Made by a program: the position numbers and the translations under genes
Part shown: piece by piece, positions 1-64,000 of the stretch
Numbering within the stretch: position 1 is the first letter of the stretch
Layout of the letters: each line of letters opens with the position of its first letter
Notes under the pieces: model-generated
Database searches by the model: none
The model's input: the letters and a program-made list of their open reading frames with translations, nothing else
What the model was told of the DNA's origin: nothing
NCBI GenBank assembly: GCA_024401365.1
Contig: JAKSLE010000001.1
Location: 1 to 64,000 of the forward strand
Direction: 5' to 3'
Length of the DNA stretch: 64,000 nt
From: Bacteroidales bacterium
Lineage (GTDB): Bacteria; Bacteroidota; Bacteroidia; Bacteroidales; Marinilabiliaceae

Positions 1-147
1 TCCCCCAATCGGAGCCAGGTTACATACGCGTTACGCACCCGTACGCCGGTCGCCGCCAGGTATTGCTACCCGCGCTGCCCCTCGACTTGCATGTGTTAGG
101 CCTGCCGCTAGCGTTCATCCTGAGCCAGGATCAAACTCTTCATTGTA
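1..147 (-). rRNA. rrs: 16S ribosomal RNA, 5' end (partial)
   Basis: The reverse complement of this stretch starts with the universal 16S 5' region (AGAGTTTGATCCTGGCTCAG, the 27F primer site) followed by the helix-6/8 region with a Bacteroidetes-like GCTAGCGGCAGGCCTAACAC. The gene is transcribed leftward and leaves the window, so only about 147 nt are present. The mature 5' end is placed around 140-148 from the usual distance to the GATCCTGG motif and is uncertain by several nucleotides. The sequence supports Bacteroidales but is too short to place a genus. Confidence 0.97.
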
Positions 148-299
148 TGTTTTATACTTTTTGAAGATATCCTATCGACTCATTCTTTACTTCAATCTGT
201 TGATTGACGTGGCTTCCTTTTCCTTTTAGTTGCACTATTTATTTCATTGTTTCAAAGAACGTCTTTCTTCGTTGCTGTCATTTTTCGCGACAGCGGATG
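148..299 (-). promoter_or_regulatory. rRNA operon leader
   Basis: This is the transcribed leader between the downstream rRNA promoter and 16S. On the transcribed strand it contains a perfect 6-bp hairpin TCAATC-AACA-GATTGA (192-207) that may be part of the 16S processing stem. The other half of such a stem would lie 3' of 16S, outside the window. No protein gene is supported here. An open frame that crosses the promoters has low-complexity content and no family signal. Confidence 0.6.
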
Positions 300-332
300 C
301 AAAGGTAAGAAGTTTTTCTCTTTCGCTCCAAA
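300..332 (-). promoter_or_regulatory. rRNA promoter P2 (downstream)
   Basis: On the minus strand the -7 box TACCTTTG (300-307) matches TAnnTTTG exactly, and a -33 TTTG (329-332) lies 21 bp upstream. This is the Bacteroidetes housekeeping sigma (sigma-ABfr) promoter pattern. It is the promoter closer to 16S. Confidence 0.8.
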
Positions 333-415
333 TTATTTCGGAACTTTTTTCGAGAAATTTTTCTCCACCGTTGTAGAGGCTTTCGTTGCGTATCGTTGTT
401 TCTCGAAAGCGGGTG

Positions 416-445
416 CAAAGGTAGGGAGCTTTTTTGAATTTGCAA
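416..445 (-). promoter_or_regulatory. rRNA promoter P1 (upstream)
   Basis: This second promoter has the identical -7 box TACCTTTG (416-423) and a -33 TTGC (442-445) 18 bp upstream. The sequence just downstream of the two boxes is similar (TACCTTTGCA followed by CCGCT), so P1 and P2 look like a tandem duplication 116 bp apart. Double promoters are usual for strongly expressed rRNA operons. Confidence 0.75.
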
Positions 446-541
446 TACTATCCGCAAAATATTTTTCGAGATTTTATTCTGCAATTTGCATTTACATTGT
501 GTATCAGGGAGTTATGCGTTGGTTAAATAATGTTACGACTA

Positions 542-2410
542 TTATCTAACTACATACACCACTCCATTATTAACAGAAATCTGATTCCCGTTCAATTGGA
601 TTCTGTTTCCAAAATGATCGTACACTCTAGTTGATCGTTTCTTTTTAATAGACACTTCACCCCTACCCTGGGTTTTCCAGTACGCGTCGACTACCTTTCT
701 ATCAGGGCGTTTCCAAGATGCCTTGTATACACGAGTATTGCTATCGTAGGACAAAACAGGATGAGAAGATCCGCTTGGCATCATACGGACAAGAATCTGG
801 TATGCCAAATAAGAAGGGCGAGGAGAAAAATCGGTATTCACCAAGCCGAAGTGATGTTCGGGCTCATACTGATTCTGTCCGCCATGTTTAAGTTCATACC
901 AAAACATTTTAGAAATACCCATTGAGATACCATATATATACGAACGAACCAATCGTTTTGCCTTAAGGATCTCAGGAACCGAATAGATCTCACCCAGGTA
1001 AGTATTAAATATACAATTACCCTTCAAATCGCTTCCATACTTAAATATTCCACATATTGGATATTGAGTTGCACTGTCCCCTACAGAAACGATAGGCACA
1101 AGTTGATCTCCCTCCTTCAACCGACGCCCACTAACATAACGTGTAGTACCATCGCCATTACTTACCCAAGAACACTTCAAATCGGAATAATCCGGATTCT
1201 TCACAACAACAGAAGGATTTTTTGGCAAGCCAGTAGATTTGAACGAAGCGTCCCACCATTGTTCGACAAACATGTGAAGCATACCTCTACAATCCTGTGG
1301 GTTGGGAACAACCTTACCCTCATCGGTCATGTTATAATAGAAAGGCACTCCATATGGCAAAACAATCGTTCCTCCATTACGGACATACGACAACAATTTA
1401 GGGAAATACTTAACCTGAAACACCTCTCTATCACAGGGGAGTAAAGCTCGAATGCGATTCACATCCAATTTGTCCATATCGTCAATATCAATATACTCGA
1501 CATAATAATTTGACGACAGCAAATAATCAGACAACTGCTCATTGACTGTATTTACTACAGCTATTGTATCTCCCTCGTTGACATTCAGTTTAGAAAGAGC
1601 TCGTGGCAAGACAATACAGAAAAACTGTACCATATAGCTATTTGGCTCTTCAGTATGATATCCCGTTTCAGTAATCCACACCTCCGTTTCCCTATCCAAA
1701 CGAGCAGACAACTGTTTCAAGTCACCATATATAAAGCTTTCAGGAGTCACGCCAGAACTATACGAATGAAAATTGTATACATCTATATATTGAGCTCCTC
1801 CATCATCTAAGAACGCTTTAGCGAAGTCACCATTTGCGCGGGCGACACCTCCAAATACAACCTTCTTATTATGTTGATGTACGACATCACAAACCTGCTT
1901 GATGACTGTCAAATATTTCTTAGCCAGTTCTGCCCCTGTTCCAAGGTTAGTCATCAGATCCACCTCATTCATCAACTCCCAGTATTCATATTGAGGATAC
2001 CGAGTCACAAGACTATCCACATATCTAGTATATAAAGACAAGTCACTCCAACCATAGATACCCACTACATGCCTATCCAACAATGGGAGCAAACTTATAT
2101 TGTGATCCTTAAAATCCTTAGCCAAAACATCCACCTTGCCAGGAGTAAACTCTCCTTTCCCTGTAAAAAACAAGGAAGACAACATATCTGCGCGAATATA
2201 ATTCACTCCTATGTTAGAAGCCAGTTCCAATGTTTTCACTCGTGAATCATAATTCTCAAATCCAGGGAAAGTAACATGGGCGCACACGCCATAAGGCTTA
2301 TCCAGTTTAGGAGAAGATTCGAACAAAGGTGCGACCTCTATAAACTGTCCATAACTATTATTTACAAACAAAGCCAGCACACAAGCCAACAAAAAGTAAC
2401 CTTTTATCAT
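542..2410 (-). CDS. Secreted clan GH-A-type glycoside hydrolase with inserted domain
   Basis: A 622-aa exported TIM-barrel glycosidase. I chose the ATG at 2410 because it gives a typical signal peptide (MIKGYFLLACVLALFVNNSYG). The frame stays open a further 37 codons upstream, but those are Cys/Tyr-rich and overlap the promoter. The acid/base glutamate is probably E149 in YWELMNEVD (end of strand 4) and the nucleophile E248 in VWITETGYH (strand 7), the clan A arrangement seen in GH39/GH5-like enzymes. About 220 residues (roughly 255-475) separate strand 7 from helix 7/strand 8 (ILKAKRLVRSY...KMFWYELK). Part of this insert (about 280-360) reads like a Rossmann/GATase1-like fold. A C-terminal beta-rich segment follows. 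The substrate is unknown. The gene stands alone, with the rRNA operon downstream and a divergent channel gene upstream. Confidence 0.75.
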   Translation of the reverse strand: MIKGYFLLACVLALFVNNSYGQFIEVAPLFESSPKLDKPYGVCAHVTFPGFENYDSRVKTLELASNIGVNYIRADMLSSLFFTGKGEFTPGKVDVLAKDFKDHNISLLPLLDRHVVGIYGWSDLSLYTRYVDSLVTRYPQYEYWELMNEVDLMTNLGTGAELAKKYLTVIKQVCDVVHQHNKKVVFGGVARANGDFAKAFLDDGGAQYIDVYNFHSYSSGVTPESFIYGDLKQLSARLDRETEVWITETGYHTEEPNSYMVQFFCIVLPRALSKLNVNEGDTIAVVNTVNEQLSDYLLSSNYYVEYIDIDDMDKLDVNRIRALLPCDREVFQVKYFPKLLSYVRNGGTIVLPYGVPFYYNMTDEGKVVPNPQDCRGMLHMFVEQWWDASFKSTGLPKNPSVVVKNPDYSDLKCSWVSNGDGTTRYVSGRRLKEGDQLVPIVSVGDSATQYPICGIFKYGSDLKGNCIFNTYLGEIYSVPEILKAKRLVRSYIYGISMGISKMFWYELKHGGQNQYEPEHHFGLVNTDFSPRPSYLAYQILVRMMPSGSSHPVLSYDSNTRVYKASWKRPDRKVVDAYWKTQGRGEVSIKKKRSTRVYDHFGNRIQLNGNQISVNNGVVYVVR

Positions 2411-2429
2411 ACTCAATAATTTAGCAATG

Positions 2430-2462
2430 CAAAAGTAGCACATTATCGGATACAAAAGCCAA
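2430..2462 (-). promoter_or_regulatory. Probable promoter of the glycosidase gene
   Basis: TACTTTTG (2430-2437, minus strand) matches the -7 consensus TAnnTTTG. A TTGG about 21 bp upstream (2459-2462) could serve as an imperfect -33. Transcription would start near 2423, leaving a short leader before the ATG at 2410, which also argues against the longer upstream reading frame. Confidence 0.45.
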
Positions 2463-2570
2463 CAATAATTACGATACATACAATGAGAATTACACCAATA
2501 CAAAGAACAGCGATGTAACAAGGGATTGTTGTTGTGCGTATTAGTGGGGGTATTAGACGATTAAACAAGT

Positions 2571-3377
2571 ATGAAACGTTTTAGAGATTTATTTATTTCG
2601 GACAGGTTTATTTTGACGTTGGTATTATTGAATACCATTGTACTGACTGCTATTTACTGTCCTGGGGCGCCGAGGTGGCTGTATCTGATAGATGATATTT
2701 TGACGGCGCTGTTTATTGTTGAGATGGTGCTCAAGATTGGAAAATTGGGATTGAAGAAATACTGGGCGAGCGGATGGAATAAAGTTGACTGTGTTATCAC
2801 GATACTCAGTATACCATCACTGATAACCATATTTTTGGCGACAAGTGGGGCGTTGCAAGGCTTCAGCCTGATTACCATTTTCAGAACGCTCAGAATAATA
2901 CGAATATTCAAATCGTTGCGCGTTCTGAAATTCATTCCTGGTATAAACAACATTTTCAGGGGTATAAAGAGAGCGGCGCAAGCATCGTACTTTGTAGTAT
3001 TCTGCTTTGTGATATTTTTATTTATGGCCTCGATGATATCGTGCGGATTATTTGGCAAGATATCGCCAGAGTTATTTGGCAACCCATTGAAAGCGGCATA
3101 CACTACATTCCAGTTGTTCTCGATAGAAGGATGGTATGACATACCAAACACTATAGCCGAATCGATGGAAAGCGACTTTTGGGGGATGCTGGTAAAAGTC
3201 TATTTTGTGTTGTTCCTATTTATAGGAGGCATGTTGGGCATGTCGTTTGTGAACTCCATCATAGTAGATGCGATGGCAGAAGACAACAACGATCAGGTAC
3301 TAGAAGAGCTTAAGGAAGTCAAGCGGTTGCTCGCAGAAATTCAAGAAAAGCAAGACAAGTCGAACACCGCACAATAA
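2571..3377 (+). CDS. Voltage-gated-type cation channel (ion transport protein family)
   Basis: A 268-aa six-helix channel subunit of the bacterial NaChBac-like ion_trans family, acting as a tetramer in the inner membrane. S4 is clear: R105, R108, R111, K114, R117 and K120 recur every third residue. The pore loop follows at about 175-192 with filter sequence FSIEGW (E186, W188), where NaChBac has TLESW. S6 (about 212-235) ends in a predicted cytoplasmic coiled coil (about 240-262, LEELKEVKRLLAEIQEK), the usual tetramerisation element. Length matches the family. Ion selectivity cannot be read from the sequence, although the filter glutamate fits Na+ or Ca2+. The gene is monocistronic, diverges from the glycosidase, and is followed by a hairpin terminator. 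A short intergenic (160 bp from the glycosidase ATG) must hold both promoters. Confidence 0.85.
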   Translation: MKRFRDLFISDRFILTLVLLNTIVLTAIYCPGAPRWLYLIDDILTALFIVEMVLKIGKLGLKKYWASGWNKVDCVITILSIPSLITIFLATSGALQGFSLITIFRTLRIIRIFKSLRVLKFIPGINNIFRGIKRAAQASYFVVFCFVIFLFMASMISCGLFGKISPELFGNPLKAAYTTFQLFSIEGWYDIPNTIAESMESDFWGMLVKVYFVLFLFIGGMLGMSFVNSIIVDAMAEDNNDQVLEELKEVKRLLAEIQEKQDKSNTAQ

Positions 3378-3381
3378 CAAA

Positions 3382-3412
3382 ACGCCCTTGTTTCTCAGAG
3401 AAGCAAGGGCGT
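3382..3412. terminator. Hairpin terminator shared by convergent genes
   Basis: A perfect 9-bp stem ACGCCCTTG/CAAGGGCGT with a 13-nt loop sits between the channel stop (3377) and the PBP stop (3442). On the minus strand the stem is followed by TTTTGTTATT, so it fits best as the terminator of the nspC-lipoprotein-PBP operon. It can also stop the channel transcript. Confidence 0.75.
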
Positions 3413-3441
3413 CCTATTATATATAGGTATAAGGATTATTC

Positions 3442-5697
3442 CTACTCATTGTGGAAGATATCCTTCATAGCTCGGAAGAAATTACGGAAGCCACGACGGA
3501 TAGGACGTTCGGACTTATCTTTTTTATCCATACTGAAATTGAACGGATCCGAATCCTCGTCGTAATCCCCTGAATAATCAGAAGGCTCTATAAGGCCCTT
3601 CCATACTGCGGCGGTAATAACCTCCATGCGGAGAGAATCGGGATTAGGGTCATACGGCATATTATGCGGATAGAGCATAGTCACCGTTGTTTCGAAATCC
3701 TCGGACTGAGGGAACTGACCATATACAAACTGGTCGGCCAATTTAGTACCAGCCACGCCGGAGACAAACTTACCCACAATAGGCAAAGCCATATAAGCAC
3801 CCTGACCACGGGCAGAAGACTTAAAATGGTACGAAGGGTCATCGGCACCCACCCAGGCACCCATAACCATATTAGGTGTCATACCCATAAACCAGCCATC
3901 TGCACCATTCTGAGTAGTACCCGTCTTGCCGGCGAAAGGAGACTTGATACCATAGACACGGCGGATAGAACGACCAGTACCGCTATCGACCACAGCTGTG
4001 AGCATATCGCGGACCAAGACAGCATTATCGTGGGCGAGCACCTCTATCCCCTCGGTATCGGGGTCGGCCTTAAACAACACATGGCCATCACGCGTTTCGA
4101 TACTCAAGAGACACGTTAGCTGATGAGCTATGCCTCCAGTAGCGAAAGGGATATAAGCCTGGGTCATCTCGTACAATGTCAGCTCTGCTGTACCCAGAGC
4201 TATACTAGGCACAACCGGGATAGAGCTCTCGATACCCATATTATGGCACTCCTCTATAACCGCAGCGGGGCCCACCTTATCGATAATCCATGCAGAAACA
4301 GTATTGAGGCTTCGAGAGAGGGCGCCCTTAAGCGAATAGAAGCCACCATATTTACCATCAGAATTACCTGGGGACCATTTACCGTAGCTACGGCGAACAT
4401 TCTCCACGTAAGTAGTAGCAGGGATACCATTCTCCAAAGCAGTAGCATAGACAAAAGGCTTAAAAGTTGACCCCACCTGACGGTTCATTGTAACATGCTC
4501 TATTTGAGAATAATTGTGATCGACGCCACCGACCCAAGCCAGCACGTGGCCATTATGAGGATTAGCCGCCAAGAAACCTGCGCTTAAAGTAGCCAGCGAA
4601 TCAGACTTCCACTCATCATTGAACGCCTTTTGGACGTCGGTCATGTGAGCCACCACCGACCTTTCGGCCAAGCGTTGGAGAGTAGCATCGACGGTAGAGC
4701 GGATTATCAAGCCATCGGTATAAATATCATAGGTACCCTCGCCATAGATCTCGTTGAGGATAGTCTGCGCCTGTTTCCCAACGATATCGCGGAAGAATAC
4801 GGCTGTACCATTATCGCGGTCGTTGGTATTATATTTCAGCACCAGATCCTGAGCCTTAGCCTTCTGCGCCTCGACAGAATCTATATAACCAGCGCTACAC
4901 ATACGGTCGATGACCAAGTTGCGGCGTTCGACAGATCGTTCGGGGTTGATACGAGGGTTATACTTAGTATTAGCTGCGAGCATACCCACGAGGGTAGCAG
5001 AAGTAGGGAGATCGAGCCACTTAGCACGTCGTGAGAAGAAACGTTTAGCGGCTGCCTCTATACCATAGACATTCTCACCGAAAGGGACAGTATTAAGATA
5101 AAGCAGCAAAATCTGATCCTTGGAATAGACCTCCTCCAGACGTTGAGCGATAACTATCTCCTTAATTTTAGCCACTGGGACGGTGAATATACCCAAGTTG
5201 CGGCGTTCGAATACATTTTTAGCCAGCTGTTGAGATATTGTACTACCGCCACCCTGGCGAGAATCCATCATAAGGACAGACTTAAAGAACACACGCGCCA
5301 TACTTTTGGCATCGACGCCAGAATGTTCGAAGAAACGGCTATCCTCGGTAGCCACCAGAGCCTTGTAGACATTAGGCGATATATCGGCGCTATCGACGCT
5401 TATACGATTGCGCAAGAAATAACGAGACAACAAGTTGCCCTTACAATCGAGCAACTCAGAAGCGTTATCATTCTCTATATGCTTCAGCTCCTCGGCGGTT
5501 GGGATATGCCCCCACAACCCCACGTATACAGAGCCGACGAACAAAAGCAGAAGTAAGACAAGTACAACAACTGTTCGCAAAAAGATAATAATCCATTGGC
5601 GCAAGGTACGCGTTCTGGCCCAATTAAGGAATCGGGAAGGAGCTGACTTAAGATATGTTAGGGCATTATGGAGCCACTGAATCAATTTCTGTTTCAT
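3442..5697 (-). CDS. Class A penicillin-binding protein (PBP1A-type)
   Basis: A 751-aa bifunctional peptidoglycan synthase anchored by one N-terminal membrane helix (about 34-60). The GT51 glycosyltransferase domain follows, with ATEDSRFFEHSG (catalytic E118) and the GGGSTISQQLAKN motif (149-161). It polymerises lipid II. The transpeptidase domain has S410-T-F-K413 (active serine), S463-L-N465 and K591-T-G593. All catalytic motifs are intact and the length is normal for the PBP1A/mrcA group. The start at 5697 lies inside the upstream lipoprotein gene, which ends at 5666, so the two frames overlap by 32 nt and are probably translationally coupled. It is the last gene of a three-gene leftward operon with nspC and the lipoprotein. 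I do not assign mrcA versus pbpC-type paralogy. Confidence 0.95.
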   Translation of the reverse strand: MKQKLIQWLHNALTYLKSAPSRFLNWARTRTLRQWIIIFLRTVVVLVLLLLLFVGSVYVGLWGHIPTAEELKHIENDNASELLDCKGNLLSRYFLRNRISVDSADISPNVYKALVATEDSRFFEHSGVDAKSMARVFFKSVLMMDSRQGGGSTISQQLAKNVFERRNLGIFTVPVAKIKEIVIAQRLEEVYSKDQILLLYLNTVPFGENVYGIEAAAKRFFSRRAKWLDLPTSATLVGMLAANTKYNPRINPERSVERRNLVIDRMCSAGYIDSVEAQKAKAQDLVLKYNTNDRDNGTAVFFRDIVGKQAQTILNEIYGEGTYDIYTDGLIIRSTVDATLQRLAERSVVAHMTDVQKAFNDEWKSDSLATLSAGFLAANPHNGHVLAWVGGVDHNYSQIEHVTMNRQVGSTFKPFVYATALENGIPATTYVENVRRSYGKWSPGNSDGKYGGFYSLKGALSRSLNTVSAWIIDKVGPAAVIEECHNMGIESSIPVVPSIALGTAELTLYEMTQAYIPFATGGIAHQLTCLLSIETRDGHVLFKADPDTEGIEVLAHDNAVLVRDMLTAVVDSGTGRSIRRVYGIKSPFAGKTGTTQNGADGWFMGMTPNMVMGAWVGADDPSYHFKSSARGQGAYMALPIVGKFVSGVAGTKLADQFVYGQFPQSEDFETTVTMLYPHNMPYDPNPDSLRMEVITAAVWKGLIEPSDYSGDYDEDSDPFNFSMDKKDKSERPIRRGFRNFFRAMKDIFHNE

Positions 5698-6580
5698 CTG
5701 GGCGTGTTAGAGTTATTCCATTTACGACTTTGAGTTTAGGACTATTGCTAATATCCACACTCTCCAAAGGATTATCGAGATACTCCAAGTATTCGAGATC
5801 CGTGCAGCGAGAGATATCCAAAGAAGATATATTGCAGCGAGAACAATCCAATGTTTCCAATTTACAAGGACCATACTCGCTATAGCTACCTATGACAAGC
5901 GATTCGAGATTAGGGCAAGCGTGGCAATCGAGCCAACGCAAACGGCGGCAATTACGCATATCGAGCCTAGTGAAAGTAAAACTCTGCGATATATCGAGAC
6001 GTTCGAGGTGAGCGAACGAACTGATATCCAGTCTACCTATGTTAACCGCTGAAATTTTAAGGGCATTAAGACGGGTAAAGACCTCGAGGCCACGGAACGA
6101 CACAGCGTGAGACCCCGTAGACAAATCGGACAAATCCAATCCCGTTACGTTTTCGATTTCGATACCCTCCAAGCGGCCATCGTGGTCGGCATCGAACTTT
6201 TTAAGGAGGAGAGACTGCAAGAAAGAGTCGTCCATTTTCACCTCATCGTTGACACGAATTATACGTTCCGCCCTGAATCCACCCCACTGTACGCGGACCA
6301 CGGTCTGGCCATAGCCAACAGTAGACAAGAGTCCATTAGAACCCACAATAGCCACTGTAGTATCGGAGCTAGACCATACAGGGCGGACCTTAGGTATACC
6401 CAGAGAGGCGTCATCTGGATAGCAACGGACCTCCAACTGAATACGCTCACCGATAGGCACGTCCACATCGTTCCATGCGATATAAATATCGAGGAGATTG
6501 TGCTTAGTCTCGTTCTCGCACCCAACGGTGAGAAAGGCGGCTAAGAGAGATATGAACAAAAGAGAAAAACGTGAGCGCAT
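5666..6580 (-). CDS. Lipoprotein with Ig-like (BIG2) and leucine-rich-repeat domains
   Basis: A 304-aa exported protein. A type II signal peptide ends in the lipobox LTVGC with C21 as lipidation site. Residues about 28-110 resemble a bacterial Ig-like (BIG2) domain (WSSSDTTVAIVGSNGLL...VRVQW). A short DADHDGRLEG segment (about 130-139) looks like an EF-hand/dockerin-type calcium loop. Residues about 145-290 are repeats of the LDISxCxxLxxLDC type, the LRR pattern common in Bacteroidales surface lipoproteins. No enzymatic motif is seen. Position between nspC (15 bp upstream) and the PBP gene (32-nt overlap) may only reflect co-transcription. A role in envelope assembly is possible but unsupported. 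Confidence 0.8.
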   Translation of the reverse strand: MRSRFSLLFISLLAAFLTVGCENETKHNLLDIYIAWNDVDVPIGERIQLEVRCYPDDASLGIPKVRPVWSSSDTTVAIVGSNGLLSTVGYGQTVVRVQWGGFRAERIIRVNDEVKMDDSFLQSLLLKKFDADHDGRLEGIEIENVTGLDLSDLSTGSHAVSFRGLEVFTRLNALKISAVNIGRLDISSFAHLERLDISQSFTFTRLDMRNCRRLRWLDCHACPNLESLVIGSYSEYGPCKLETLDCSRCNISSLDISRCTDLEYLEYLDNPLESVDISNSPKLKVVNGITLTRPDETEIDSVAP

Positions 6581-6595
6581 TGATATGACTAATTA

Positions 6596-7771
6596 TTAAC
6601 CCATACGGCTCTCGTAATCGGCATAAGAAAACTCGCGGAGAACGCGATACTGCTTACCCTGAGGTGCGGCAGGATCGTAGACTGCTATATCGGGGTGAGA
6701 TATACCGTTGAACATTGTAGTCTTGACGGTAGTGTAATGTATCATATCCTCCAGCACTACGGTATCGCCTATATTCAGTGGAGCTAGGAAATAATAGCCA
6801 TCTATGAAATCGCCAGACAAGCACGAGTTGCCACCCAAGCGATATGCGAGCCAACCCTCCTGAGGTTCGGTAGCTGCGCCGCGAACAGCAGGCTGATAAG
6901 GCATCTCGAGGGTATCGGGCATGTGGCAAGCGAAAGAGACATCCAATACGGCAGTCTTGATATTAGAATTCTCCACTACATCCACCACGTGAGCCACCAG
7001 AGGACCTGTCTGCCAAGCGAAGGCGCTACCCGGTTCGAGAATCACCTGTACGTGCCATTTCTCGGCGAATTTTTTGAGGATAGAGATAAGTTTCTCTGTG
7101 TCGTAGCCCTTGCGGGTCATGAGGTGACCGCCACCCATATTTACCCATTTAACTTGGCTAAGCCAGTTTTCGAAACGAGCCTCGACAGCTGCTATGAGAC
7201 GTTCCAGGTCGTCGGCGCCAGACTCGCACAAAGCGTGGAAATGGAGGCCCTCGATATCATCGGGGAGGGTACGAGGCAGTTTTTCAGCCACTATACCCAA
7301 TCGGGAGCCCGGCATACAAGGGTTATACAGATCTGTACCCACCTGAGAATACATAGGGTTGATACGCAATCCGAGCGATATATGGTGATCGGCAGACTTA
7401 CACTCCAGGCGGAAATGTTCGTACTGAGCCAAGCTATTGAACGTTATATGAGAACAGCAACGAGTGTAGACATTAAAATCGGCATCGGTGTAAGCTGGGG
7501 AATAAGCGTGAGCATTAGGTCCCAGGTGGTTGTATGCCAACAGAGCCTCGTTGGGAGAAGAGACTGTAGCTGTAGGGAAGTGCTCCTTTATCATATCGAA
7601 AGCGCTCCAAAGCGAGAAAGCCTTGAAAGCCAAGAGAATTTTTGCACCAGACTGTTGGCGCACGTTATCTATGACCATAAGGTTGCGGCGGAGCAACTCA
7701 GCATTGAGGAGATAAGTTGGGCGATGTAAATCCCTTATCAAATCATCTTCGGTAATATAATTCATTGCCAT
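6596..7771 (-). CDS. nspC: Carboxynorspermidine decarboxylase
   Basis: A 391-aa fold-type III PLP enzyme that decarboxylates carboxy(nor)spermidine to (nor)spermidine, the last step of the alternative polyamine route typical of Bacteroidetes. The PLP lysine is K50 in LLAFKAFS. GLHFHALCES carries the phosphate/substrate-binding histidines, and GGGHLMTRKGYD, LEPGSAFAW and the C-terminal CLSGD (catalytic Cys) are all present. Length is typical of the family. Two in-frame ATGs (7771 and 7765) are equally possible starts. It leads a leftward operon with the LRR lipoprotein and PBP. The partner carboxynorspermidine dehydrogenase is not in this window. Confidence 0.95.
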   Translation of the reverse strand: MAMNYITEDDLIRDLHRPTYLLNAELLRRNLMVIDNVRQQSGAKILLAFKAFSLWSAFDMIKEHFPTATVSSPNEALLAYNHLGPNAHAYSPAYTDADFNVYTRCCSHITFNSLAQYEHFRLECKSADHHISLGLRINPMYSQVGTDLYNPCMPGSRLGIVAEKLPRTLPDDIEGLHFHALCESGADDLERLIAAVEARFENWLSQVKWVNMGGGHLMTRKGYDTEKLISILKKFAEKWHVQVILEPGSAFAWQTGPLVAHVVDVVENSNIKTAVLDVSFACHMPDTLEMPYQPAVRGAATEPQEGWLAYRLGGNSCLSGDFIDGYYFLAPLNIGDTVVLEDMIHYTTVKTTMFNGISHPDIAVYDPAAPQGKQYRVLREFSYADYESRMG

Positions 7772-8017
7772 AGGCTTTGTTTTAGACCTCGCAAGGTAGT
7801 AATTTTTGAGGGAATGCGAACATTTTCAAGTTATTCGACCCACATTTTTATAATTATTTATGAAGATTTAGGGGATTCAATCTATTATTGGAGAGACATT
7901 AGTGGTGTATGGGAAGTTAGTTGCTGGTACCATAGAGATATAAGGTTGCTCGCAGTTTTTTATTTATGAGCATGAATAAGAAATAGTTAAAATAGCTCAT
8001 TTTTGGCAAATAAAGTA
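7772..8017. other. Divergent intergenic region
   Basis: About 250 bp between nspC (leftward) and the aldolase-like gene (rightward). It must hold the nspC promoter, but I see only a weak TACCTTGC near 7793-7800 on the minus strand. It also holds the small repeat listed separately at 7916-7961. No coding frame is convincing. Confidence 0.5.
7916..7961 (+). repeat. Copy 1 of a small intergenic repeat
   Basis: It contains GTTGCTGGTA (7920-7929) and GTTGCTCGCAGTTTTTT (7945-7961). The same two elements, in the same relative order but on the opposite strand, occur after the YgiQ gene at 57312-57366. The 17-nt element is identical in the two places. Confidence 0.55.
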
Positions 8018-8025
8018 TATCTTTG
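8018..8025 (+). promoter_or_regulatory. -7 promoter box of the aldolase-like gene
   Basis: TATCTTTG matches TAnnTTTG exactly. The expected -33 TTTG is not found at 19-21 bp (the only TTTG upstream, 8002-8005, is too close). The TTG inside this box (8023) opens the reading frame nine codons before the ATG at 8050. If the box is real, that TTG cannot be the start codon. Confidence 0.45.
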
Positions 8026-8049
8026 CGCCAAAATATAAGAATTAAGAAG

Positions 8050-9015
8050 ATGAAAGAAATAGCGAGCCTCATGGGTTACAGAGACAGCATTAAGGTTGTT
8101 GACGCCACATTGCGAGATGGCGGTCTTGTAAACGATTTCTACTTCACAGACGATTTTGTGAAGGCATTATATAAGACAAATGTTGAGGCGGGAGTTGACT
8201 ATATGGAGCTTGGATACCGTGCATCCAAGAAGGTATTTGATGTCAACAAGTTTGGCAAATGGAAGTTCAGTTCTGACGAGCACATCAGAGAGATAGTTGG
8301 AGACAACCAGACGAACCTCAAGTTGGCCATTATGGCAGATATAGGTCGTCATGAGCTCAGCGACTTTGGTCCAAAAGCTGATTCTCCAGTTGACCTTGTT
8401 CGCATTGCTACATATATACATCAGATGCCAGAGGCCATAGAGATGATAAACCATGCTGCGAAGATGGGATATGAGACAAGTTGCAATATCATGGCCATAT
8501 CTGGTGCGCAGAAAGAAGACGTTGAGGTAGCTCTCAACATGTTATCTGACACACCTGTAGACTGTATATATATTGTAGACAGTTTCGGTTCGCTCTTCCC
8601 AGAGCAGATAGCTCGTATATCTGACCTTTACATGAACTTTGCTGCTAAGACAGGCAAGAAGGTAGGTATACATGCGCACAACAATCAGCAACTTGCGTTT
8701 GCCAATACAATAGAGGCGTGCAGCGATGGTGTAGATTGGCTTGATGCTACATACCTTGCTATGGGTAGAGGTGCGGGCAACTGTGCTATGGAGCTTTTGC
8801 TTGGCTTCCTGAAGAATCCTAAGTATGACATTTACCCTGTATACAAGTTTATTGAGACACAGATGATGAAGCTCAAGGACGAGGGTACAGTATGGGGATA
8901 TGACATGCAGTACCTGATGACAGGACAACTCAACCAGCACCCACGTACAGCTATCCAGTTTACAAAGGATAAGCGTAGGGACTATGCTGAGTTTTACAAT
9001 GAGATTTCGCAGTAG
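8050..9015 (+). CDS. HMGL-like / DRE-TIM aldolase-family protein
   Basis: A 321-aa metal-dependent TIM-barrel enzyme of the HMG-CoA lyase / 4-hydroxy-2-oxovalerate aldolase / isopropylmalate synthase superfamily. The signature DATLRDGG (18-25) provides the catalytic Arg and metal-binding Asp. GIHAHNNQQLA supplies the two metal-ligand histidines. It lacks the C-terminal LeuA-like regulatory domain and the DmpG communication domain, so it is a stand-alone catalytic domain. The substrate is unknown. Relatives are usually annotated only as aldolase catalytic domain proteins. I chose ATG 8050 over the TTG at 8023. The gene is monocistronic with its own terminator. Confidence 0.8.
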   Translation: MKEIASLMGYRDSIKVVDATLRDGGLVNDFYFTDDFVKALYKTNVEAGVDYMELGYRASKKVFDVNKFGKWKFSSDEHIREIVGDNQTNLKLAIMADIGRHELSDFGPKADSPVDLVRIATYIHQMPEAIEMINHAAKMGYETSCNIMAISGAQKEDVEVALNMLSDTPVDCIYIVDSFGSLFPEQIARISDLYMNFAAKTGKKVGIHAHNNQQLAFANTIEACSDGVDWLDATYLAMGRGAGNCAMELLLGFLKNPKYDIYPVYKFIETQMMKLKDEGTVWGYDMQYLMTGQLNQHPRTAIQFTKDKRRDYAEFYNEISQ

Positions 9016-9036
9016 TAATACTGTTTTATGATAGTT

Positions 9037-9071
9037 GGAAGGAAGGGCCTTGAGGGGTTCCTTCCTTTTTT
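9037..9071 (+). terminator. Rho-independent terminator
   Basis: Stem GGAAGGAA (9037-9044) / TTCCTTCC (9058-9065), 13-nt loop, followed by six T. It ends the aldolase-like gene. Confidence 0.85.
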
Positions 9072-9111
9072 GTTTCTGCGTGGGGAGGAGGCCAAAATAA
9101 GATATAATGCA

Positions 9112-9142
9112 TTTGAAAATTGGCACACATTTTGTACTTTTG
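9112..9142 (+). promoter_or_regulatory. Promoter of the BspA-like gene
   Basis: -33 TTTG (9112-9115), 19-bp spacer, -7 TACTTTTG (9135-9142). Both boxes match the Bacteroidetes consensus exactly. The predicted start lies near 9149, leaving a leader of about 27 nt before ATG 9176. Confidence 0.75.
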
Positions 9143-9175
9143 AGGATAGTATAATACAATTATTCTTCACACAAC

Positions 9176-10831
9176 ATGCGTAAAAAGTTTTTTCTAACAT
9201 TTCTGTATCTCCTTACGACAACAGTTATGTCCTTTGCAGAATCTACATTAGTAGATGGCATTTATTACGAAACAATAGACGCTACTACAGCTAAAGTTGT
9301 TTCATCTAACGGAGAAGAGTATAGTGGAGCCATTACCATTCCCTCATTGGTAGAGATTAGTGGCGAGAGCTATACGGTGACCACTATCGCGAGACGAGCC
9401 TTCTATAATTGCGAAGGTGTCACTAGCATTAACCTTCCTAACACCATCACATTTATAGATGTTGATGCGTTCAGGAACACAGGTATTACGACCTTCACTT
9501 TCCCAACAAGTCTTACAGATTTATCGGGTGGAGTATTTTATGCTTCAAAAATAAAAAGTATTGTTATCCCTTCAACAATAGAGAGTATCGGTAGCGCTGC
9601 ATTTAAAAACTGCGTTGACTTAGAGTCTATAACTATTTCCAAAAGTGTAGAGACGCTCGGGAACTCCGTTTTTGAAGGTTGCACATCTCTAGAAGAGGTT
9701 AAATTATTGGGAGCAAAAACGATGGGAAACTTTGTTTTCCTCGATTGTAGTAACCTTGTTAATGTAGAGCTCTCGTCAAAGTTGACATCGATGGGAGATG
9801 GCACGTTCAAGAATTGCGGCAGGTTGCAATCTATTGTGTGCAAAGCTATTACAGCACCGACATACGAAAATACCCTCACATATGATTGTACTAGTCTTAG
9901 TACTATATACATACCTAAGGGTTCACTTGAATCATACAGAAATGTATGGGGAGACCAGTACAATTATGAGGAGAAAGACCCTATCTTCTACGAAAAAATA
10001 AGCGCAAACACAGCAAAGGTTATTGCGCCTACCGACGACACGAAATACGAAAAAGAACTTACGATTCCTTCATCGACAATTATAGGCGGCGTAAATTGCA
10101 AGGTAATTGCAATTGATGAGGGTGCATTTCTTGATTGCACGGAGCTCACCAGCATTACGCTTCCTAGCACTATCACATCCATTGGGAAAAATGCATTCAA
10201 GAATAGCGGAATAACAAGTATCAATATTCCAGAAGGTATAACAGAGATAACTGCTGGTCTTTTTTATGGAAGTAAAATTACATCTATCACTATTCCTTCG
10301 TCTGTAACCAAGATTGGTCAGGCTGCATTCAAGAACTGTAAATACCTCACATCGATAACAGTACCTGCGAACGTGAAAGTTATAGAAAGTTCTGTATTTG
10401 AAGGATGCTCTGCACTCGAAGAAGCTGTGCTACTAGGCGTAGAAGAGATGGGCAACTATACATTTACCAGTTGTTCGAATCTAAAAGATGTGGAACTTCC
10501 AAGTACACTAAATAGTTTTGGCGATGGTACATTCAACTATTGCGAAAAGCTAGAAACAATCAGGTGCTATGCAACAGAAGCTCCTAGCCATGGCAATCAC
10601 ATCTCATACGGTTGCTACAATATAGATGCTGTATATATTCCTGCTGGTTCACTAGAATCATACAAGAGTGTATGGGGGACAGGCTACAATTATATAGAGA
10701 TGGGGGGCACGACACCTATAGAAAACACCTATATAGAGAGCAAGTCGAAAATTCGTAAGACTATCAAGAATGGCAGAATAGTTATCATTCGCGACAATGA
10801 GACATACGACTTAAGTGGTCGACTGCTGTAA
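9176..10831 (+). CDS. BspA-like leucine-rich repeat (LRR_5) surface protein
   Basis: A 551-aa exported protein with a signal peptide (about 1-22, ending near SFAES). It is built from LRR_5/BspA repeats of the pattern SITIPSSVTKIGQAAFKNC. The protein is two homologous halves (about 24-265 and 266-505). Each starts with a short beta-strand unit (ETIDATTAKVVSSN / EKISANTAKVIAPT), runs through about eight repeats and ends with a capping IYIPKGSLESYRNVWG / VYIPAGSLESYKSVWG. The C-terminal 30 residues (IRKTIKNGRIVIIRDNETYD) resemble the short C-terminal segment found on many Bacteroidales/Prevotella secreted proteins. BspA proteins bind host or bacterial surface ligands, but the target here is unknown. 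Own promoter and terminator. Confidence 0.85.
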   Translation: MRKKFFLTFLYLLTTTVMSFAESTLVDGIYYETIDATTAKVVSSNGEEYSGAITIPSLVEISGESYTVTTIARRAFYNCEGVTSINLPNTITFIDVDAFRNTGITTFTFPTSLTDLSGGVFYASKIKSIVIPSTIESIGSAAFKNCVDLESITISKSVETLGNSVFEGCTSLEEVKLLGAKTMGNFVFLDCSNLVNVELSSKLTSMGDGTFKNCGRLQSIVCKAITAPTYENTLTYDCTSLSTIYIPKGSLESYRNVWGDQYNYEEKDPIFYEKISANTAKVIAPTDDTKYEKELTIPSSTIIGGVNCKVIAIDEGAFLDCTELTSITLPSTITSIGKNAFKNSGITSINIPEGITEITAGLFYGSKITSITIPSSVTKIGQAAFKNCKYLTSITVPANVKVIESSVFEGCSALEEAVLLGVEEMGNYTFTSCSNLKDVELPSTLNSFGDGTFNYCEKLETIRCYATEAPSHGNHISYGCYNIDAVYIPAGSLESYKSVWGTGYNYIEMGGTTPIENTYIESKSKIRKTIKNGRIVIIRDNETYDLSGRLL

Positions 10832-10852
10832 AAATACAATTTCAGGAATAAG

Positions 10853-10882
10853 GAGACGTTGCTTGCAGCGTCTCTTTTTTTT
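10853..10882 (+). terminator. Rho-independent terminator
   Basis: Stem GAGACG (10853-10858) / CGTCTC (10869-10874) extended by partial pairing of the loop, then eight T (10875-10882). It follows the BspA-like gene by 21 bp. Confidence 0.85.
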
Positions 10883-10911
10883 GTCAAAAAACAAATTTGA
10901 GAAAAAAGGGT

Positions 10912-10919
10912 TATTTTTG
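10912..10919 (+). promoter_or_regulatory. Possible -7 box of the DUF1349 lipoprotein gene
   Basis: TATTTTTG matches TAnnTTTG. No TTTG lies at the right distance upstream (candidates at 10896-10899 and 10880-10883 give 12 and 28 bp), so this is a weak call resting on position 40 bp before the start codon. Confidence 0.3.
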
Positions 10920-10959
10920 TATATTGAAATGCATTAATACCAAAAGTCAATTAAGTTTT

Positions 10960-11700
10960 ATGGCGATGAAAAAAATATTCATCTCGTTGACAGCTACATT
11001 GATGATAGCTTGTACAAATGATAAAGAAGGCAACAATATGTCACTTAACAACACCACAGACGTTGTAGCATCGATACTCAAGGAAGGCAAGACATTTAAC
11101 CTTGCAGATTTTGAGTGGACACGTGAACCAGAAAGTTTCGCTATTAATGGAGACACGATAGAGATAGTTACGAAGCCCAAGACAGATCTCTGGCAGCGTA
11201 CGTACTATCATTTTCGTAATGACAATGCCCCTGCGTTTCAGATAAGCACGAAAGAAAAATATTTCAGTTTTGTGGTCAAGACAAATTTTAAGGAGAGTCA
11301 TCATCGTTTCGACCAGTGTGGTGTGGTTATGTATCTAGACAGCGACAACTGGTTGAAAGGAAGCATAGAGTATGAGAATGAACAATTCCAGCACTTAGGC
11401 AGTGTAGCAACCAACAACGGCTACAGTGACTGGGCAACGACAGCTATACCAGCAGATGTAAAGAGCATGTGGTACCGGTTCTCGCGCCGTGCTGATGACT
11501 TCTGCATAGAATGTTCTACAGACGGAGAAGAGTGGAGTCAGATGCGCGTATGCCATATGTACGAGGCAAAAGACTCTATAAGATTTGGAATTTATGCTTG
11601 TTCTCCAGAAGAATCGTCATTCAAGGCTATCTTCACAGACATGAAGATTACGGAATGTATGTGGAAGGCGCATGATGGTCAGCAGCCTGACGAAGAGTAA
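10960..11700 (+). CDS. DUF1349-type concanavalin A-like lipoprotein
   Basis: A 246-aa exported protein. From ATG 10960 (or 10966) it begins MAMKKIFISLTATLMIACTN, a lipoprotein signal with the lipobox cysteine at about residue 18. Starting from the earlier in-frame codon at 10897 would place 21 non-signal residues in front, so I rejected it. The rest (about 45-235) matches the DUF1349 / regulation-of-enolase-1 family: a jelly-roll beta sandwich with FDQCGVVMYLDSDNWLKGSIEYEN and WYRFSRRADDFCIECSTDGEEW. Such domains are probably carbohydrate- or ligand-binding, without a known catalytic residue. Monocistronic, with a strong bidirectional terminator shared with gpmI. Confidence 0.8.
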   Translation: MAMKKIFISLTATLMIACTNDKEGNNMSLNNTTDVVASILKEGKTFNLADFEWTREPESFAINGDTIEIVTKPKTDLWQRTYYHFRNDNAPAFQISTKEKYFSFVVKTNFKESHHRFDQCGVVMYLDSDNWLKGSIEYENEQFQHLGSVATNNGYSDWATTAIPADVKSMWYRFSRRADDFCIECSTDGEEWSQMRVCHMYEAKDSIRFGIYACSPEESSFKAIFTDMKITECMWKAHDGQQPDEE

Positions 11701-11720
11701 ATACACATAGTATAAAAATA

Positions 11721-11756
11721 AAAAAAGCCCGGCTTTAGAGAAAGTCGGGCTTTTTT
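11721..11756. terminator. Bidirectional terminator
   Basis: AAAAAAGCCCGGCTTT-AGAG-AAAGTCGGGCTTTTTT is a near-perfect inverted repeat with a T run on either strand. It serves the rightward lipoprotein gene (stop 11700) and the leftward gpmI (stop 11802). Confidence 0.92.
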
Positions 11757-11801
11757 ATTTCTGTGTAGAGAACGACGCTACACTATGTTTTGTGCTTAAG
11801 A

Positions 11802-13316
11802 TTATTTAATCAAGCACTTACCTGTCATCTCAGATGGCTGCTCGAGACCCATGATGTGGAGGATAGATGGAGCAACGTCTGCGAGGACACCATTCTCAAC
11901 CTTAGCGTTCTTGTTAGCTGTAACGTAAACGAAAGGAACAGGGTTGAGAGAGTGAGCTGTATTAACAGAGCCATCGGCATTGAGAGCACGGTCGGCATTA
12001 CCGTGGTCGGCAATGATGATAACCTCGTAATCGTTGCGCTTAGCAGCCTCTACAGTATCCTTAACGCACTCATCGATAGCCTTAACAGCCTTCTCGATAG
12101 CCTCGTAGATACCTGTGTGACCAACCATATCGCCGTTAGCGTAGTTTACTACGATGAAGTCGAACTTCTTAGAGTCGATAGCATTAACGAGGCTATCCTT
12201 AACCTCGTAAGCAGACATTTCTGGCTTAAGGTCGTATGTTGCAACCTTAGGAGAAGGGATAAGGATACGCTCCTCGCCTGGGAACTCAGCCTCGCGACCA
12301 CCGTTGAGGAAGAAAGTTACGTGAGCGAACTTCTCAGTCTCGGCTGTGTGGAGCTGCTTGAGACCCTTATTTGAGAGGTACTCAGCGAGAGTATTACCTA
12401 CATTCTCCTTAGGAAAGAGGATGTGAACGCCTGTGAAAGAAGCATCGTAAGGAGTCATACAGTAGTACTGGAGATCCTTGATAGTGTTCATACCCTGCTC
12501 TGGCATATCCTGCTGAGTGAGAACTACGGTAAGCTCCTTAGCGCGGTCGTTACGGTAGTTGAAGAAGATTACTACATCGCCCTCCTTGATAGTACCGTCG
12601 ACATTAGCATTTGTGATAGGCTTGATGAACTCGTCAGTTACGTCAGCGTCGTAAGACTCCTGCATAGCCTTAACCATATCTGTAGTCTTCTTACCAACAC
12701 CCTTAACGATAAGGTCGTAAGCCTCCTTAACACGCTCCCAACGCTTATCGCGGTCCATAGCGTAGAAACGGCCTACGATAGAAGCGATAGTACCGGCAGA
12801 CTTCTGTGTATGAGCTGTGAGCTGCTCGATGAAGCCCTTACCACTCTTAGGGTCGGTATCACGGCCATCCATGAAACAGTGGATGAAAGTATTCTTGATA
12901 CCATACTCCTTAGCGATATCGCAAAGCTTGAAGAGGTGATCGAGAGAAGAGTGAACGCCACCATTAGAAGTAAGACCCATGAGGTGAACATTCTTGCCAG
13001 TCTTCTGAGCATAAGAGAAAGCTGAGACTACCTCAGGATTCTGCATAATAGAATTATCGCGGCAAGCGATATTAATCTTAACGAGGTCTTGGTAAACGAT
13101 ACGACCTGCACCGATATTGAGGTGACCTACCTCTGAGTTACCCATCTGACCGTCAGGCAAACCGACGTTCTCGCCAGAAGCCTGGAGCTGAGAGTTAGGA
13201 TACTCTGCGATGAGAGAATCCCAGTAAGGAGTAGGAGTAGAGAAGATTACGTCATCTTTCTGCTTGTCGCCGATTCCCCAACCATCGAGAATCATGAGAA
13301 GTGCTTTCTTAGCCAT
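11802..13316 (-). CDS. gpmI: 2,3-bisphosphoglycerate-independent phosphoglycerate mutase
   Basis: A 504-aa cytoplasmic glycolytic enzyme interconverting 3- and 2-phosphoglycerate. Two Mn2+ ions sit in an alkaline-phosphatase-like fold. The N-terminal MILDGWG carries a metal-binding Asp. The phosphoryl-accepting serine is S61 in [12 protein letters not shown]. The metal-binding segments [25 protein letters not shown] and IIADHGNAD are intact. Length is normal. The gene is transcribed alone. Its likely promoter overlaps the end of the upstream alpha-2-macroglobulin-like gene, 50 bp away in the same direction. Confidence 0.98.
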
Positions 13317-13361
13317 TTTATTTTGTCTATTATTTGTTTTGTTCTAAACTAATTACGCGCG

Positions 13362-13392
13362 CAAAATTACTTAATTATGTTGGAAATAACAA
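13362..13392 (-). promoter_or_regulatory. Promoter of gpmI, overlapping the upstream stop codon
   Basis: -7 TAATTTTG (13362-13369, minus strand) matches TAnnTTTG. A TTG (13390-13392) lies 20 bp upstream. The TAA of the alpha-2-macroglobulin-like gene (13367-13369) is the first part of the -7 box, so gpmI can be transcribed independently of that gene. Confidence 0.55.
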
Positions 13393-16300
13393 TACGTGAA
13401 CCAGCACTCTTGGCTACCAACTCTGGAGTAAAAGTACACTGTACCTCGGCGAATCCAGCAGATATATCGCCAGCATTGGTAACTGTGGCCTCGTACGAGA
13501 GGTTATTTTCGCCCTTAGCCAGATGCTCGATAAAGAAATCTATATGAGTATCGTGAGGCTGGTAGTAGTGAGGCACTACAGAGCGGTCGTGGCGCCACCA
13601 CAAAGAGTAGACATAATTTGACGTCTGGTCGCGATGTTCGAACGAAGCTGCCTTATGGTCGCGCAGATGTACGAAAGACATATCTACGGTAGCCCTGAGG
13701 GTCAGTTCCACTTTGATGACATCACCCACCTTGAGATTGCCTTTAAGTTTTTCGAATTTACCATTACGCTGAACAAATATGGCACGAGTTACCGTAAGTT
13801 CATCGCAGCCAGTGGCTACAAGTTCATCCTGAGGTGTAGTCTCGGTCCACTGCCATGCGCCCCAAGAAGGATACTCCTGCGACTTAGAAATCTTGACAGA
13901 CTCAATAGACTTTCGAGGCATGAGCAATTGAGGTTCCTCGATGGTACAGGTATACGAATCGGCACCCACCTGAACCTCATCGGTAGAAGTCATATCAGCA
14001 TTAGCTCCCATGACGGCGAGAACAGCTATGGAAGTTGACTGTCTGTCGCGCCAATAGGTAGACCGCTTTTGGAATATTAGCCAGTTGAGGAGTTGGTTAC
14101 GCACCTCGATAAGGTTATCATTCTGTCCATTCCAGCCCATGGCATCCATACGACCGAGGAGGATAGTGAGGAGAGACTGTGAGTATATCTCGGCGTAGGT
14201 AGGATAGAAGAATCGTCCCACGTGAACAGAAGCCAAGCCTAGCTTAGCATGCTGAAGGTTCTCTATGAGAGAGCGTACTATAAGTTGACACTCCTCCTTA
14301 GCCCCAATTTGGTTATATAGAGTAGCTACTGCTATGCGGTAAGACTCTGACATCTCCTTTTGAGCATGTTTTTTGAGAATACTGATGATATACTCGGCAT
14401 CGGCAGACAATTTTCCTGGCATCAGAGCGCGGGCATACAAGAGGTCGACAGTCCAAGAGCCGACATACTCCGACTTATGTTTGCGCATTTCATCAGCCTC
14501 CTTAGATATAAGGTTATCCATATAGCGCTTAGCGCCATTACAAAGGCCTGATACATGATCCTCGCTACCAGATATCAGCCCCATCTGAATCATTCGTCCC
14601 AACATTTCAGCTACGGCTACCGTCATATAATCAGAGCCCTCCATACCTGGGAACCAAGCAATAGAGCCGTTATTTTTCTGGAGCTCGTGGAGTTTGCGCA
14701 AAGACAACTTAAGGGTTCGTTCTGCCTCATTACCAGAGAGAACCTTACGAATATCCGCAGTATGTTTATCCATGTGGAGTGCCGCGCTATGCCATGGTGT
14801 ATTGTATCCCTCATCATCTAGGCGAGGAAGTTTGTATGCTCCACAGATAGCCTTCTGAACATCTGGGCGAGACTTGATAAGGAGTGCGATAGCAGAAGAC
14901 TCTACCCTACCAAGATACGTATCAGCACTCTTGGACCACTCCTCGTCAAGATATGGGAGGGCATCTACAACCTCGACGAAAGCATTGGAATTGTACTTAA
15001 ATGTAAGGTTGTTGTTGCCGTATTTTTTCTGTCTATCAAGACGTTCGGCCTCATTCTCGTAATTGTTGCTGTATTTTTTACCTATAACTACGAATGGCAG
15101 GCTCTCGTGAGTTTCGACGCAACGCTTTGTAACCTGCATTGTAGTAATTTCAGTATCCTGATGGTTATTGCCTTTTGCTGAGACAGACAAAGTGAGGTTG
15201 TCAACTCCAGAAGGAACGGTTACCTTAAGAGCTGTCTGCGCAGAAGTCGCCCCATTAAGAGGGACCATCTCTGTTTTCGAGGCATACTCCTTACCTTCGG
15301 CATCCTTCACCTGAATAGTACACTCTACCTGAGACAGAGACTTGTCATAGCTTTCCAGCAAAGCGGTGAGAGTTATGACATCACCCTCCACCGCGAAACG
15401 AGGAGCACCCATTGTAACAGAAAGTTCCTTGCGCACATTGAGTTTCTGTGTCATATATGAATGCTGCATATCCTTGGTGTGAGCAAACGCCTGGAAGTTG
15501 TATGAAGTTATATTATCAGGGAGATCGAATTCGAACACTACCGAACCATCATTATCTGTAGTAAGATGAGGATAGAAGAAAACTGTTTCTGCAAAATTCT
15601 CACGTGGAATATCCTGTTGATCAGGCGCTGGCTCTGGCATAGGTTCTTGAGACGCCTCGTCCATAGCAGCATTTTTTTCGGCTACAGCCATAGGCATCAT
15701 CTCCGCTTCTATATCAAAACATTCTTCTTCGGCCATACTCATTGCGCGCTGTTTCATCATACCTCCTGCAGCGAGAGAATATAGCATCGTTTGTTGCACC
15801 TGCTTGATATTCAGATGCTTGACGCGAGGGAAGATATCCTGGTTGATATATAGTGAATACATATCACTGAAATAATCGTGTTGATTATACTCATTATTTA
15901 CAACAGGAGTGGAAGCGAAAGAAGATGCGGGGAAAGAATATCTATTTTCATTGAAATAAATATTATCCCATAGATTGTGGGCAAAATTATCCAAACGGGC
16001 ATCGTACATAGACAATACAACCTCCGCCTGCGGTGCCACTACAATAGAGTTACCCAACTTGAGAGTCCACTTTTCGTGAGATTTAGGTGAAGATGTATCA
16101 CGGAAAGTAGTGAGGGATAAAGGCAACTTAGGTTTTGCGGATTTGAGTTGTATTACTATCTCCTCATTGAGAGTCTCACCCTGCCCAATAGTAAATAAGA
16201 ACAGGTGAGCCTCACCCTCGAGAGGCATCTTATTTGGCATAGCAACAGAGATGGTCTTAGACTCTCTCGACAATGGGACACGAGAGACTGACTGGTATTG

Positions 16301-18808
16301 ACCATCGGCATAGATGATGGCGTAAACCATTGATTCCTTGAAAGATGAAGCCACACGGAGTTGGACACTCTCCCCTACTATAGCTGTGCGCTGTATTCTG
16401 TTCCACGATTTAGGAAGCCCTGATTGCTTAGAATCTGCCTTAGAGATTACCACGATATCACGATAAGTATCATACTCTGAACCGTTGGCTAGAGTAGTCT
16501 TAAACGAGATACGGTAGGCTCCAGGTGTCATATCATCAGTTTTGCACACCACATTGCTTGTACCAGTGACTGTTTTTGTCTGCGTTGAAACGACATCGGC
16601 TAAGTTGCCTTCAGACAACATATTAACTGTGACAGTAACATTGCCTGACCAATCGCCATTATTATCATTCTTCAGTGAGTATGAGTAGTTGAGATCCTCG
16701 CCCTGCACGAGAACATTGCTGAGAAAATCGACAGAGAGGTGACTTCCCTCCTGAGTGCAATTGACTGTGGTGCTTGATTCGCACGTTTCGCCCTTGAGGT
16801 CGGTAACCTTAACATTAATATTATATGAGTAATGACCTCCGACATTGAACTCCATAGAGAATTCACCATTATTGTCGGTTGTAGTATTTCCCTCCTCGCT
16901 ACCCATGAGTGACCATACGACATTGGCATTTGCGACAGGATTACCATTGACTTGGGTTGCAATACCCTTTACGACAGCCTTCTCGCCAACCTTAATGACA
17001 GACTGGATGGTAGGGAATGTGATATTGATGCCGGTACGCTTATACTCATCTATCTGAATATGACCAACAAAATCGTTATTGACTATTATGGTAGCATGCC
17101 CACAATAAACATCCTCGGGAATAGTGAACTCTCCACTAGCTGTACCCCACGCGTTAGTAGTAACTGTAGCCACTACTGTCCTCTTGCTATCGGCGGTCAT
17201 CAAAGATATTTTCAATTTTTCATCCAGCACTGGAGACATATCGCCATTGAGAGAATTGTAGGACCACAACTTGAAATATATTGTCTGCCCAGGGCGGTAT
17301 ATTGCACGATCGGTTACCAATTCGTGAAAAGTTTGCTGCTTACGGCGGTCGCGACCATAGTAATAGTTATAGAACGACCACTTAAGTGACTCATTTCCAT
17401 CACTTACCAAGAGACGATTGTTACGTTGACCTTTTTCGACAATGGCAATTCCATCTTTATCGGTCTTAGTATCGGCTACTGATGCGCCGACTTTAGGTGC
17501 GCCATTCAATGCATCAGCTACAATTACCGCTGATTTGCCAGCTCCATTAACTCCCGAAACAGACAACTGAGACACAGGGAAAGAGGAGGAAGACAAAAGA
17601 GACTCGCCCGAATATGCGGCAAGACAATATTCACCACTTGGGATAAGTTCATTAAGAGGCAATGAAAATTCCTGCGACAATTTCTTAATTGGGCTACCTT
17701 TAGTGGTAAGTTTTTGGTCATTCCACGACTTAAACGCGCAAGATGCTAAACTTGAGCGACTTGCGCTGAGGAATGCCTCGTTATTGACTTTATCATTGGG
17801 ATACAGAACAAAATCGACACTCTCGATATTGTAGAATCCTAGTTTGACTGGGATAGCCATGAGTCGAGGATCTACAACTTCGCTACGTACACCAATAGTT
17901 ACGTGAGACGTTGTGAGTCGATTAATTATATCCTTGGATGTCTGTGCTACTCTAAGAGAGAGGTTGTCATTTTTTTGAGAGATTGGTGTAAGAATCTCTA
18001 TTGCATGGGATATCAAAGACTTGCATTCTGCAATCTCCTTGTCGTCTGCGCATTTGAGTGCTATAGCTTGATTAACTGAATAAACACCTTCTACGTAGGC
18101 TGTAAGCATGCGAGCTGTCTCACTCTTCGAACGATGCTTCATAACTGCCAATTCTCTCTCTATCGCTGAATATGTATAATCTATTTTCCTGATTGACAGA
18201 AGATTGGCAGACACATCACTACCTGTTTTTTCTATGTGGCTCTGCCATATGTTCAAGATAGAATTTTCCAGACTATATGTGCGAGGAAGGGACAATATTG
18301 TTGCATCCCAGAGAGTTACGTCTTTTACCTCATTATCATTTTCGCTGATATATGCATCCAAAGGCATTGCTGTCAATTCATCCTCATGATCAACAAGTAT
18401 TTCTTGAAGCGTTACGTCATCCTTATCGGACTGATATAGACCTGCCAAGAGGACTTCGCGCACAGGGGTCCACAATTCGCGAGCCTCCTTAATGGATTTT
18501 TCGCGCCACTCTTCGTCAGAATAGACTTTATCATCGAACTCGCCGTAACAATGTTCGCGCACTTGACACTCTATTTCCAGTAGTCGGAACATAGAGGGGG
18601 TATCTTGTTTATTGACGATTCGTTTACGAAGTTCCTTGATAAGAGGCTTTGCTGTCTGAGGGAGGCGGTTGTCTCGGGCTTCCTCGAGAGATTTCCATAG
18701 TTGCTCTGTAGTCATATCTGTGGGATTATTTTTGATTTTTGTTACTACACTATACGCCGCGACGGCTACACTTAATAGTGCTAATGCGATGATTGCGAAT
18801 TTATTCAT
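13367..18808 (-). CDS. Alpha-2-macroglobulin family protein without thioester
   Basis: An 1813-aa envelope protein. An N-terminal hydrophobic segment (about 4-24) acts as signal or anchor. About 500-620 is the MG2 domain (TDRAIYRPGQTIYFKLWSYN, the family hallmark), with further macroglobulin domains after it. A low-complexity Met/Glu/Pro-rich linker (about 1075-1120) precedes the A2M domain (about 1120-1200: FFYPHLTTDNDGSVVFEFDL, then TKDMQHSYMTQ). An alpha-helical terpenoid-cyclase-like toroid and a C-terminal beta domain follow. The thioester motif CxEQ is absent; the expected region reads TYLGRVESSAIALL. Such proteins are proposed periplasmic protease traps, often beside pbpC, but no PBP gene adjoins this one. 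The thioester-less form may act structurally. Confidence 0.9.
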   Translation of the reverse strand: MNKFAIIALALLSVAVAAYSVVTKIKNNPTDMTTEQLWKSLEEARDNRLPQTAKPLIKELRKRIVNKQDTPSMFRLLEIECQVREHCYGEFDDKVYSDEEWREKSIKEARELWTPVREVLLAGLYQSDKDDVTLQEILVDHEDELTAMPLDAYISENDNEVKDVTLWDATILSLPRTYSLENSILNIWQSHIEKTGSDVSANLLSIRKIDYTYSAIERELAVMKHRSKSETARMLTAYVEGVYSVNQAIALKCADDKEIAECKSLISHAIEILTPISQKNDNLSLRVAQTSKDIINRLTTSHVTIGVRSEVVDPRLMAIPVKLGFYNIESVDFVLYPNDKVNNEAFLSASRSSLASCAFKSWNDQKLTTKGSPIKKLSQEFSLPLNELIPSGEYCLAAYSGESLLSSSSFPVSQLSVSGVNGAGKSAVIVADALNGAPKVGASVADTKTDKDGIAIVEKGQRNNRLLVSDGNESLKWSFYNYYYGRDRRKQQTFHELVTDRAIYRPGQTIYFKLWSYNSLNGDMSPVLDEKLKISLMTADSKRTVVATVTTNAWGTASGEFTIPEDVYCGHATIIVNNDFVGHIQIDEYKRTGINITFPTIQSVIKVGEKAVVKGIATQVNGNPVANANVVWSLMGSEEGNTTTDNNGEFSMEFNVGGHYSYNINVKVTDLKGETCESSTTVNCTQEGSHLSVDFLSNVLVQGEDLNYSYSLKNDNNGDWSGNVTVTVNMLSEGNLADVVSTQTKTVTGTSNVVCKTDDMTPGAYRISFKTTLANGSEYDTYRDIVVISKADSKQSGLPKSWNRIQRTAIVGESVQLRVASSFKESMVYAIIYADGQYQSVSRVPLSRESKTISVAMPNKMPLEGEAHLFLFTIGQGETLNEEIVIQLKSAKPKLPLSLTTFRDTSSPKSHEKWTLKLGNSIVVAPQAEVVLSMYDARLDNFAHNLWDNIYFNENRYSFPASSFASTPVVNNEYNQHDYFSDMYSLYINQDIFPRVKHLNIKQVQQTMLYSLAAGGMMKQRAMSMAEEECFDIEAEMMPMAVAEKNAAMDEASQEPMPEPAPDQQDIPRENFAETVFFYPHLTTDNDGSVVFEFDLPDNITSYNFQAFAHTKDMQHSYMTQKLNVRKELSVTMGAPRFAVEGDVITLTALLESYDKSLSQVECTIQVKDAEGKEYASKTEMVPLNGATSAQTALKVTVPSGVDNLTLSVSAKGNNHQDTEITTMQVTKRCVETHESLPFVVIGKKYSNNYENEAERLDRQKKYGNNNLTFKYNSNAFVEVVDALPYLDEEWSKSADTYLGRVESSAIALLIKSRPDVQKAICGAYKLPRLDDEGYNTPWHSAALHMDKHTADIRKVLSGNEAERTLKLSLRKLHELQKNNGSIAWFPGMEGSDYMTVAVAEMLGRMIQMGLISGSEDHVSGLCNGAKRYMDNLISKEADEMRKHKSEYVGSWTVDLLYARALMPGKLSADAEYIISILKKHAQKEMSESYRIAVATLYNQIGAKEECQLIVRSLIENLQHAKLGLASVHVGRFFYPTYAEIYSQSLLTILLGRMDAMGWNGQNDNLIEVRNQLLNWLIFQKRSTYWRDRQSTSIAVLAVMGANADMTSTDEVQVGADSYTCTIEEPQLLMPRKSIESVKISKSQEYPSWGAWQWTETTPQDELVATGCDELTVTRAIFVQRNGKFEKLKGNLKVGDVIKVELTLRATVDMSFVHLRDHKAASFEHRDQTSNYVYSLWWRHDRSVVPHYYQPHDTHIDFFIEHLAKGENNLSYEATVTNAGDISAGFAEVQCTFTPELVAKSAGSRIVISNIIK

Positions 18809-18893
18809 AATCTAAGTTATTAGTGTATCCTTAGTCTATCAATATATGTGCCAAACAGTTTACTAAAAATTAGATTTTTGGTTGCATCAAAAA

Positions 18894-18932
18894 ATAAAAA
18901 AGCCCGGGCGGAGGCGTTATTCTGCTCGGGCT
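18894..18932 (-). terminator. Terminator of the polysaccharide operon
   Basis: On the minus strand AGCCCGAGC (18932-18924) pairs with GCCCGGGCT (18909-18901, one mismatch), followed by TTTTT. It sits 24 bp after the fcl stop and separates the 38-kb locus from the alpha-2-macroglobulin-like gene. Confidence 0.88.
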
Positions 18933-18955
18933 TCATATTTAGGCGTATTCAAATC

Positions 18956-20125
18956 TTACTTCAAACTCCCTTGGTACCAATCGAAGAGACGTTGTACTCC
19001 TTCATCGATCTCGACCTTGTGATGCCAACCCAAAGAATGGAGTTTTGAGACATCTATAAGTTTACGCATTGTACCATCTGGCTTTGACGAATCAAAGAAT
19101 ACTTCTCCTGTGAAGCCGACTGTCTTGACTATAAGTTGTGACAATTCCTTGATAGTCAATTCCTTGCCCGTGCCAACATTGATATGACAGTTGCGAATTT
19201 CGCCAAGAGATGGAATAGCTCCACCACGACCAGCATTGGTATTTCTATCGGTAGAACCGCTTGCTGACGCTCCCATGTGGACTGATGAATATTTCTCGAT
19301 ACCGATGATATCAGAGAAATTGACGTTAAGAAGTACGTGAACCGAAGCATCTGCCATCTCCTCCGACCAGAGGAACTCCCTGAGCGGTGTACCTGTACCC
19401 CAAAGTGTCACTTTATTTGTCTCGATTCCGTATTTCGACAAGACCTTTTTGATATCATCCTCTGACGCAGAGCCATTTACTCCCTCTACTGGTCGCTTAT
19501 TCATATCTATACGAATAGCATCCCAGTTATTGTCATTAAGCAATTTTGCCAAATAAATCTTACGCATCATTGCTGGCATAACATGGGAATTCTCCAGATG
19601 AAAATTGTCATTTGGACCATATAGGTTTGTAGGCATAACTGCAATATAGTTTGTACCATATTGCAAGTTGTAGCTCTCACACATCTTAAGACCTGCTATC
19701 TTTGCTATAGCATACTCCTCGTTTGTATACTCCAATGGTGATGTGAGTAGACAATCCTCTGTCATTGGTTGTGGAGCATTCTTTGGGTAGATACAAGTAG
19801 AACCCAAGAAAAGCAAACGCTGGACGCCGTGCTTGTAAGCCTCGCCGATAACATTGCACTGGATTTTCATATTCTCCATGATGAAATCGGCTCTGTAGAG
19901 CGAATTTGCCATAATACCACCTACATGGGCAGCTGCCAAAACGACAGCATCTGGCTTTTCATCATCGAAGAACTTACGGACTGCATATTGGTCGGTAAGG
20001 TCTAGCTCCTTATGTCTTTTACCTACAAGATTATTGTAACCGCGGGCCTTAAGGTTATTCCAAATGGCAGAGCCTACCAACCCATGATGGCCTGCTACGA
20101 ATATCTTTGCTGATTTATCTAGCAT
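18956..20125 (-). CDS. fcl: GDP-L-fucose synthase
   Basis: A 389-aa NADPH-dependent epimerase/reductase converting GDP-4-keto-6-deoxy-D-mannose to GDP-L-fucose. It is a short-chain dehydrogenase with the dinucleotide motif GHHGLVGSAI near residue 12, LGSTCIYP and the catalytic YAIAKIAG (Tyr and Lys). At 389 aa it is longer than the E. coli enzyme because of insertions around 210-240 and 285-315, the latter Gly/Ser/Asn-rich (SASGSTDRNTNAGRGG). Similar insertions are usual in Bacteroidales Fcl. It is last in the polysaccharide operon, 5 bp after gmd. Confidence 0.96.
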   Translation of the reverse strand: MLDKSAKIFVAGHHGLVGSAIWNNLKARGYNNLVGKRHKELDLTDQYAVRKFFDDEKPDAVVLAAAHVGGIMANSLYRADFIMENMKIQCNVIGEAYKHGVQRLLFLGSTCIYPKNAPQPMTEDCLLTSPLEYTNEEYAIAKIAGLKMCESYNLQYGTNYIAVMPTNLYGPNDNFHLENSHVMPAMMRKIYLAKLLNDNNWDAIRIDMNKRPVEGVNGSASEDDIKKVLSKYGIETNKVTLWGTGTPLREFLWSEEMADASVHVLLNVNFSDIIGIEKYSSVHMGASASGSTDRNTNAGRGGAIPSLGEIRNCHINVGTGKELTIKELSQLIVKTVGFTGEVFFDSSKPDGTMRKLIDVSKLHSLGWHHKVEIDEGVQRLFDWYQGSLK

Positions 20126-20130
20126 GTGAT

Positions 20131-21225
20131 TTATTTTACGATACCCTTCTCGAGGTAAGCTGCAAGGTTTGTGCGAACTCGCTCCGACTCTCGCTCTACT
20201 GCAACCTTTGCCATGTCACTTTCAACCATCAACTTAACCAACTCCTCGAAACTTGTCTTGGATGGGTTCCAACCGAGTTTTGCCTTTGCTTTTGTTGGGT
20301 CACCCCAGAGGTTTACTACATCTGTTGGACGGTAGAAGTCCTCTGAAACTTCCACGAGGCACTTGCCTGTTGCTTTGTCGTAGCCTTTCTCGTTCATACC
20401 TTCACCCTTGAACTCGAGCTCGATACCTGCATGCTTGAATGCTAGTTGTGTGAACTCTCTTACTGAGTGCTGAACACCTGTAGCAATAACGAAGTCCTCT
20501 GGCTTCTCTTGTTGAAGGATGAGCCACATACACTCTACATAATCCTTTGCATAGCCCCAGTCGCGGAGTGAGTCGAGGTTGCCTAGGAAGAGCTTATCCT
20601 GCTTACCCTGCGCAATACGTGCCGCAGCGAGTGTAATCTTACGTGTTACAAATGTCTCTCCACGGCGCTCCGACTCATGGTTGAACAAAATACCTGAGCA
20701 GCAGTACATATTGTATGCCTCACGGTACTCCTTCACAATCCAGAAGCCATAGAGCTTAGCTACGGCGTATGGCGAATATGGGTGGAATGGAGTATTCTCG
20801 TTTTGTGGGACCTCCTCTACCTTGCCATAAAGCTCTGATGTAGAAGCTTGGTAAATACGGCAGGTCTTTTCCAACCCGCATGCTCTAACAGCTTCAAGAA
20901 CACGGAGTACACCTGTGGCGTCTACGTCGGCTGTGAACTCTGGCGAGTCGAACGACACCTGGACATGACTCTGAGCAGCAAGGTTGTATATCTCTGTTGG
21001 CTTAACCTGACCGATAACCTTCACGAGAGACATTGAGTCGCCAAGGTCACCAAAGTGAAGGTGAAAGCCTGGCTTACCCTCAAGATGAGCAATACGCTCA
21101 CGGAAATCTACTGATGAACGACGGATAATACCGTGTACTTCATAACCTTTTTCCAACAAAAACTCGCTCAAGTATGAGCCATCCTGGCCTGTTACGCCGG
21201 TGATGAGTGCTATATTTTGGGACAT
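20131..21225 (-). CDS. gmd: GDP-mannose 4,6-dehydratase
   Basis: A 364-aa short-chain dehydrogenase making GDP-4-keto-6-deoxy-D-mannose from GDP-mannose, first step to GDP-L-fucose. The signature [19 protein letters not shown] gives the NADP(H) site. STSELYGKV and SPYAVAKLY supply the catalytic Thr/Ser, Glu, Tyr and Lys. The ATG at 21225 matches the family start ([13 protein letters not shown]); an upstream ATG adds seven residues. Base composition is noticeably more GC-rich than the glycosyltransferase genes just upstream, as expected for a conserved end cassette. A 59-bp gap separates it from the preceding gene and may contain a weak internal promoter. Confidence 0.97.
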
Positions 21226-21265
21226 ATTTTGTATGTTGTTTCTCAAAAAAATCTATTTCAATGGG

Positions 21266-21273
21266 CAAAATTA
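21266..21273 (-). promoter_or_regulatory. Possible internal -7 box before gmd-fcl
   Basis: TAATTTTG on the minus strand matches TAnnTTTG, 41 bp before the gmd start. No convincing -33 lies upstream, so an internal promoter for gmd-fcl is only a possibility. Confidence 0.25.
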
Positions 21274-21284
21274 AGAATAATATC

Positions 21285-22040
21285 TTACACCCATCGTGAA
21301 TATTTATGGTAAAAATATATCAAGGCCTTCAAATGATTAAACGCCAATCGTGAATAAGGTCTATTTTTGGTTATTCTCGCATAATAATGCACAATTGATA
21401 CTCCCGAAAGATATTTCATACAGTATCCTGCTCTAGCCGTCCTAATACATATGTCGGCATCCTCTGGACCGTAAAATATACGTTCATCCAAGTAGCCGAC
21501 CTTTTCAAGAACAACTCTACGCAACAATTGGCAAGCCCCTATTATATAACTTCCGTCAGACTCTAACACATTATTAAAATCTACAAGAGAATAATCTTTG
21601 TCATTCAAATGCAGAATACTTTTCAGTTTCTCCAAGACACCAGGGAATGGACGACAATTATTCTGAACAATGCCTTTGTCATCTACCATTCTACAGGTCA
21701 CAATACCCACCTCATCATTATTTTCAGCATATGTAAGCATACTCATAATAGCTTCAACTGAAGGTATCGTATCATTGTCTAATTGCAGAATAAACTCTGA
21801 AGACGCTTTGCGATAACCTTGATTTCTACCTCTAGAGACCCCGAGGTTGCGCTCATTACAAATGACTTTGATGGTTGGATATAATGAAATAATCTCTTGT
21901 ACTGTTCCATCTCGCGACCCATTATCTACAACTATTACCTCAAAATCGCCATGTTCTATCAAAGGATGCAAATTTCGCAAGCATTCTAATGTAATATTTT
22001 TCTGATTACATGTTAGTATGACTATCGACAACCTCTTCAT
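21285..22040 (-). CDS. Glycosyltransferase family 2
   Basis: A 251-aa GT-A fold glycosyltransferase acting at the cytoplasmic membrane face on the polysaccharide repeat unit. SIVILTCNQ at the N-terminus, VVDNGSRDGT and ERNLGVSRGRNQGY match the rhamnosyl/GT2 WcaA-like group. LQLDNDTI is the metal-binding DxD-type motif, and EDADICIR is a plausible catalytic-base region. Donor and linkage are not predictable. The start overlaps the radical SAM gene stop by 4 nt (ATGA). Confidence 0.85.
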   Translation of the reverse strand: MKRLSIVILTCNQKNITLECLRNLHPLIEHGDFEVIVVDNGSRDGTVQEIISLYPTIKVICNERNLGVSRGRNQGYRKASSEFILQLDNDTIPSVEAIMSMLTYAENNDEVGIVTCRMVDDKGIVQNNCRPFPGVLEKLKSILHLNDKDYSLVDFNNVLESDGSYIIGACQLLRRVVLEKVGYLDERIFYGPEDADICIRTARAGYCMKYLSGVSIVHYYARITKNRPYSRLAFNHLKALIYFYHKYSRWV

Positions 22041-23473
22041 CCAAACAGCTTCCTTCTAACAGCACTAAATGCGGAACTAAACTCCGTGATATTATCAAAT
22101 CGACGTAGTTGCTTTATAATAAAAGTTGGCGACAAATAATATCTTATATTATTCCAGAACAGTAATTGCTCCATATCCTTAGCCGACAGATTAGGCAAAT
22201 TTACGATTGACTCACGTTGAACATCTGTCGGAGTATATTCCCCATTAATAAGCCAGCCATTTTCCTTGCATATGTCATAGTATTCTGTGCCAGGAAACGG
22301 TGAAACGATGTTAAACATCACCTGATCGACGTCTAAACGCTTGACCTCGTGCAATGTATGAAGAACAGTTTCCTTTGTCTCCAACGGAGAACTACCAATT
22401 AGCACATTTAGTTTAACCGGAACCTTGTATCGCTTAAGCAGGTCAATCGCGTTGTATATTTGATTAACTGTAATATTCTTGTTTATGTATTTCAGGATAT
22501 CGTCATTAAATGACTCTACACCAAGATCAACATACCTACATCCAGTATTTCCAAGGACCTTAGCAATTGGCTCCGTAATCGAGTCCACCCGAGCCTGACA
22601 TCCCCACACGAATCCTCGCTTCGAAAGTGCTTGCGCCAACTCAACTGTTCTCTTTTCGTTCCAAATAAAATTATCGTCCATAAAGCCAACAGCTTTATAC
22701 CCTTGGGTCTTAAGCAAGTCCAACTCTTTTTCAACATTCTCAACACTGCGAAAGCCTATCAATGGTTTTCTCCCCGATAGTCTCCTACTCTCTATCTCTT
22801 TTGAAAAAGTCAATGAACTTGGAACACAATAAATACACTGATAAGGGCAACTCCTAGATGTAATCATTGCGGTATATGGACCAGTCTTTAACTTAGGATT
22901 GTGAAAATGCCGACTTCCTAGCAAATGTCTAGATGGGAATGGCAACACATCTAAGTCTTTAATTGCTTCACGAGCTTTATTATTATGTATAATTCCATTC
23001 CTGACAATCGTTATTCCATCAACATCAGATATATCCTCTCCTTCGTTAATTAATGAAAATAATTCGTACAACGTATTTTCAGGTTCTCCCCTAACCACTA
23101 TCACCTTCTCATCAATTGCGCATTTATCCGAAAAATATGTCGCACCAGGTCCTAATAGCAGCACATACTTCACATGCCTTTTGGCAAGTATATGTCGAAT
23201 AGCCTCTAAGTCTGTCTTAATTGACAAATTGACTACCCATAGCAAATAACAATCTGAGTCATCATTTTCAACAAAATCGCAATATTCGCGCTTGCTATTC
23301 CCCGAAAAATCGAAATAGCGAACACTCACACCAACCTGCTCCAAAACGGCTGCAGACTGCAATTCATATATATTGGGCACAGGATAAACAACTCTTGTAC
23401 ACCCTGCAGAGCGGTCTGCGGGAACTTTACCATCAAAAGATGGTGGTATGATAAATGTTGCCTTAATTGGCAT
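22037..23473 (-). CDS. B12-binding-type radical SAM enzyme in the polysaccharide locus
   Basis: A 478-aa class B-like radical SAM protein. Residues about 1-160 form a Rossmann-type domain in the cobalamin-binding position. The usual DxHxxG cobalamin motif is not obvious, so bound B12 is uncertain. The radical SAM core starts at about 195 with CPYQCIYC (CxxxCxxC for the 4Fe-4S cluster), continues with GFMDDNFIW and DLGVESF, and ends near 410. Relatives include BchE/HpnJ-type enzymes and methylases. Its place between an epimerase (3 bp upstream) and a GT2 (4-nt overlap) implies it modifies a sugar or lipid intermediate of this polysaccharide, for example by methylation, deoxygenation or rearrangement. 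That is inference. Confidence 0.8.
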   Translation of the reverse strand: MPIKATFIIPPSFDGKVPADRSAGCTRVVYPVPNIYELQSAAVLEQVGVSVRYFDFSGNSKREYCDFVENDDSDCYLLWVVNLSIKTDLEAIRHILAKRHVKYVLLLGPGATYFSDKCAIDEKVIVVRGEPENTLYELFSLINEGEDISDVDGITIVRNGIIHNNKAREAIKDLDVLPFPSRHLLGSRHFHNPKLKTGPYTAMITSRSCPYQCIYCVPSSLTFSKEIESRRLSGRKPLIGFRSVENVEKELDLLKTQGYKAVGFMDDNFIWNEKRTVELAQALSKRGFVWGCQARVDSITEPIAKVLGNTGCRYVDLGVESFNDDILKYINKNITVNQIYNAIDLLKRYKVPVKLNVLIGSSPLETKETVLHTLHEVKRLDVDQVMFNIVSPFPGTEYYDICKENGWLINGEYTPTDVQRESIVNLPNLSAKDMEQLLFWNNIRYYLSPTFIIKQLRRFDNITEFSSAFSAVRRKLFG

Positions 23474-23476
23474 TAC

Positions 23477-24529
23477 TTATTCCAAACACTTATAATCATT
23501 ATCAGCATACCAATCCCTCAACGCTTCTTCAAAAGACCACTTAAATTGATATCCGCTTTCTTTGAGCTTCCTTCCACTGATATTAGTCGAAATCTGAAGT
23601 TTCTTTACTCGAGCTGGACAAATCCCCATAGGACTACCACACAATTTAGCAATTGTAGCAATAGGCATTATGATCCAATTTGGCACATACGGAACCCATT
23701 GAGTCATGCCCGTCACCTTTTTCATAGAGTTTACTATCTGCTCTATAGTATATGCTGGCTCAAAAGTACAATTGAAAATATCCGATTCTGGGGTGCCGTC
23801 ATTTTTATAATTGTCAAGACGCCAGAGCATAAAACGAACAAGCTCTTTTACATAAATACAAGCTTTTACAGTATCTTTTCTGCCCGGATAAGCAAATGTA
23901 TGTTTTCTTATTCCCCAGTATAGTCTAGTGAAATTACCATTCTCACCCTTACCGAACACCACACCTGGACGAACGATAGTGAGTTGTCTATCTGGCGACT
24001 TAGCCTTCCACACCATATGAATCTTTTCTGCTACTAACTTTGAGATTCCATATGCAGTATTAGGTGTAGGAAGCGTTGTTTCTTCTTTCAATTCTTCTGC
24101 TGCGCCGTAAGGTGCTATAGACGAAGTGAATACGATTTTCTTTATTCCATGTTTTTCCGCGAATGCGCAAACATTCTCCGCACCTCTAACATTAGTATCA
24201 AAATAGTCTTCATCTGGATGACCTGGGGTACGATGGATAGCTGCGAAATTGAAGACTATGTCATCCGGAGAGACCTCGAATGGGACCTCGATAGAATTTC
24301 GAACATCACAATAAACGTATTGCGCTTGATGTTTTTCATTCGTCCTAAGTGCAGGTTTATAATCCTTTACGGTAGCCCATGACGCTTCCTTATCATTCAT
24401 GGCCTTTTCGATATTGTTTGGAGTTACGACATCTAGATTCCAAATATCAACATCAGGATACTGCTCTCTTAGAAACTTCCCCAAATGAGTTCCAATAAAC
24501 CCTGTAGCTCCAAAGATTATATAATTCAT
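23477..24529 (-). CDS. NAD-dependent sugar epimerase/dehydratase
   Basis: A 350-aa extended short-chain dehydrogenase. MNYIIFGATGFIGTHLG is the NAD(P)-binding GxxGxxG. TSSIAPYG and AYGISKLVA give the Ser-Tyr-Lys catalytic set. The C-terminal half (PAYTIEQIVNSMKKVTG) is the substrate-binding part seen in UDP-sugar 4-epimerase relatives. Substrate unknown. It lies directly before the radical SAM gene, so the two may act on the same nucleotide sugar. Confidence 0.8.
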   Translation of the reverse strand: MNYIIFGATGFIGTHLGKFLREQYPDVDIWNLDVVTPNNIEKAMNDKEASWATVKDYKPALRTNEKHQAQYVYCDVRNSIEVPFEVSPDDIVFNFAAIHRTPGHPDEDYFDTNVRGAENVCAFAEKHGIKKIVFTSSIAPYGAAEELKEETTLPTPNTAYGISKLVAEKIHMVWKAKSPDRQLTIVRPGVVFGKGENGNFTRLYWGIRKHTFAYPGRKDTVKACIYVKELVRFMLWRLDNYKNDGTPESDIFNCTFEPAYTIEQIVNSMKKVTGMTQWVPYVPNWIIMPIATIAKLCGSPMGICPARVKKLQISTNISGRKLKESGYQFKWSFEEALRDWYADNDYKCLE

Positions 24530-24554
24530 ATTACTACTTATTCACTATTACAAG

Positions 24555-25685
24555 TTATAAAGGCACCCCATTATTTTTAAACTCAACATACTTAGAGTCA
24601 ACAAATTCTTTTAATTCTCGCTTAAATCGCTCTTCTGAAAATTTCTCAGCCCATTTACGACACTCCTTATAGTCAAAAGGCGCGTTACCCATTGCCTCAA
24701 ATTCATTAACTGCATTTACAATCGCATCTGGCGTTTGCTCATAAAAAAAGAGCCCAGTCTTATCCTTACAAACAGTCTCTAAAGAACCTCCATGTCCATA
24801 TGCTATAACCGGAGTTCCACAGCTTTCTGCTTCAATTGGTATCATTCCAAAATCCTCATCAGCAGCGAAGACAAATGCCTTTGCATGCTGCATTTTTTCC
24901 TTTAACACGTCAAATGGCTGATAACCCATCACCTGTATGTTTGGACCAGCCATTTTTTTATACGCAGAAAAGTTCGGTCCCCCACCAATAACGATAAGTT
25001 TCTTGTCCTTCATCCGATTAAATGCCTCTATAATAATGTCAATCTTCTTGTAAGAAACCAAGCGGCTACTTGCCAAATAATATTCTTGCTTGTCTTCACA
25101 CAGTTCAAAGCTAGAAATATCTATGTTGGGGTGAATCGTCTTACATTCACGACGATAGGTTTTTCGGACACGTTGCCCGACATAATCTGAATTACTAATA
25201 AAGTAATCTACTCTATTACCTGTAATTGCATCCCATTTACGAACAGTATGCAACATCCTACGTACCAACCAGCTCTTGATTCCTCTATATAAGCCTGATT
25301 CCTCAAGGTATTCATTATACATATCCCAACAATACCTAATAGGACTATGAACATAACTTACATGTAATTGTTCAGCTTTTGTCAACACTCCCTTAGCAAC
25401 ACAATGCGAAGACGAAATGACAATGTCATAACCACGGAGATCGAACTGCTCTATCGCGAAGGGGAACAACGGTAAATATGCCCGATGTTTCTTTGTTCCA
25501 AACGGCATTTTCTGAATAAAAGAGGTATGTACTTTCTCCCATGGAATACCCAACTCTTCACATACACTCTTTTTCGCTACGAGTGTATATATGTCAGCTT
25601 GGGGAAATACATCAAGCATTGCCTTAACAACCTTATCGGACCCACCAACTGTTACCAACCAGTCTTGTATAATAGCGACTCTCAT
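24555..25685 (-). CDS. Glycosyltransferase family 4 (WbaZ/mannosyltransferase-like)
   Basis: A 376-aa GT-B fold retaining glycosyltransferase. The N-terminal MRVAIIQDWLVTVGGSDKVV carries the acceptor-side glycine motif and VISSSHCVAKG and YVHSPIRYCWD match the WbaZ group. The GT4 signature is EDFGMIPIEAESCGTPVIAYGHGGSLE without the final part, containing the donor-binding E-x7-E pattern (E near 277 and 285). Often a mannosyl- or galactosyltransferase. The donor cannot be fixed here, but GDP-mannose is available in cells that make GDP-fucose. Confidence 0.85.
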   Translation of the reverse strand: MRVAIIQDWLVTVGGSDKVVKAMLDVFPQADIYTLVAKKSVCEELGIPWEKVHTSFIQKMPFGTKKHRAYLPLFPFAIEQFDLRGYDIVISSSHCVAKGVLTKAEQLHVSYVHSPIRYCWDMYNEYLEESGLYRGIKSWLVRRMLHTVRKWDAITGNRVDYFISNSDYVGQRVRKTYRRECKTIHPNIDISSFELCEDKQEYYLASSRLVSYKKIDIIIEAFNRMKDKKLIVIGGGPNFSAYKKMAGPNIQVMGYQPFDVLKEKMQHAKAFVFAADEDFGMIPIEAESCGTPVIAYGHGGSLETVCKDKTGLFFYEQTPDAIVNAVNEFEAMGNAPFDYKECRKWAEKFSEERFKRELKEFVDSKYVEFKNNGVPL

Positions 25686-25752
25686 AATGTGCGAATGTAC
25701 AAAATATGTTCTATATAGTACGTACTAATATAAAATAGTCTGATTATGCAAT

Positions 25753-26490
25753 TTATTTTACTTTTTTCTTTTTATAGACTGTCCCAGGCACTACTTCCCC
25801 TTCAAGATTATCTATAGCTACTTCAGGATTAAAATCTATATAACGCAATGGCTGACTAACGTATAATCCAGGTACCGTTATATCTTTTGCTACTGTGGCG
25901 TTTGCTCCTATATAACTATCGGCACATATGTGCACTCCAGAACATATCACTGCATTGGACCCAACATAACAATAATCACCTATCTCTACATCCCCATCAA
26001 CTCTCACTACACGTTTTCGTGTTTGATAAAACGCATGAGTCCAAATCTGGCTGCCAGCCCCAGCTATAATTGCATGCTCACCTATCGTAATATTATCAGA
26101 CAAATCTATCTCATTCTTCATCATTATTGAACTTCCTTCCTTCATAAGGAAAACTGATTCTTGATAATGATGAATAGTCTGCCCTGAAAATTTATTCATA
26201 CTATGAATCCACGCCCCTTCCATCAATCTAACCACAAATCCTCCATTGAAGATGTTTAGATGCTTTATATATGCACCATCTGCCAAATCCAACTTCTTTA
26301 CCCTAAATACGTTAAGATGACCTATCTTAGTCCCTGTACATAGGTCTATATGGTCTGCAATTATTAGAGAGAAACCTATCTTGCATCCCTTCCCTATCTT
26401 TATTCGATTACAACCGAACATTCTAAATAGCAACCTAGATATGTTCGTTGGGAAAAACATTAATGTGACTGCCACAATAAGTTTCTTCAT
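25753..26490 (-). CDS. Left-handed beta-helix (hexapeptide) acyltransferase
   Basis: A 245-aa protein made mostly of hexapeptide repeats ([LIV]-G-x4): IGKGCKIGFSLIIADHI through VEIGDYCYVGSNAVICSGV and ADSYIGANATVAKDI. Probably a trimeric O- or N-acetyltransferase using acetyl-CoA on a sugar of the repeat unit. The candidate catalytic His lies in QIWTHAFYQT (about 150). The middle part (60-120) is a diverged helix with longer turns, unusual for the family. Its start overlaps the preceding GT4 stop by 4 nt. A 67-bp gap with a 12-bp palindrome follows. Confidence 0.75.
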   Translation of the reverse strand: MKKLIVAVTLMFFPTNISRLLFRMFGCNRIKIGKGCKIGFSLIIADHIDLCTGTKIGHLNVFRVKKLDLADGAYIKHLNIFNGGFVVRLMEGAWIHSMNKFSGQTIHHYQESVFLMKEGSSIMMKNEIDLSDNITIGEHAIIAGAGSQIWTHAFYQTRKRVVRVDGDVEIGDYCYVGSNAVICSGVHICADSYIGANATVAKDITVPGLYVSQPLRYIDFNPEVAIDNLEGEVVPGTVYKKKKVK

Positions 26491-27692
26491 AACGAATTGT
26501 ACATATGTTCGAGACGTTTTACATGATTATTCATTGAATAGCGAGCAACATCTATCGCATTTTTCACGTTTGGCACCGAGAAAGATTGCTGATCTGACTC
26601 AAACATCTTTATAGTAGTACTCAAGCTCTCTTTATTCCCTATCTCAAACAATAATCCGTTTTGTCCTTCTATTATCAACTCGGCAGCTGCATTCTGTCTA
26701 GCCACAATACAAGGCATTCCTATCGACACCATTTCAGCAACTGTAAGACCAAATGTTTCATACCACTTTGATGGAAATATACAACACTTTGACCTAGATA
26801 AAAATTCCTTCTTCTGCTGATCTGAAACCCAACCAGTAAATAAAATATTCTTGTACTTAGCTCTATATTCTTCCAACAAATATCCATCACCACAAACTAT
26901 TCCTTTGAGTCCTAGCTCAGTAATGACCTCACAAAAAAGATCCAACCCTTTTTCAGGAGATAATCTTGCCATAAAGATATAGGCGTCCCTATCTGTAGAA
27001 TAATCTATACTAGGCACCACCTCCACCATATTATTCACACGGACATATCTCACATCATTCCCCATGTACTTCACCAACAATCTCTCCGACAATTCACTTA
27101 TTGTCACAAAACAAATTTTTCCCAGATTTGATGCTATGCTCTTGTCCTGTATAAATTGCCTAGCTACTCTCCATAGCTTTTGTAAATAACTTCTCGAATC
27201 ACAATTACACATCAAACACCCTATACTCATTGGACGTTTATCACATATCTCATTCTGCTTGTAATTATAAAGCCCCCCATTGGGACAATACAAAAAGAAA
27301 TCGTGTAGTGTAATATACACTTTCACGTTTTTTTTTATCGCAACAGCAATAACAGAAACAGATAAAGATTTTATCCATCCATGAATATGAACTACCGTTT
27401 CTTCCCTCGCATAATTTTCAATAAGTTCTCCCAACACCTTGTACGCTTTCCTATTCCACACCCCCTGCGTAACAGCTCTAATTCGATTAGGATCTTCCAA
27501 AATAGAATATTGATCTAAACATACCACTGAAACGCCACTATCATATAGCTCATTACAAATCGGGAGAGTTGCCGATACGAAAACTACATTTAAGCCTCGA
27601 GAAGCCAACCCTATGGCAGAGGAAACCGCAACTTTTGCAGCGCCACCATTAATATTGGCAAAATCAGAGACTATTATTACATTCTTGACCAT
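26487..27692 (-). CDS. Glycosyltransferase family 4
   Basis: A 401-aa GT-B protein. IVSDFANINGGAAKVAVSSA is the N-terminal acceptor-domain motif (GGA). VHIHGWIKSLS and YITLHDFFLYCPNGGLYNY match GT4 enzymes of capsule loci. YIFMARLSPEKGLDLF begins the C-terminal donor domain, and PSKWYETFGLTVAEMVSIG contains the E-x7-E pattern. Donor unknown. It overlaps its neighbours by 1 nt (TAATG, upstream) and 4 nt (downstream), so translation is coupled. Confidence 0.88.
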   Translation of the reverse strand: MVKNVIIVSDFANINGGAAKVAVSSAIGLASRGLNVVFVSATLPICNELYDSGVSVVCLDQYSILEDPNRIRAVTQGVWNRKAYKVLGELIENYAREETVVHIHGWIKSLSVSVIAVAIKKNVKVYITLHDFFLYCPNGGLYNYKQNEICDKRPMSIGCLMCNCDSRSYLQKLWRVARQFIQDKSIASNLGKICFVTISELSERLLVKYMGNDVRYVRVNNMVEVVPSIDYSTDRDAYIFMARLSPEKGLDLFCEVITELGLKGIVCGDGYLLEEYRAKYKNILFTGWVSDQQKKEFLSRSKCCIFPSKWYETFGLTVAEMVSIGMPCIVARQNAAAELIIEGQNGLLFEIGNKESLSTTIKMFESDQQSFSVPNVKNAIDVARYSMNNHVKRLEHMYNSL

Positions 27693-28441
27693 TACTTCAA
27701 TTTCTTTAGAATAGGAAATAATGTCCTCAATCTCATGCCTATCCGTCCTCTTATTCTCAAATAATTAGCACCAATAAATGACTGTGCATTATGCTGCATC
27801 TTTGCTCTATATGCCTCATCAAGTGCTTTTAACGTAGTGCTCATCCCTCCATCCTGCATTATGAAGACCTTCTTGTCAAGAAAGAGTGTATTCAACTTTT
27901 TTCGTAATAACAACTCATAGTCTGCACATATCTTATATGATATATCAAACAAGCCTACTTGCTCAAACAACAATCTATTATGCAAAGAACTCCCATGTGA
28001 CAATTTGAAGACCTTCCTAAATTCGTTCCAAACATAAGGCCTACCTAACTTATACAATAAGTTCCCTTTTTCATCAACTACGTCAGACTTTGCCGTAATC
28101 AAATCAATACCCTCAGTATTTATTGAATTCAAATAAACATGATACGATTCTATCGCATCATCTGTCAGCATGTCGTCAGCCCCAACAAACATGATCCACT
28201 CCCCTGTCGAGGATTTAACACCCTTATTCCACGCATCATATAGTCCCTTATCTGGTTCCGAAATAATCACATCTATTGAATCTTTATAATGCTCTAGGAT
28301 TTCTATTGTTCTATCTTTCGAAGCACCATCAACAACGACTAACTCTACAATATCACCCTTTTGTTTGACAATACTATCTAAGCACCTAGCTATAGTTTTC
28401 TCAGCGTTATACGTCGCAACAATAATAGTTATCCGTTTCAT
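27692..28441 (-). CDS. Glycosyltransferase family 2
   Basis: A 249-aa GT-A glycosyltransferase of the WcaA/WfgS-like subgroup. TIIVATYNAEKTIARCLDSI, ELVVVDGASKDRT and the SEPDKGLYDAWNKGVK motif are characteristic. The latter is typical of enzymes using UDP-HexNAc-type donors, though this is not decisive. FVGADDML holds the DxD-type metal site. Located between the polymerase candidate and a GT4, with a 1-nt overlap to the latter. Confidence 0.88.
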   Translation of the reverse strand: MKRITIIVATYNAEKTIARCLDSIVKQKGDIVELVVVDGASKDRTIEILEHYKDSIDVIISEPDKGLYDAWNKGVKSSTGEWIMFVGADDMLTDDAIESYHVYLNSINTEGIDLITAKSDVVDEKGNLLYKLGRPYVWNEFRKVFKLSHGSSLHNRLLFEQVGLFDISYKICADYELLLRKKLNTLFLDKKVFIMQDGGMSTTLKALDEAYRAKMQHNAQSFIGANYLRIRGRIGMRLRTLFPILKKLK

Positions 28442-28447
28442 CTTATC

Positions 28448-29629
28448 TTACCTACCTTTCTCTATTTTCTTACATCCAGTATAATAATACATAAACGCGA
28501 ATAATACTATGCCATACATAGTATAAGAACCACCCCTTATCAGCATTGACATATAATATATAAAAATAGCCCTATTTATTGCCGATTTTCTATTATAGAA
28601 TAAAAACAAACACAAAAACAATGCTATTACACCTACTACACCAAATTCTGAGAATATTCTTGTAAACAACGAATAAGCATCTTCTTTGTTTAATCCATAT
28701 AAATAATACGAAGTATTTCTATATTCGCTCTCATAATTCAATTCGTGCGTACCCAATCCTGTGCCGATTACCCTCATTGGTGCATTACATGCAACCCATA
28801 AATTAGTCATCGTTGCATATGTACTGGCATTCATCTTTTCAAAGTATTCAGGCTTGAAGAAATTAAATACAGAAAACGATTGAACAATCTTCATTTCGAT
28901 AGTCCCCATAAAATCATCATTATCATACTCGTATGTTCTCCCCACTTGTGCAGACAAACTTACTATCCATAAAACGCTGCAAATTACTACTGCCATCATA
29001 ATGATGCGCAATGCTTTTGCCATTCTATTATATAGATACATTATAAACATCAGAAATAACGCAAAGTATGCCAACGCAGATAAAGACAACAGGTATGACA
29101 ACATTGTTGCCCTAAAATACCATTTATTCTTTTTTCTATACTCTCGGTCATACAAGTAATACGCGACAGCAGGTGTTAAAAAAGCAGCATACCAACCAGG
29201 CTCTGCTAACCATCCACGAATTCTTAATGATATCTGTGTTACCGCTGTAAATGCCAATATATCTACATTAGTTATAGCGTAAATAATAAACTGAATAAGT
29301 CCAATAATTGCTAATAAGCGAACTAAAGACACATACTTCATGAAAAAAGCCTCAACGTCTTTCACGTATGATTTGAACAATATATCACATCCCAAAATAG
29401 TTATAGACAACAAAACATATTGTTGTATAAATTTCCCGAATGAATAACCAACATATGATATTTGGCACACAGACGCCAATGCTACCAAAACCAAAGCGCC
29501 AATTATCTTAATGTTAATTTTCCTTAGATTTAACGTCACAATAATTGTCATTATGACAAAATCCAAGTACCTATGTATTGACAGTCCCCATAAAACAACT
29601 TTTGGCAAATTAAACCTAAAAATCTTCAC
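28448..29629 (-). CDS. wzy: O-antigen/capsule polymerase candidate (Wzy-like)
   Basis: A 393-aa integral membrane protein with about 10-11 predicted helices and a large periplasmic loop (about 200-310), the topology of Wzy polymerases and O-antigen ligases. ISLRIRGWLAEPGWYAAFL is a conserved type of segment in the Wzy_C family (RxxG..EPG..A). GTGLGTHELNYESEYRN in the loop resembles the ligase/polymerase G-x-G-x-x-x motif. It would join repeat units at the periplasmic face after flipping by the Wzx at 34407. A WaaL-type ligase is an alternative, but the cluster context favours polymerase. Very AT-rich, as is usual for wzy genes. Confidence 0.75.
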   Translation of the reverse strand: MKIFRFNLPKVVLWGLSIHRYLDFVIMTIIVTLNLRKINIKIIGALVLVALASVCQISYVGYSFGKFIQQYVLLSITILGCDILFKSYVKDVEAFFMKYVSLVRLLAIIGLIQFIIYAITNVDILAFTAVTQISLRIRGWLAEPGWYAAFLTPAVAYYLYDREYRKKNKWYFRATMLSYLLSLSALAYFALFLMFIMYLYNRMAKALRIIMMAVVICSVLWIVSLSAQVGRTYEYDNDDFMGTIEMKIVQSFSVFNFFKPEYFEKMNASTYATMTNLWVACNAPMRVIGTGLGTHELNYESEYRNTSYYLYGLNKEDAYSLFTRIFSEFGVVGVIALFLCLFLFYNRKSAINRAIFIYYMSMLIRGGSYTMYGIVLFAFMYYYTGCKKIEKGR

Positions 29630-29669
29630 CCTTACTTAGTTAATTGACATTAAGCCACGCTAATACAAA

Positions 29670-30446
29670 TTACTTATTATTACAGTGCCATGCTCTCCCT
29701 AAATCAATTGTTCCATAATACCCCAATGGATGTAAAATATACCTACGTACTACGTGAACAAATTCATTCTTCATCGATGGCCTAAACTCATCACCTCGAG
29801 TTCCTCCTACTCCTTCAAATTGTGGACTAAATGGAAATTCCTTAAACTGATGGCCATCTCGTTTCCAATTCCCTATAGCGTCTCTTAGAAGGTGCTCAAA
29901 ATAATACCCATTAGAGTCATTAAGCATAGAAATTTTAGGCAAAAAATACTCCTTGAAGAATTGGACATGGGCAACTATCATTTGACTACCAGCAATCACG
30001 TCTTTGCTCTGCAAGTCTTGTATCCAATCTGCGTATACACGCTTTCCATTAAGATTCACACTACTAACAATGCGGTTAATTCCATGAGCTATCAATCTTC
30101 CTGTTACCTTAATTATGGTTGAGTCTGGCTGAATTATTCTTGAATCTCTAATTCCTCGTTCTATTATTAAAGCCTCGCCATATCCTTTTCCTAACGATTT
30201 GTCATAATTATTTCCATCAAAAAATAAGACTTCTAACCGACCATTATCTATATACTCTTTGAACAAGGGAGATATATCATAATTGCTATTTTCTACAAAC
30301 AAAATGCGAAAGTCTGTATTCTCCAAATACCATTGAAGCGCATTTTTGTATTGTCTTAACCGCTCATCAATATCCTGAAGTACAGTGTAAGACATTCCTT
30401 GAGGATTGATACACGACGTAAGAAACAATACCATTCTAGATTTCAT
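29670..30446 (-). CDS. Unrecognised protein, possible GT-A glycosyltransferase
   Basis: A 258-aa soluble protein with no family I can name. The N-terminal part (VLFLTSCINPQG, FRILFVENSNYDIS, LEVLFFDGNNYDKSLGKGYGEA) has alternating beta strands and helices like a nucleotide-binding half of a GT-A fold. IIKVTGRLIAHGINRIV could be the metal-site region, although a DxD is not evident. It lies in tight series between a WbsX protein (3 bp upstream) and the polymerase (40 bp downstream), so a glycosyltransferase role is the best guess. No signal peptide or membrane segment. Confidence 0.5.
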   Translation of the reverse strand: MKSRMVLFLTSCINPQGMSYTVLQDIDERLRQYKNALQWYLENTDFRILFVENSNYDISPLFKEYIDNGRLEVLFFDGNNYDKSLGKGYGEALIIERGIRDSRIIQPDSTIIKVTGRLIAHGINRIVSSVNLNGKRVYADWIQDLQSKDVIAGSQMIVAHVQFFKEYFLPKISMLNDSNGYYFEHLLRDAIGNWKRDGHQFKEFPFSPQFEGVGGTRGDEFRPSMKNEFVHVVRRYILHPLGYYGTIDLGRAWHCNNK

Positions 30447-30449
30447 ACA

Positions 30450-31556
30450 TCACAAAATATTACACTCGTCAATAGCCTCTTTAGTAGCAGTCAAATATGA
30501 CTTACCCCATTTGATATCAGGCTCCAAATGATTTCCCTCTGCCCATTCATTCCATGCATTAATGAACACAAAATTTTCTTCATTACTATATGGAATAAAT
30601 TTCAATATAGTTTGTTTCAGCCACTCTTTATATAATGCTGGAGTACTTTTCTTAAGCATAAAAAACCACCCCTTTCTTCTTGAAGCATTGTCCCACATTG
30701 GCGTTACTGAAGGATATTTCTTGCTTAGTTGCGTTGTCTGATCAAGCATATATCTATAATAATCAGAATACTGAAAATTCATATTGAAAGGTATATGGTC
30801 ATTTGAAACAAAATGCTTATACAACCTGAAAAAAAAATTAGAACTTCTAAAATGAAGGATTTGTTTCACAATGCTATCATGCAGATATGGACGACTATGT
30901 GGCTGAAAATCTATAGCACAATCAAACCCTTTGCAAATATAGTCATCATCAGTTCTTGTCATATATGCTAAATATAATTCCAACCCATACTCTGCAGCAA
31001 CATTTCTCCATCTATCAATACAATCTCGAACATTAGGAATAAGATCCGGCTTATATACCACAAACATAGGTTTGTTATTAACCCTCATGTATCGTGGATC
31101 TTGAAAGTAATGTTCACACAGAAAACGCATATGATTTATATCATCTTCTGCAGAATAATGTTGTTCTATCAAAATCTTTGAAAACCCGCCATCCCAATTA
31201 CGTGACCAATTTTCATTTGCCCAACATAGCATGAATGGAAAGTCGGGCTCTCCTGTTTTCAAAATCTCTTCTAATGGTCGCTCCATAAGTTGATGACCAT
31301 TAAACCAATAATGATAATAACAGAAACCGTATATCCCTGCTTCTCTGGCCATATCTGCTTGCATTTGACGAGCCTCAGGAAGCCTTAAATCATAAAAACC
31401 CGTCTCCGTTGGAAGATGTGGCTGGTAGTGGCCATGAAACCTAGGTTTAGCCTTGGTAACATTTGTCCACTCCGTGAATCCCTTTCCCCACCACTCATCA
31501 TTCTCTTTAAATGGATGAAACTGTGGAAGATTTATGGCTATTATTCTATGTTTCAT
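30450..31556 (-). CDS. WbsX-type GH99-like protein
   Basis: A 368-aa protein of the WbsX/glycosyltransferase-associated GH99-like family, common in O-antigen and capsule loci. Markers are INLPQFHPFKENDEWWGKGF, TEWTNVTKAKPRFHGHYQPH, GIYGFCYYHYWFNG and the C-terminal NAWNEWAEGNHLEPD. No signal peptide, so it acts in the cytoplasm, unlike secreted GH99 endomannosidases. The biochemical role of WbsX proteins is not established; proposals include transfer or editing of mannose-type linkages. It overlaps the acetyltransferase start by 4 nt. Confidence 0.85.
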   Translation of the reverse strand: MKHRIIAINLPQFHPFKENDEWWGKGFTEWTNVTKAKPRFHGHYQPHLPTETGFYDLRLPEARQMQADMAREAGIYGFCYYHYWFNGHQLMERPLEEILKTGEPDFPFMLCWANENWSRNWDGGFSKILIEQHYSAEDDINHMRFLCEHYFQDPRYMRVNNKPMFVVYKPDLIPNVRDCIDRWRNVAAEYGLELYLAYMTRTDDDYICKGFDCAIDFQPHSRPYLHDSIVKQILHFRSSNFFFRLYKHFVSNDHIPFNMNFQYSDYYRYMLDQTTQLSKKYPSVTPMWDNASRRKGWFFMLKKSTPALYKEWLKQTILKFIPYSNEENFVFINAWNEWAEGNHLEPDIKWGKSYLTATKEAIDECNIL

Positions 31557-32179
31557 AACATACTCGTCTTTATTACTACTGCAGGATTACCCGCAACCAC
31601 GCTATATGAGGGAACATCTTTTGTAACTACCGCATTCGCAGCAACGACAACGCTATCACCTATAGTAATTCCTCCCAATATGGTCGCCTTATCTCCTATC
31701 CAAACGTTTTTACCTATTATTACTGGTCCTTTACTATAAATTTTTCTTTTCAATGGTAATTCTTTCAAATCCTCAACATTTGTAGTCCCATGATTATTAT
31801 CCGAAATAGTCACCCATTTGCCGGTAAGACATCCATCTCCGATAATAATCTTATTAACAGCTGTAATGTGATTGTAAGCACCAAAGTTACAATTATCACC
31901 AATTATTATCTCAGGAGAAAACGTTTGATCCCCAAAACTTGTCCACGCAGTGAGATACAATTCATCTCCAAAAGCAGTATGATTGCCTATGGATATACAC
32001 TCTGGTCCGATCAATGATTTTACAGACCTAAACAATACCAAATAATTACAATCATGTAAAGACGCACACCTCCAATATGAACAAACCTTATAGAAAATAC
32101 ATCTGATTCGTTCTACATTTTTTTCACCACCTATGGCGAAACGAAAACATTTAAAAATACTTAGAATACTAGAGTGCAT
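31553..32179 (-). CDS. Hexapeptide-repeat O-acetyltransferase
   Basis: A 208-aa left-handed beta-helix acyltransferase of the maltose/galactoside acetyltransferase type. Repeats begin near SIGNHTAFGDELYLTAW. Near ISDNNHG (about 126-132) lies the catalytic His, followed by GPVIIGKNVWIGDKATILGG and VVAANAVVTKDVPSYSVVAG, a highly typical C-terminus. It would use acetyl-CoA on a sugar hydroxyl or amine of the repeat unit. No distinct acceptor can be named. Confidence 0.88.
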   Translation of the reverse strand: MHSSILSIFKCFRFAIGGEKNVERIRCIFYKVCSYWRCASLHDCNYLVLFRSVKSLIGPECISIGNHTAFGDELYLTAWTSFGDQTFSPEIIIGDNCNFGAYNHITAVNKIIIGDGCLTGKWVTISDNNHGTTNVEDLKELPLKRKIYSKGPVIIGKNVWIGDKATILGGITIGDSVVVAANAVVTKDVPSYSVVAGNPAVVIKTSML

Positions 32180-32217
32180 ATGATTAATAATTAGCGAAAG
32201 TCTTTCATTTCACTCAT

Positions 32218-33381
32218 TCAAACCGTTCTCTTTGAATCCAATACATTTCTGTATGCATCATATATTTGGTCAACATTCGCCTCAATTGAAAATAAATCAA
32301 TAGCTTTCCGCTGAATCGGCAATGCCACATTTGCGTATGTCTTTTCATCCATAGATGCTACTTTATCCATACAATCTGCAAGATCTTCATTAGTTTCAAA
32401 ACAAAAGCCTCCAACTGTCTGAATAATCTCTTTAGTTCCCGCTGTATTACGTCCTATAGGAATACACCCTAACATACATGCTTCTGCTGTCATTCTGCCA
32501 AATCCTTCTGAATATGACCCAACCAATAACGCTGTCGCTTCTTTCATATAATCAGTCACATTCTCTTTGTATCCTTCCCACCGAATATTCTCACTACAGC
32601 CTAAATCTCTAGCTAATTGTTTTAATGATGTCATAAGTTTGTCTGACCCGAACCCAAGAATAACCAACTCATAATCGGGGTGCCGTTTTACAAAGGAAGA
32701 AAAGGCAATAATTACGTCTTTGTGCCCTTTTGACTCATCAATTCTACTTGCACAAAGAAAATAACTCTTTTTGTGCGGCATATACGACAAATCTTTTCTA
32801 CTCAATATCCCATTATAAATACACGTTGCAACACTATTTTCGCTTAATTCAAAATGGCGTAATAGATCTTTTGTTATTGCAACCACAGAAGAACTGCGTT
32901 TAAATTTAGATATCAACCGTTTTTTTGATGGAAATATTTTCCACTTAAAATCCTCATCTTGATACTCTCTGATATGCCATATATGCGGAATATTCAATCG
33001 TTCAGAAACCTCAAAACCTACCTGCAAGGCTCCAACATTTGTGTGAATTAGATCGGGGTTCTCTTTTGACACTATTCTATTTATCCTTCGTCGCGTCAGA
33101 AAGTTATTGAATAGGAATTTAACAAGTAAGACTGGGAATCCTAGAAAACTTCTATAAGAACAAACCATTGGCCATATCTGCAGTGGCACCTCTGATTCGT
33201 AATACTTGATCCCATTCTTCTCAAGTGTGTCAAAAAATAATTCTCGCCCATCTCCCTCTTTCTCTCCTGGACCAATTACAACAGGACTGACCCCAAACTT
33301 CATTAGTCCCAATACCATATTGAAAAAAGATATTGTGGCTCCCCCCATAACTGTACTATTGACAATATACAAAACTTTCAT
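32218..33381 (-). CDS. Glycosyltransferase family 4
   Basis: A 387-aa GT-B enzyme. MKVLYIVNSTVMGGATISFF is the N-terminal glycine-rich motif. DLIHTNVGALQVGFEV and IPHIWHIREYQDEDF belong to the acceptor domain. Donor-domain residues include CASRIDESKGHKDVIIAF and LLVGSYSEGFGRMTAEACML with the E-x7-E pair. Specificity unknown. Stands 38 bp after the acetyltransferase in gene order and 36 bp before the sialyltransferase-like gene. Confidence 0.88.
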   Translation of the reverse strand: MKVLYIVNSTVMGGATISFFNMVLGLMKFGVSPVVIGPGEKEGDGRELFFDTLEKNGIKYYESEVPLQIWPMVCSYRSFLGFPVLLVKFLFNNFLTRRRINRIVSKENPDLIHTNVGALQVGFEVSERLNIPHIWHIREYQDEDFKWKIFPSKKRLISKFKRSSSVVAITKDLLRHFELSENSVATCIYNGILSRKDLSYMPHKKSYFLCASRIDESKGHKDVIIAFSSFVKRHPDYELVILGFGSDKLMTSLKQLARDLGCSENIRWEGYKENVTDYMKEATALLVGSYSEGFGRMTAEACMLGCIPIGRNTAGTKEIIQTVGGFCFETNEDLADCMDKVASMDEKTYANVALPIQRKAIDLFSIEANVDQIYDAYRNVLDSKRTV

Positions 33382-33417
33382 CTTCTACATTCTGTACTAG
33401 ATATTAATCAGTACTAC

Positions 33418-34410
33418 TTAGTTCTTAGTTATGCCTAGTTTTATCATCTCTATTTCATTAGCCACATAGTAATCACTTATTGCATACAAACTTTGCGCTA
33501 CTGTTGGATCTAATTTGGGAACTATATTTGTAAATTCAGATTTGGGAAGTAACTTCTTCAAAGAAAACAATGCTGTTGAAGTTAAACCAGATATATATTG
33601 AGGACAATATCCGTTTCTAATAATATATGACTCTATACTCTCTTGCGGTTTGAAATATTCAAATCCAAATTCTTCGCACATTTCAATAGTTTTGAGATTT
33701 TTATCTCGACCATGGAGAATGTATTTTACAGGCTTACCTTTATCTTTCAACAATGAAAACACATTACGAAGGAACGAGTAATAATCGTTTATACTTATGT
33801 GTATATCCTGAATATACGAATCTGGCACGGTTCCAATAAACATTATCTCATCTGATGATGCATTATCCCCCATTTGTGTCTGCAAATATTTCATGTCATT
33901 GATTTCCAATTGGTACTTGTCGTTTGGAATTTTGTCAAAGACAGTATAATAAATCACTTCTATCTTCTTGACACTACATAACAACGATAGCCACCATCGA
34001 TTACGCTTAATATCACTAGAAAGCACGCTAATATTATTATTAAGCATATCAATTGTACAGTTTCCATCATCTAGCTTTACCAGCTTACCTCGCTTCCTTA
34101 TAAAAGGCATGATATAAATATCCGTAAGAGCCGCTCTAAAGTCTCCTGTAAATACCATATCATAATTCCCATTTGTAAATAACAACGATTCTGTGACTGC
34201 CCTTTTTAAGCCTCCTCTTAATATAAACTCAAAGGGTACCACTTCATACTCTATGCCGTATTGGTCCGCAATACCTATTAATTGAGGCAATCTTCCCTGG
34301 TCGTCTTTTATTATATAAAACTTATAGTTCGAAATATTATAATGATGTAATGCATTAATGGCGCATATCATCTCAAATGGTGTCTGTATAAAAAAAGCAG
34401 CAGTACTCAT
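33418..34410 (-). CDS. Sialyltransferase-like GT-B protein (GT52/polysialyltransferase-like)
   Basis: A 330-aa protein whose ends resemble bacterial sialyltransferases of the GT52/polysialyltransferase group. The N-terminal AFFIQTPFEMICAINALHHY resembles the TPLQ-type start of that group, and ISGLTSTALFSLKKLLP (about 270-287) resembles the Ser/Thr motif. The HP motif that binds the CMP phosphate reads ILHGRDK (about 228) instead. Since the locus makes CMP-legionaminic-acid-type sugar, this is the best candidate to transfer it. Family assignment is by motif pattern only. It overlaps the wzx stop by 4 nt. Confidence 0.6.
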   Translation of the reverse strand: MSTAAFFIQTPFEMICAINALHHYNISNYKFYIIKDDQGRLPQLIGIADQYGIEYEVVPFEFILRGGLKRAVTESLLFTNGNYDMVFTGDFRAALTDIYIMPFIRKRGKLVKLDDGNCTIDMLNNNISVLSSDIKRNRWWLSLLCSVKKIEVIYYTVFDKIPNDKYQLEINDMKYLQTQMGDNASSDEIMFIGTVPDSYIQDIHISINDYYSFLRNVFSLLKDKGKPVKYILHGRDKNLKTIEMCEEFGFEYFKPQESIESYIIRNGYCPQYISGLTSTALFSLKKLLPKSEFTNIVPKLDPTVAQSLYAISDYYVANEIEMIKLGITKN

Positions 34411-35810
34411 TGTTTCTTATATAACTTAATAATACAAAAACCACCAAACAGGATAGCAAATATTGATATTATCGACTTTATCATCAGAAAATCAACAACA
34501 TAATATGCAACAGCTGTTAATACTATATGTAACAAGAAAATTAGCAGAATAGGCATGCTACACAGCTTGTGTTCTTTATAGCAACTGAATAAAAAACCCG
34601 AATATCCATAATATAGACAAGCAATATAATGTCCGACAAGGAATGCCCAAACACCGAACTTTGGAACGAATAAAAGATATATAAACATTGATATGCAGCC
34701 AGAAGCAAACGTTATCATTAGCAGTTGCTTTGTCTTCTCGTAGAAGAAATAATAGTTAGAAGCAACTACGTACATAGGTCTATAACAGATTGCCATTATA
34801 TAAAGAATGAAATACGGATACGAAGAAGCCAATGATTCGTTTGACAACATCAGCCCAAATATCTCTTTACTCCATAGTGCAATCATAAATGCGGAAACGA
34901 AGATGATTCCAATATAAAACAGACTTAAGTTCTTATATCGTTCACTATTGCCATCTTTAATCGATTGCATAAAATAAGGCTGTAAAGCATTATTCACACC
35001 AGCAATTCCCGTTTGATAAATATCTACCATTTGTTGAGATATACTCAATCGACCTATTTCGGCCTGAGAAGAACCATTCATGTCAAGAACAGCTCGACCT
35101 GAGCCTTCCAACATATACATTGTGTAATAGTGTGGTATGGTCGGAATTGATACCGACAGATAATGCTTTATTTCACTCAATGTGAATTTCAACGTAGGCT
35201 TTATTTTTAATGATAGGTTTACTACTGGCCAATAGGATGCGTTTGTAAAAAATGTACCAATAAATCCTCCAATATACCATCCCATGTATCCCATGTTCAA
35301 ATACACTATCAAAACAAAATTAGCGAGAAGTGTAATGACACCAGCAGCAACACTTCTCCAAACTACAGGAACAGACTGCTTGGTATAGACATAATAGGCA
35401 TTTCCTATAATGGCCGTTGGGCCAAAGAATACTGTGGAAAAATTCGTGAGAAATATAATCCACCACCTGTATTCTATCGCCTCATCTGGGATACAAAAAT
35501 AGAGCAGGACAGCTTGACACAGCGCATAAAATATCATCCAACAATTCAGGAACCCATAGATCTTTCTCCAAGTTTCTCTATAGTTCTCTGGATCTTTGAA
35601 AAAGCTATTCATTACAACTATGGCAAGTCCCAAAGTTGCAAATGCACCTATTGACTGAGAATACGCTGTAATTGTGCCAGATATACCAAAATCTACGTCA
35701 GTGAGGTACATCGTCATGATCGGCAACAATGCGAAACTCACTATTTTAGGCACAAATGGAGCAATACTAAATAATAGTCCGTTTTTTATTATTGTTTTGT
35801 TTTCACTCAT
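34407..35810 (-). CDS. wzx: Polysaccharide flippase Wzx
   Basis: A 467-aa MOP-superfamily (polysaccharide biosynthesis family) transporter with 12-14 predicted helices. The N-terminus IIKNGLLFSIAPFVPKIVSF followed by TMYLTDVDFGISGTITAY is typical. It moves the undecaprenyl-diphosphate-linked repeat unit to the periplasm, where the Wzy candidate acts. Its presence, with Wzy, indicates Wzx/Wzy-dependent assembly rather than an ABC transporter route. AT-rich like other genes of the central block. Confidence 0.9.
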   Translation of the reverse strand: MSENKTIIKNGLLFSIAPFVPKIVSFALLPIMTMYLTDVDFGISGTITAYSQSIGAFATLGLAIVVMNSFFKDPENYRETWRKIYGFLNCWMIFYALCQAVLLYFCIPDEAIEYRWWIIFLTNFSTVFFGPTAIIGNAYYVYTKQSVPVVWRSVAAGVITLLANFVLIVYLNMGYMGWYIGGFIGTFFTNASYWPVVNLSLKIKPTLKFTLSEIKHYLSVSIPTIPHYYTMYMLEGSGRAVLDMNGSSQAEIGRLSISQQMVDIYQTGIAGVNNALQPYFMQSIKDGNSERYKNLSLFYIGIIFVSAFMIALWSKEIFGLMLSNESLASSYPYFILYIMAICYRPMYVVASNYYFFYEKTKQLLMITFASGCISMFIYLLFVPKFGVWAFLVGHYIACLYYGYSGFLFSCYKEHKLCSMPILLIFLLHIVLTAVAYYVVDFLMIKSIISIFAILFGGFCIIKLYKKQ

Positions 35811-35823
35811 TAGTGGGAAACAA

Positions 35824-36363
35824 CTACATGAATTTTCCTTCTGCTTTTAGATTTTCGTAATGCTCTATATTTCTATATTTAATTACTTTCGCTGGGTTGC
35901 CGCCAACTATAGCACACCTAGGGATGTCATTGCACACCACAGAACCTGCAGCAATAATTGCCCCTTCTCCAATTACAATATTACCAACTACCGTTACTCT
36001 ATTTCCAAACCACACATTATCTTCAATTACTATATGCTTCTGCACATAAGTGTCATCGTAAGGTATAGCGCTTCCCCCATCATAATTATGGTTCTGTGTC
36101 AAAATCAAACATTCTGTTCCAGAATGGAAGTTATTTCCGAACTTAACGGAACCTTCACCAAGCACCTGCATCCCATTAAAGTTGCAATTATCTCCAAAAT
36201 ATATCCTCCCTCCAAACACGCATTTATCATTGACGCGTAAATCCTTACCGCAACAAACTGCAATTTTTCTCGCACAATTAGTATAATATTGTTTCTTGTA
36301 TTTTGAAAAGAAACGATTTATTTTATATGCTACAAAAAAGTAAAGTCGTACAAAAAACAACAT
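35824..36363 (-). CDS. Hexapeptide-repeat acetyltransferase
   Basis: A 179-aa left-handed beta-helix acyltransferase. LILTQNHNYDGG holds the catalytic His region (about 92-98). HIVIEDNVWFGNRVTVVGNI and IAAGSVVCNDIPRCAIVGGN are the standard repeat and end motifs. It lies 2 bp after the PtmE-like gene and therefore next to the legionaminic-acid genes. It could be the N- or O-acetyltransferase (LegH role) for that sugar, but the sequence does not distinguish this from general O-acetylation. Confidence 0.8.
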   Translation of the reverse strand: MLFFVRLYFFVAYKINRFFSKYKKQYYTNCARKIAVCCGKDLRVNDKCVFGGRIYFGDNCNFNGMQVLGEGSVKFGNNFHSGTECLILTQNHNYDGGSAIPYDDTYVQKHIVIEDNVWFGNRVTVVGNIVIGEGAIIAAGSVVCNDIPRCAIVGGNPAKVIKYRNIEHYENLKAEGKFM

Positions 36364-36365
36364 AT

Positions 36366-37412
36366 TTACTTTATATGTTTAACCAATTCTTTCGCTTTCT
36401 GATATTCTTGAGGACTGCCTATATCTATCCAGGTACCATTAAGAGGGAAGCGTATAACATTGTAGCCCTTCTTTATGAGTAAATCCATGAAGTCGGTGGC
36501 ATTGAAGAACTCACCTTCAGGGATAAGATTAAGAAGTTTACGCTTGATGAGATAGATGCCAGCATTGGCGTAATAGTTGTAGGTTGGCTTTTCCAATATG
36601 CCCTTAACGTTGCGACCATCCAACTCGAAAATTCCATAAGGCACTGAGATGGTGTACGGTACTGCTGCAATACTCATGTCGGCATCATGCTCCTTGAAAT
36701 GAAGGAAGAAGTCCTCGTAGTCAATATCAGTAAATAAATCACTATTCATGACTAGCACTGTATCATTATAGAAATCTTCTACATATTGAATGGAGCCCAT
36801 TGTTCCCAAGAATTTTGGCTCACTTACAGTCTTCACTTGAATACCATTCTTTGGCTCAGCAAAATGATTTTCAAGCTGATCTTTTAAATAATTTACCGTT
36901 ACAGAAATATGCTCTACGCCAAACAAAATTAATCTCTCTATATTGTAATCTATAATTGCCTTTCCTGCGACTGGCAACAATGGTTTCGGCGTCTTCTCTG
37001 TCAATGGGCGAAGTCTCTCTCCTTTTCCTCCTGCCATGAGCACTGCATCTATTGGTAGTAATGAATGAAGCTCATTAAGATTATACACTCGTACAAGATG
37101 CCCATCATCATCCAAAAGTGGGACAACTTTTATCTTTCGTTTCTTATACTCTGCAATACAATTTGTATAATCCTTCTCACCTTCCTTTAGGTATGCAAAT
37201 TTACTATTCATTACTTCAAGTACAGATGTAGATTGTTGAGAGCCCTTTATCAATGCTCGTCTAACATCTCCATCAGTCACTGTACCTATAACTTCCCCAT
37301 TGTTTCCAAGAACAAATAACACCATAGTACCACCTGACAACGTGTCAAGTTTGGCTAGTGCATCTATGATTGTGTCTGTATGAAACACACATTGCTGTGT
37401 AAGTGCTATCAT
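36366..37412 (-). CDS. CBS-domain sugar-1-phosphate nucleotidyltransferase (PtmE-like)
   Basis: A 348-aa protein: two CBS repeats (about 5-120, VIGTVTDGDVRRALIKG and VVPLLDDDGHLVRVYNLNEL) followed by a nucleotidyltransferase domain (from about 126) with the pyrophosphorylase signature MAGGKGERLRPLTEKTPKP. In Campylobacter the same architecture (PtmE) makes GDP-glucosamine for GDP-legionaminic precursor synthesis. Overlap of 4 nt with the CMP-sugar synthetase gene supports membership in that pathway. The nucleotide used (GTP or UTP) cannot be told from sequence. Confidence 0.88.
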   Translation of the reverse strand: MIALTQQCVFHTDTIIDALAKLDTLSGGTMVLFVLGNNGEVIGTVTDGDVRRALIKGSQQSTSVLEVMNSKFAYLKEGEKDYTNCIAEYKKRKIKVVPLLDDDGHLVRVYNLNELHSLLPIDAVLMAGGKGERLRPLTEKTPKPLLPVAGKAIIDYNIERLILFGVEHISVTVNYLKDQLENHFAEPKNGIQVKTVSEPKFLGTMGSIQYVEDFYNDTVLVMNSDLFTDIDYEDFFLHFKEHDADMSIAAVPYTISVPYGIFELDGRNVKGILEKPTYNYYANAGIYLIKRKLLNLIPEGEFFNATDFMDLLIKKGYNVIRFPLNGTWIDIGSPQEYQKAKELVKHIK

Positions 37413-38113
37413 ATCTCTACAATTTTGTTTTCTATCATATACTCAGCAATCATCCAATCCATCATTGTATCTAAATCAACCGAGTGCTCCCTATCCATTA
37501 CATATTTCTTTTTCTTTGTAAATTTTCCCATCGGCTTTTCTTTGAGGCTTTTGGGATTAATTACATAAATCGCCCCATTATAATCATACACTGGGGGACA
37601 ATCTTGCCTTCTTATATAACTGTCATCTCCCTTGGAGATCTGAAGCATACCATTAGCATCGTCTTCATAACTATCATAATATGGATTTGACGAACTTGGA
37701 CACACACTGACTACCATATCCAATGTTTCTTGGTATAATGACAATGCTTCTTTTACATGAAAAGCGGTTCTAAATGGTGATGTTGCTTGTAATAATACAA
37801 CAACATCTATTATCTCTCCTTTTGCTTCATAATAATTCAATGCATGGAGCAAAACTTCATATGTGCCAGCAGTGTCAGTTGCTAATTCATCTGGTCGCTT
37901 GAAAGGGACTACCAACCCATATGACTCTACCGCTTGGATAATAGCATCACTATCCGTTGTAACACAAATATGAGAATCATCAACAATTGAACGAGCCGCA
38001 TCTATTGCATAGTATATCAGAGGCTTCCCATTTAACAACTTGACATTCTTTCCTGGGATACCCTTACTTCCTCCTCTTGCTGGAATTATAACTAATATGT
38101 TTTCTGTCATCAT
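37409..38113 (-). CDS. legF: CMP-nonulosonic-acid cytidylyltransferase (NeuA/LegF-like)
   Basis: A 234-aa enzyme activating a sialic-acid-like sugar with CTP. IIPARGGSKGIPGKNVKLL is the nucleotide-binding signature. LLQATSPFRTA and DYNGAIYVIN match the acylneuraminate cytidylyltransferase family. Size is that of LegF/PseF-type single-domain enzymes, without the C-terminal hydrolase of some NeuA proteins. With LegC in the operon, CMP-legionaminic acid is the likely product, not CMP-Neu5Ac. Overlaps neuB/legI by 4 nt. Confidence 0.88.
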   Translation of the reverse strand: MMTENILVIIPARGGSKGIPGKNVKLLNGKPLIYYAIDAARSIVDDSHICVTTDSDAIIQAVESYGLVVPFKRPDELATDTAGTYEVLLHALNYYEAKGEIIDVVVLLQATSPFRTAFHVKEALSLYQETLDMVVSVCPSSSNPYYDSYEDDANGMLQISKGDDSYIRRQDCPPVYDYNGAIYVINPKSLKEKPMGKFTKKKKYVMDREHSVDLDTMMDWMIAEYMIENKIVEI

Positions 38114-39117
38114 ATTGACAATACTATCGGTTCGTCTTGTTCAAAGTCTTTAATTGCAGCTGTTCCAGATACTAAATCCCAATGTATTGCACTAATTCCC
38201 CTGTCCACACGTTTCAAATCCATATTATCAGCACTTAACGTATCTCCCTTCTTTATCTCTCTAGATGCGACAAGACGTTTCAATACTATCTTTGAAATCT
38301 CTCTTTCACTCTTATTCGGTCTCTTTACCCCATCACCCAATGCTTTTTCTAGGTTTCTAATAGAATCGACCATAGCTTTCAACTCTTGAGGTTCTAACGA
38401 AGCCTTATGATCAGGACCATCCATTGTTTTGTCAAGAGTAAAATGCTTTTCTATTATCTCTGCACCTCGTGCAACCGCAGCAACTGGCACCTCAATTCCC
38501 ATCGTATGATCAGAATAACCTATCTTGCATCCTAAACTTTGAAGCGTATTCATAGCAGCCAAGTTAACTTCTTCCATCGGGCATGGATAATTAGTAGTGC
38601 AATGCAATATCGCAACAGTCTTGGCACCTGCTTCAATTAACGTACGGTACGCCAAATCAACATCAGACAGATAACTCATTCCTGTGGATAGTATAACGTC
38701 CATCTTTCTGCTGCCAACTATCCTTAAAAACGGAATATTTGTTACGTCTCCAGAACCTAATTTTATAAAAGGGATCCCCAAACTTATCAAAAAATCTAAA
38801 CTTTCCTCTTCATCTGGTGTGGACAAAAACTGTATTCCGATTTCGTCACAGTATTGCTTTATTATTCTGAAGTTATTATACGATAATTCTAAAGCCTTCA
38901 GCATGTCATATTGGCTCTGTTCTTTATCTGAAATATTCTCATGCTGATAAGTAGCTAGCTCTGCCGTTCTGGTAACAATCTTCTCCGTCTTCCACGTCTG
39001 GAATTTCACAGCATCTACTCCTGCTTCTTTCGCAGCATCGCACAATTTCAATGCAAGATCTAACCTTCCGTTATGATTAACTCCAGCTTCTGCTATTATA
39101 TATACACGTTTACTCAT
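38110..39117 (-). CDS. legI: Nonulosonic (sialic/legionaminic) acid synthase
   Basis: A 335-aa NeuB-family enzyme condensing phosphoenolpyruvate with a hexosamine to form the nine-carbon acid. The TIM barrel carries IIAEAGVNHNGRLDLALKL, KFQTWKTEKIV, LGSGDVTN and GYSDHTMGIEV. The C-terminal SAF/antifreeze-like domain (about 275-335, LVASREIKKGDTLSADN) completes the site. All expected residues are present. Substrate is inferred from the neighbouring LegG and LegC homologues as 2,4-diamino-2,4,6-trideoxymannose-type. Overlaps by 4 nt on both sides. Confidence 0.92.
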   Translation of the reverse strand: MSKRVYIIAEAGVNHNGRLDLALKLCDAAKEAGVDAVKFQTWKTEKIVTRTAELATYQHENISDKEQSQYDMLKALELSYNNFRIIKQYCDEIGIQFLSTPDEEESLDFLISLGIPFIKLGSGDVTNIPFLRIVGSRKMDVILSTGMSYLSDVDLAYRTLIEAGAKTVAILHCTTNYPCPMEEVNLAAMNTLQSLGCKIGYSDHTMGIEVPVAAVARGAEIIEKHFTLDKTMDGPDHKASLEPQELKAMVDSIRNLEKALGDGVKRPNKSEREISKIVLKRLVASREIKKGDTLSADNMDLKRVDRGISAIHWDLVSGTAAIKDFEQDEPIVLSI

Positions 39118-40295
39118 AGAATACTATTATTCATTTGCTGTTCCGCCGTCCATCTTGATCTGACTAAGGTATATTCATTATCTTCTTTCACATATACATT
39201 AGGCAAAAATCTGATAAACATAGGAGACAATGTCATTGTATATGCCCCCACCCACTTGAAGTAGAGTCTATTAGACGTAGTCAAAAGCGGTGTATTCTCT
39301 ACGTCAAACAATCGGTCATTCTCTAAACATGTACAACCAGAAACTATCTGTTTTGATACACGCTGCACAGAAATAGGGCCTTCTACCTCATAAAAATATG
39401 TAGTCTTTCTAAAGAATGGATCTACATCATTTCGTGTTCCATCCGTCGTGACATAATATTGTCCATCATGTTGCTTCACATCGAATACAGAAATGAGATA
39501 ACTATATGGCCCAGCGACTAATGCGTTACCAGGTTCAACTATGATTGTTGTGTTTTGGGGGTCTATATATCTTGCCAATGTTTCATTTATAACATTGGCA
39601 TAGTCAGAATACAAAGGTTTATTTGGCATTTTCCCAAAATATCCACCTCCGACATCCACATAATCTACACTAATACCAAGTTTTTTTAATATTGGCATCG
39701 CATAATTAATTATATTCTTATAGCATTCTAAACTTCTCGTTTTTGATGTTCGGTGAATATGAACACCTGTAATCCTGACACAAGAAACACTGCTTATTTG
39801 TTCAACTGCTTTCCTAAGATCTCCTGACTCATAGGAAAAACCAAACCGGCTGTCATCATCTTCGTGATTAGAATCATCCGGGGAAACATTGGATAGATTT
39901 ACATTTATCCTAATGCCCACTCCATAACTCTCTCCTTGCGGCAAATCTCGAAGCCATTCAATTTCTCTGAATGTCTCAATATTTACAATGGCCCCATTCC
40001 TTATCGCATCTAGAAATGTATCCTTCGATTTCATTGGGCCATTATATATTATCCGATTCTTTTCAAAACCACATGCCAAAGCCAATTGATATTCATCATA
40101 CGACACAACCTCAGCGTAACAAGCACTCTGACAAGCAACTTTCATGCTGTACGGCAATGAATTGGTCTTCACAGAATACCCTACAATTGCTTCTCTGAAA
40201 AAAGGGGCAAGGGCTGTTCGGAAACCTATACAACTATCTTCTAATTCTTTTCGGTCAAGAATAAAACAAGGAGTTTCTAGATCTTGGTATGTCAT
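39114..40295 (-). CDS. Fold-type III PLP-dependent amino acid decarboxylase (LysA-like)
   Basis: A 393-aa enzyme of the Orn/DAP/Arg decarboxylase family 2. K in YSVKTNSLP (about 43) binds PLP. GVHIHRTSKTRS, DVGGGYFGKMP and the catalytic Cys region SGCTCLENDRLF are intact, followed by VGAYTMTLSPMF. The substrate-binding EPGR of DAP decarboxylase reads EPGNALVAG, so the arginine is replaced. This suggests a substrate other than meso-DAP. The gene overlaps legI by 4 nt and lies next to an ATP-grasp gene, inside the legionaminic-acid set. I infer it supplies an amine (or decarboxylated amino acid) to the polysaccharide. Not the housekeeping lysA by context. Confidence 0.85.
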   Translation of the reverse strand: MTYQDLETPCFILDRKELEDSCIGFRTALAPFFREAIVGYSVKTNSLPYSMKVACQSACYAEVVSYDEYQLALACGFEKNRIIYNGPMKSKDTFLDAIRNGAIVNIETFREIEWLRDLPQGESYGVGIRINVNLSNVSPDDSNHEDDDSRFGFSYESGDLRKAVEQISSVSCVRITGVHIHRTSKTRSLECYKNIINYAMPILKKLGISVDYVDVGGGYFGKMPNKPLYSDYANVINETLARYIDPQNTTIIVEPGNALVAGPYSYLISVFDVKQHDGQYYVTTDGTRNDVDPFFRKTTYFYEVEGPISVQRVSKQIVSGCTCLENDRLFDVENTPLLTTSNRLYFKWVGAYTMTLSPMFIRFLPNVYVKEDNEYTLVRSRWTAEQQMNNSIL

Positions 40296-40305
40296 TTCTT
40301 AGTAG

Positions 40306-41307
40306 TTAATCATGAAAATCACGCAACAAATCTTTCTCCTTTGTGATGACGACATCATCATACATCAACATCAGCACGCCTTCTTCATAATTGCCTATTT
40401 CAGGAGTATTGGCTTTCCCGTTTATGTTATTGACTATATACTGAATAAAATCAACCCCAGCACCATATGCATGTAAATAAGCGCCGCCAAACCTTGGATT
40501 AATTTCAGATAAGTAATAAACGCCATCTTTATAGAAGAAATCCATATCAACAGCACCAGCGAAATCAAACAATGGAACAATCTTCTTCACAAAATCAAAT
40601 AATTTTTCATCTTTGAATGATATTGTTTTACTTGCGCCTCCTATTCGTGTCTCGATCTTCTTTTTCGAGAATACGGCAATAAGTTCCTTTGAGATGCAGT
40701 CAATATAAGCATCAGCATCAAAGTCCTCACAATTCATAAACTCTTGGATTATGTAGTCGTACTTGCCTTCAGCAAATTTCAACTTCAAATCATCCATAGT
40801 CATTATCTTCTGCGCACCGACACTTCCGCTGCCACTTCTAGGCTTGATAAATACAGGAAATGCCATATCCCCTTTTTCATATCCCGAAAGAAATTCTTCC
40901 ATATTTGAATACGTAAGGACTGTATTTATACCGTTATCTCGCAAATACTTATACATCTCATATTTATCGAAACATAGATGCGCAGATTTAGGAGATGGAC
41001 ATAGTGGAAGAATTCCTTTGCTGATAAACTTTTCTCTGTTCGCAGCCAACAACTCAATTTCTGGATCAATGCATGTCAACACTGCTTTAATATCCTCTTT
41101 CTGACAGATATTCAATACTTCATTAATGTAGTTCGGATCATTGATTTTTGGCACAACATATTGAACATCTGCCATAAAAATTGCAGGTGCTACAGACCAA
41201 TTATCCGTAGCAATAACCTTCCCTGAACCATTCAACGTTGTTCTTACATCTTGAACGAAACGACCTCTTCTTCCTGCGTTACAGCACAGTATATTATTCA
41301 TACTCAT
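40306..41307 (-). CDS. ATP-grasp ligase (CarB-like)
   Basis: A 333-aa ATP-grasp enzyme forming an amide or similar bond through an acyl-phosphate. N-terminal Rossmann-like part (ILCCNAGRRGRFVQDV), then FPVFIKPRSGSGSVGAQKI (ATP-binding loop), YIIQEFMNCEDFDADAYID (metal/ATP residues) and DFFYKDGVYYLSEINPRFGG (Mg-binding E-I-N). This resembles the PylC/CarB-like ATP-grasp proteins found in polysaccharide loci. Start at 41307 overlaps the legG stop (ATGA). Between legG and the decarboxylase, it probably joins an amino-acid-derived group to an amino sugar. The substrate pair is unknown. Confidence 0.82.
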   Translation of the reverse strand: MSMNNILCCNAGRRGRFVQDVRTTLNGSGKVIATDNWSVAPAIFMADVQYVVPKINDPNYINEVLNICQKEDIKAVLTCIDPEIELLAANREKFISKGILPLCPSPKSAHLCFDKYEMYKYLRDNGINTVLTYSNMEEFLSGYEKGDMAFPVFIKPRSGSGSVGAQKIMTMDDLKLKFAEGKYDYIIQEFMNCEDFDADAYIDCISKELIAVFSKKKIETRIGGASKTISFKDEKLFDFVKKIVPLFDFAGAVDMDFFYKDGVYYLSEINPRFGGAYLHAYGAGVDFIQYIVNNINGKANTPEIGNYEEGVLMLMYDDVVITKEKDLLRDFHD

Positions 41308-42434
41308 TGATTATTTAATATACCATTTAATATAGATACTATCCTTTCCGACGACCTTCCATCTCCATATGGATTCTTCACCGGAATATGTGCTTTGAAT
41401 GGTGAATCTAATATTTCTTCGGCACAAGCCAATATAGAATCATATGTACCACTTGCACTATGTATATTTTCTGTCAGCAATCGGCCTCTCTGCCTGTCTC
41501 CAATATTTATCACAGGTGTACCGACAACAGGACTCTCGAATATGCCACTAGACGAATTGCCTATCATAAAACGTACTTGAGAAAGCATACTTATATATCT
41601 ATGCAATCCCAAAGAATCAAACAAATGACAATGTTTGTTCACCTTGCAGAATTCTTGAGTCATCATGTTTATCTGAATTCCTCCATAATCTGCATTAGAT
41701 TTGGAAATAACTATCTCAAAGTTTCCTAACCGCTCTATAAATAAACGGTAGATTGTCTTCACTCTCTCGATATTATCTTCTAATGAGAGTAGAGTTTCGG
41801 CATGATAAGTACAGAGAACCCACTCCTTATTCGCATCTAGCCCTAATTCTCCTGCTAGTGTTTCTCTCGATAATGCTGGCAACAACCTAAAATTGTCTAG
41901 ATTTGTCTCTCCTGTGACATACACATGCTTGTCTGTCCCAATCATCTTCTTTATGCGACTAGCGCTCTCTTCTGTACCAGGAAAATGATAAGTGCTCAGC
42001 ATTGTCACGGCATTACGGACCTTATTATCTATAGCTCCCTCTGTAACATCTCCACCACTGATGTGTGCGATAGGAATGTTCATTACAACTGCGGTACTAC
42101 ATATTGGCAACAACTCATAACGATCACCTAATACGACAATAACATCGGGCTTCAACCTCTCAAAATGCTCAGTGATTGACAGACAACACAAACCCATTGA
42201 TTTGCAAAGTGCAGTTTCGGTATCACTGGATAGCAACATCTCAACCTTCGCATCAATGGGATATCCATCCGACTCAATGGCTTGATATGTCAATCCCTGC
42301 TCTACAGATAAATGCCCCCCTGCAACAATAAGTTGAAGGTCTAATTCTTTCTCTTTCTGAATATAATCAATAACCCAACGAAGCAATCCATATTCAGAAC
42401 GAGCTGCAGTAACTATACAGACTTTCTTCTTCAT
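41304..42434 (-). CDS. legG: UDP/GDP-HexNAc 2-epimerase, hydrolysing (NeuC/LegG-like)
   Basis: A 376-aa enzyme that opens the sialic- or legionaminic-acid route by hydrolytic 2-epimerisation of a nucleotide-activated HexNAc (or 2,4-diacetamido-6-deoxy sugar). VTAARSEYGLLRWVI, VVLGDRYELLP, AHISGGDVTEGAIDN and MIGNSSSGIFESPVVGTPVI are the family motifs. It belongs to the hydrolysing NeuC type, not the WecB type, as shown by the SGGDVTEG stretch. Next to LegC, so a LegG role is favoured. 1-nt overlap with LegC. Confidence 0.9.
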   Translation of the reverse strand: MKKKVCIVTAARSEYGLLRWVIDYIQKEKELDLQLIVAGGHLSVEQGLTYQAIESDGYPIDAKVEMLLSSDTETALCKSMGLCCLSITEHFERLKPDVIVVLGDRYELLPICSTAVVMNIPIAHISGGDVTEGAIDNKVRNAVTMLSTYHFPGTEESASRIKKMIGTDKHVYVTGETNLDNFRLLPALSRETLAGELGLDANKEWVLCTYHAETLLSLEDNIERVKTIYRLFIERLGNFEIVISKSNADYGGIQINMMTQEFCKVNKHCHLFDSLGLHRYISMLSQVRFMIGNSSSGIFESPVVGTPVINIGDRQRGRLLTENIHSASGTYDSILACAEEILDSPFKAHIPVKNPYGDGRSSERIVSILNGILNNQ

Positions 42435-43582
42435 TAAATGCGTACTGAACTAGGTATATTTACAACACGGTCAGCAAACCATATAGTATTCTTAAGCCCA
42501 TCATTCTCACAGTTCTCAAACATTGGCAGACGGTTCATGAGTTCCCATATTGGTCTGGTCATTACACCATTATCGTTTGTCTGCTGTAGGAATTCTTGTT
42601 GAGATTCCTTGTCCTTCAATATAACCGCATTCAACCAATAGTTCGAAAAGCAATTCTCTGGCTCAATAAAAAAATCAACATCATCAATCTTCTTAAAGAA
42701 ATCGATGTATTCTGCAGCAACCTTGCGCTTACTCTCTATATATCTATCAAGATTCTCTAGTTGGGCACATCCAAGCGCAGCATTTATGTTTGGCATCCTA
42801 TAATTGTACCCAATATGGTCATGACGGAATTCCCAACGGTGAGGAACCTTAGCCTGTGTCGTAATATGCTTTGCATACTTGGCTAGTTCTTCATCATTAA
42901 AAAGCATCATACCTCCTCCGCCTGTTGTAATGGTCTTATTGCCATTAAAACTTATGGCACCTACCTTACCAAATGTTCCTGTATGCTTGCCTTTGTATAG
43001 ACTACCGATACTCTCGGCAGCATCCTCAATAAGCTCAATATGATATTCATCACAAATCGCAGCGATTTCATCTATTCTAACAGGATGGCCAAAGGTATGC
43101 ATAGGAACGCAAGCCTTAATGCGACGACCAGTATTCTTATTAAAACACTCACTATCCTTGATTTCTGCATTCTTAACTAGCCACTCCTTCAGCGCATCAG
43201 GAGACAATCCCATGGTGCTACGGTCAACGTCTATAAATACGGGCTGAGCACCAATATATGAAAGCGCATTACACGTAGCAATAAAAGTCAGCGCCTGAGT
43301 GAGAACTTCATCATTACGCTCAACCCCGACAAGCATCAGCGACATATGCAACGCATTTGTTCCACTAACACATACTACTGCCTTCTTTGCTCCGGTGTAT
43401 CGAGCCATATCTTCCTCGAAACGATCAACAAATTTGCCTACACTTGAAACAAATGTCGTATCAATACATTCATTGAGATATTTTTTCTCATTTCCAACAA
43501 AAACAGGGACTGAGAGAGGTATAAACTCCTGATTACCATATATATGTTTTATGAATTCTATTGTATTATTAAAACTATTCAT
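42434..43582 (-). CDS. legC: LegC-type sugar aminotransferase
   Basis: A 382-aa fold-type I PLP aminotransferase of the DegT/DnrJ/EryC1 family. The start (FIPLSVPVFVGNEKKYLNEC) followed by FVSSVGKFVDRFEE is specific to the LegC subgroup. The PLP lysine is in AISFNGNKTITTGGGG (about 190). It puts an amino group at C4 of a nucleotide-linked 4-keto-6-deoxy-GlcNAc, giving the 4-amino sugar used for legionaminic acid. The 4-keto substrate would come from the CapD-like dehydratase at 51027 or a dehydratase elsewhere. Confidence 0.9.
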   Translation of the reverse strand: MNSFNNTIEFIKHIYGNQEFIPLSVPVFVGNEKKYLNECIDTTFVSSVGKFVDRFEEDMARYTGAKKAVVCVSGTNALHMSLMLVGVERNDEVLTQALTFIATCNALSYIGAQPVFIDVDRSTMGLSPDALKEWLVKNAEIKDSECFNKNTGRRIKACVPMHTFGHPVRIDEIAAICDEYHIELIEDAAESIGSLYKGKHTGTFGKVGAISFNGNKTITTGGGGMMLFNDEELAKYAKHITTQAKVPHRWEFRHDHIGYNYRMPNINAALGCAQLENLDRYIESKRKVAAEYIDFFKKIDDVDFFIEPENCFSNYWLNAVILKDKESQQEFLQQTNDNGVMTRPIWELMNRLPMFENCENDGLKNTIWFADRVVNIPSSVRI

Positions 43583-43588
43583 AACAGC

Positions 43589-45568
43589 TTAAAGTTTAAA
43601 AATTATCACTGCATCATTTTCAAAAACAACACAATTATCTATACTCAATGCACTATTACCAATATTTTTGAATAGAACAACATAGTCTACACCTTCGCTT
43701 TTTATCAATGAGATAGAATCTTTTTCTCCCGAATACAATGATTTAATAAGACCTAAACGATGTTTGCACATATCATCGTTAACCGTAGAATAGTCATACC
43801 CCTCCAAATATGCCTGCCTTTCTGAAAAGGCACTTAATATAAACGAACGGTGCCCCCCCACTTCTGCTAACACCTTATTGGATACAACAATCGAGCTTGG
43901 TCCTGTATTATCTCGCAGCCATCTCATAGCTGCTAATTCATCAGCTGTCTGCGAAAATCCATTAATGACTCCTACTGTAGTCGGTGGTAGCAACAAATTA
44001 CGCAACCCGTTCTTTGTAGGGATATATATGGTTGACAATAAACCAACAATACCAAACCCAATAGCAGACAACAGCATATATTTTGCCTTACCATGTAAAG
44101 ATTGCACTTCACCCATAACAGAGGACAACCCTACTATGATAGCAGGATAGCCTATAAACCAATAGTACATTTGAGACATTCCGTCATGACTGAAGAACGT
44201 TGTCAAAACAAAACCAATTAGTCCTACAGACAACAAAAAAACAATACTAATGGACTTTATGTTCTTCCATCGCTCTTTTTTTATTAAAAAAAATATAGTC
44301 AATGGCAAAAAAAGTACCAAAACAACATACACAATAAAAACAATTATTGACGATAATATTTCTGAATGAACAATCCCATTAAACAGACTAAATAACTTAT
44401 TCTCAAATGGAGACCTCAAAATAGTTGCTACAAAAGAAAATTCTGGCAACCTATTAGATGAATCAAGACTATTATCATGATTCATGATAAAGCAATAATA
44501 TACACCTACAAAAACCAGTAAAGAGGCAACTCCTATTATGATCGCATTATACCTTTGCTGTACTTGGAACAACATACAAAAACAAGTAATTCCAAATCCC
44601 CCGAGTACTACTAATGCCAATGGCGCTTTTAATCCTGTTGCCACAGCCAACACAAACAAAAATGCTAGTAATAATTTGAAATTATTTGTCTCAAAGTTTG
44701 TCAATAATCTTATCGCCAAAGACAACGCGAAAAGAGACATTCCTAAGCCTTCAGCGAGTCCAATACTTCCTACGTATATATGGTTTGTATAATATAGGTA
44801 TGTCACATTTTCAATGCACGTTGTGAATAACAACATAACCATAGCAAGTTTTGACAACCATGTATCTTTTATTATCACATTTACAAGTAGATACGTCCCA
44901 CCGAAAACCAATATAGTTATTATCAGACTCGTATAAACAAAACACAAATCAAATATTTCGATGTTAGACACATAATGCAAATAGGCGATGTGCATACTTG
45001 AGAAATAGTGATAGTACAAATTGTTCCCCATAACACTCATATCATGAACCGGGAAATCGATCGTACATGCCACACAATTTCTCATCCAAAACAAATAGTC
45101 TTGATTCTGTAATGTATACCCAGTAATTGCAGGCGACAAATTATTGCACGTATATGTTATTAAGCCGATTCCATAAGCAAGCGAAATAACTACGACATTG
45201 AATATTATGCTAGTTTTGTCGTCACATTGAACCCTTTTGTATTCGCCCGTCCTTATTAAAAAGAATAATGAAACCACTGATAACATTACACTGGGGTATA
45301 AAACTAGCTCTTGACACTTTAGAAGTAAGCATCCTATATACAAAGTAATAGACAAGCCATAACCCAACAGATAGGACGAAAATAAATACTCTGTCTGGTT
45401 GTTTGATTTAAATCCAAAAACTCTGTATAGCATAGCACCTGGACAGAACACCAAGAATATCTGCGTAGCAACGAAAAACAGATAGTCTAAGAAACTTACT
45501 CTTCCCACAATCGTGGAAATCGTAGCAAGCGCAATAAATAGTAATGGAAGAATAAACTTCTTCATCAT
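43589..45568 (-). CDS. Large integral membrane protein, GT-C glycosyltransferase candidate
   Basis: A 659-aa protein with about 13 predicted membrane helices and a soluble C-terminal domain (about 535-659). The loop after the early helices (NQDYLFWMRNCVACTIDFPV, then NNLYYHYFSSMHIAY) contains Asp/His pairs in the position where GT-C enzymes have their catalytic Asp. The C-terminal domain (ELAAMRWLRDNTGPSSIVVS, YLEGYDYS) resembles the end domains of polyprenyl-phosphate-dependent membrane glycosyltransferases. It would transfer a sugar from an undecaprenyl-phosphate carrier in the periplasm. It sits between LegC (6 bp) and WecE (1 bp). Assignment is from topology and motif resemblance only. 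Confidence 0.6.
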   Translation of the reverse strand: MMKKFILPLLFIALATISTIVGRVSFLDYLFFVATQIFLVFCPGAMLYRVFGFKSNNQTEYLFSSYLLGYGLSITLYIGCLLLKCQELVLYPSVMLSVVSLFFLIRTGEYKRVQCDDKTSIIFNVVVISLAYGIGLITYTCNNLSPAITGYTLQNQDYLFWMRNCVACTIDFPVHDMSVMGNNLYYHYFSSMHIAYLHYVSNIEIFDLCFVYTSLIITILVFGGTYLLVNVIIKDTWLSKLAMVMLLFTTCIENVTYLYYTNHIYVGSIGLAEGLGMSLFALSLAIRLLTNFETNNFKLLLAFLFVLAVATGLKAPLALVVLGGFGITCFCMLFQVQQRYNAIIIGVASLLVFVGVYYCFIMNHDNSLDSSNRLPEFSFVATILRSPFENKLFSLFNGIVHSEILSSIIVFIVYVVLVLFLPLTIFFLIKKERWKNIKSISIVFLLSVGLIGFVLTTFFSHDGMSQMYYWFIGYPAIIVGLSSVMGEVQSLHGKAKYMLLSAIGFGIVGLLSTIYIPTKNGLRNLLLPPTTVGVINGFSQTADELAAMRWLRDNTGPSSIVVSNKVLAEVGGHRSFILSAFSERQAYLEGYDYSTVNDDMCKHRLGLIKSLYSGEKDSISLIKSEGVDYVVLFKNIGNSALSIDNCVVFENDAVIIFKL

Positions 45569-45569
45569 T

Positions 45570-46703
45570 CTATAACTTCGAATAATACTCTTTAATCAAC
45601 TCCACTATTGAATCCACTTGCTCAAGTGTCAACTCGTAGAACATTGGTAATCTAACTAGACAATCTGCATACATGTCACAATTAGAAAGCGTCGGAATAT
45701 CTGCATAATGTGTAGTGTAATATTCACTCTTATGCAAACTAAGATAATGGAATACACTCAATACATCATGGTCCTTAAGATATTTAATCAAGCCACTACG
45801 TTCATCCAAATTACGACAGACTAGATAAAACATATGCGCATTATTAGTCGCATAGTCGGGTATCTGCGGTAGACGAACAACACATTTGGCTGCTAACAAC
45901 TGAAGTCCCCCCAAATATTGTTCCCACAATTTTTTTCGCTTAGTCTGAATATCATCCATACTCTCTAATTGAGCCCAAAGAAAAGCGGAAACCACCTCAG
46001 AAGGTAAAAATGAGGAACCAGTATCGCACCATCCGTACTTATTAACCTCACCTCGGAAAAATTCAGATCGGTTAGTTCCCTTTTCCCATATAATTTCAGC
46101 ACGACGAATAAATCGCTCATCATTAATACCAAGAAGCCCGCCTTCGCCAGCTATAATATTCTTAGTTTCATGGAATGAAAAAGCGGAAAGGTGACCAATA
46201 GTGCCAAGTGGTCGTCCTTTATAGAATGAATCTATTGCTTGCGCTGCATCCTCAACAACAAGGAGATTATGTCGATTGGCAATATCCATAATCTTATCCA
46301 TGTCGCAAGCCACACCTGCATAATGTACAGGAACTATCACTTTTGTTTTGGGAGTAATTAATGCTTCTATCTTGTCTGCGTCTATATTTGGATTACTCTC
46401 CATAGAATCGGCAAATACAACTTTGCATCCTTGTCGAACAAAAGCAAGTGCAGAAGATACAAATGTATATGAAGGTACTATCACTTCGTCACCTGGTCCT
46501 ACATTGCAAAGGATAGCGCACATTTCAAGTGCATCTGTACACGATGTAGTAAGAAGGGTTTTCTTGAACCCATATTTCTGTTCAAAGAATTTTTGACACT
46601 TCTTTGTGAACACTCCATTACCAGAAAGCTTACCAGTGTAAACAGCCTCATACATATAGTGGGCCTCCTTACCAGTAAGGTAAGGTTTATTAAATGGTAT
46701 CAT
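45570..46703 (-). CDS. wecE: dTDP-4-amino-4,6-dideoxygalactose transaminase (WecE/RffA-like)
   Basis: A 377-aa PLP aminotransferase converting dTDP-4-keto-6-deoxy-D-glucose (from RmlA/RmlB here) to dTDP-4-amino-4,6-dideoxy-D-galactose (Fuc4N). It follows E. coli WecE from end to end: MIPFNKPYLTGKE, GDEVIVPSYTFVSSALAFV, VPVHYAGVACDMD, SFHETKNIIAGEGG (PLP lysine) and KGTNRSEFFRGEVNKY. I start at 46703 to match the family's MIPFN start; ATG 46733 adds ten residues. No WecD-type acetyltransferase follows it. Preceded by the longest gap within the operon (176 bp), which holds an RNA-structure candidate. Confidence 0.92.
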   Translation of the reverse strand: MIPFNKPYLTGKEAHYMYEAVYTGKLSGNGVFTKKCQKFFEQKYGFKKTLLTTSCTDALEMCAILCNVGPGDEVIVPSYTFVSSALAFVRQGCKVVFADSMESNPNIDADKIEALITPKTKVIVPVHYAGVACDMDKIMDIANRHNLLVVEDAAQAIDSFYKGRPLGTIGHLSAFSFHETKNIIAGEGGLLGINDERFIRRAEIIWEKGTNRSEFFRGEVNKYGWCDTGSSFLPSEVVSAFLWAQLESMDDIQTKRKKLWEQYLGGLQLLAAKCVVRLPQIPDYATNNAHMFYLVCRNLDERSGLIKYLKDHDVLSVFHYLSLHKSEYYTTHYADIPTLSNCDMYADCLVRLPMFYELTLEQVDSIVELIKEYYSKL

Positions 46704-46782
46704 AGTTGGTATATTTTGCGTACGAACCGCCAATAGCTAGTTAGCGCTTATAAAAATATATTTATTCTTTGCAAAATCTACT

Positions 46783-46860
46783 ACATATCAACCTACTCTA
46801 CCTCTTTGGTACACGCGTAAGTTACATTATATCACGTGTGAAGTAGGTAAGGCGATATGT
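46783..46860 (-). ncRNA. Candidate intercistronic RNA structure
   Basis: On the transcribed (minus) strand three nested helices can form: ACATATC/GATATGT (46860-46854 with 46789-46783), ACCTACT/AGTAGGT (46848-46842 with 46797-46791) and ACACGTG/CGCGTGT (46839-46833 with 46817-46811, one G-U pair), with a 15-nt loop and a 13-nt one-sided bulge. The G-U pair would be a C-A mismatch on the other strand, which favours the operon strand. No T run follows, so it is not an ordinary terminator. Confidence 0.4.
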
Positions 46861-46879
46861 ATTGTATTGAGACAACCTC

Positions 46880-48115
46880 CTATTTCTCTACATAATTGCC
46901 ATTATAGAGATAGTCCCTAAGTTGCTCCTTCGATAAATGCTCAATGCCAAGATACTCAAGATTATACTTTGTATCTTCATAGAAACTTTTCTCATGGAAA
47001 GCGCCACCTATAGTAATCATGGCATCAATAATGGGCGTTGGAACACCGAACTTAACTCCTAAATCATGGTATATCTTACATCCTACCGGAATATCTTCTG
47101 TGATGTATCTATGATTGATATTGTTAGGGCCTGTATTACCTTCATCACATGGCTTATCTAGAGGGAATACAACATTGTCGTTTCCATTCTCATCAAGTCC
47201 CATATATTCCTGTGTCAATATAGAACGACGGCTAAAGAACATCTCGTACTTGTACTTAGGATAATCAATGCCAAGCGCCTTTGCTATTTCAACCTGCTCC
47301 ATATAGAACTTGTACTGAACTCGACAGATAGAAGGGCACAAACCATGACTGTACATTGAATAAGATTCTGGCTCGTTTCCATATACTAAACTCCAGTTTT
47401 CCATACTTGAAACTCCGAGTAACGAAGCTGGTACATGTATTACAGGATTAATATTTGAGAATCCTATGTCTACCATTGTATCTCCTCTGTCACATCCATT
47501 TCCTGTAGTAACAGAATCCATACAAGGAAGATATTTGGCACTCTCAATGAAGTCATCAATATCGCACATTGGTAATGTTGCACCACGCAAAGAAATAGCA
47601 CGATACTTGATTCCAACGTGATTGGTCCAGAAACCTTGAACTTTTTCAACACGTGTACCATATGGAGCTGATCCCCATCCGCCAACAATAACGTCCTTAG
47701 TACATCCTGCTTCACGCATAAACTTACGCAACAAGAAACTTGCAAAATTATCTGGATATGTATGAATCACCATGCCATCTTCAAGTAGAGGAACAAGTGT
47801 TCTGAGATAATCCTCATGCGCCAAGGCAGGAATACTCATCAATATAAGTTTTGCCCCCTTAACTGCTTTAGCCATGTCCGTAGTATACATATCCATATGA
47901 GCACGTCCTGAACGTTCAAAGCCATACAGATTACGCTGTATTCCGTCCATCTGGATACCTGTTTTGTCCATGTATGCCAAAGATTTTGGAGAACGAGAAT
48001 AGAGACGAACCTCTCGACCTGCTAATTTGCAATCAGCCGCCAACGTCATACCCACAGCACCGGCACCTAACACCGCAATTGGGCAACTTGCCAAATAACT
48101 TAAATCTCTTGCCAT
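46880..48115 (-). CDS. NAD/NADP-dependent opine (octopine/nopaline-type) dehydrogenase family protein
   Basis: A 411-aa protein. The N-terminal dinucleotide domain has AVLGAGAVGMTLAADCKLAG (GxGxxG). The C-terminal octopine-dehydrogenase domain has NPVIHVPASLLG (conserved catalytic-type His), SILTQEYMG and the family hallmark NINHRYITEDIPVG. Opine dehydrogenases reductively condense an amino acid with a 2-oxo acid to a secondary amine dicarboxylic acid. Related genes occur in O-antigen loci that carry N-(carboxyethyl)amino acids such as alanopine. It lies 9 bp after an ATP-grasp ligase, which could couple the opine to a sugar amine. Substrates unknown. The conserved fold is shared with other 6-phosphogluconate-DH-like enzymes, so activity is inferred. 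Confidence 0.85.
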   Translation of the reverse strand: MARDLSYLASCPIAVLGAGAVGMTLAADCKLAGREVRLYSRSPKSLAYMDKTGIQMDGIQRNLYGFERSGRAHMDMYTTDMAKAVKGAKLILMSIPALAHEDYLRTLVPLLEDGMVIHTYPDNFASFLLRKFMREAGCTKDVIVGGWGSAPYGTRVEKVQGFWTNHVGIKYRAISLRGATLPMCDIDDFIESAKYLPCMDSVTTGNGCDRGDTMVDIGFSNINPVIHVPASLLGVSSMENWSLVYGNEPESYSMYSHGLCPSICRVQYKFYMEQVEIAKALGIDYPKYKYEMFFSRRSILTQEYMGLDENGNDNVVFPLDKPCDEGNTGPNNINHRYITEDIPVGCKIYHDLGVKFGVPTPIIDAMITIGGAFHEKSFYEDTKYNLEYLGIEHLSKEQLRDYLYNGNYVEK

Positions 48116-48124
48116 ATATATATT

Positions 48125-49396
48125 TTATTTATTAATGTTTACTTTTGATACAATCATGTCAACACCATCCGCATTCTTGATTTGCAAGGTACTATATACC
48201 CATTTTACGAAATCACACGCATCTGTTCTATCCTTGAAGTACGCAATGAATTCAGCTACTCTTTGTCTAACATCTTTCGTGTCTGGAATTGATTCCCCTT
48301 CTTTATATATTTGACGAGCAGATCTAACTTCGGCCGCATTCTTGACAATATCAAAACCTTCAAAACTTCCTATTATACCTGGACTACATGAAATAGAAAG
48401 GATTAGACAAATACCACCATTGTATCCAAACGCAGATTTGGGATTACCATAACATGCTTTTACATTACCAGTAACAGCATACTCAACAAATGCTTTCATG
48501 CTATCAAAACCGGTAACTTCTTTTGTTACTATATCGAAATCAGACCCTGGAAATCTTAACCCTGGATCATACATATATACACGTCCATCTTCCCAAAAAC
48601 CTTGCATAAAGAAAACGCCGAATTGAACTCCTGTTGACTTTATCATTTTCTTTATGTTTGGTTCTACATCCCTTAAAAATTGATCAGCATGTTTTGATGG
48701 AAGCATTGTCGCCATTTGCTGACACTGCAACCCATCTTCTACCTTTCCGACATAACGATCGCCTAACTTAACAAGATACGGCTCTCCTCCTATTACCATA
48801 TACACAACAGACATGTCGTCTTTGCCATACATATAACGTTCAACAAGTGCAACGCCATCTTTCGATTCACTTTTTGCAATAGACAACGCATTTTCGACAT
48901 CAGCCAGAGAATGACAAACTGTTATACCTCGTGAACCACGACTATCAGAAGGTTTTACCAATATGGGAAATTTAACCTTGCCATTCACAAGGTCACTTTC
49001 AGAATACTCTTCAATAACATCTACTCCGTACTCTTTGCAATATGATTTAAACTTTCTTTTGTTTGTGAAAATGTCAAACAATTCAGCAGAAGCGAAACAT
49101 GGTGTCCCCAATGATTCGCTAATTTGCTGATAATGCTTTTGAACTGTGTCTATGCAGAAGTCTATTACCCCATCAACTTTCTCCTGCTTACATTTCTCAA
49201 CAACTGCCGACGTGTCATTTGTACTAAGCATCCAATACTCGTCAGCAATTAATTTGGTAGGCGATTGTTCAACCGGTAGATAATCAGTAACTATTGTATA
49301 TACACCGAGCTCACGAGCTGCGGTCACTAATTTCATATGAACATCATTACCAGCAAGAATTAAGAGTTTCTTACCTTTTAAACTTTCACAACTCAT
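48125..49396 (-). CDS. ATP-grasp ligase (CarB/PurK-like), partner of opine dehydrogenase
   Basis: A 423-aa ATP-grasp enzyme. LLILAGNDVHMKLVTAARELG begins the pre-ATP-grasp domain without its last residue. FPILVKPSDSRGSRGITVCH is the ATP-binding loop. ALVERYMYGKDDMSVVYMV and VYMYDPGLRFPGSDFDIVT carry the metal/ATP residues, although the usual E-x-N-x-R reads DPGLRFPG, a departure at the Mg-binding site. The C-terminal portion (about 330-423) is a regulatory/biotin-carboxylase-C-like domain. Position before the opine dehydrogenase and after two small transporters suggests amide coupling of an opine or amino acid to an amino sugar. Substrate unproved. Confidence 0.8.
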   Translation of the reverse strand: MSCESLKGKKLLILAGNDVHMKLVTAARELGVYTIVTDYLPVEQSPTKLIADEYWMLSTNDTSAVVEKCKQEKVDGVIDFCIDTVQKHYQQISESLGTPCFASAELFDIFTNKRKFKSYCKEYGVDVIEEYSESDLVNGKVKFPILVKPSDSRGSRGITVCHSLADVENALSIAKSESKDGVALVERYMYGKDDMSVVYMVIGGEPYLVKLGDRYVGKVEDGLQCQQMATMLPSKHADQFLRDVEPNIKKMIKSTGVQFGVFFMQGFWEDGRVYMYDPGLRFPGSDFDIVTKEVTGFDSMKAFVEYAVTGNVKACYGNPKSAFGYNGGICLILSISCSPGIIGSFEGFDIVKNAAEVRSARQIYKEGESIPDTKDVRQRVAEFIAYFKDRTDACDFVKWVYSTLQIKNADGVDMIVSKVNINK

Positions 49397-49399
49397 ACT

Positions 49400-49732
49400 T
49401 TATTGAAAGAAAATTATCATACCTACAACAATCAACACTATTGCAAGTATTTGCTTTATATTCACAGACTCACGAAAAACAATATATGAAAGGACTGGAA
49501 TAACAAGGTAGTTGAGAGATTCTATTACAGACAATTCCTTGATGGTCAAGCCTAGGTGCATCGCGTATATATTAATCAACAAAGAGATTCCCATTAATGA
49601 ATATCCCAACATCACTTTCATATTTACGTACTCTCTAAAAAACGACTTATAATCTTCACGAGAACTCCCTTTAAGTAACAATTGCGATATGGACGCTATA
49701 AATACCGCAAAAACAGACAGAATATATACCAT
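49400..49732 (-). CDS. Small EamA/SMR-like membrane protein (ArnE/ArnF-like)
   Basis: A 110-aa protein of four predicted helices in the EamA/small multidrug resistance superfamily: the N-terminal YILSVFAVFIASISQLLLKG is the typical first helix with the SQ..LK pattern. LSVIESLNYLVIPVLSYIVF and LAIVLIVVGMIIFFQ form the third and fourth. ArnE/ArnF pairs of this size flip undecaprenyl-phosphate-aminoarabinose. Here a second half transporter precedes it (1-nt overlap) and an ArnC-like transferase precedes that, so the same role for another sugar is likely. Confidence 0.8.
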   Translation of the reverse strand: MVYILSVFAVFIASISQLLLKGSSREDYKSFFREYVNMKVMLGYSLMGISLLINIYAMHLGLTIKELSVIESLNYLVIPVLSYIVFRESVNIKQILAIVLIVVGMIIFFQ

Positions 49733-50082
49733 TACTCTGCAGCTTGATTAGACTGAGATGAGTATAACACTATGCCTGAAATTACCAACCCTGCTCCAAT
49801 TAAATTGTTCATAGTCATCTCTTCACCAAAAACAAATGCTGATATAAGCAAAACAAAGACCATAGATACACCTTTGAACATATAAGCCACGGACAACTCA
49901 ATATACTTGAGTATCTGTTGCCAAAGTAAAGCGTATAATCCAAGAACACATACTGCTCCAATTATGCCTAATATATACCCCAATGAAAAAGGGATACACT
50001 GAGAGGCATACTTCGTAAATAACGTCACTGAAGCGTAAAGCATATTTACAAAAACAAGCATAAATACGTGTTTAGCTATCAT
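49732..50082 (-). CDS. Small EamA/SMR-like membrane protein (ArnE/ArnF-like)
   Basis: A 116-aa, four-helix member of the same family (LVFVNMLYASVTLFTKYAS at the N-terminus; LSVAYMFKGVSMVFVLLISA; GEEMTMNNLIGAGLVISGIV). The motif around FGE-x8-LIGAGLVISGI is the classical SMR helix-4 entrance. It forms a coupled pair with the next gene (1-nt overlap) and probably a heterodimer acting as lipid-linked sugar flippase. Eight bp separate it from the ArnC/GtrB-like gene. Confidence 0.8.
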   Translation of the reverse strand: MIAKHVFMLVFVNMLYASVTLFTKYASQCIPFSLGYILGIIGAVCVLGLYALLWQQILKYIELSVAYMFKGVSMVFVLLISAFVFGEEMTMNNLIGAGLVISGIVLYSSQSNQAAE

Positions 50083-50090
50083 TGTAGCCT

Positions 50091-51011
50091 TTAGAAATTA
50101 AGTTTACTCCTAACTATAAATATCTGACGACCTTTAACTTGATCAAATATTTTTCCCACATATAATCCAATAATTCCTAACACAAACAATATTAGGCCTC
50201 CAACAAACCAAATGGAAAATATAGTAGCGGTAAATCCTGGTACTTGTATTATTCCAACTAGTTTAGCAATAATATTGTAAAGTGCAAGAATAAACGACAA
50301 CATTGACATTATGAAGCCTAAACTCACTGTCAATCTTAAAGGTTTATTGCTATTTGATATTATAACGTCAAAACTCAACTTCAACAATTTGAAAAGAGTA
50401 TAACCAGTAGAGCCTTCTAACCTTTCATCATGCTGAACATCAATAGTTCCTATCTTGAAGCCAACATATCTTATCAAACTACCAAAGGACCTAGTATACT
50501 CAGGCATTTTGTTGAATTCATCAATAACACTTCGCTTATAAACACCAAAATTAGCAATAGCTTTGTCTTCATTTGACCCACTCATCCAATTGTATATAGC
50601 AAAGAACATTGTCGAAGACAATTTCTTAAAAAAGGAATCTTGACGTTCTGCTCTTCTCGCATAAACTATGTCATATCCTTCAACAGCCTTTGCATACAGA
50701 TTTGGTATCTCCTCTGGTCTATCTTGTAAATCACAATCCATAACAACTATCCAGTCTCCACTAACATGAGCCAATCCAGCGGAAATAGCATAATGCTGAC
50801 CAAAATTACGAGATAGTTCTATTCCCTTAACGTGATTGTCTATAGCGCAAATCTCAGTTATTCTGTCCCACGAGTTATCTGGAGACATGTCATTTACAAG
50901 TATTATCTCATACTCATCTGTAATAGTTTTCACAGCTTCACTAATGCGACGAACCAGTTCGTCTAGCATTTTTTCGCCTTTATATATAGGAGAGACTATC
51001 GATAGTTTCAC
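50091..51011 (-). CDS. Polyprenyl-phosphate glycosyltransferase (ArnC/GtrB/DPM1-like GT2)
   Basis: A 306-aa GT2 enzyme with two C-terminal membrane helices (about 232-255 and 268-292). SIVSPIYKGEKMLDELV, IILVNDMSPDNSWDRI, GIELSRNFGQHYAISAGL and VVMDCDLQDRPEEIP (DxD in DCDLQD) are hallmarks of the family that loads a sugar onto undecaprenyl phosphate. HDERLEGSTGYTLFKLLKL matches GtrB/ArnC. Together with the two small transporters it forms an ArnC-ArnE-ArnF-like set. Its donor could be the dTDP-Fuc4N derivative or another nucleotide sugar made here. Confidence 0.9.
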   Translation of the reverse strand: MKLSIVSPIYKGEKMLDELVRRISEAVKTITDEYEIILVNDMSPDNSWDRITEICAIDNHVKGIELSRNFGQHYAISAGLAHVSGDWIVVMDCDLQDRPEEIPNLYAKAVEGYDIVYARRAERQDSFFKKLSSTMFFAIYNWMSGSNEDKAIANFGVYKRSVIDEFNKMPEYTRSFGSLIRYVGFKIGTIDVQHDERLEGSTGYTLFKLLKLSFDVIISNSNKPLRLTVSLGFIMSMLSFILALYNIIAKLVGIIQVPGFTATIFSIWFVGGLILFVLGIIGLYVGKIFDQVKGRQIFIVRSKLNF

Positions 51012-51026
51012 GTCTAATTTGATTAA

Positions 51027-52235
51027 TTACATTTTTTGGTCAAGATTCTTCCCCTTTTCTTCATGCTCAAAATTAGGTATAAAACGCTTAATAGCAACTA
51101 CAACCTGAGATTTGGAAAAATCAGGACACTTGAATATTTGCTCTATTTCATTAAAGAATGCATCTACTTCTTCCATCGAACGATGTGTACTCTCCTCTAT
51201 TACACCGAGAGAACTAAACCTACTCATGTTAAGCTTTTCTCCAGGCACATAGAACTCTTCATACGCTTTTTCTCCTGTCGTATCGCTCTTGAAGTAAACA
51301 ACAGGATAGTCCGTAGTATCGTATGGCATTTTGTCAGCAAAGACTTTTGCGTCTTCATCTTTTGAAAATTCTTTTTTTGAATACCCTTCCTCACTGATAA
51401 ACTTATCGCATATTGAAGAGAATGTCAACATCTGTTCTTCACCTAGCTTTGGGAAAAATATCTCACCTGGCTTGCCTAGAATACAAGCCAACATACAAAT
51501 CTGACCTGATTCTTCTGGTGAAACAAAATATCTTCTGACGTCACTTGGTGCTGCCAGTGGCTGCTTTTTCTGAATTCGGTGCAACCACCCATCAAGTAAT
51601 GAACCATTGGAAAATGCTACATTGGCAAATCTCGCAGTAGTGACCTTAAAATGCTGATTATATGCCATTACGAGATCTTCCATAATTCGCTTGCTAGCAC
51701 CCATTATATTAACAGGATTTGCTGCTTTATCTGTGGAAACGCAAAAGAAATGCTTAGGCGGATACACTCGAAGAAGCTCCATCAGATTCTTCGCCTTAAT
51801 ATCATTATTCTCAATCAAGGCCTGAACAGAATATTTATCCTTCTCACTACGGACATGCTTATGAGCCGAAAAATTTGCCACAATGTCAAATCCCTTTTCT
51901 TCTCGGAAGATACGCTCAAAAATCGGATCCGCAAAATTTAGCGTATACGCTCTATATTCGTCTGGCACAAACATTCCATCCGTCGAACGCAAATCTCTAG
52001 TCAACTCTGCCAATCCATTCTCATTCAAGTCAACAACAATAAGTTTACTCGGACGAAATGGCAATACTGCCTTAATAAATGAGGATCCAATACTACCTGC
52101 GCCTCCTATGACACACACACTTTTGCCTTCTATCTCTGATTTTAGCAGATCCCTATTGGCATTAATATCATTTATGAACATCGACTGTGATCTACGAATC
52201 ACATGGTCTGATATGAATTTCCCTATATTAAACAT
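51027..52235 (-). CDS. CapD-like nucleotide-sugar 4,6-dehydratase
   Basis: A 402-aa extended short-chain dehydrogenase of the polysaccharide biosynthesis/CapD (FlaA1, WbpM, PglF) family without the membrane domain of WbpM. CVIGGAGSIGSSFIKAVLPF binds NAD(P). FSAHKHVRSEKD and VSTDKAANPVNIMGASKRIM are catalytic. The tyrosine of the YxxxK motif is replaced by Met (M-G-A-S-K), as in the WbpM/PglF retaining dehydratases. It would make a UDP- or GDP-linked 4-keto-6-deoxy-GlcNAc. This could feed LegC (LegB role). About 9 kb separates them, so an independent role is possible. Confidence 0.85.
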   Translation of the reverse strand: MFNIGKFISDHVIRRSQSMFINDINANRDLLKSEIEGKSVCVIGGAGSIGSSFIKAVLPFRPSKLIVVDLNENGLAELTRDLRSTDGMFVPDEYRAYTLNFADPIFERIFREEKGFDIVANFSAHKHVRSEKDKYSVQALIENNDIKAKNLMELLRVYPPKHFFCVSTDKAANPVNIMGASKRIMEDLVMAYNQHFKVTTARFANVAFSNGSLLDGWLHRIQKKQPLAAPSDVRRYFVSPEESGQICMLACILGKPGEIFFPKLGEEQMLTFSSICDKFISEEGYSKKEFSKDEDAKVFADKMPYDTTDYPVVYFKSDTTGEKAYEEFYVPGEKLNMSRFSSLGVIEESTHRSMEEVDAFFNEIEQIFKCPDFSKSQVVVAIKRFIPNFEHEEKGKNLDQKM

Positions 52236-52283
52236 GTCCTACCTATATTAACTAAAAAATAAGGACCGACTACTCCCCCTCCT

Positions 52284-53522
52284 CTAATCCCTCTTAAAAA
52301 TATCTCGAGTATAAACCTTCCCTCTCACATCATCCAAGCAAGAATCATACCTATTAGCAATAATAGCCTGACTCATCTGCTTGAACTCATCAAGGTTGTT
52401 AACCACCTTCGACCCAAAGAATGTAGTCCCATCCTCAAGAGTAGGCTCATAAATCACCACCGAAGCCCCCTTAGCCTTGATTCTCTTCATAATACCCTGA
52501 ATAGACGACTGTCTGAAATTGTCCGAGTTCGACTTCATCGTCAACCTAAACACGCCTATCACACACTCTTTCTCTGCCTCCTTAGAATAGTCCCCTCTAT
52601 TATAATAGTCATAGTAACCAGCCATCTTCAATACCTGGTCAGCTATGAAGTCTTTTCTGGTTCTGTTGCTCTCTACAATAGCCGACATCATATTCTGTGG
52701 TACCTCATTGTAATTTGCGAGCAATTGCTTAGTGTCCTTTGGCAAACAATAACCACCATAACCAAACGATGGGTTATTGTAATGGGTACCAATTCGTGGA
52801 TCGAGACCTACACCCTCTATAATCTGCTGGGTATTCAACCCCTTAACCTCGGCGTAAGTATCAAGCTCATTGAAGTAGCTTACTCGAAGTGCAAGATATG
52901 TATTTGCAAATAGCTTGACAGCCTCTGCCTCTGTAGACCCCATATATAATATAGGTACATCTTTCTTTATAGCACCTTCATATACTAGTTCTGCATACTT
53001 GTGAGCTGCAGCTTCCAACTTCACATTGCCTTGCTCGTAGCCGACAATAATTCTGCTTGGATACAAATTGTCATACAGAGCCTTACTTTCTCTCAAGAAT
53101 TCTGGCGCGAAAATAATATTTTCCGTACCCATCTTCTCACGAACCGACTCGGTATATCCTACTGGTATGGTCGATTTGATGACCATAATAGCATTCGGAT
53201 TGTACTCTTTAACAAGCGATATTACTGCCTCAACAGCCGATGTATCAAAGAAGTTCTTGTGCGCATCATAATTTGTAGGAGCAGCTATCAACACAAATTC
53301 TGCATCGCCATAAGCCGACTTCGCATCTAGCGTGGCCGTAAGGTTCAACTCATGCATAGCAAAATACTCTTCTATTTCATTGTCTTGAATAGGTGAAATA
53401 CGCTTATTCACCATATCAACTCGCTCTGGAACAATGTCCACAGCTACGACTTCATTCTTCTGCGCAAGCAGAGTCGCCAACGACAACCCTACATATCCTG
53501 TTCCAGCTACCGCAATCTTCAT
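52284..53522 (-). CDS. ugd: UDP-glucose 6-dehydrogenase
   Basis: A 412-aa enzyme oxidising UDP-glucose to UDP-glucuronate with NAD+. [20 protein letters not shown] is the NAD site. [38 protein letters not shown] and the active-site [15 protein letters not shown] (catalytic Cys) match the group 1 bacterial Ugd, which has the '[14 protein letters not shown]' stretch. UDP-GlcA could be a backbone sugar or precursor of UDP-Gal A/xylose. 48 bp after rmlB-side neighbour's end is only 3 bp, so it is within the operon. Confidence 0.95.
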
Positions 53523-53525
53523 ATC

Positions 53526-54671
53526 TTATCTATTTGCATACATCGACTCGTAGTACTTCTCATACTCTCCCGAGGTGATGTTGTCCATCCACTCTTGATT
53601 CTCTAAGTACCACTTAACGGTCTTCTCTATACCCTCCTCAAACTGGAGCGATGGCTCCCAGCCAAGTTCTGCCTGTAACTTTCGAGAGTCAATGGCATAA
53701 CGGGCATCATGCCCCAGACGGTCAGTAACGTATGTGATGAGATCCATATCCTCTCCTTCTTTACGACCGAGAAGACGATCTACTGTATTGATTACAACCT
53801 TAATGATATCAATATTCTTCCACTCATTGAAGCCTCCTATATTATAGGTCTCTGCAATCTTACCTTTATGGAAAATAACATCAATCGCTCTTGCATGGTC
53901 CTCAACAAACAACCAGTCTCGCACATTTTCACCCTTTCCATATACTGGCAGTGGCTTGCGATGACGGATATTGTTGATAAATAGTGGTATCAACTTCTCA
54001 GGGAACTGATAAGGTCCATAGTTATTTGAACAGTTAGTAACTATGGTAGGCATACCGTATGTATCATGGAATGCTCTCACAAAATGATCCGACGATGCCT
54101 TCGAAGCAGAATATGGAGAGTGTGGATTATACTTAGTTGTCTCTAAGAAGAAATCCTTACCATACGCCTCATGGTGCTTACCCGATGATGCCTTCGTTGT
54201 AAATGGAGGCTCAACACCTTCTGGATTGGTCATCTCAAGAGCTCCATAAACCTCATCTGTCGAGATATGGTAAAAACGCTTACCTTCATATTTTTCTGGG
54301 AGCGATTCCCAGTACAACTTAGCGGCTTGAAGTAGCGACAAGGTTCCCATCACATTTGTCTTGGCAAATGTAAATGGGTCTTTGATTGAACGGTCAACAT
54401 GCGACTCGGCTGCCAAGTGGACAATACCATCTATCTTCTCATCTTGCATCAATTTGTAAAATGCATCAAAATCACAGATGTCCATCTTGACAAACTTGTA
54501 GTTGGACTTACCTTCTACATCTTTCAAGTTCGCAAGGTTGCCTGCGTAGGTCAACTTATCAAGGTTGATGATATTATATTCAGGATACTTGTTCACAAAA
54601 AGTCGTACAACGTGACTTCCTATAAATCCAGCACCACCTGTTATTACTATATTGCGCTTCATAGCTACCAT
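53526..54671 (-). CDS. rmlB: dTDP-glucose 4,6-dehydratase
   Basis: A 381-aa short-chain dehydrogenase making dTDP-4-keto-6-deoxyglucose. NIVITGGAGFIGSHVVRLF is the NAD motif. HLAAESHVDRSI, STDEVYGAL and SPYSASKASSDHFVRAF hold the catalytic residues. I start at ATG 54671, which overlaps the rmlD stop as TAATG, a coupling used elsewhere in this operon; ATG 54662 is also possible. The product is shared by RmlC/RmlD (rhamnose) and WecE (Fuc4N). Confidence 0.97.
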   Translation of the reverse strand: MVAMKRNIVITGGAGFIGSHVVRLFVNKYPEYNIINLDKLTYAGNLANLKDVEGKSNYKFVKMDICDFDAFYKLMQDEKIDGIVHLAAESHVDRSIKDPFTFAKTNVMGTLSLLQAAKLYWESLPEKYEGKRFYHISTDEVYGALEMTNPEGVEPPFTTKASSGKHHEAYGKDFFLETTKYNPHSPYSASKASSDHFVRAFHDTYGMPTIVTNCSNNYGPYQFPEKLIPLFINNIRHRKPLPVYGKGENVRDWLFVEDHARAIDVIFHKGKIAETYNIGGFNEWKNIDIIKVVINTVDRLLGRKEGEDMDLITYVTDRLGHDARYAIDSRKLQAELGWEPSLQFEEGIEKTVKWYLENQEWMDNITSGEYEKYYESMYANR

Positions 54672-55573
54672 TATTTCTTTATTGCTCCCATATTGGTCAT
54701 ACACTGCTTGAGCGAATCTGTCCAATAAGGTATCGTAAGGTTAAACGTATTCTTAATCTTCGTCTTGTCCAATACCGAGAATGCTGGTCTCTTCACAGGA
54801 CTTGGGAATTCATCGGAGTGACATGGTAGTACACTGCAAGATGTATTGCCTGCATAGGCAGCTATCATCTTTGTGAAGTCAAACCACGAACAAACGCCTT
54901 CATTCGAGAAATGGTATATACCAGTCTTTCCCCACTCGCCTTTTTTATATTCAGCTACAATAGTATCTATTGCCTTGGCTAAATCAAGCGCGTATGTAGG
55001 CGTTCCCACCTGATCAAAAACAACATTCAACTGAGGCTTCGTAGCCGTCAGATTCAACATTGTCTTTACAAAATTCTTGCCAAACTCAGAATACAACCAT
55101 GCAGTACGAAGTATAGCATACTTACATCCTACAGACTGAATATTCTGCTCACCTTCCAACTTTGTCTGTCCATATACCCCCGTTGGCGTACCCTTCTGAT
55201 CTTCCCTGCAAGGTGTATTGTATGGATCGCCGCCGAATACATAATCGGTAGAGACATGTATCAGCAATCCGTCGACCTCCTTAATAGCCTCAGCAAGGTT
55301 CTTTGGTGCTTGAGCATTCAATATACGACAGAATGCCTCGTCACTCTCCGCTTTATCCACATTAGTATAAGCAGCACAATTGACTATGACATCTATCTTC
55401 TTATCCTTGACAATAGCCTTAACAGCATTCAGGTCTGTAATGTCCAATATAGTCGTAGGATTGCCCTCTACCTCCACCACATCGGTGAATACATACGAAT
55501 CACTGCTTGATTTTGCAATGATACGCATCTCATTGCCAAGCTGACCGTTTGCTCCTGTTACTAAAATATTCAT
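54671..55573 (-). CDS. rmlD: dTDP-4-dehydrorhamnose reductase
   Basis: A 300-aa NAD(P)H-dependent reductase forming dTDP-L-rhamnose. MNILVTGANGQLGNEMRIIA, VNCAAYTNVDKAESD, STDYVFGGDPYNTPCRED and GVYGQTKLEGEQ (Tyr-Lys) are diagnostic. 1-nt overlaps connect it to rmlC and rmlB. Confidence 0.97.
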   Translation of the reverse strand: MNILVTGANGQLGNEMRIIAKSSSDSYVFTDVVEVEGNPTTILDITDLNAVKAIVKDKKIDVIVNCAAYTNVDKAESDEAFCRILNAQAPKNLAEAIKEVDGLLIHVSTDYVFGGDPYNTPCREDQKGTPTGVYGQTKLEGEQNIQSVGCKYAILRTAWLYSEFGKNFVKTMLNLTATKPQLNVVFDQVGTPTYALDLAKAIDTIVAEYKKGEWGKTGIYHFSNEGVCSWFDFTKMIAAYAGNTSCSVLPCHSDEFPSPVKRPAFSVLDKTKIKNTFNLTIPYWTDSLKQCMTNMGAIKK

Positions 55574-56142
55574 CAGTACAGCGGAATATTAATATCAAAT
55601 GGCGAGTCAAAGTCCTTAAGCATCTCATGCTTAGTGTCTTTGTCACTCAATATCGCTTGTTCTGTAGGTATCTGCCAGTTGATTCCCAACGATTTGTCCA
55701 ATATCGAGATACCTCCATCTGCTTGTGGCGCATAAAAATTGTCACACTTGTACTGGAATACAGCCTTATCACTCAATACAGCAAAACCGTGCGCAAATCC
55801 TCGTGGCACAAAAAACTGCCTGTGATTCTCTTCGGTCAACAACACCGATACGTGCTTGCCGTATGTAGGCGATCCCTTACGAATGTCAACAGCTACATCA
55901 AGTACTGCCCCCTTAACACAACGGACTAATTTCGATTGCGTGTATGGCGGCCTCTGAAAGTGCAACCCTCTCATAACACCATACGAACTCATCGACTCGT
56001 TGTCTTGAACAAAATTTATAGGGCGAACCTTCTCATCAAATTCTCTTTGCGAAAATGATTCAAAGAAATATCCTCTTGCATCCTTGAACACTTTTGGCTC
56101 AATGATAACAACGCCTTCTATATCTGTCTTTATTACTTCCAT
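55573..56142 (-). CDS. rmlC: dTDP-4-dehydrorhamnose 3,5-epimerase
   Basis: A 189-aa cupin epimerase. VIIEPKVFKDARGYFFESFS, MRGLHFQRPPYTQSKLVRC and FVPRGFAHGFAVLSD carry the catalytic His and Tyr environment. It epimerises C3 and C5 of dTDP-4-keto-6-deoxyglucose for RmlD. Overlaps rmlA and rmlD by 1 nt. Confidence 0.97.
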   Translation of the reverse strand: MEVIKTDIEGVVIIEPKVFKDARGYFFESFSQREFDEKVRPINFVQDNESMSSYGVMRGLHFQRPPYTQSKLVRCVKGAVLDVAVDIRKGSPTYGKHVSVLLTEENHRQFFVPRGFAHGFAVLSDKAVFQYKCDNFYAPQADGGISILDKSLGINWQIPTEQAILSDKDTKHEMLKDFDSPFDINIPLY

Positions 56143-57032
56143 TACTTCGAACGCTCTACTTCTTCAACAACTTGCAACAAGTATTGTCCGTATTGGTTCT
56201 TAATCATTGGCTGCGCCAACTCACGCATCTTATCTGCCGAAATCCAACCCTTCCTGAATGCTATGCCTTCCAGACACGCAACCTTAAGGCCTTGTCTCTT
56301 CTCTATACACTCGATAAATGTAGATGCCTCCGACAACGAATCGTGTGTACCTGTGTCCAACCAAGCAAATCCTCTGCCTAATGTCTGAACCTTGAGTTCT
56401 CCAACCTTCAGAAATTCTTGATTGACTGTGGTAATCTCCAACTCTCCTCGCGCCGATGGCTTGATATTCTTTGCTACATTTACAACTTTGTTTGGGTAAA
56501 AGTAAAGACCAACTACCGCATAGTTGCTCCTTGGCTGTGCAGGCTTCTCTTCTATCGACAAACAGTTGCCTTCTTTGTCAAATTCAGCTACACCATATCT
56601 CTCTGGATCTTTAACCCAATACCCAAATACCGTCGCCTTACCGTCTTCTTCTGCTGTACGTACCGACTCTTTCAACATGGCCGAAAAACCTGCGCCATAG
56701 AAGATATTGTCGCCCAATACCAAACATGCAGAATCATTGCCAATGAATTTCTCGCCTATAATGAACGCTTGCGCCAAACCGTCTGGCGATGGCTGCTCAG
56801 CATACTCAAACTTCACTCCATAATCGGAACCGTCACCCAACAATCTCTTAAAACCAGGCAAATCATGTGGCGTGGAGATAATCAAAATCTCTCTGATACC
56901 TGCCAACATCAATACCGATACTGGATAATAAATCATCGGCTTGTCATAAACAGGCAACATCTGCTTGCTTACTCCCTTCGTAATCGGATACAATCTAGTA
57001 CCACTACCACCGGCTAAAACGATACCTTTCAT
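56142..57032 (-). CDS. rmlA: Glucose-1-phosphate thymidylyltransferase
   Basis: A 296-aa enzyme making dTDP-glucose. [20 protein letters not shown] is the nucleotide-binding signature. [33 protein letters not shown] and [14 protein letters not shown] are all conserved. It is the first gene of the polysaccharide operon, about 138 nt after the predicted transcription start. Confidence 0.98.
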
Positions 57033-57177
57033 AGGCTATTTTGCTATATTGACAATACTCCAACTCCCCAAGCCTCTCGTAAACAACTGAGACTTAGGCG
57101 GAAACGATTTTTTAACTCTACAACTACACACATTCGGGTCCCGGAGAGCATAGCGCGGACTCCCTTGCATTAGCATA
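57033..57177 (-). promoter_or_regulatory. Leader of the polysaccharide operon
   Basis: A 5' leader of about 138 nt before rmlA. It contains a hairpin candidate GTCC-G...C-GGAC at 57138-57160 with one bulged G and a loop of about 12 nt. It has no T run, so it is not a plain terminator. The length is unusual against the 10-30 nt leaders elsewhere in this window. I see no coding frame, no ops/JUMPstart element and no inverted repeats marking an invertible promoter. Confidence 0.4.
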
Positions 57178-57209
57178 CAAAGATAAGATTTATATATGAA
57201 CTACCCAAA
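57178..57209 (-). promoter_or_regulatory. Main promoter of the polysaccharide operon
   Basis: On the minus strand -33 TTTG (57206-57209), 20-bp spacer, -7 TATCTTTG (57178-57185). Both boxes match the Bacteroidetes consensus exactly, and the promoter lies just after the YgiQ terminator, facing rmlA. Confidence 0.8.
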
Positions 57210-57210
57210 A

Positions 57211-57230
57211 TAAAAAGGGGCAAATCCCCC
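57211..57230 (-). terminator. Probable terminator of the YgiQ gene
   Basis: On the minus strand GGGG-GATTTG-CCCC followed by TTTTTA. The stem is short (4-5 bp) but GC-only. It abuts the polysaccharide promoter. Confidence 0.6.
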
Positions 57231-57311
57231 GTGTTCATAGCATTCTACATAAACATCCCACCCAAGTGTGAATATTTATATCAACTAATTATTTTTTATA
57301 CACCCAAAAAC

Positions 57312-57366
57312 AAAAAAACTGCGAGCAACAAACCACCAGCAAGTAACCAGACAGCTACCAGCAACA
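57312..57366 (-). repeat. Copy 2 of the small intergenic repeat
   Basis: The minus strand reads GTTGCTGGTA near 57366-57357, then degenerate units TTACTTGCTGGT and GTTTGTTGCTCGC, then GTTGCTCGCAGTTTTTT, which repeats exactly the 17-nt element at 7945-7961. The block lies directly after the YgiQ stop (57381) and looks like a run of diverged TTGCTGGT-type units. Confidence 0.55.
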
Positions 57367-57380
57367 ACCCCAAATACCAA

Positions 57381-59204
57381 CTACCGCCTACCTCTGGCAA
57401 ACAACTTCTCCACCAAGCCAAATTTCCCCATCTTCTTCAATGCTCCAGTTATCTGAGCCCTAAACTCAGGCTTGTACCAGAAGAAAAACATCCTCTGCCT
57501 CTGCTTCTGCTCTGGGGTCTTGGCCGTATACACGGGTTTCAATGTGTACGGATGAACCCCTGAATAATAAATCTCCGTCGACACCGTCATCGGCGTAGGC
57601 GTAAAATCTTGGACTTGCTCCAACTTGAAGTCCATCTCTTTGGTCTTCACAGCCAACTCGGCCATGTCTGAGTCCATACATCCTGGATGCGACGATATGA
57701 AGTAGGGTATCAACTGCTGCTTCAACCCGTGTTTCTTGTTCACATCGTCAAATATCTTCTTGAATTTATAGAACAACGAGAACGATGGCTTGCGCATAAT
57801 GCTGAGCACTGCGTCTTCTGTGTGCTCTGGGGCAACTTTCAGACGCCCAGAGACATGCTTGGATATCAGTTCTTCTGCATAGCAGACATGACTTTTTTTC
57901 TCCACATCAGTGGCTTTGTCATTCAAAAGCATGTCATATCGCACCCCAGAACCTATAAATATCTTCTTCACCCCCTCTATCTTAGCTACTTTCTTGTAAA
58001 GTTCTATCAGCGGAGTATGATCAGTATTCAAATTGGGACAGATACTGGGCGCAATGCACGACGGACGCCGGCATATCTTACAGCGACTTAAATCACGACC
58101 GCCCAACTGGTACATATTGGCACTTGGCCCGCCAAGGTCACTGAGATTGCCTCTCCACGATGGCAACTTAGTCACGGCTTCTACTTCTTTGAGTATGGAG
58201 CGCTCAGAACGACTGGATATAAATTTTCCTTGGTGCGCCGATATAGTACAGAAAGCACAACCGCCAAAACACCCTCTGTGAATACACACGGAGTGTTTAA
58301 TCATCTCATACGCAGGTATCTCTTTGCCTTTATACCTCGGATGAGGAAGCCTCTCGTATGGCAAATCAAAGCCAAAATCCACCTCTTTTTGCGTAGGTAC
58401 CGGATATTGTGGATTGATTATCACCACTTTATCCCCCACCTTCTGTATCAGTCTGGCCGCCCCTTCATAAAGGTTGCTCTGCTCTTCTACTATCTTGAAG
58501 TTCTTGGCATACTCTATCTTGTCTCTTAGACATGTCTCATGCGATGCCAGTTCTATGGTCTCCCAGTTCTTGTTCTTTGGCAACGGAGCGTCTGCGTCTT
58601 GCAATAGTACCGTCTGCCTGACTGTGGTGAGCGACTTAAAGGGTACGCCTTTCTTCAACAGGGTACACATCTCTACCAATGGACGCTCACCCATACCCCA
58701 AATGAGCATATCAGCCCCAGAGTCAACTATAATGGATGGCCTAAGCTTGTCTTGCCAATAGTCATAATGCGTAACTCTACGCAACGAGGCCTCAATACCT
58801 CCTACTACCACGGGCATGTCAGGGTACAACTTCTTGAGTACCTGCGTATAAACTATCGATGGATAATCTGGTCTGGCTCCTGCCCTGCCTTCTGGCGTAT
58901 ACGCATCATCACTCCTTTTTCGCCTGGCTGCTGTATAGTGATTTACCATGGAGTCCATCGCCCCAGGGGAAACAGCAAAAAACAGACGTGGCTTACCTAA
59001 TTTCTTGAAGTCTCTCAGGTCGTCTCGCCAGTTGGGCTGAGGCACAATGGCAATTCTTAGCCCCGTAGATTCAATAACCCTACCTACCACAGCAGCGGCC
59101 ATAGAGGGATGATCGATATACGCATCTCCCGAGAATAGGATGACGTCCAACTCATCCCACCCTAGTTCTTCGACCTCTTTTTTCGTAGTAGGTAAAAATG
59201 CCAT
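57381..59204 (-). CDS. YgiQ-family radical SAM protein
   Basis: A 607-aa radical SAM protein of the conserved YgiQ family (UPF0313). The N-terminal half includes DVILFSGDAYIDHPSMAAAV and VVVGGIEASLRRVTHYDYW. The cluster motif is CFGGCAFCTIS (CxxxCxxC at about 320), followed by GNLSDLGGPSANMYQLGG and CKICRRPSC, an extra cysteine group typical of the family. The C-terminal region ends in a basic tail. Its function remains unknown in the family. Single gene with its own terminator, unrelated in direction or spacing to the capsule promoter 170 bp downstream. Confidence 0.93.
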   Translation of the reverse strand: MAFLPTTKKEVEELGWDELDVILFSGDAYIDHPSMAAAVVGRVIESTGLRIAIVPQPNWRDDLRDFKKLGKPRLFFAVSPGAMDSMVNHYTAARRKRSDDAYTPEGRAGARPDYPSIVYTQVLKKLYPDMPVVVGGIEASLRRVTHYDYWQDKLRPSIIVDSGADMLIWGMGERPLVEMCTLLKKGVPFKSLTTVRQTVLLQDADAPLPKNKNWETIELASHETCLRDKIEYAKNFKIVEEQSNLYEGAARLIQKVGDKVVIINPQYPVPTQKEVDFGFDLPYERLPHPRYKGKEIPAYEMIKHSVCIHRGCFGGCAFCTISAHQGKFISSRSERSILKEVEAVTKLPSWRGNLSDLGGPSANMYQLGGRDLSRCKICRRPSCIAPSICPNLNTDHTPLIELYKKVAKIEGVKKIFIGSGVRYDMLLNDKATDVEKKSHVCYAEELISKHVSGRLKVAPEHTEDAVLSIMRKPSFSLFYKFKKIFDDVNKKHGLKQQLIPYFISSHPGCMDSDMAELAVKTKEMDFKLEQVQDFTPTPMTVSTEIYYSGVHPYTLKPVYTAKTPEQKQRQRMFFFWYKPEFRAQITGALKKMGKFGLVEKLFARGRR

Positions 59205-59313
59205 TGTCTTATTATTTTACTAAATAAAAATATCGCACGCAGTATACTACTTCTATATACACTCTATATACGCTCTCTCTATACAGCCTATAGGCAGACT
59301 TATACTAATATTC

Positions 59314-60579
59314 CTAAGCATAAACACCTGCCTTCAGTCCCTCACATAATTTCACCATTTGCTCTTCGGTGATGATATATTGCGGCATCACATATATCAA
59401 CCTGCCAAATGGCCTTATCCATACTCCGTGTTCTACAAATATCTTCTGCAATTTAGCCATATTTACTGGCTCTTCCATCTCCACTACTCCTATAGCTCCC
59501 AATATTCTCACATCTCTCACCCCTTTTGCCCCTCGCAATGGACTCAATTCTCTGCCAAGCCACCCTTCTATCTCCTTTATCTTCCCCTGCCAATCTTGCT
59601 CTAGCAGCAAATCTATGCTGGCACACCCTACCGCACAGGCTAACGGATTGCCCATAAATGTCGGTCCGTGCATGAAGCATTTGGCTTCACCCCTACTGAT
59701 AGCATCAGCCACGCCCTTAGTACACAGAGTGGCAGCAAACGACATATATCCTGCAGTCAACGCCTTGCCTATAGTCATAATGTCTGGCGTTACCCCAGCA
59801 TGCTCATACGCAAAGAGCTTGCCTGTCCTACCAAAACCAGTAGCTATCTCGTCAAATATAAGTAATATCCCTCTTCGCGTACACTCTTCTCGCAATAGCC
59901 TCAAATACTGAGGATTATAAAACCTCATACCTCCAGCTCCTTGAACAATCGGCTCTAATATCACAGCGGCTAATGTCTGCTCATGCTCGTCAAGTAATTG
60001 CCTCATAGGGGCAAAGTCGGCATCGTCCCATTGGTCGTAATAGCCTACTTGCGGAGCTGGCGCAAAATGCTGAATCGGCAATTGCTGCTGAAACAGACTG
60101 TGCATACCGGTCACAGGATCACACACACTCATGGCATGCCACGTGTCCCCATGATACCCACTCCTGATAGTCGCAATCTGACATTTTTCTGCATGCCCTA
60201 CCGAGGCTTGGTATTGTATGGCCATCTTGAGGGCGACTTCTACACTTACCGAACCGGAGTCTGAAAAAAATACCCACTCTTGCGATGGGATAAGCTTCAA
60301 TAGCTTCTTGGCCAACTCTACCGCTGGCTCGTGCGTCAGACCCCCAAACATCACGTGAGACATCTTTTTAACCTGATTCTCTATAGCAGCATTTATGCGC
60401 GGATTGTTATACCCATGCACCACACACCACCAACTGGACATACCGTCTATCAAGCGCTTGCCGTCTTCCAATTCTATATATACCCCCTCAGCCTTCGCCA
60501 CAGGATAACATGGAAGCGGATCAATGGCCGACGTATACGGATGCCAAATATGATCTCGGTCAAATTGTAAATCTACCAT
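59314..60579 (-). CDS. bioA: Adenosylmethionine-8-amino-7-oxononanoate aminotransferase
   Basis: A 421-aa class III PLP aminotransferase of biotin synthesis, converting 7-keto-8-aminopelargonate to 7,8-diaminopelargonate with SAM as amino donor. [36 protein letters not shown] and the PLP lysine region [19 protein letters not shown] are BioA-specific. Full length. No other biotin gene adjoins it. A 109-bp gap without a clear signal lies before YgiQ's stop side, and a terminator of pyrF lies upstream. Confidence 0.95.
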
Positions 60580-60610
60580 CTCACTATAATATTTGTCTAG
60601 CCTATATGCT

Positions 60611-60649
60611 TAAAAAAGCCCACAGTCCGCCAAAGCAAAACTGTAGGCT
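60611..60649 (-). terminator. Terminator of guaB-pyrF
   Basis: On the minus strand AGCCTACAGT (60649-60640) pairs with ACTGTGGGCT (60626-60617; one mismatch or wobble), 13-nt loop, followed by TTTTT. It lies 25 bp after the pyrF stop and 32 bp before bioA. Confidence 0.85.
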
Positions 60650-60673
60650 ATATTAATCGTCTGATTATGAATC

Positions 60674-61495
60674 TTATAGCTTGGCCAATTCAGCAGCCAT
60701 CTGCTCCTGAACTTTCTTGGCCTCTGCCGCAGCTACCTCTGCAAATTTCTCAGTATTGTCAGCATAGATAATAGCACGACTGGAGTTAACCAAAAGGCCA
60801 CACTCTTTTGTCATACCATACTTGCAAACTTCTTCAAGACTGCCACCTTGAGCACCAATACCTGGAACAAGAAGGAAATGCTTAGGAGCTACTTTTCTGA
60901 TGTCCTCAAACATCTTACCTTGTGTAGCACCTACTACATACATCATGTTTTCGTCATTACCCCAATCCTGACTTACACGGAGAACTTTCTCAAAAAGTCG
61001 CTCTCCTTCTGTATCTGATGTCAACTGGAAGTCATGCGAACCTTTGTTCGATGTCAATGCCAAAAGAATAACCCACTTGCCTTCGTATGTCAAGAATGGA
61101 CTCACACTGTCTTCGCCCATGTATGGAGCCACCGTCAATGAGTCAATGTCCAACTCTCCAAAGAAACTTCTCGCATACATAGCACTGGTGTTACCTATAT
61201 CACCACGCTTCGCATCTGCAATGATAAAGTGGTTTGGATAGTTCGACTTCAAGTACTTGATAGTCTCCTCAAATGCAATCCATCCCTTAACACCAAGGCT
61301 CTCATAAAACGCCAAGTTTGGCTTATATGCTACACAGTATGGCGCAGTAGCATCTATAATGGCCTTGTTAAACGCCAAAATAGGATCTTCTTCCTTGAGC
61401 AGGTGCTGTGGAATCTTCTTGACATCTGTATCAAGACCTACACAGAGAAAGCTCTTCTTCTGGAAGATATTGTCTATAAGTTGCTTCTTGTTCAT
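60674..61495 (-). CDS. pyrF: Orotidine 5'-phosphate decarboxylase
   Basis: A 273-aa enzyme (the longer type 2 OMP decarboxylase) making UMP in pyrimidine synthesis. [14 protein letters not shown], the catalytic [19 protein letters not shown] (D-x-K-x-x-D-I) and [14 protein letters not shown] are intact. Starts 1 bp after the guaB stop, so the two form an operon joining purine and pyrimidine synthesis. Confidence 0.97.
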
Positions 61496-61496
61496 T

Positions 61497-62981
61497 TTAG
61501 CCTCTGCTAGAATAGTTAGGTGCCTCAGATGTAATAGCTACGTCGTGTGGGTGCGACTCGTTCATACCGCTTGCTGTAATGCGGACAAACTTAGCATCGT
61601 GCAACTTCTCTATAGAGTTGGCACCACAATAACCCATACCGCTGCGAATACCACCTATCAATTGATAGATTACCTCATACAACGAACCCTTATATGGTAC
61701 TCGAGCCGAAATACCTTCTGGAACGAGCTTCTTTACATCATCTTCTGTATCCTGGAAGTAACGGTCCTTCGAACCCTTCTGCATAGCCTCAAGGGAACCC
61801 ATACCACGGTACGACTTGAACTTTCTGCCGTTGTAAAGAATTGTATCTCCAGGGCTCTCTTCTGTACCTGCAAAGAGTGAACCGCACATTACACACGAAC
61901 CACCTGCAGCAAGAGCCTTGACAAGGTCACCTGAGTAACGTAGACCACCATCAGCAATTACAGGAATATCACCATAACCAGCATCCTTCAACGCCTTTGA
62001 TACCTCATAAATAGCCGAAAGCTGTGGCACACCTACACCAGCAATAATACGTGTAGTACAGATAGAACCAGGACCGATACCTACCTTTACAGCATCAGCA
62101 CCAGCCTCTGCCAACGCAACAGCAGCCGCACCTGTAGCAACATTACCTACTACAATGTCAATCTGAGGATAACGCTTTCTAGCCTCTTTCAATGTCTCAA
62201 TAACACCACGACTATGTCCGTGCGCCGTATCAATTACGATAGCATCAACACCTGCCTTAACTACAGCGTCAATACGCTCAAATGTATTGTATGTAACACC
62301 AATACCTGCTGCAACTCTCAAGCGTCCCTTAGAGTCCTTGCATGCCATTGGCTTATCTTTCGCCTTCGTAATATCTTTGTATGTGAGAAGACCAAGCAAC
62401 TTGCCGTCCTTGTCTACTACTGGCAACTTCTCAATCTTGTAATGCTCCAAAATCTCACCAGCCTTCTCAAGATTTGTAGTCTGATCTGTTGTAATCAGGT
62501 CGTCCTTGGTCATTACCTCGTAAATAGGACGATTCATCTCTGTCTGGAAACGAAGGTCGCGGTTTGTAACAATACCTACTAGGTAGTTGTACTCGTCAAC
62601 TACAGGTATACCACCAATCTTGTACTCCTTCATCAATCTCAACGCATCACCCACCGTCTTCTCTTTCTGAATAGACACTGGATCATAAATCATGCCATTC
62701 TCAGCGCGCTTAACTGTCTCTACCTGCTTAGCCTGCTGCTCTATAGTCATGTTTTTGTGTATTACTCCAATACCACCCTCTCGCGCAATAGCAATAGCCA
62801 TACGCGACTCAGTAACAGTATCCATCGCTGCAGATACAATAGGTGTATTGATAGTAATGTTGCGTGAAAACTTTGAGGCAAGTGATACCTCACGAGGAAG
62901 AACTTCAGAGTAGGCCGGAATCAATAGAACGTCATCAAACGTTAGGCCATTGTACGCAATTTTATCTTCAATGAACGACAT
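61497..62981 (-). CDS. guaB: IMP dehydrogenase
   Basis: A 494-aa TIM-barrel enzyme oxidising IMP to XMP, first committed step to [22 protein letters not shown] at the N-terminus, two CBS domains (about 95-205), the active-site loop [20 protein letters not shown] with catalytic Cys, [10 protein letters not shown] and the mobile flap residues are all present. Ends in a normal C-terminal NYSSRG. First gene of a guaB-pyrF operon. Confidence 0.98.
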
Positions 62982-63010
62982 AATACGTTGTTTGTTATTA
63001 AAATTGCATG

Positions 63011-63018
63011 CAAAAATA
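63011..63018 (-). promoter_or_regulatory. Possible -7 box of guaB
   Basis: TATTTTTG on the minus strand fits TAnnTTTG, 30 bp before the guaB start. TTTG elements upstream lie at 12 or about 24 bp, so spacing is not ideal. Confidence 0.35.
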
Positions 63019-63060
63019 ATCAGTTCTACTCAAAGAAAAAAGCAAAAAAGACTTAATTTC

Positions 63061-63270
63061 TCATGGAACAGGATCATATCCACTGCCTCCCCACGGATGA
63101 CACCTCAAAATTCTCTTCGTGGCTAAATATGTACCCTTGATACTGCCATATTTCTTTATGGCGTCTATGGCATACTGCGAACATGTAGGGGTATACCTGC
63201 ACGCCGGTGGTGTGTGCGGAGATATGGCCAATTGATAGAATCTTATTATGTGGAGCAACGGAGACCTCAT
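63061..63270 (-). CDS. yidD: Membrane protein insertion efficiency factor YidD
   Basis: A 69-aa protein of the YidD family, an inner-membrane-associated factor that aids YidC-dependent insertion. [20 protein letters not shown], then [12 protein letters not shown] and the end [12 protein letters not shown] are family-defining, with the conserved cysteines. I use ATG 63270. The frame is open to a TTG at 63294, which would overlap the transporter gene and add eight residues not seen in the family. The two genes are 7 bp apart. Confidence 0.93.
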
Positions 63271-63277
63271 CTGTCTC

Positions 63278-64000
63278 TTACATATAATTCGCAAACGATA
63301 GATAGCTGAATAGCAAGTAGGTAACCAACATACCCATTATACCTATTATCAGTCCCGCCTTGGCCATCTGCTTTTGCTCAACTTCCTCAAACGCATAGGC
63401 TAAGGCATTCGGCGCAGTGGATACAGGTAACGCCATGGCTAATGAGGCCGATGCCGTAACTCCCATGATAACCATTACCATCAATCCTTTATCCCCGTTT
63501 ATCGATGGGTTGGTGGTCAATGCCATAGGCAGAATAGATAAGAGCAACTTCGTGGCAGCTGTGTTGCTGATAAATGTCGAGAGCAAAAAACAGACAAATC
63601 CTGCTGATAGCGCCAATACCCACGGATTGAGACTGTAAAATGGTACCATCCTCACCAACCTGTGGGCCAAATGTGTCTCTTCCATACCTACCCCTATAGC
63701 TAGTCCTCCAGCTACAAGCCACAACACTTCCCAATTTATATGCCTGATCTCCAACCTGCCTATAATACCTGTCATGGTGAGCACCGCCAACGGGAATATA
63801 CCTGTAACATATGTATTGGACCCTAAGTATGGCTCAAGTATCCACAACATAATGGTCACAAAAAATGTAGCAGTCACTATCTTCTGCCTACGCTTGTTCT
63901 CAGTCGTCGACTTAATGTCTAGAAAAAGATTCTTATGGTGGAATGGGAATAGCCATAGCAATAGCAACCACGACACAAATACAAGGAATATGGTCAATGG
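63278..64000 (-). CDS. SLC13/DASS-type sodium:anion symporter, C-terminal part (cut by window)
   Basis: The C-terminal part of an integral membrane transporter (at least 239 aa in the window; the start is to the right). The second SNT motif appears as [17 protein letters not shown], and [19 protein letters not shown] is the second substrate-binding motif of the DASS family. These transport dicarboxylates, sulfate or similar anions with Na+. At least seven helices are visible. ATG 63997 may be an internal methionine; the usual family size of 470-500 aa means about half is missing. Stops 7 bp before yidD. Confidence 0.85.

Follow-up and report, generated by a model that had tools for sequence, protein, structure and literature searches.

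We analysed a window of 64,000 nucleotides from a Bacteroidales bacterium (Marinilabiliaceae; assembly GCA_024401365.1, contig JAKSLE010000001.1, positions 1–64,000). Its list of open reading frames places a seven-gene module at 43589..51011, inside a polysaccharide operon and entirely on the minus strand. Transcription runs through GT2, EamA1, EamA2, an ATP-grasp ligase, an opine dehydrogenase, WecE and a 659-amino acid (aa) protein, with successive spacings of 8, −1, 3, 9, 146 and 1 bp. The preliminary description had given seven genes in this order, tightly spaced bar one gap, and both the reading frames and the protein families confirm it. The module and associated sugar nucleotide genes are:

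56142..57032, minus strand: RmlA-like glucose-1-phosphate thymidylyltransferase (dTDP-glucose), named from sequence
53526..54725, minus strand: RmlB dTDP-glucose 4,6-dehydratase (TIGR01181, 454 bits against a cut-off of 365)
50091..51011, minus strand: GT2 of GtrB/ArnC type (PF00535; matches to GtrB/ArnC structures)
49732..50082, minus strand: EamA/SMR-type flippase subunit 1, ArnE/F-like (PF00892 over cut-off)
49400..49732, minus strand: EamA/SMR-type flippase subunit 2, ArnE/F-like (PF00892 below cut-off)
48125..49396, minus strand: ATP-grasp ligase (PF07478 and PF02786 over cut-offs)
46880..48115, minus strand: opine dehydrogenase (PF02317)
46734..46879, minus strand: intergenic gap of 146 bp with a long imperfect hairpin (folding energy)
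45570..46733, minus strand: WecE-type aminotransferase (NF008687 and TIGR02379 over cut-offs)
43589..45568, minus strand: 659-aa orphan membrane protein, candidate GT-C (hydropathy helices)

RmlB lies upstream of the module in the same gene run, with RmlC and RmlD, likewise named from sequence alone, beside it; a Ugd-like enzyme is encoded at 52284. Directly after the module come LegC, NeuC and NeuB (42434 to 37409; all over cut-off) and a CMP-transferase-like gene, and a second ATP-grasp gene lies within these legionaminate-like genes. Promoter and terminator scans across 42–57.6 kb returned counts about as expected from shuffles. The hairpin in the gap, at about 46782–46861, has a folding energy of −30.9 kcal/mol (z −4.4); a regulatory RNA was considered here and set aside, as no Rfam match was found. 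A 17-base piece of the hairpin matches three loci, each of them a copy of the window. The same piece also matches three viral contigs.

Protein families of the donor-side genes

GT2 matched PF00535 with 98.4 bits (cut-off 23.3), and its residues 2–301 aligned near full-length with the solved chains 5ekp (E 2.8e-54), which we take to be GtrB sll0501, and 9hwj, an ArnC (E 3.3e-52). Hydropathy segments at 237–255 and 267–285 indicate two C-terminal membrane helices. The ArnC equivalog cut-off was missed (202 bits vs 529). We infer that GT2 loads a sugar onto undecaprenyl phosphate. The two small EamA/SMR proteins are encoded adjacent to each other beside this GT2. EamA1 (116 aa) scored 39 bits against PF00892 and EamA2 (110 aa) 24 bits, either side of the cut-off of 28.2. 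Curated models were missed by both: EamA1 reached 31.2 bits for ArnE (cut-off 92) and 28.5 for ArnF (cut-off 99), and EamA2 20.5 bits for ArnE (cut-off 92).

The opine dehydrogenase consists of a Rossmann domain and a PF02317 helical domain, the latter matched with 108 bits (cut-off 30). Of the domain matches anticipated in the preliminary description, PF02317 and the PF00892 match of EamA1 were thus recovered, while EamA2 fell short. By phmmer the dehydrogenase is distant kin of characterised enzymes (PDB 1bg6, E 4.9e-20). Its residues H227 and D341, presumably catalytic, align with a His and an Asp of 1bg6 and are invariant in five sequences. It belongs to a subfamily of its own, with at least 47% identity to 81 relatives and 21–27% to five weak Bacteroidota relatives. 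The nearest relatives lie mostly in glycan-type loci. The 14 further genomes of the genus gave no match, and at E 1e-40 neither did 70 other genomes of the family or 392 of the order; a first viral scan with a single-protein query was likewise empty.

The ATP-grasp domain scored weakly, yet over two cut-offs (PF07478, 25.2 vs 24 bits; PF02786, 25.1 vs 19.8 bits); a LAL_C2 match was below cut-off. Its sequence matches in the PDB were 4dim and the L-amino acid ligase 3vot. WecE passed two dedicated models (NF008687, 562 bits vs 375; TIGR02379, 512 vs 434.85) and matched PF01041 with 270 bits; its start is probably an ATG located 30 bp into the listed frame, which opens with TTG. WecE and DesI both act at C4 of dTDP-4-keto-6-deoxyglucose.

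The 659-residue membrane protein

The last protein of the module has 13 hydropathy segments followed by about 140 C-terminal residues without one. By hydropathy alone, this layout fits the definition of a GT-C enzyme as 7–13 membrane helices with a soluble outer domain (PMC11127046). No Pfam or NCBIfam model matched above cut-off, Pfam giving just DUF4131 below it, and no similarity to any solved PDB chain was detected. Outside the window itself, homologues were absent from 296 genomes of the phylum, 249 from that of G459, six genomes holding related loci, viral contigs, plasmids and phages; 374 genomes of the order gave one match, of 70 residues with two internal stops. Because no homologues were found for an alignment, AlphaFold2 was run on single sequences, and the resulting pLDDT values were too low for use (38.7, and 43.3 for a 558-aa multi-helix protein from the related locus L032). 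These two proteins showed no relationship: the local alignment score was 52 (shuffles: mean 47, sd 7, maximum 79), the global score −82 (shuffles: −108, sd 23), and phmmer gave no match. We regard the 659-aa protein as a candidate, unproven periplasmic GT-C transferase.

Proposed pathway and recurrence of the gene set

We infer that the module is a three-component periplasmic glycosylation system with its own donor-making enzymes, which places opine-acylated Fuc4N on the polysaccharide, and give this reading a probability of roughly 0.6. RmlA and RmlB would produce dTDP-4-keto-6-deoxyglucose, which WecE would aminate to dTDP-Fuc4N. The opine dehydrogenase would couple an amino acid with a 2-keto acid to give an N-(carboxyalkyl) amino acid, one carboxylate of which the ATP-grasp enzyme is predicted to activate and amidate with the 4-amino group of the sugar. 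GT2 may then use this dTDP-linked acylated sugar to load undecaprenyl phosphate. The EamA pair would provide passage of the lipid-linked sugar to the periplasm, and the 659-aa protein would add it as a side branch to the polysaccharide that the remaining genes of the cluster produce. The nature of the opine, its amide bond, the placing of acylation before lipid loading, the flipping step, the GT-C role and the acceptor are all parts of this proposal.

The preliminary description had named a failure of the families to co-occur elsewhere among the findings that would refute it; the six donor-side families do stand together in L032, from an uncultured Bacteroidia. There they form one tight run in a different order: the 558-aa protein, GT2, ATP-grasp, opine dehydrogenase, EamA1, EamA2 and WecE. 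The EamA genes are again adjacent to each other, but two genes from GT2. Identities to the window are 68% for GT2, 59% for ATP-grasp, 77% for the opine dehydrogenase, 52% (range 52–54%) for EamA1, 46% for EamA2 and 76% (range 76–78%) for WecE. At the level of sequence, the family assignments are firm, and so is the reappearance of this set, six of the seven genes, in another order. L032 is the only locus outside the window with all six donor genes. A further locus, L040, carries GT2, ATP-grasp and the opine dehydrogenase up to the contig end, preceded by a DNA methylase-like gene and no GT-C. L032 and L040 closely resemble one another (GT2 85%, ATP-grasp 74%, opine dehydrogenase 91% identical), so just two independent arrangements are known.

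Two unrelated neighbours could give a similar picture, the GT2, EamA pair and GT-C protein adding an unmodified sugar, glucose for instance, on the periplasmic side, and opine-Fuc4N (from WecE, opine dehydrogenase and ATP-grasp) being added to the repeat unit by an ordinary cytoplasmic glycosyltransferase. A smaller cassette of aminotransferase, ATP-grasp and opine dehydrogenase does occur in four polysaccharide-type loci that lack this GT2 and EamA pair (L028, L029, L035 and L036), and the triad can therefore work in their absence. We nevertheless consider this explanation unlikely: L032 interleaves the two sets in an order unlike that of the window, and among 13 genomes with the opine dehydrogenase the GT2 subtype is found only in those of L032 and L040 (69–70% identity; the locus copies are 68–69% identical; best elsewhere 36%), both with adjoining ATP-grasp and opine dehydrogenase.

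As the window has a second ATP-grasp gene, the assignment of the ATP-grasp partner comes mainly from L032. Copies in L028, L029, L032 and L040 are 56–60% identical to that of the window. Among the 14 loci whose opine dehydrogenase is at least 75% identical, 11 have an ATP-grasp gene no more than 150 bp away from it, compared with 0 of 12 at 60–75% and 0 of 55 below (counts that exclude L022 and L019, and 18 of the 98 relatives from one search). Flanks of the weak relatives were compared for L020–L024, the weak matches L004 and L009–L017 falling outside that comparison; the distant L022 has an ATP-grasp gene beside the opine dehydrogenase in a polysaccharide locus, and nothing matching the window's ATP-grasp lies near L020, L021, L023 or L024 (the last at a contig start). 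Aminotransferases exceed the WecE (Fuc4N) cut-off in the window, L032 and L034; DesI (Qui4N) is the best family, below cut-off, in L028, L029 and L035; and the partners in L036, L026, L027 and L030 are not clearly of C4-dTDP kind. RmlB is present in five of seven genomes with such aminotransferase loci, with none at E 1e-60 in those of L040 and L034, and the RmlA-like protein is 63% identical to a reading frame in L036. In L025, L037, L038, L039, L041 and a phage contig, L105, some with short flanks, opine dehydrogenases of at least 70% identity have no recognised ATP-grasp or aminotransferase gene next to them. The earlier linking of opine dehydrogenase and ATP-grasp to an amino sugar is supported by the closest relatives, which are often near sugar aminotransferases.

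These neighbours also bear on whether the pair decorates another residue, either a nonulosonate made by LegC, NeuC and NeuB or the carboxyl of a uronic acid from the Ugd-like enzyme. The nonulosonate-type genes directly after the module favour this, as do a LegC-like gene one gene from the opine dehydrogenase in L030, a LegC-like aminotransferase close to the pair in L022 (371 bits, cut-off 420), and the N-epsilon-(carboxyethyl)lysine amides of GalA described in the available part of PMC10609480. By contrast, the 21 kb of L032 contain WecE and no LegC or NeuB match beyond WecE's own weak one, and the partners in three loci are DesI-like; such a target appears distinctly improbable.

The opine dehydrogenase might instead act on the sugar itself, joining a 2-keto acid reductively to the 4-amine to give an N-(carboxyalkyl) amino sugar, with the ATP-grasp enzyme then amidating that carboxylate or another group. 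Sequence does not fix the amine substrate, and the subfamily is far from 1bg6. Solved relatives, however, act on free amino acids. The glycan case in the available part of PMC10609480 is moreover an amide of a ready-made opine, and we give this chemistry very little weight. Chance or an annotation artefact was rejected, since six genes recur jointly in a new order at 46–77% identity.

Significance and comparison with known systems

Opines are familiar chiefly as metabolites of crown galls, as products of invertebrate fermentation and as metallophores. If the proposed pathway is correct, they would also be a genome-predictable decoration of bacterial surface glycans, and opine sugars could be predicted from sequence wherever a sugar 4-aminotransferase, ATP-grasp and opine dehydrogenase form a triad. 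It would follow from the GT2/EamA pair that N-acylated 4-amino-6-deoxyhexoses can form part of lipid-linked donors in the periplasm, and three-component systems would extend past the glucose, galactose, pentofuranose and Ara4N cases in the literature. We see an even chance that this is the first donor system for an undecaprenyl phosphate-linked opine-amino sugar, a mobile, reassorting six-gene set working with final transferases that are exchangeable and specific to their acceptors, and that its core triad is a marker of opine-decorated glycans in several bacterial phyla. The initial impression that no described system combines all these parts is not contradicted by the open-access literature searched, mostly at listing level.

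The Arn system uses a UDP route and formylation to place Ara4N on lipid A. Its ArnC, ArnE/ArnF and ArnT share with the module an ArnC/GtrB-type GT2, a small SMR/EamA pair, a 4-amino sugar and a final component in which a C-terminal stretch accompanies 13 predicted helices. The window differs in its WecE/dTDP route, in having opine dehydrogenase and ATP-grasp in place of formylation, in missing the ArnC, ArnE and ArnF cut-offs, and in a last protein whose sequence resembles no solved chain. The octopine and carboxyethyl-norvaline dehydrogenases (PF02317) share the domain family and the conserved His/Asp positions, whereas the window enzyme falls in its own subfamily.

The available part of PMC10609480 describes alanopine amide-linked to a Qui4N side branch in the Providencia alcalifaciens O35 O-antigen, so that the opine amide first suggested for the module is known chemistry for the 4-amine of a side-branch 4-amino-4,6-dideoxyhexose. 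The sugar predicted here is Fuc4N, the C4 epimer of Qui4N, and the comparison with O35 is one of structure alone. Three-component systems of the GtrABC type, including that for pentofuranose in Citrobacter youngae (PMC11127046), likewise combine an undecaprenyl phosphate-sugar synthase and a flippase with a final multi-helix protein, which is separate and varies from locus to locus. The window, where this last protein is a candidate GT-C, departs from them in an EamA pair rather than a GtrA or MATE flippase, and in a donor predicted to be an N-acylated 4-amino-6-deoxyhexose.

The module and its polysaccharide cluster

The preliminary description placed seven genes between positions 43589 and 51011, and the ORF listing of the window bore this out. 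All lie on the minus strand and, as described, are tightly spaced save for one gap, with intervals of 8, -1, 3, 9, 146 and 1 bp in transcription order.

Features of the window
43589-51011, minus strand: the module, in transcription order GT2, EamA1, EamA2, ATP-grasp, opine dehydrogenase, WecE aminotransferase and a 659-aa protein
46782-46861, sole gap of the module: long imperfect hairpin (-30.9 kcal/mol, z -4.4)
39114-41307: two genes flanked by NeuC and NeuB, one for a further ATP-grasp protein (PRK12767 type), the other diaminopimelate-decarboxylase-like
22037-23473: radical SAM protein gene within the polysaccharide cluster

Pfam and NCBIfam profiles matched the families originally named for the GT2, EamA, opine dehydrogenase (PF02317), ATP-grasp and WecE genes, with WecE well over its NCBIfam cut-offs. 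In Pfam, the first EamA protein exceeded the EamA cut-off and the second fell below it, while the ATP-grasp protein gave a weak match, with two families just over cut-off. The 659-aa protein had no family above cut-off in either collection. The hairpin yielded no match in an Rfam search; it may represent either a regulatory element or a small mobile repeat.

Upstream of the module lie an RmlB gene, RmlA-, RmlC- and RmlD-like ORFs (named without a family scan), a nucleotide-sugar dehydrogenase (Ugd-like) and a PF02719 dehydratase-like protein. Downstream, LegC, NeuC and NeuB scored over their cut-offs and are accompanied by nucleotidyltransferase genes. The gene pair at 39114-41307 suggests that the window's nonulosonate may also carry an amino-acid decoration; similar genes (31% each) occur near the opine dehydrogenase of another locus, L030. 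G+C content is 35-39% across 22-52 kb, compared with 41-48% in the window flanks; low G+C is usual for polysaccharide islands. The source genome, 3.05 Mb in 76 contigs and 87% complete, encodes a single opine dehydrogenase. Its genus has 14 other genomes, and a search of them gave no match, an absence that fits horizontal arrival.

Recurrence of the donor set

An alignment of two opine dehydrogenase sequences, run against 84,980 species genomes, retrieved 98 relatives that were confirmed; 80 of them were retained, and viral contigs added one more. ORFs from the nearest 26 loci were compared with the window proteins, eight of these loci in detail. Co-occurrence of the families outside the window, a check proposed in the preliminary description, was found in L032, a locus of an uncultured Bacteroidia MAG carrying all six donor genes (GT2, two EamA, ATP-grasp, opine dehydrogenase and WecE). 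Its order is a 558-aa multi-helix protein, GT2 (68% identical to the window's), ATP-grasp (59%), opine dehydrogenase (77%), EamA1 (52%), EamA2 (46%) and WecE (76%), with gaps or overlaps below 30 bases when each ORF is begun at its first start codon. The EamA pair thus follows the opine dehydrogenase in L032; in the window it sits between GT2 and ATP-grasp. In a further locus, L040, the contig ends after GT2, ATP-grasp and opine dehydrogenase. As L032 and L040 are close relatives, we count two independent arrangements. Among 13 opine-dehydrogenase genomes searched, only those of L032 and L040 encode a window-type GT2 (69-70%), the next best match being 36%.

Neighbours were counted in 81 loci (80 genome loci and the viral L105; L019 and L022 excluded), several with short contig flanks. 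A same-strand ATP-grasp gene no more than 150 bp away accompanied 11 of 14 opine dehydrogenases at least 75% identical to the window's, 0/12 at 60-75% and 0/55 below 60%, and a DegT-type aminotransferase within 4 kb accompanied 9/14, 0/12 and 0/55, respectively. Some of the neighbours counted had themselves gone into the profiles, which means that the positive counts were not obtained blind and that the zero counts are valid only for similar genes. The lowest group (L050-L104, ~47-54% identical to the window) is probably a separate catabolic group. An Asp/Glu-racemase-like gene lies within 6 kb in 39 of its 55 loci, and its representatives have NlpA-lipoprotein-type transporter, MTTB and PanB families nearby.

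Ten loci (L025, L030, L033, L034, L042, L044 and L046-L049) have an MmgE/PrpD-type gene within ~3.4 kb of the opine dehydrogenase, at most 160 bp away in seven of them (one member scanned). Since the MmgE/PrpD family includes iminodisuccinate epimerase, this neighbour may epimerise the opine. Unexpectedly, one opine dehydrogenase is phage-borne: on L105, a 72-kb viral contig, a gene at 10001-11227 (77% identical to the window's) lies between small-terminase-like and large-terminase genes, the latter followed by a portal gene.

The final membrane protein

The candidate final GT-C transferase is the 659-aa protein at the end of the window run and the 558-aa protein at the head of the L032 run. 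Neither phmmer nor pairwise alignment against shuffles detected similarity between them, and hydropathy gives 13 and 12 helices, respectively. Judged by sequence, the last membrane protein of the module is swapped between the two loci, as expected if the final transferase is acceptor-specific. GtrC of serotype-converting systems is an acceptor-specific final transferase of this kind. AF2 models of both proteins had pLDDT below 45, too low to show the GT-C fold proposed for the 659-aa protein. Searches of phylum and order genomes, related-locus genomes, viral contigs, plasmids, phages and the PDB returned no usable homolog of the 659-aa protein. In L040 the gene upstream of GT2 is DNA methylase-like and is not a GT-C candidate. 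ArnT combines 13 helices with a C-terminal region in the periplasm (PMC5377068); the 659-aa protein is alike in predicted helix number, a resemblance only.

Proposed pathway and comparison with known systems

The donor is most likely dTDP-Fuc4N acylated with an opine, for which we infer the opine, linkage, acceptor and periplasmic transfer. dTDP-Fuc4N would be synthesised first and then acylated, a step that may come ahead of lipid loading; GT2 would load the acylated sugar onto Und-P, the EamA pair would flip it, and transfer would take place outside, in the periplasm. A review assigns ArnE/ArnF to the small multidrug resistance transporters, as their glycolipid-flippase subtype, and places them in operons of this type (PMC9574504). 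The ATP-grasp enzyme is a sequence relative of 4dim and, more weakly, of the L-amino acid ligase 3vot, consistent with amide formation.

Amination at C4 of dTDP-4-keto-6-deoxyglucose is the reaction of both WecE, which yields Fuc4N, and DesI, which yields Qui4N. The aminotransferases of the window, L032 and L034 scored over the WecE cut-off. DesI was the best family for those of L028, L029 and L035 (289-304 bits, below the cut-off of 650) and ArnB for that of L036 (199 bits against 631); L026 and L027 gave partial matches only, and the L030 enzyme is LegC-like by BLAST. Of the loci with a DesI-like enzyme, L029 belongs to the strain Xylanibacter ruminicola Ga6B6. RmlB, the source of dTDP-4-keto-6-deoxyglucose, was found in five of seven genomes searched, those of L040 and L034 giving no match, and L035 and L036 have RmlA- and RmlB-like genes within the locus itself. 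The triad of aminotransferase, ATP-grasp and opine dehydrogenase is the cassette one would predict for a residue like the alanopine amide-linked to a Qui4N side branch in the Providencia alcalifaciens O35 O-antigen (PMC10609480).

In the searchable part of the open-access literature, with subscription journals little covered, no paper came up that describes this combination, either among work linking opine dehydrogenases to O-antigen, lipopolysaccharide or other polysaccharides or among work on the sugars concerned. The module is not classed as an Arn system, because the module proteins fell below the NCBIfam cut-offs for ArnC, ArnE and ArnF and the 659-aa protein had no similarity to any solved chain in the PDB. 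In its proposed working, the module is likened to the Arn pathway and to three-component systems (PMC11127046).
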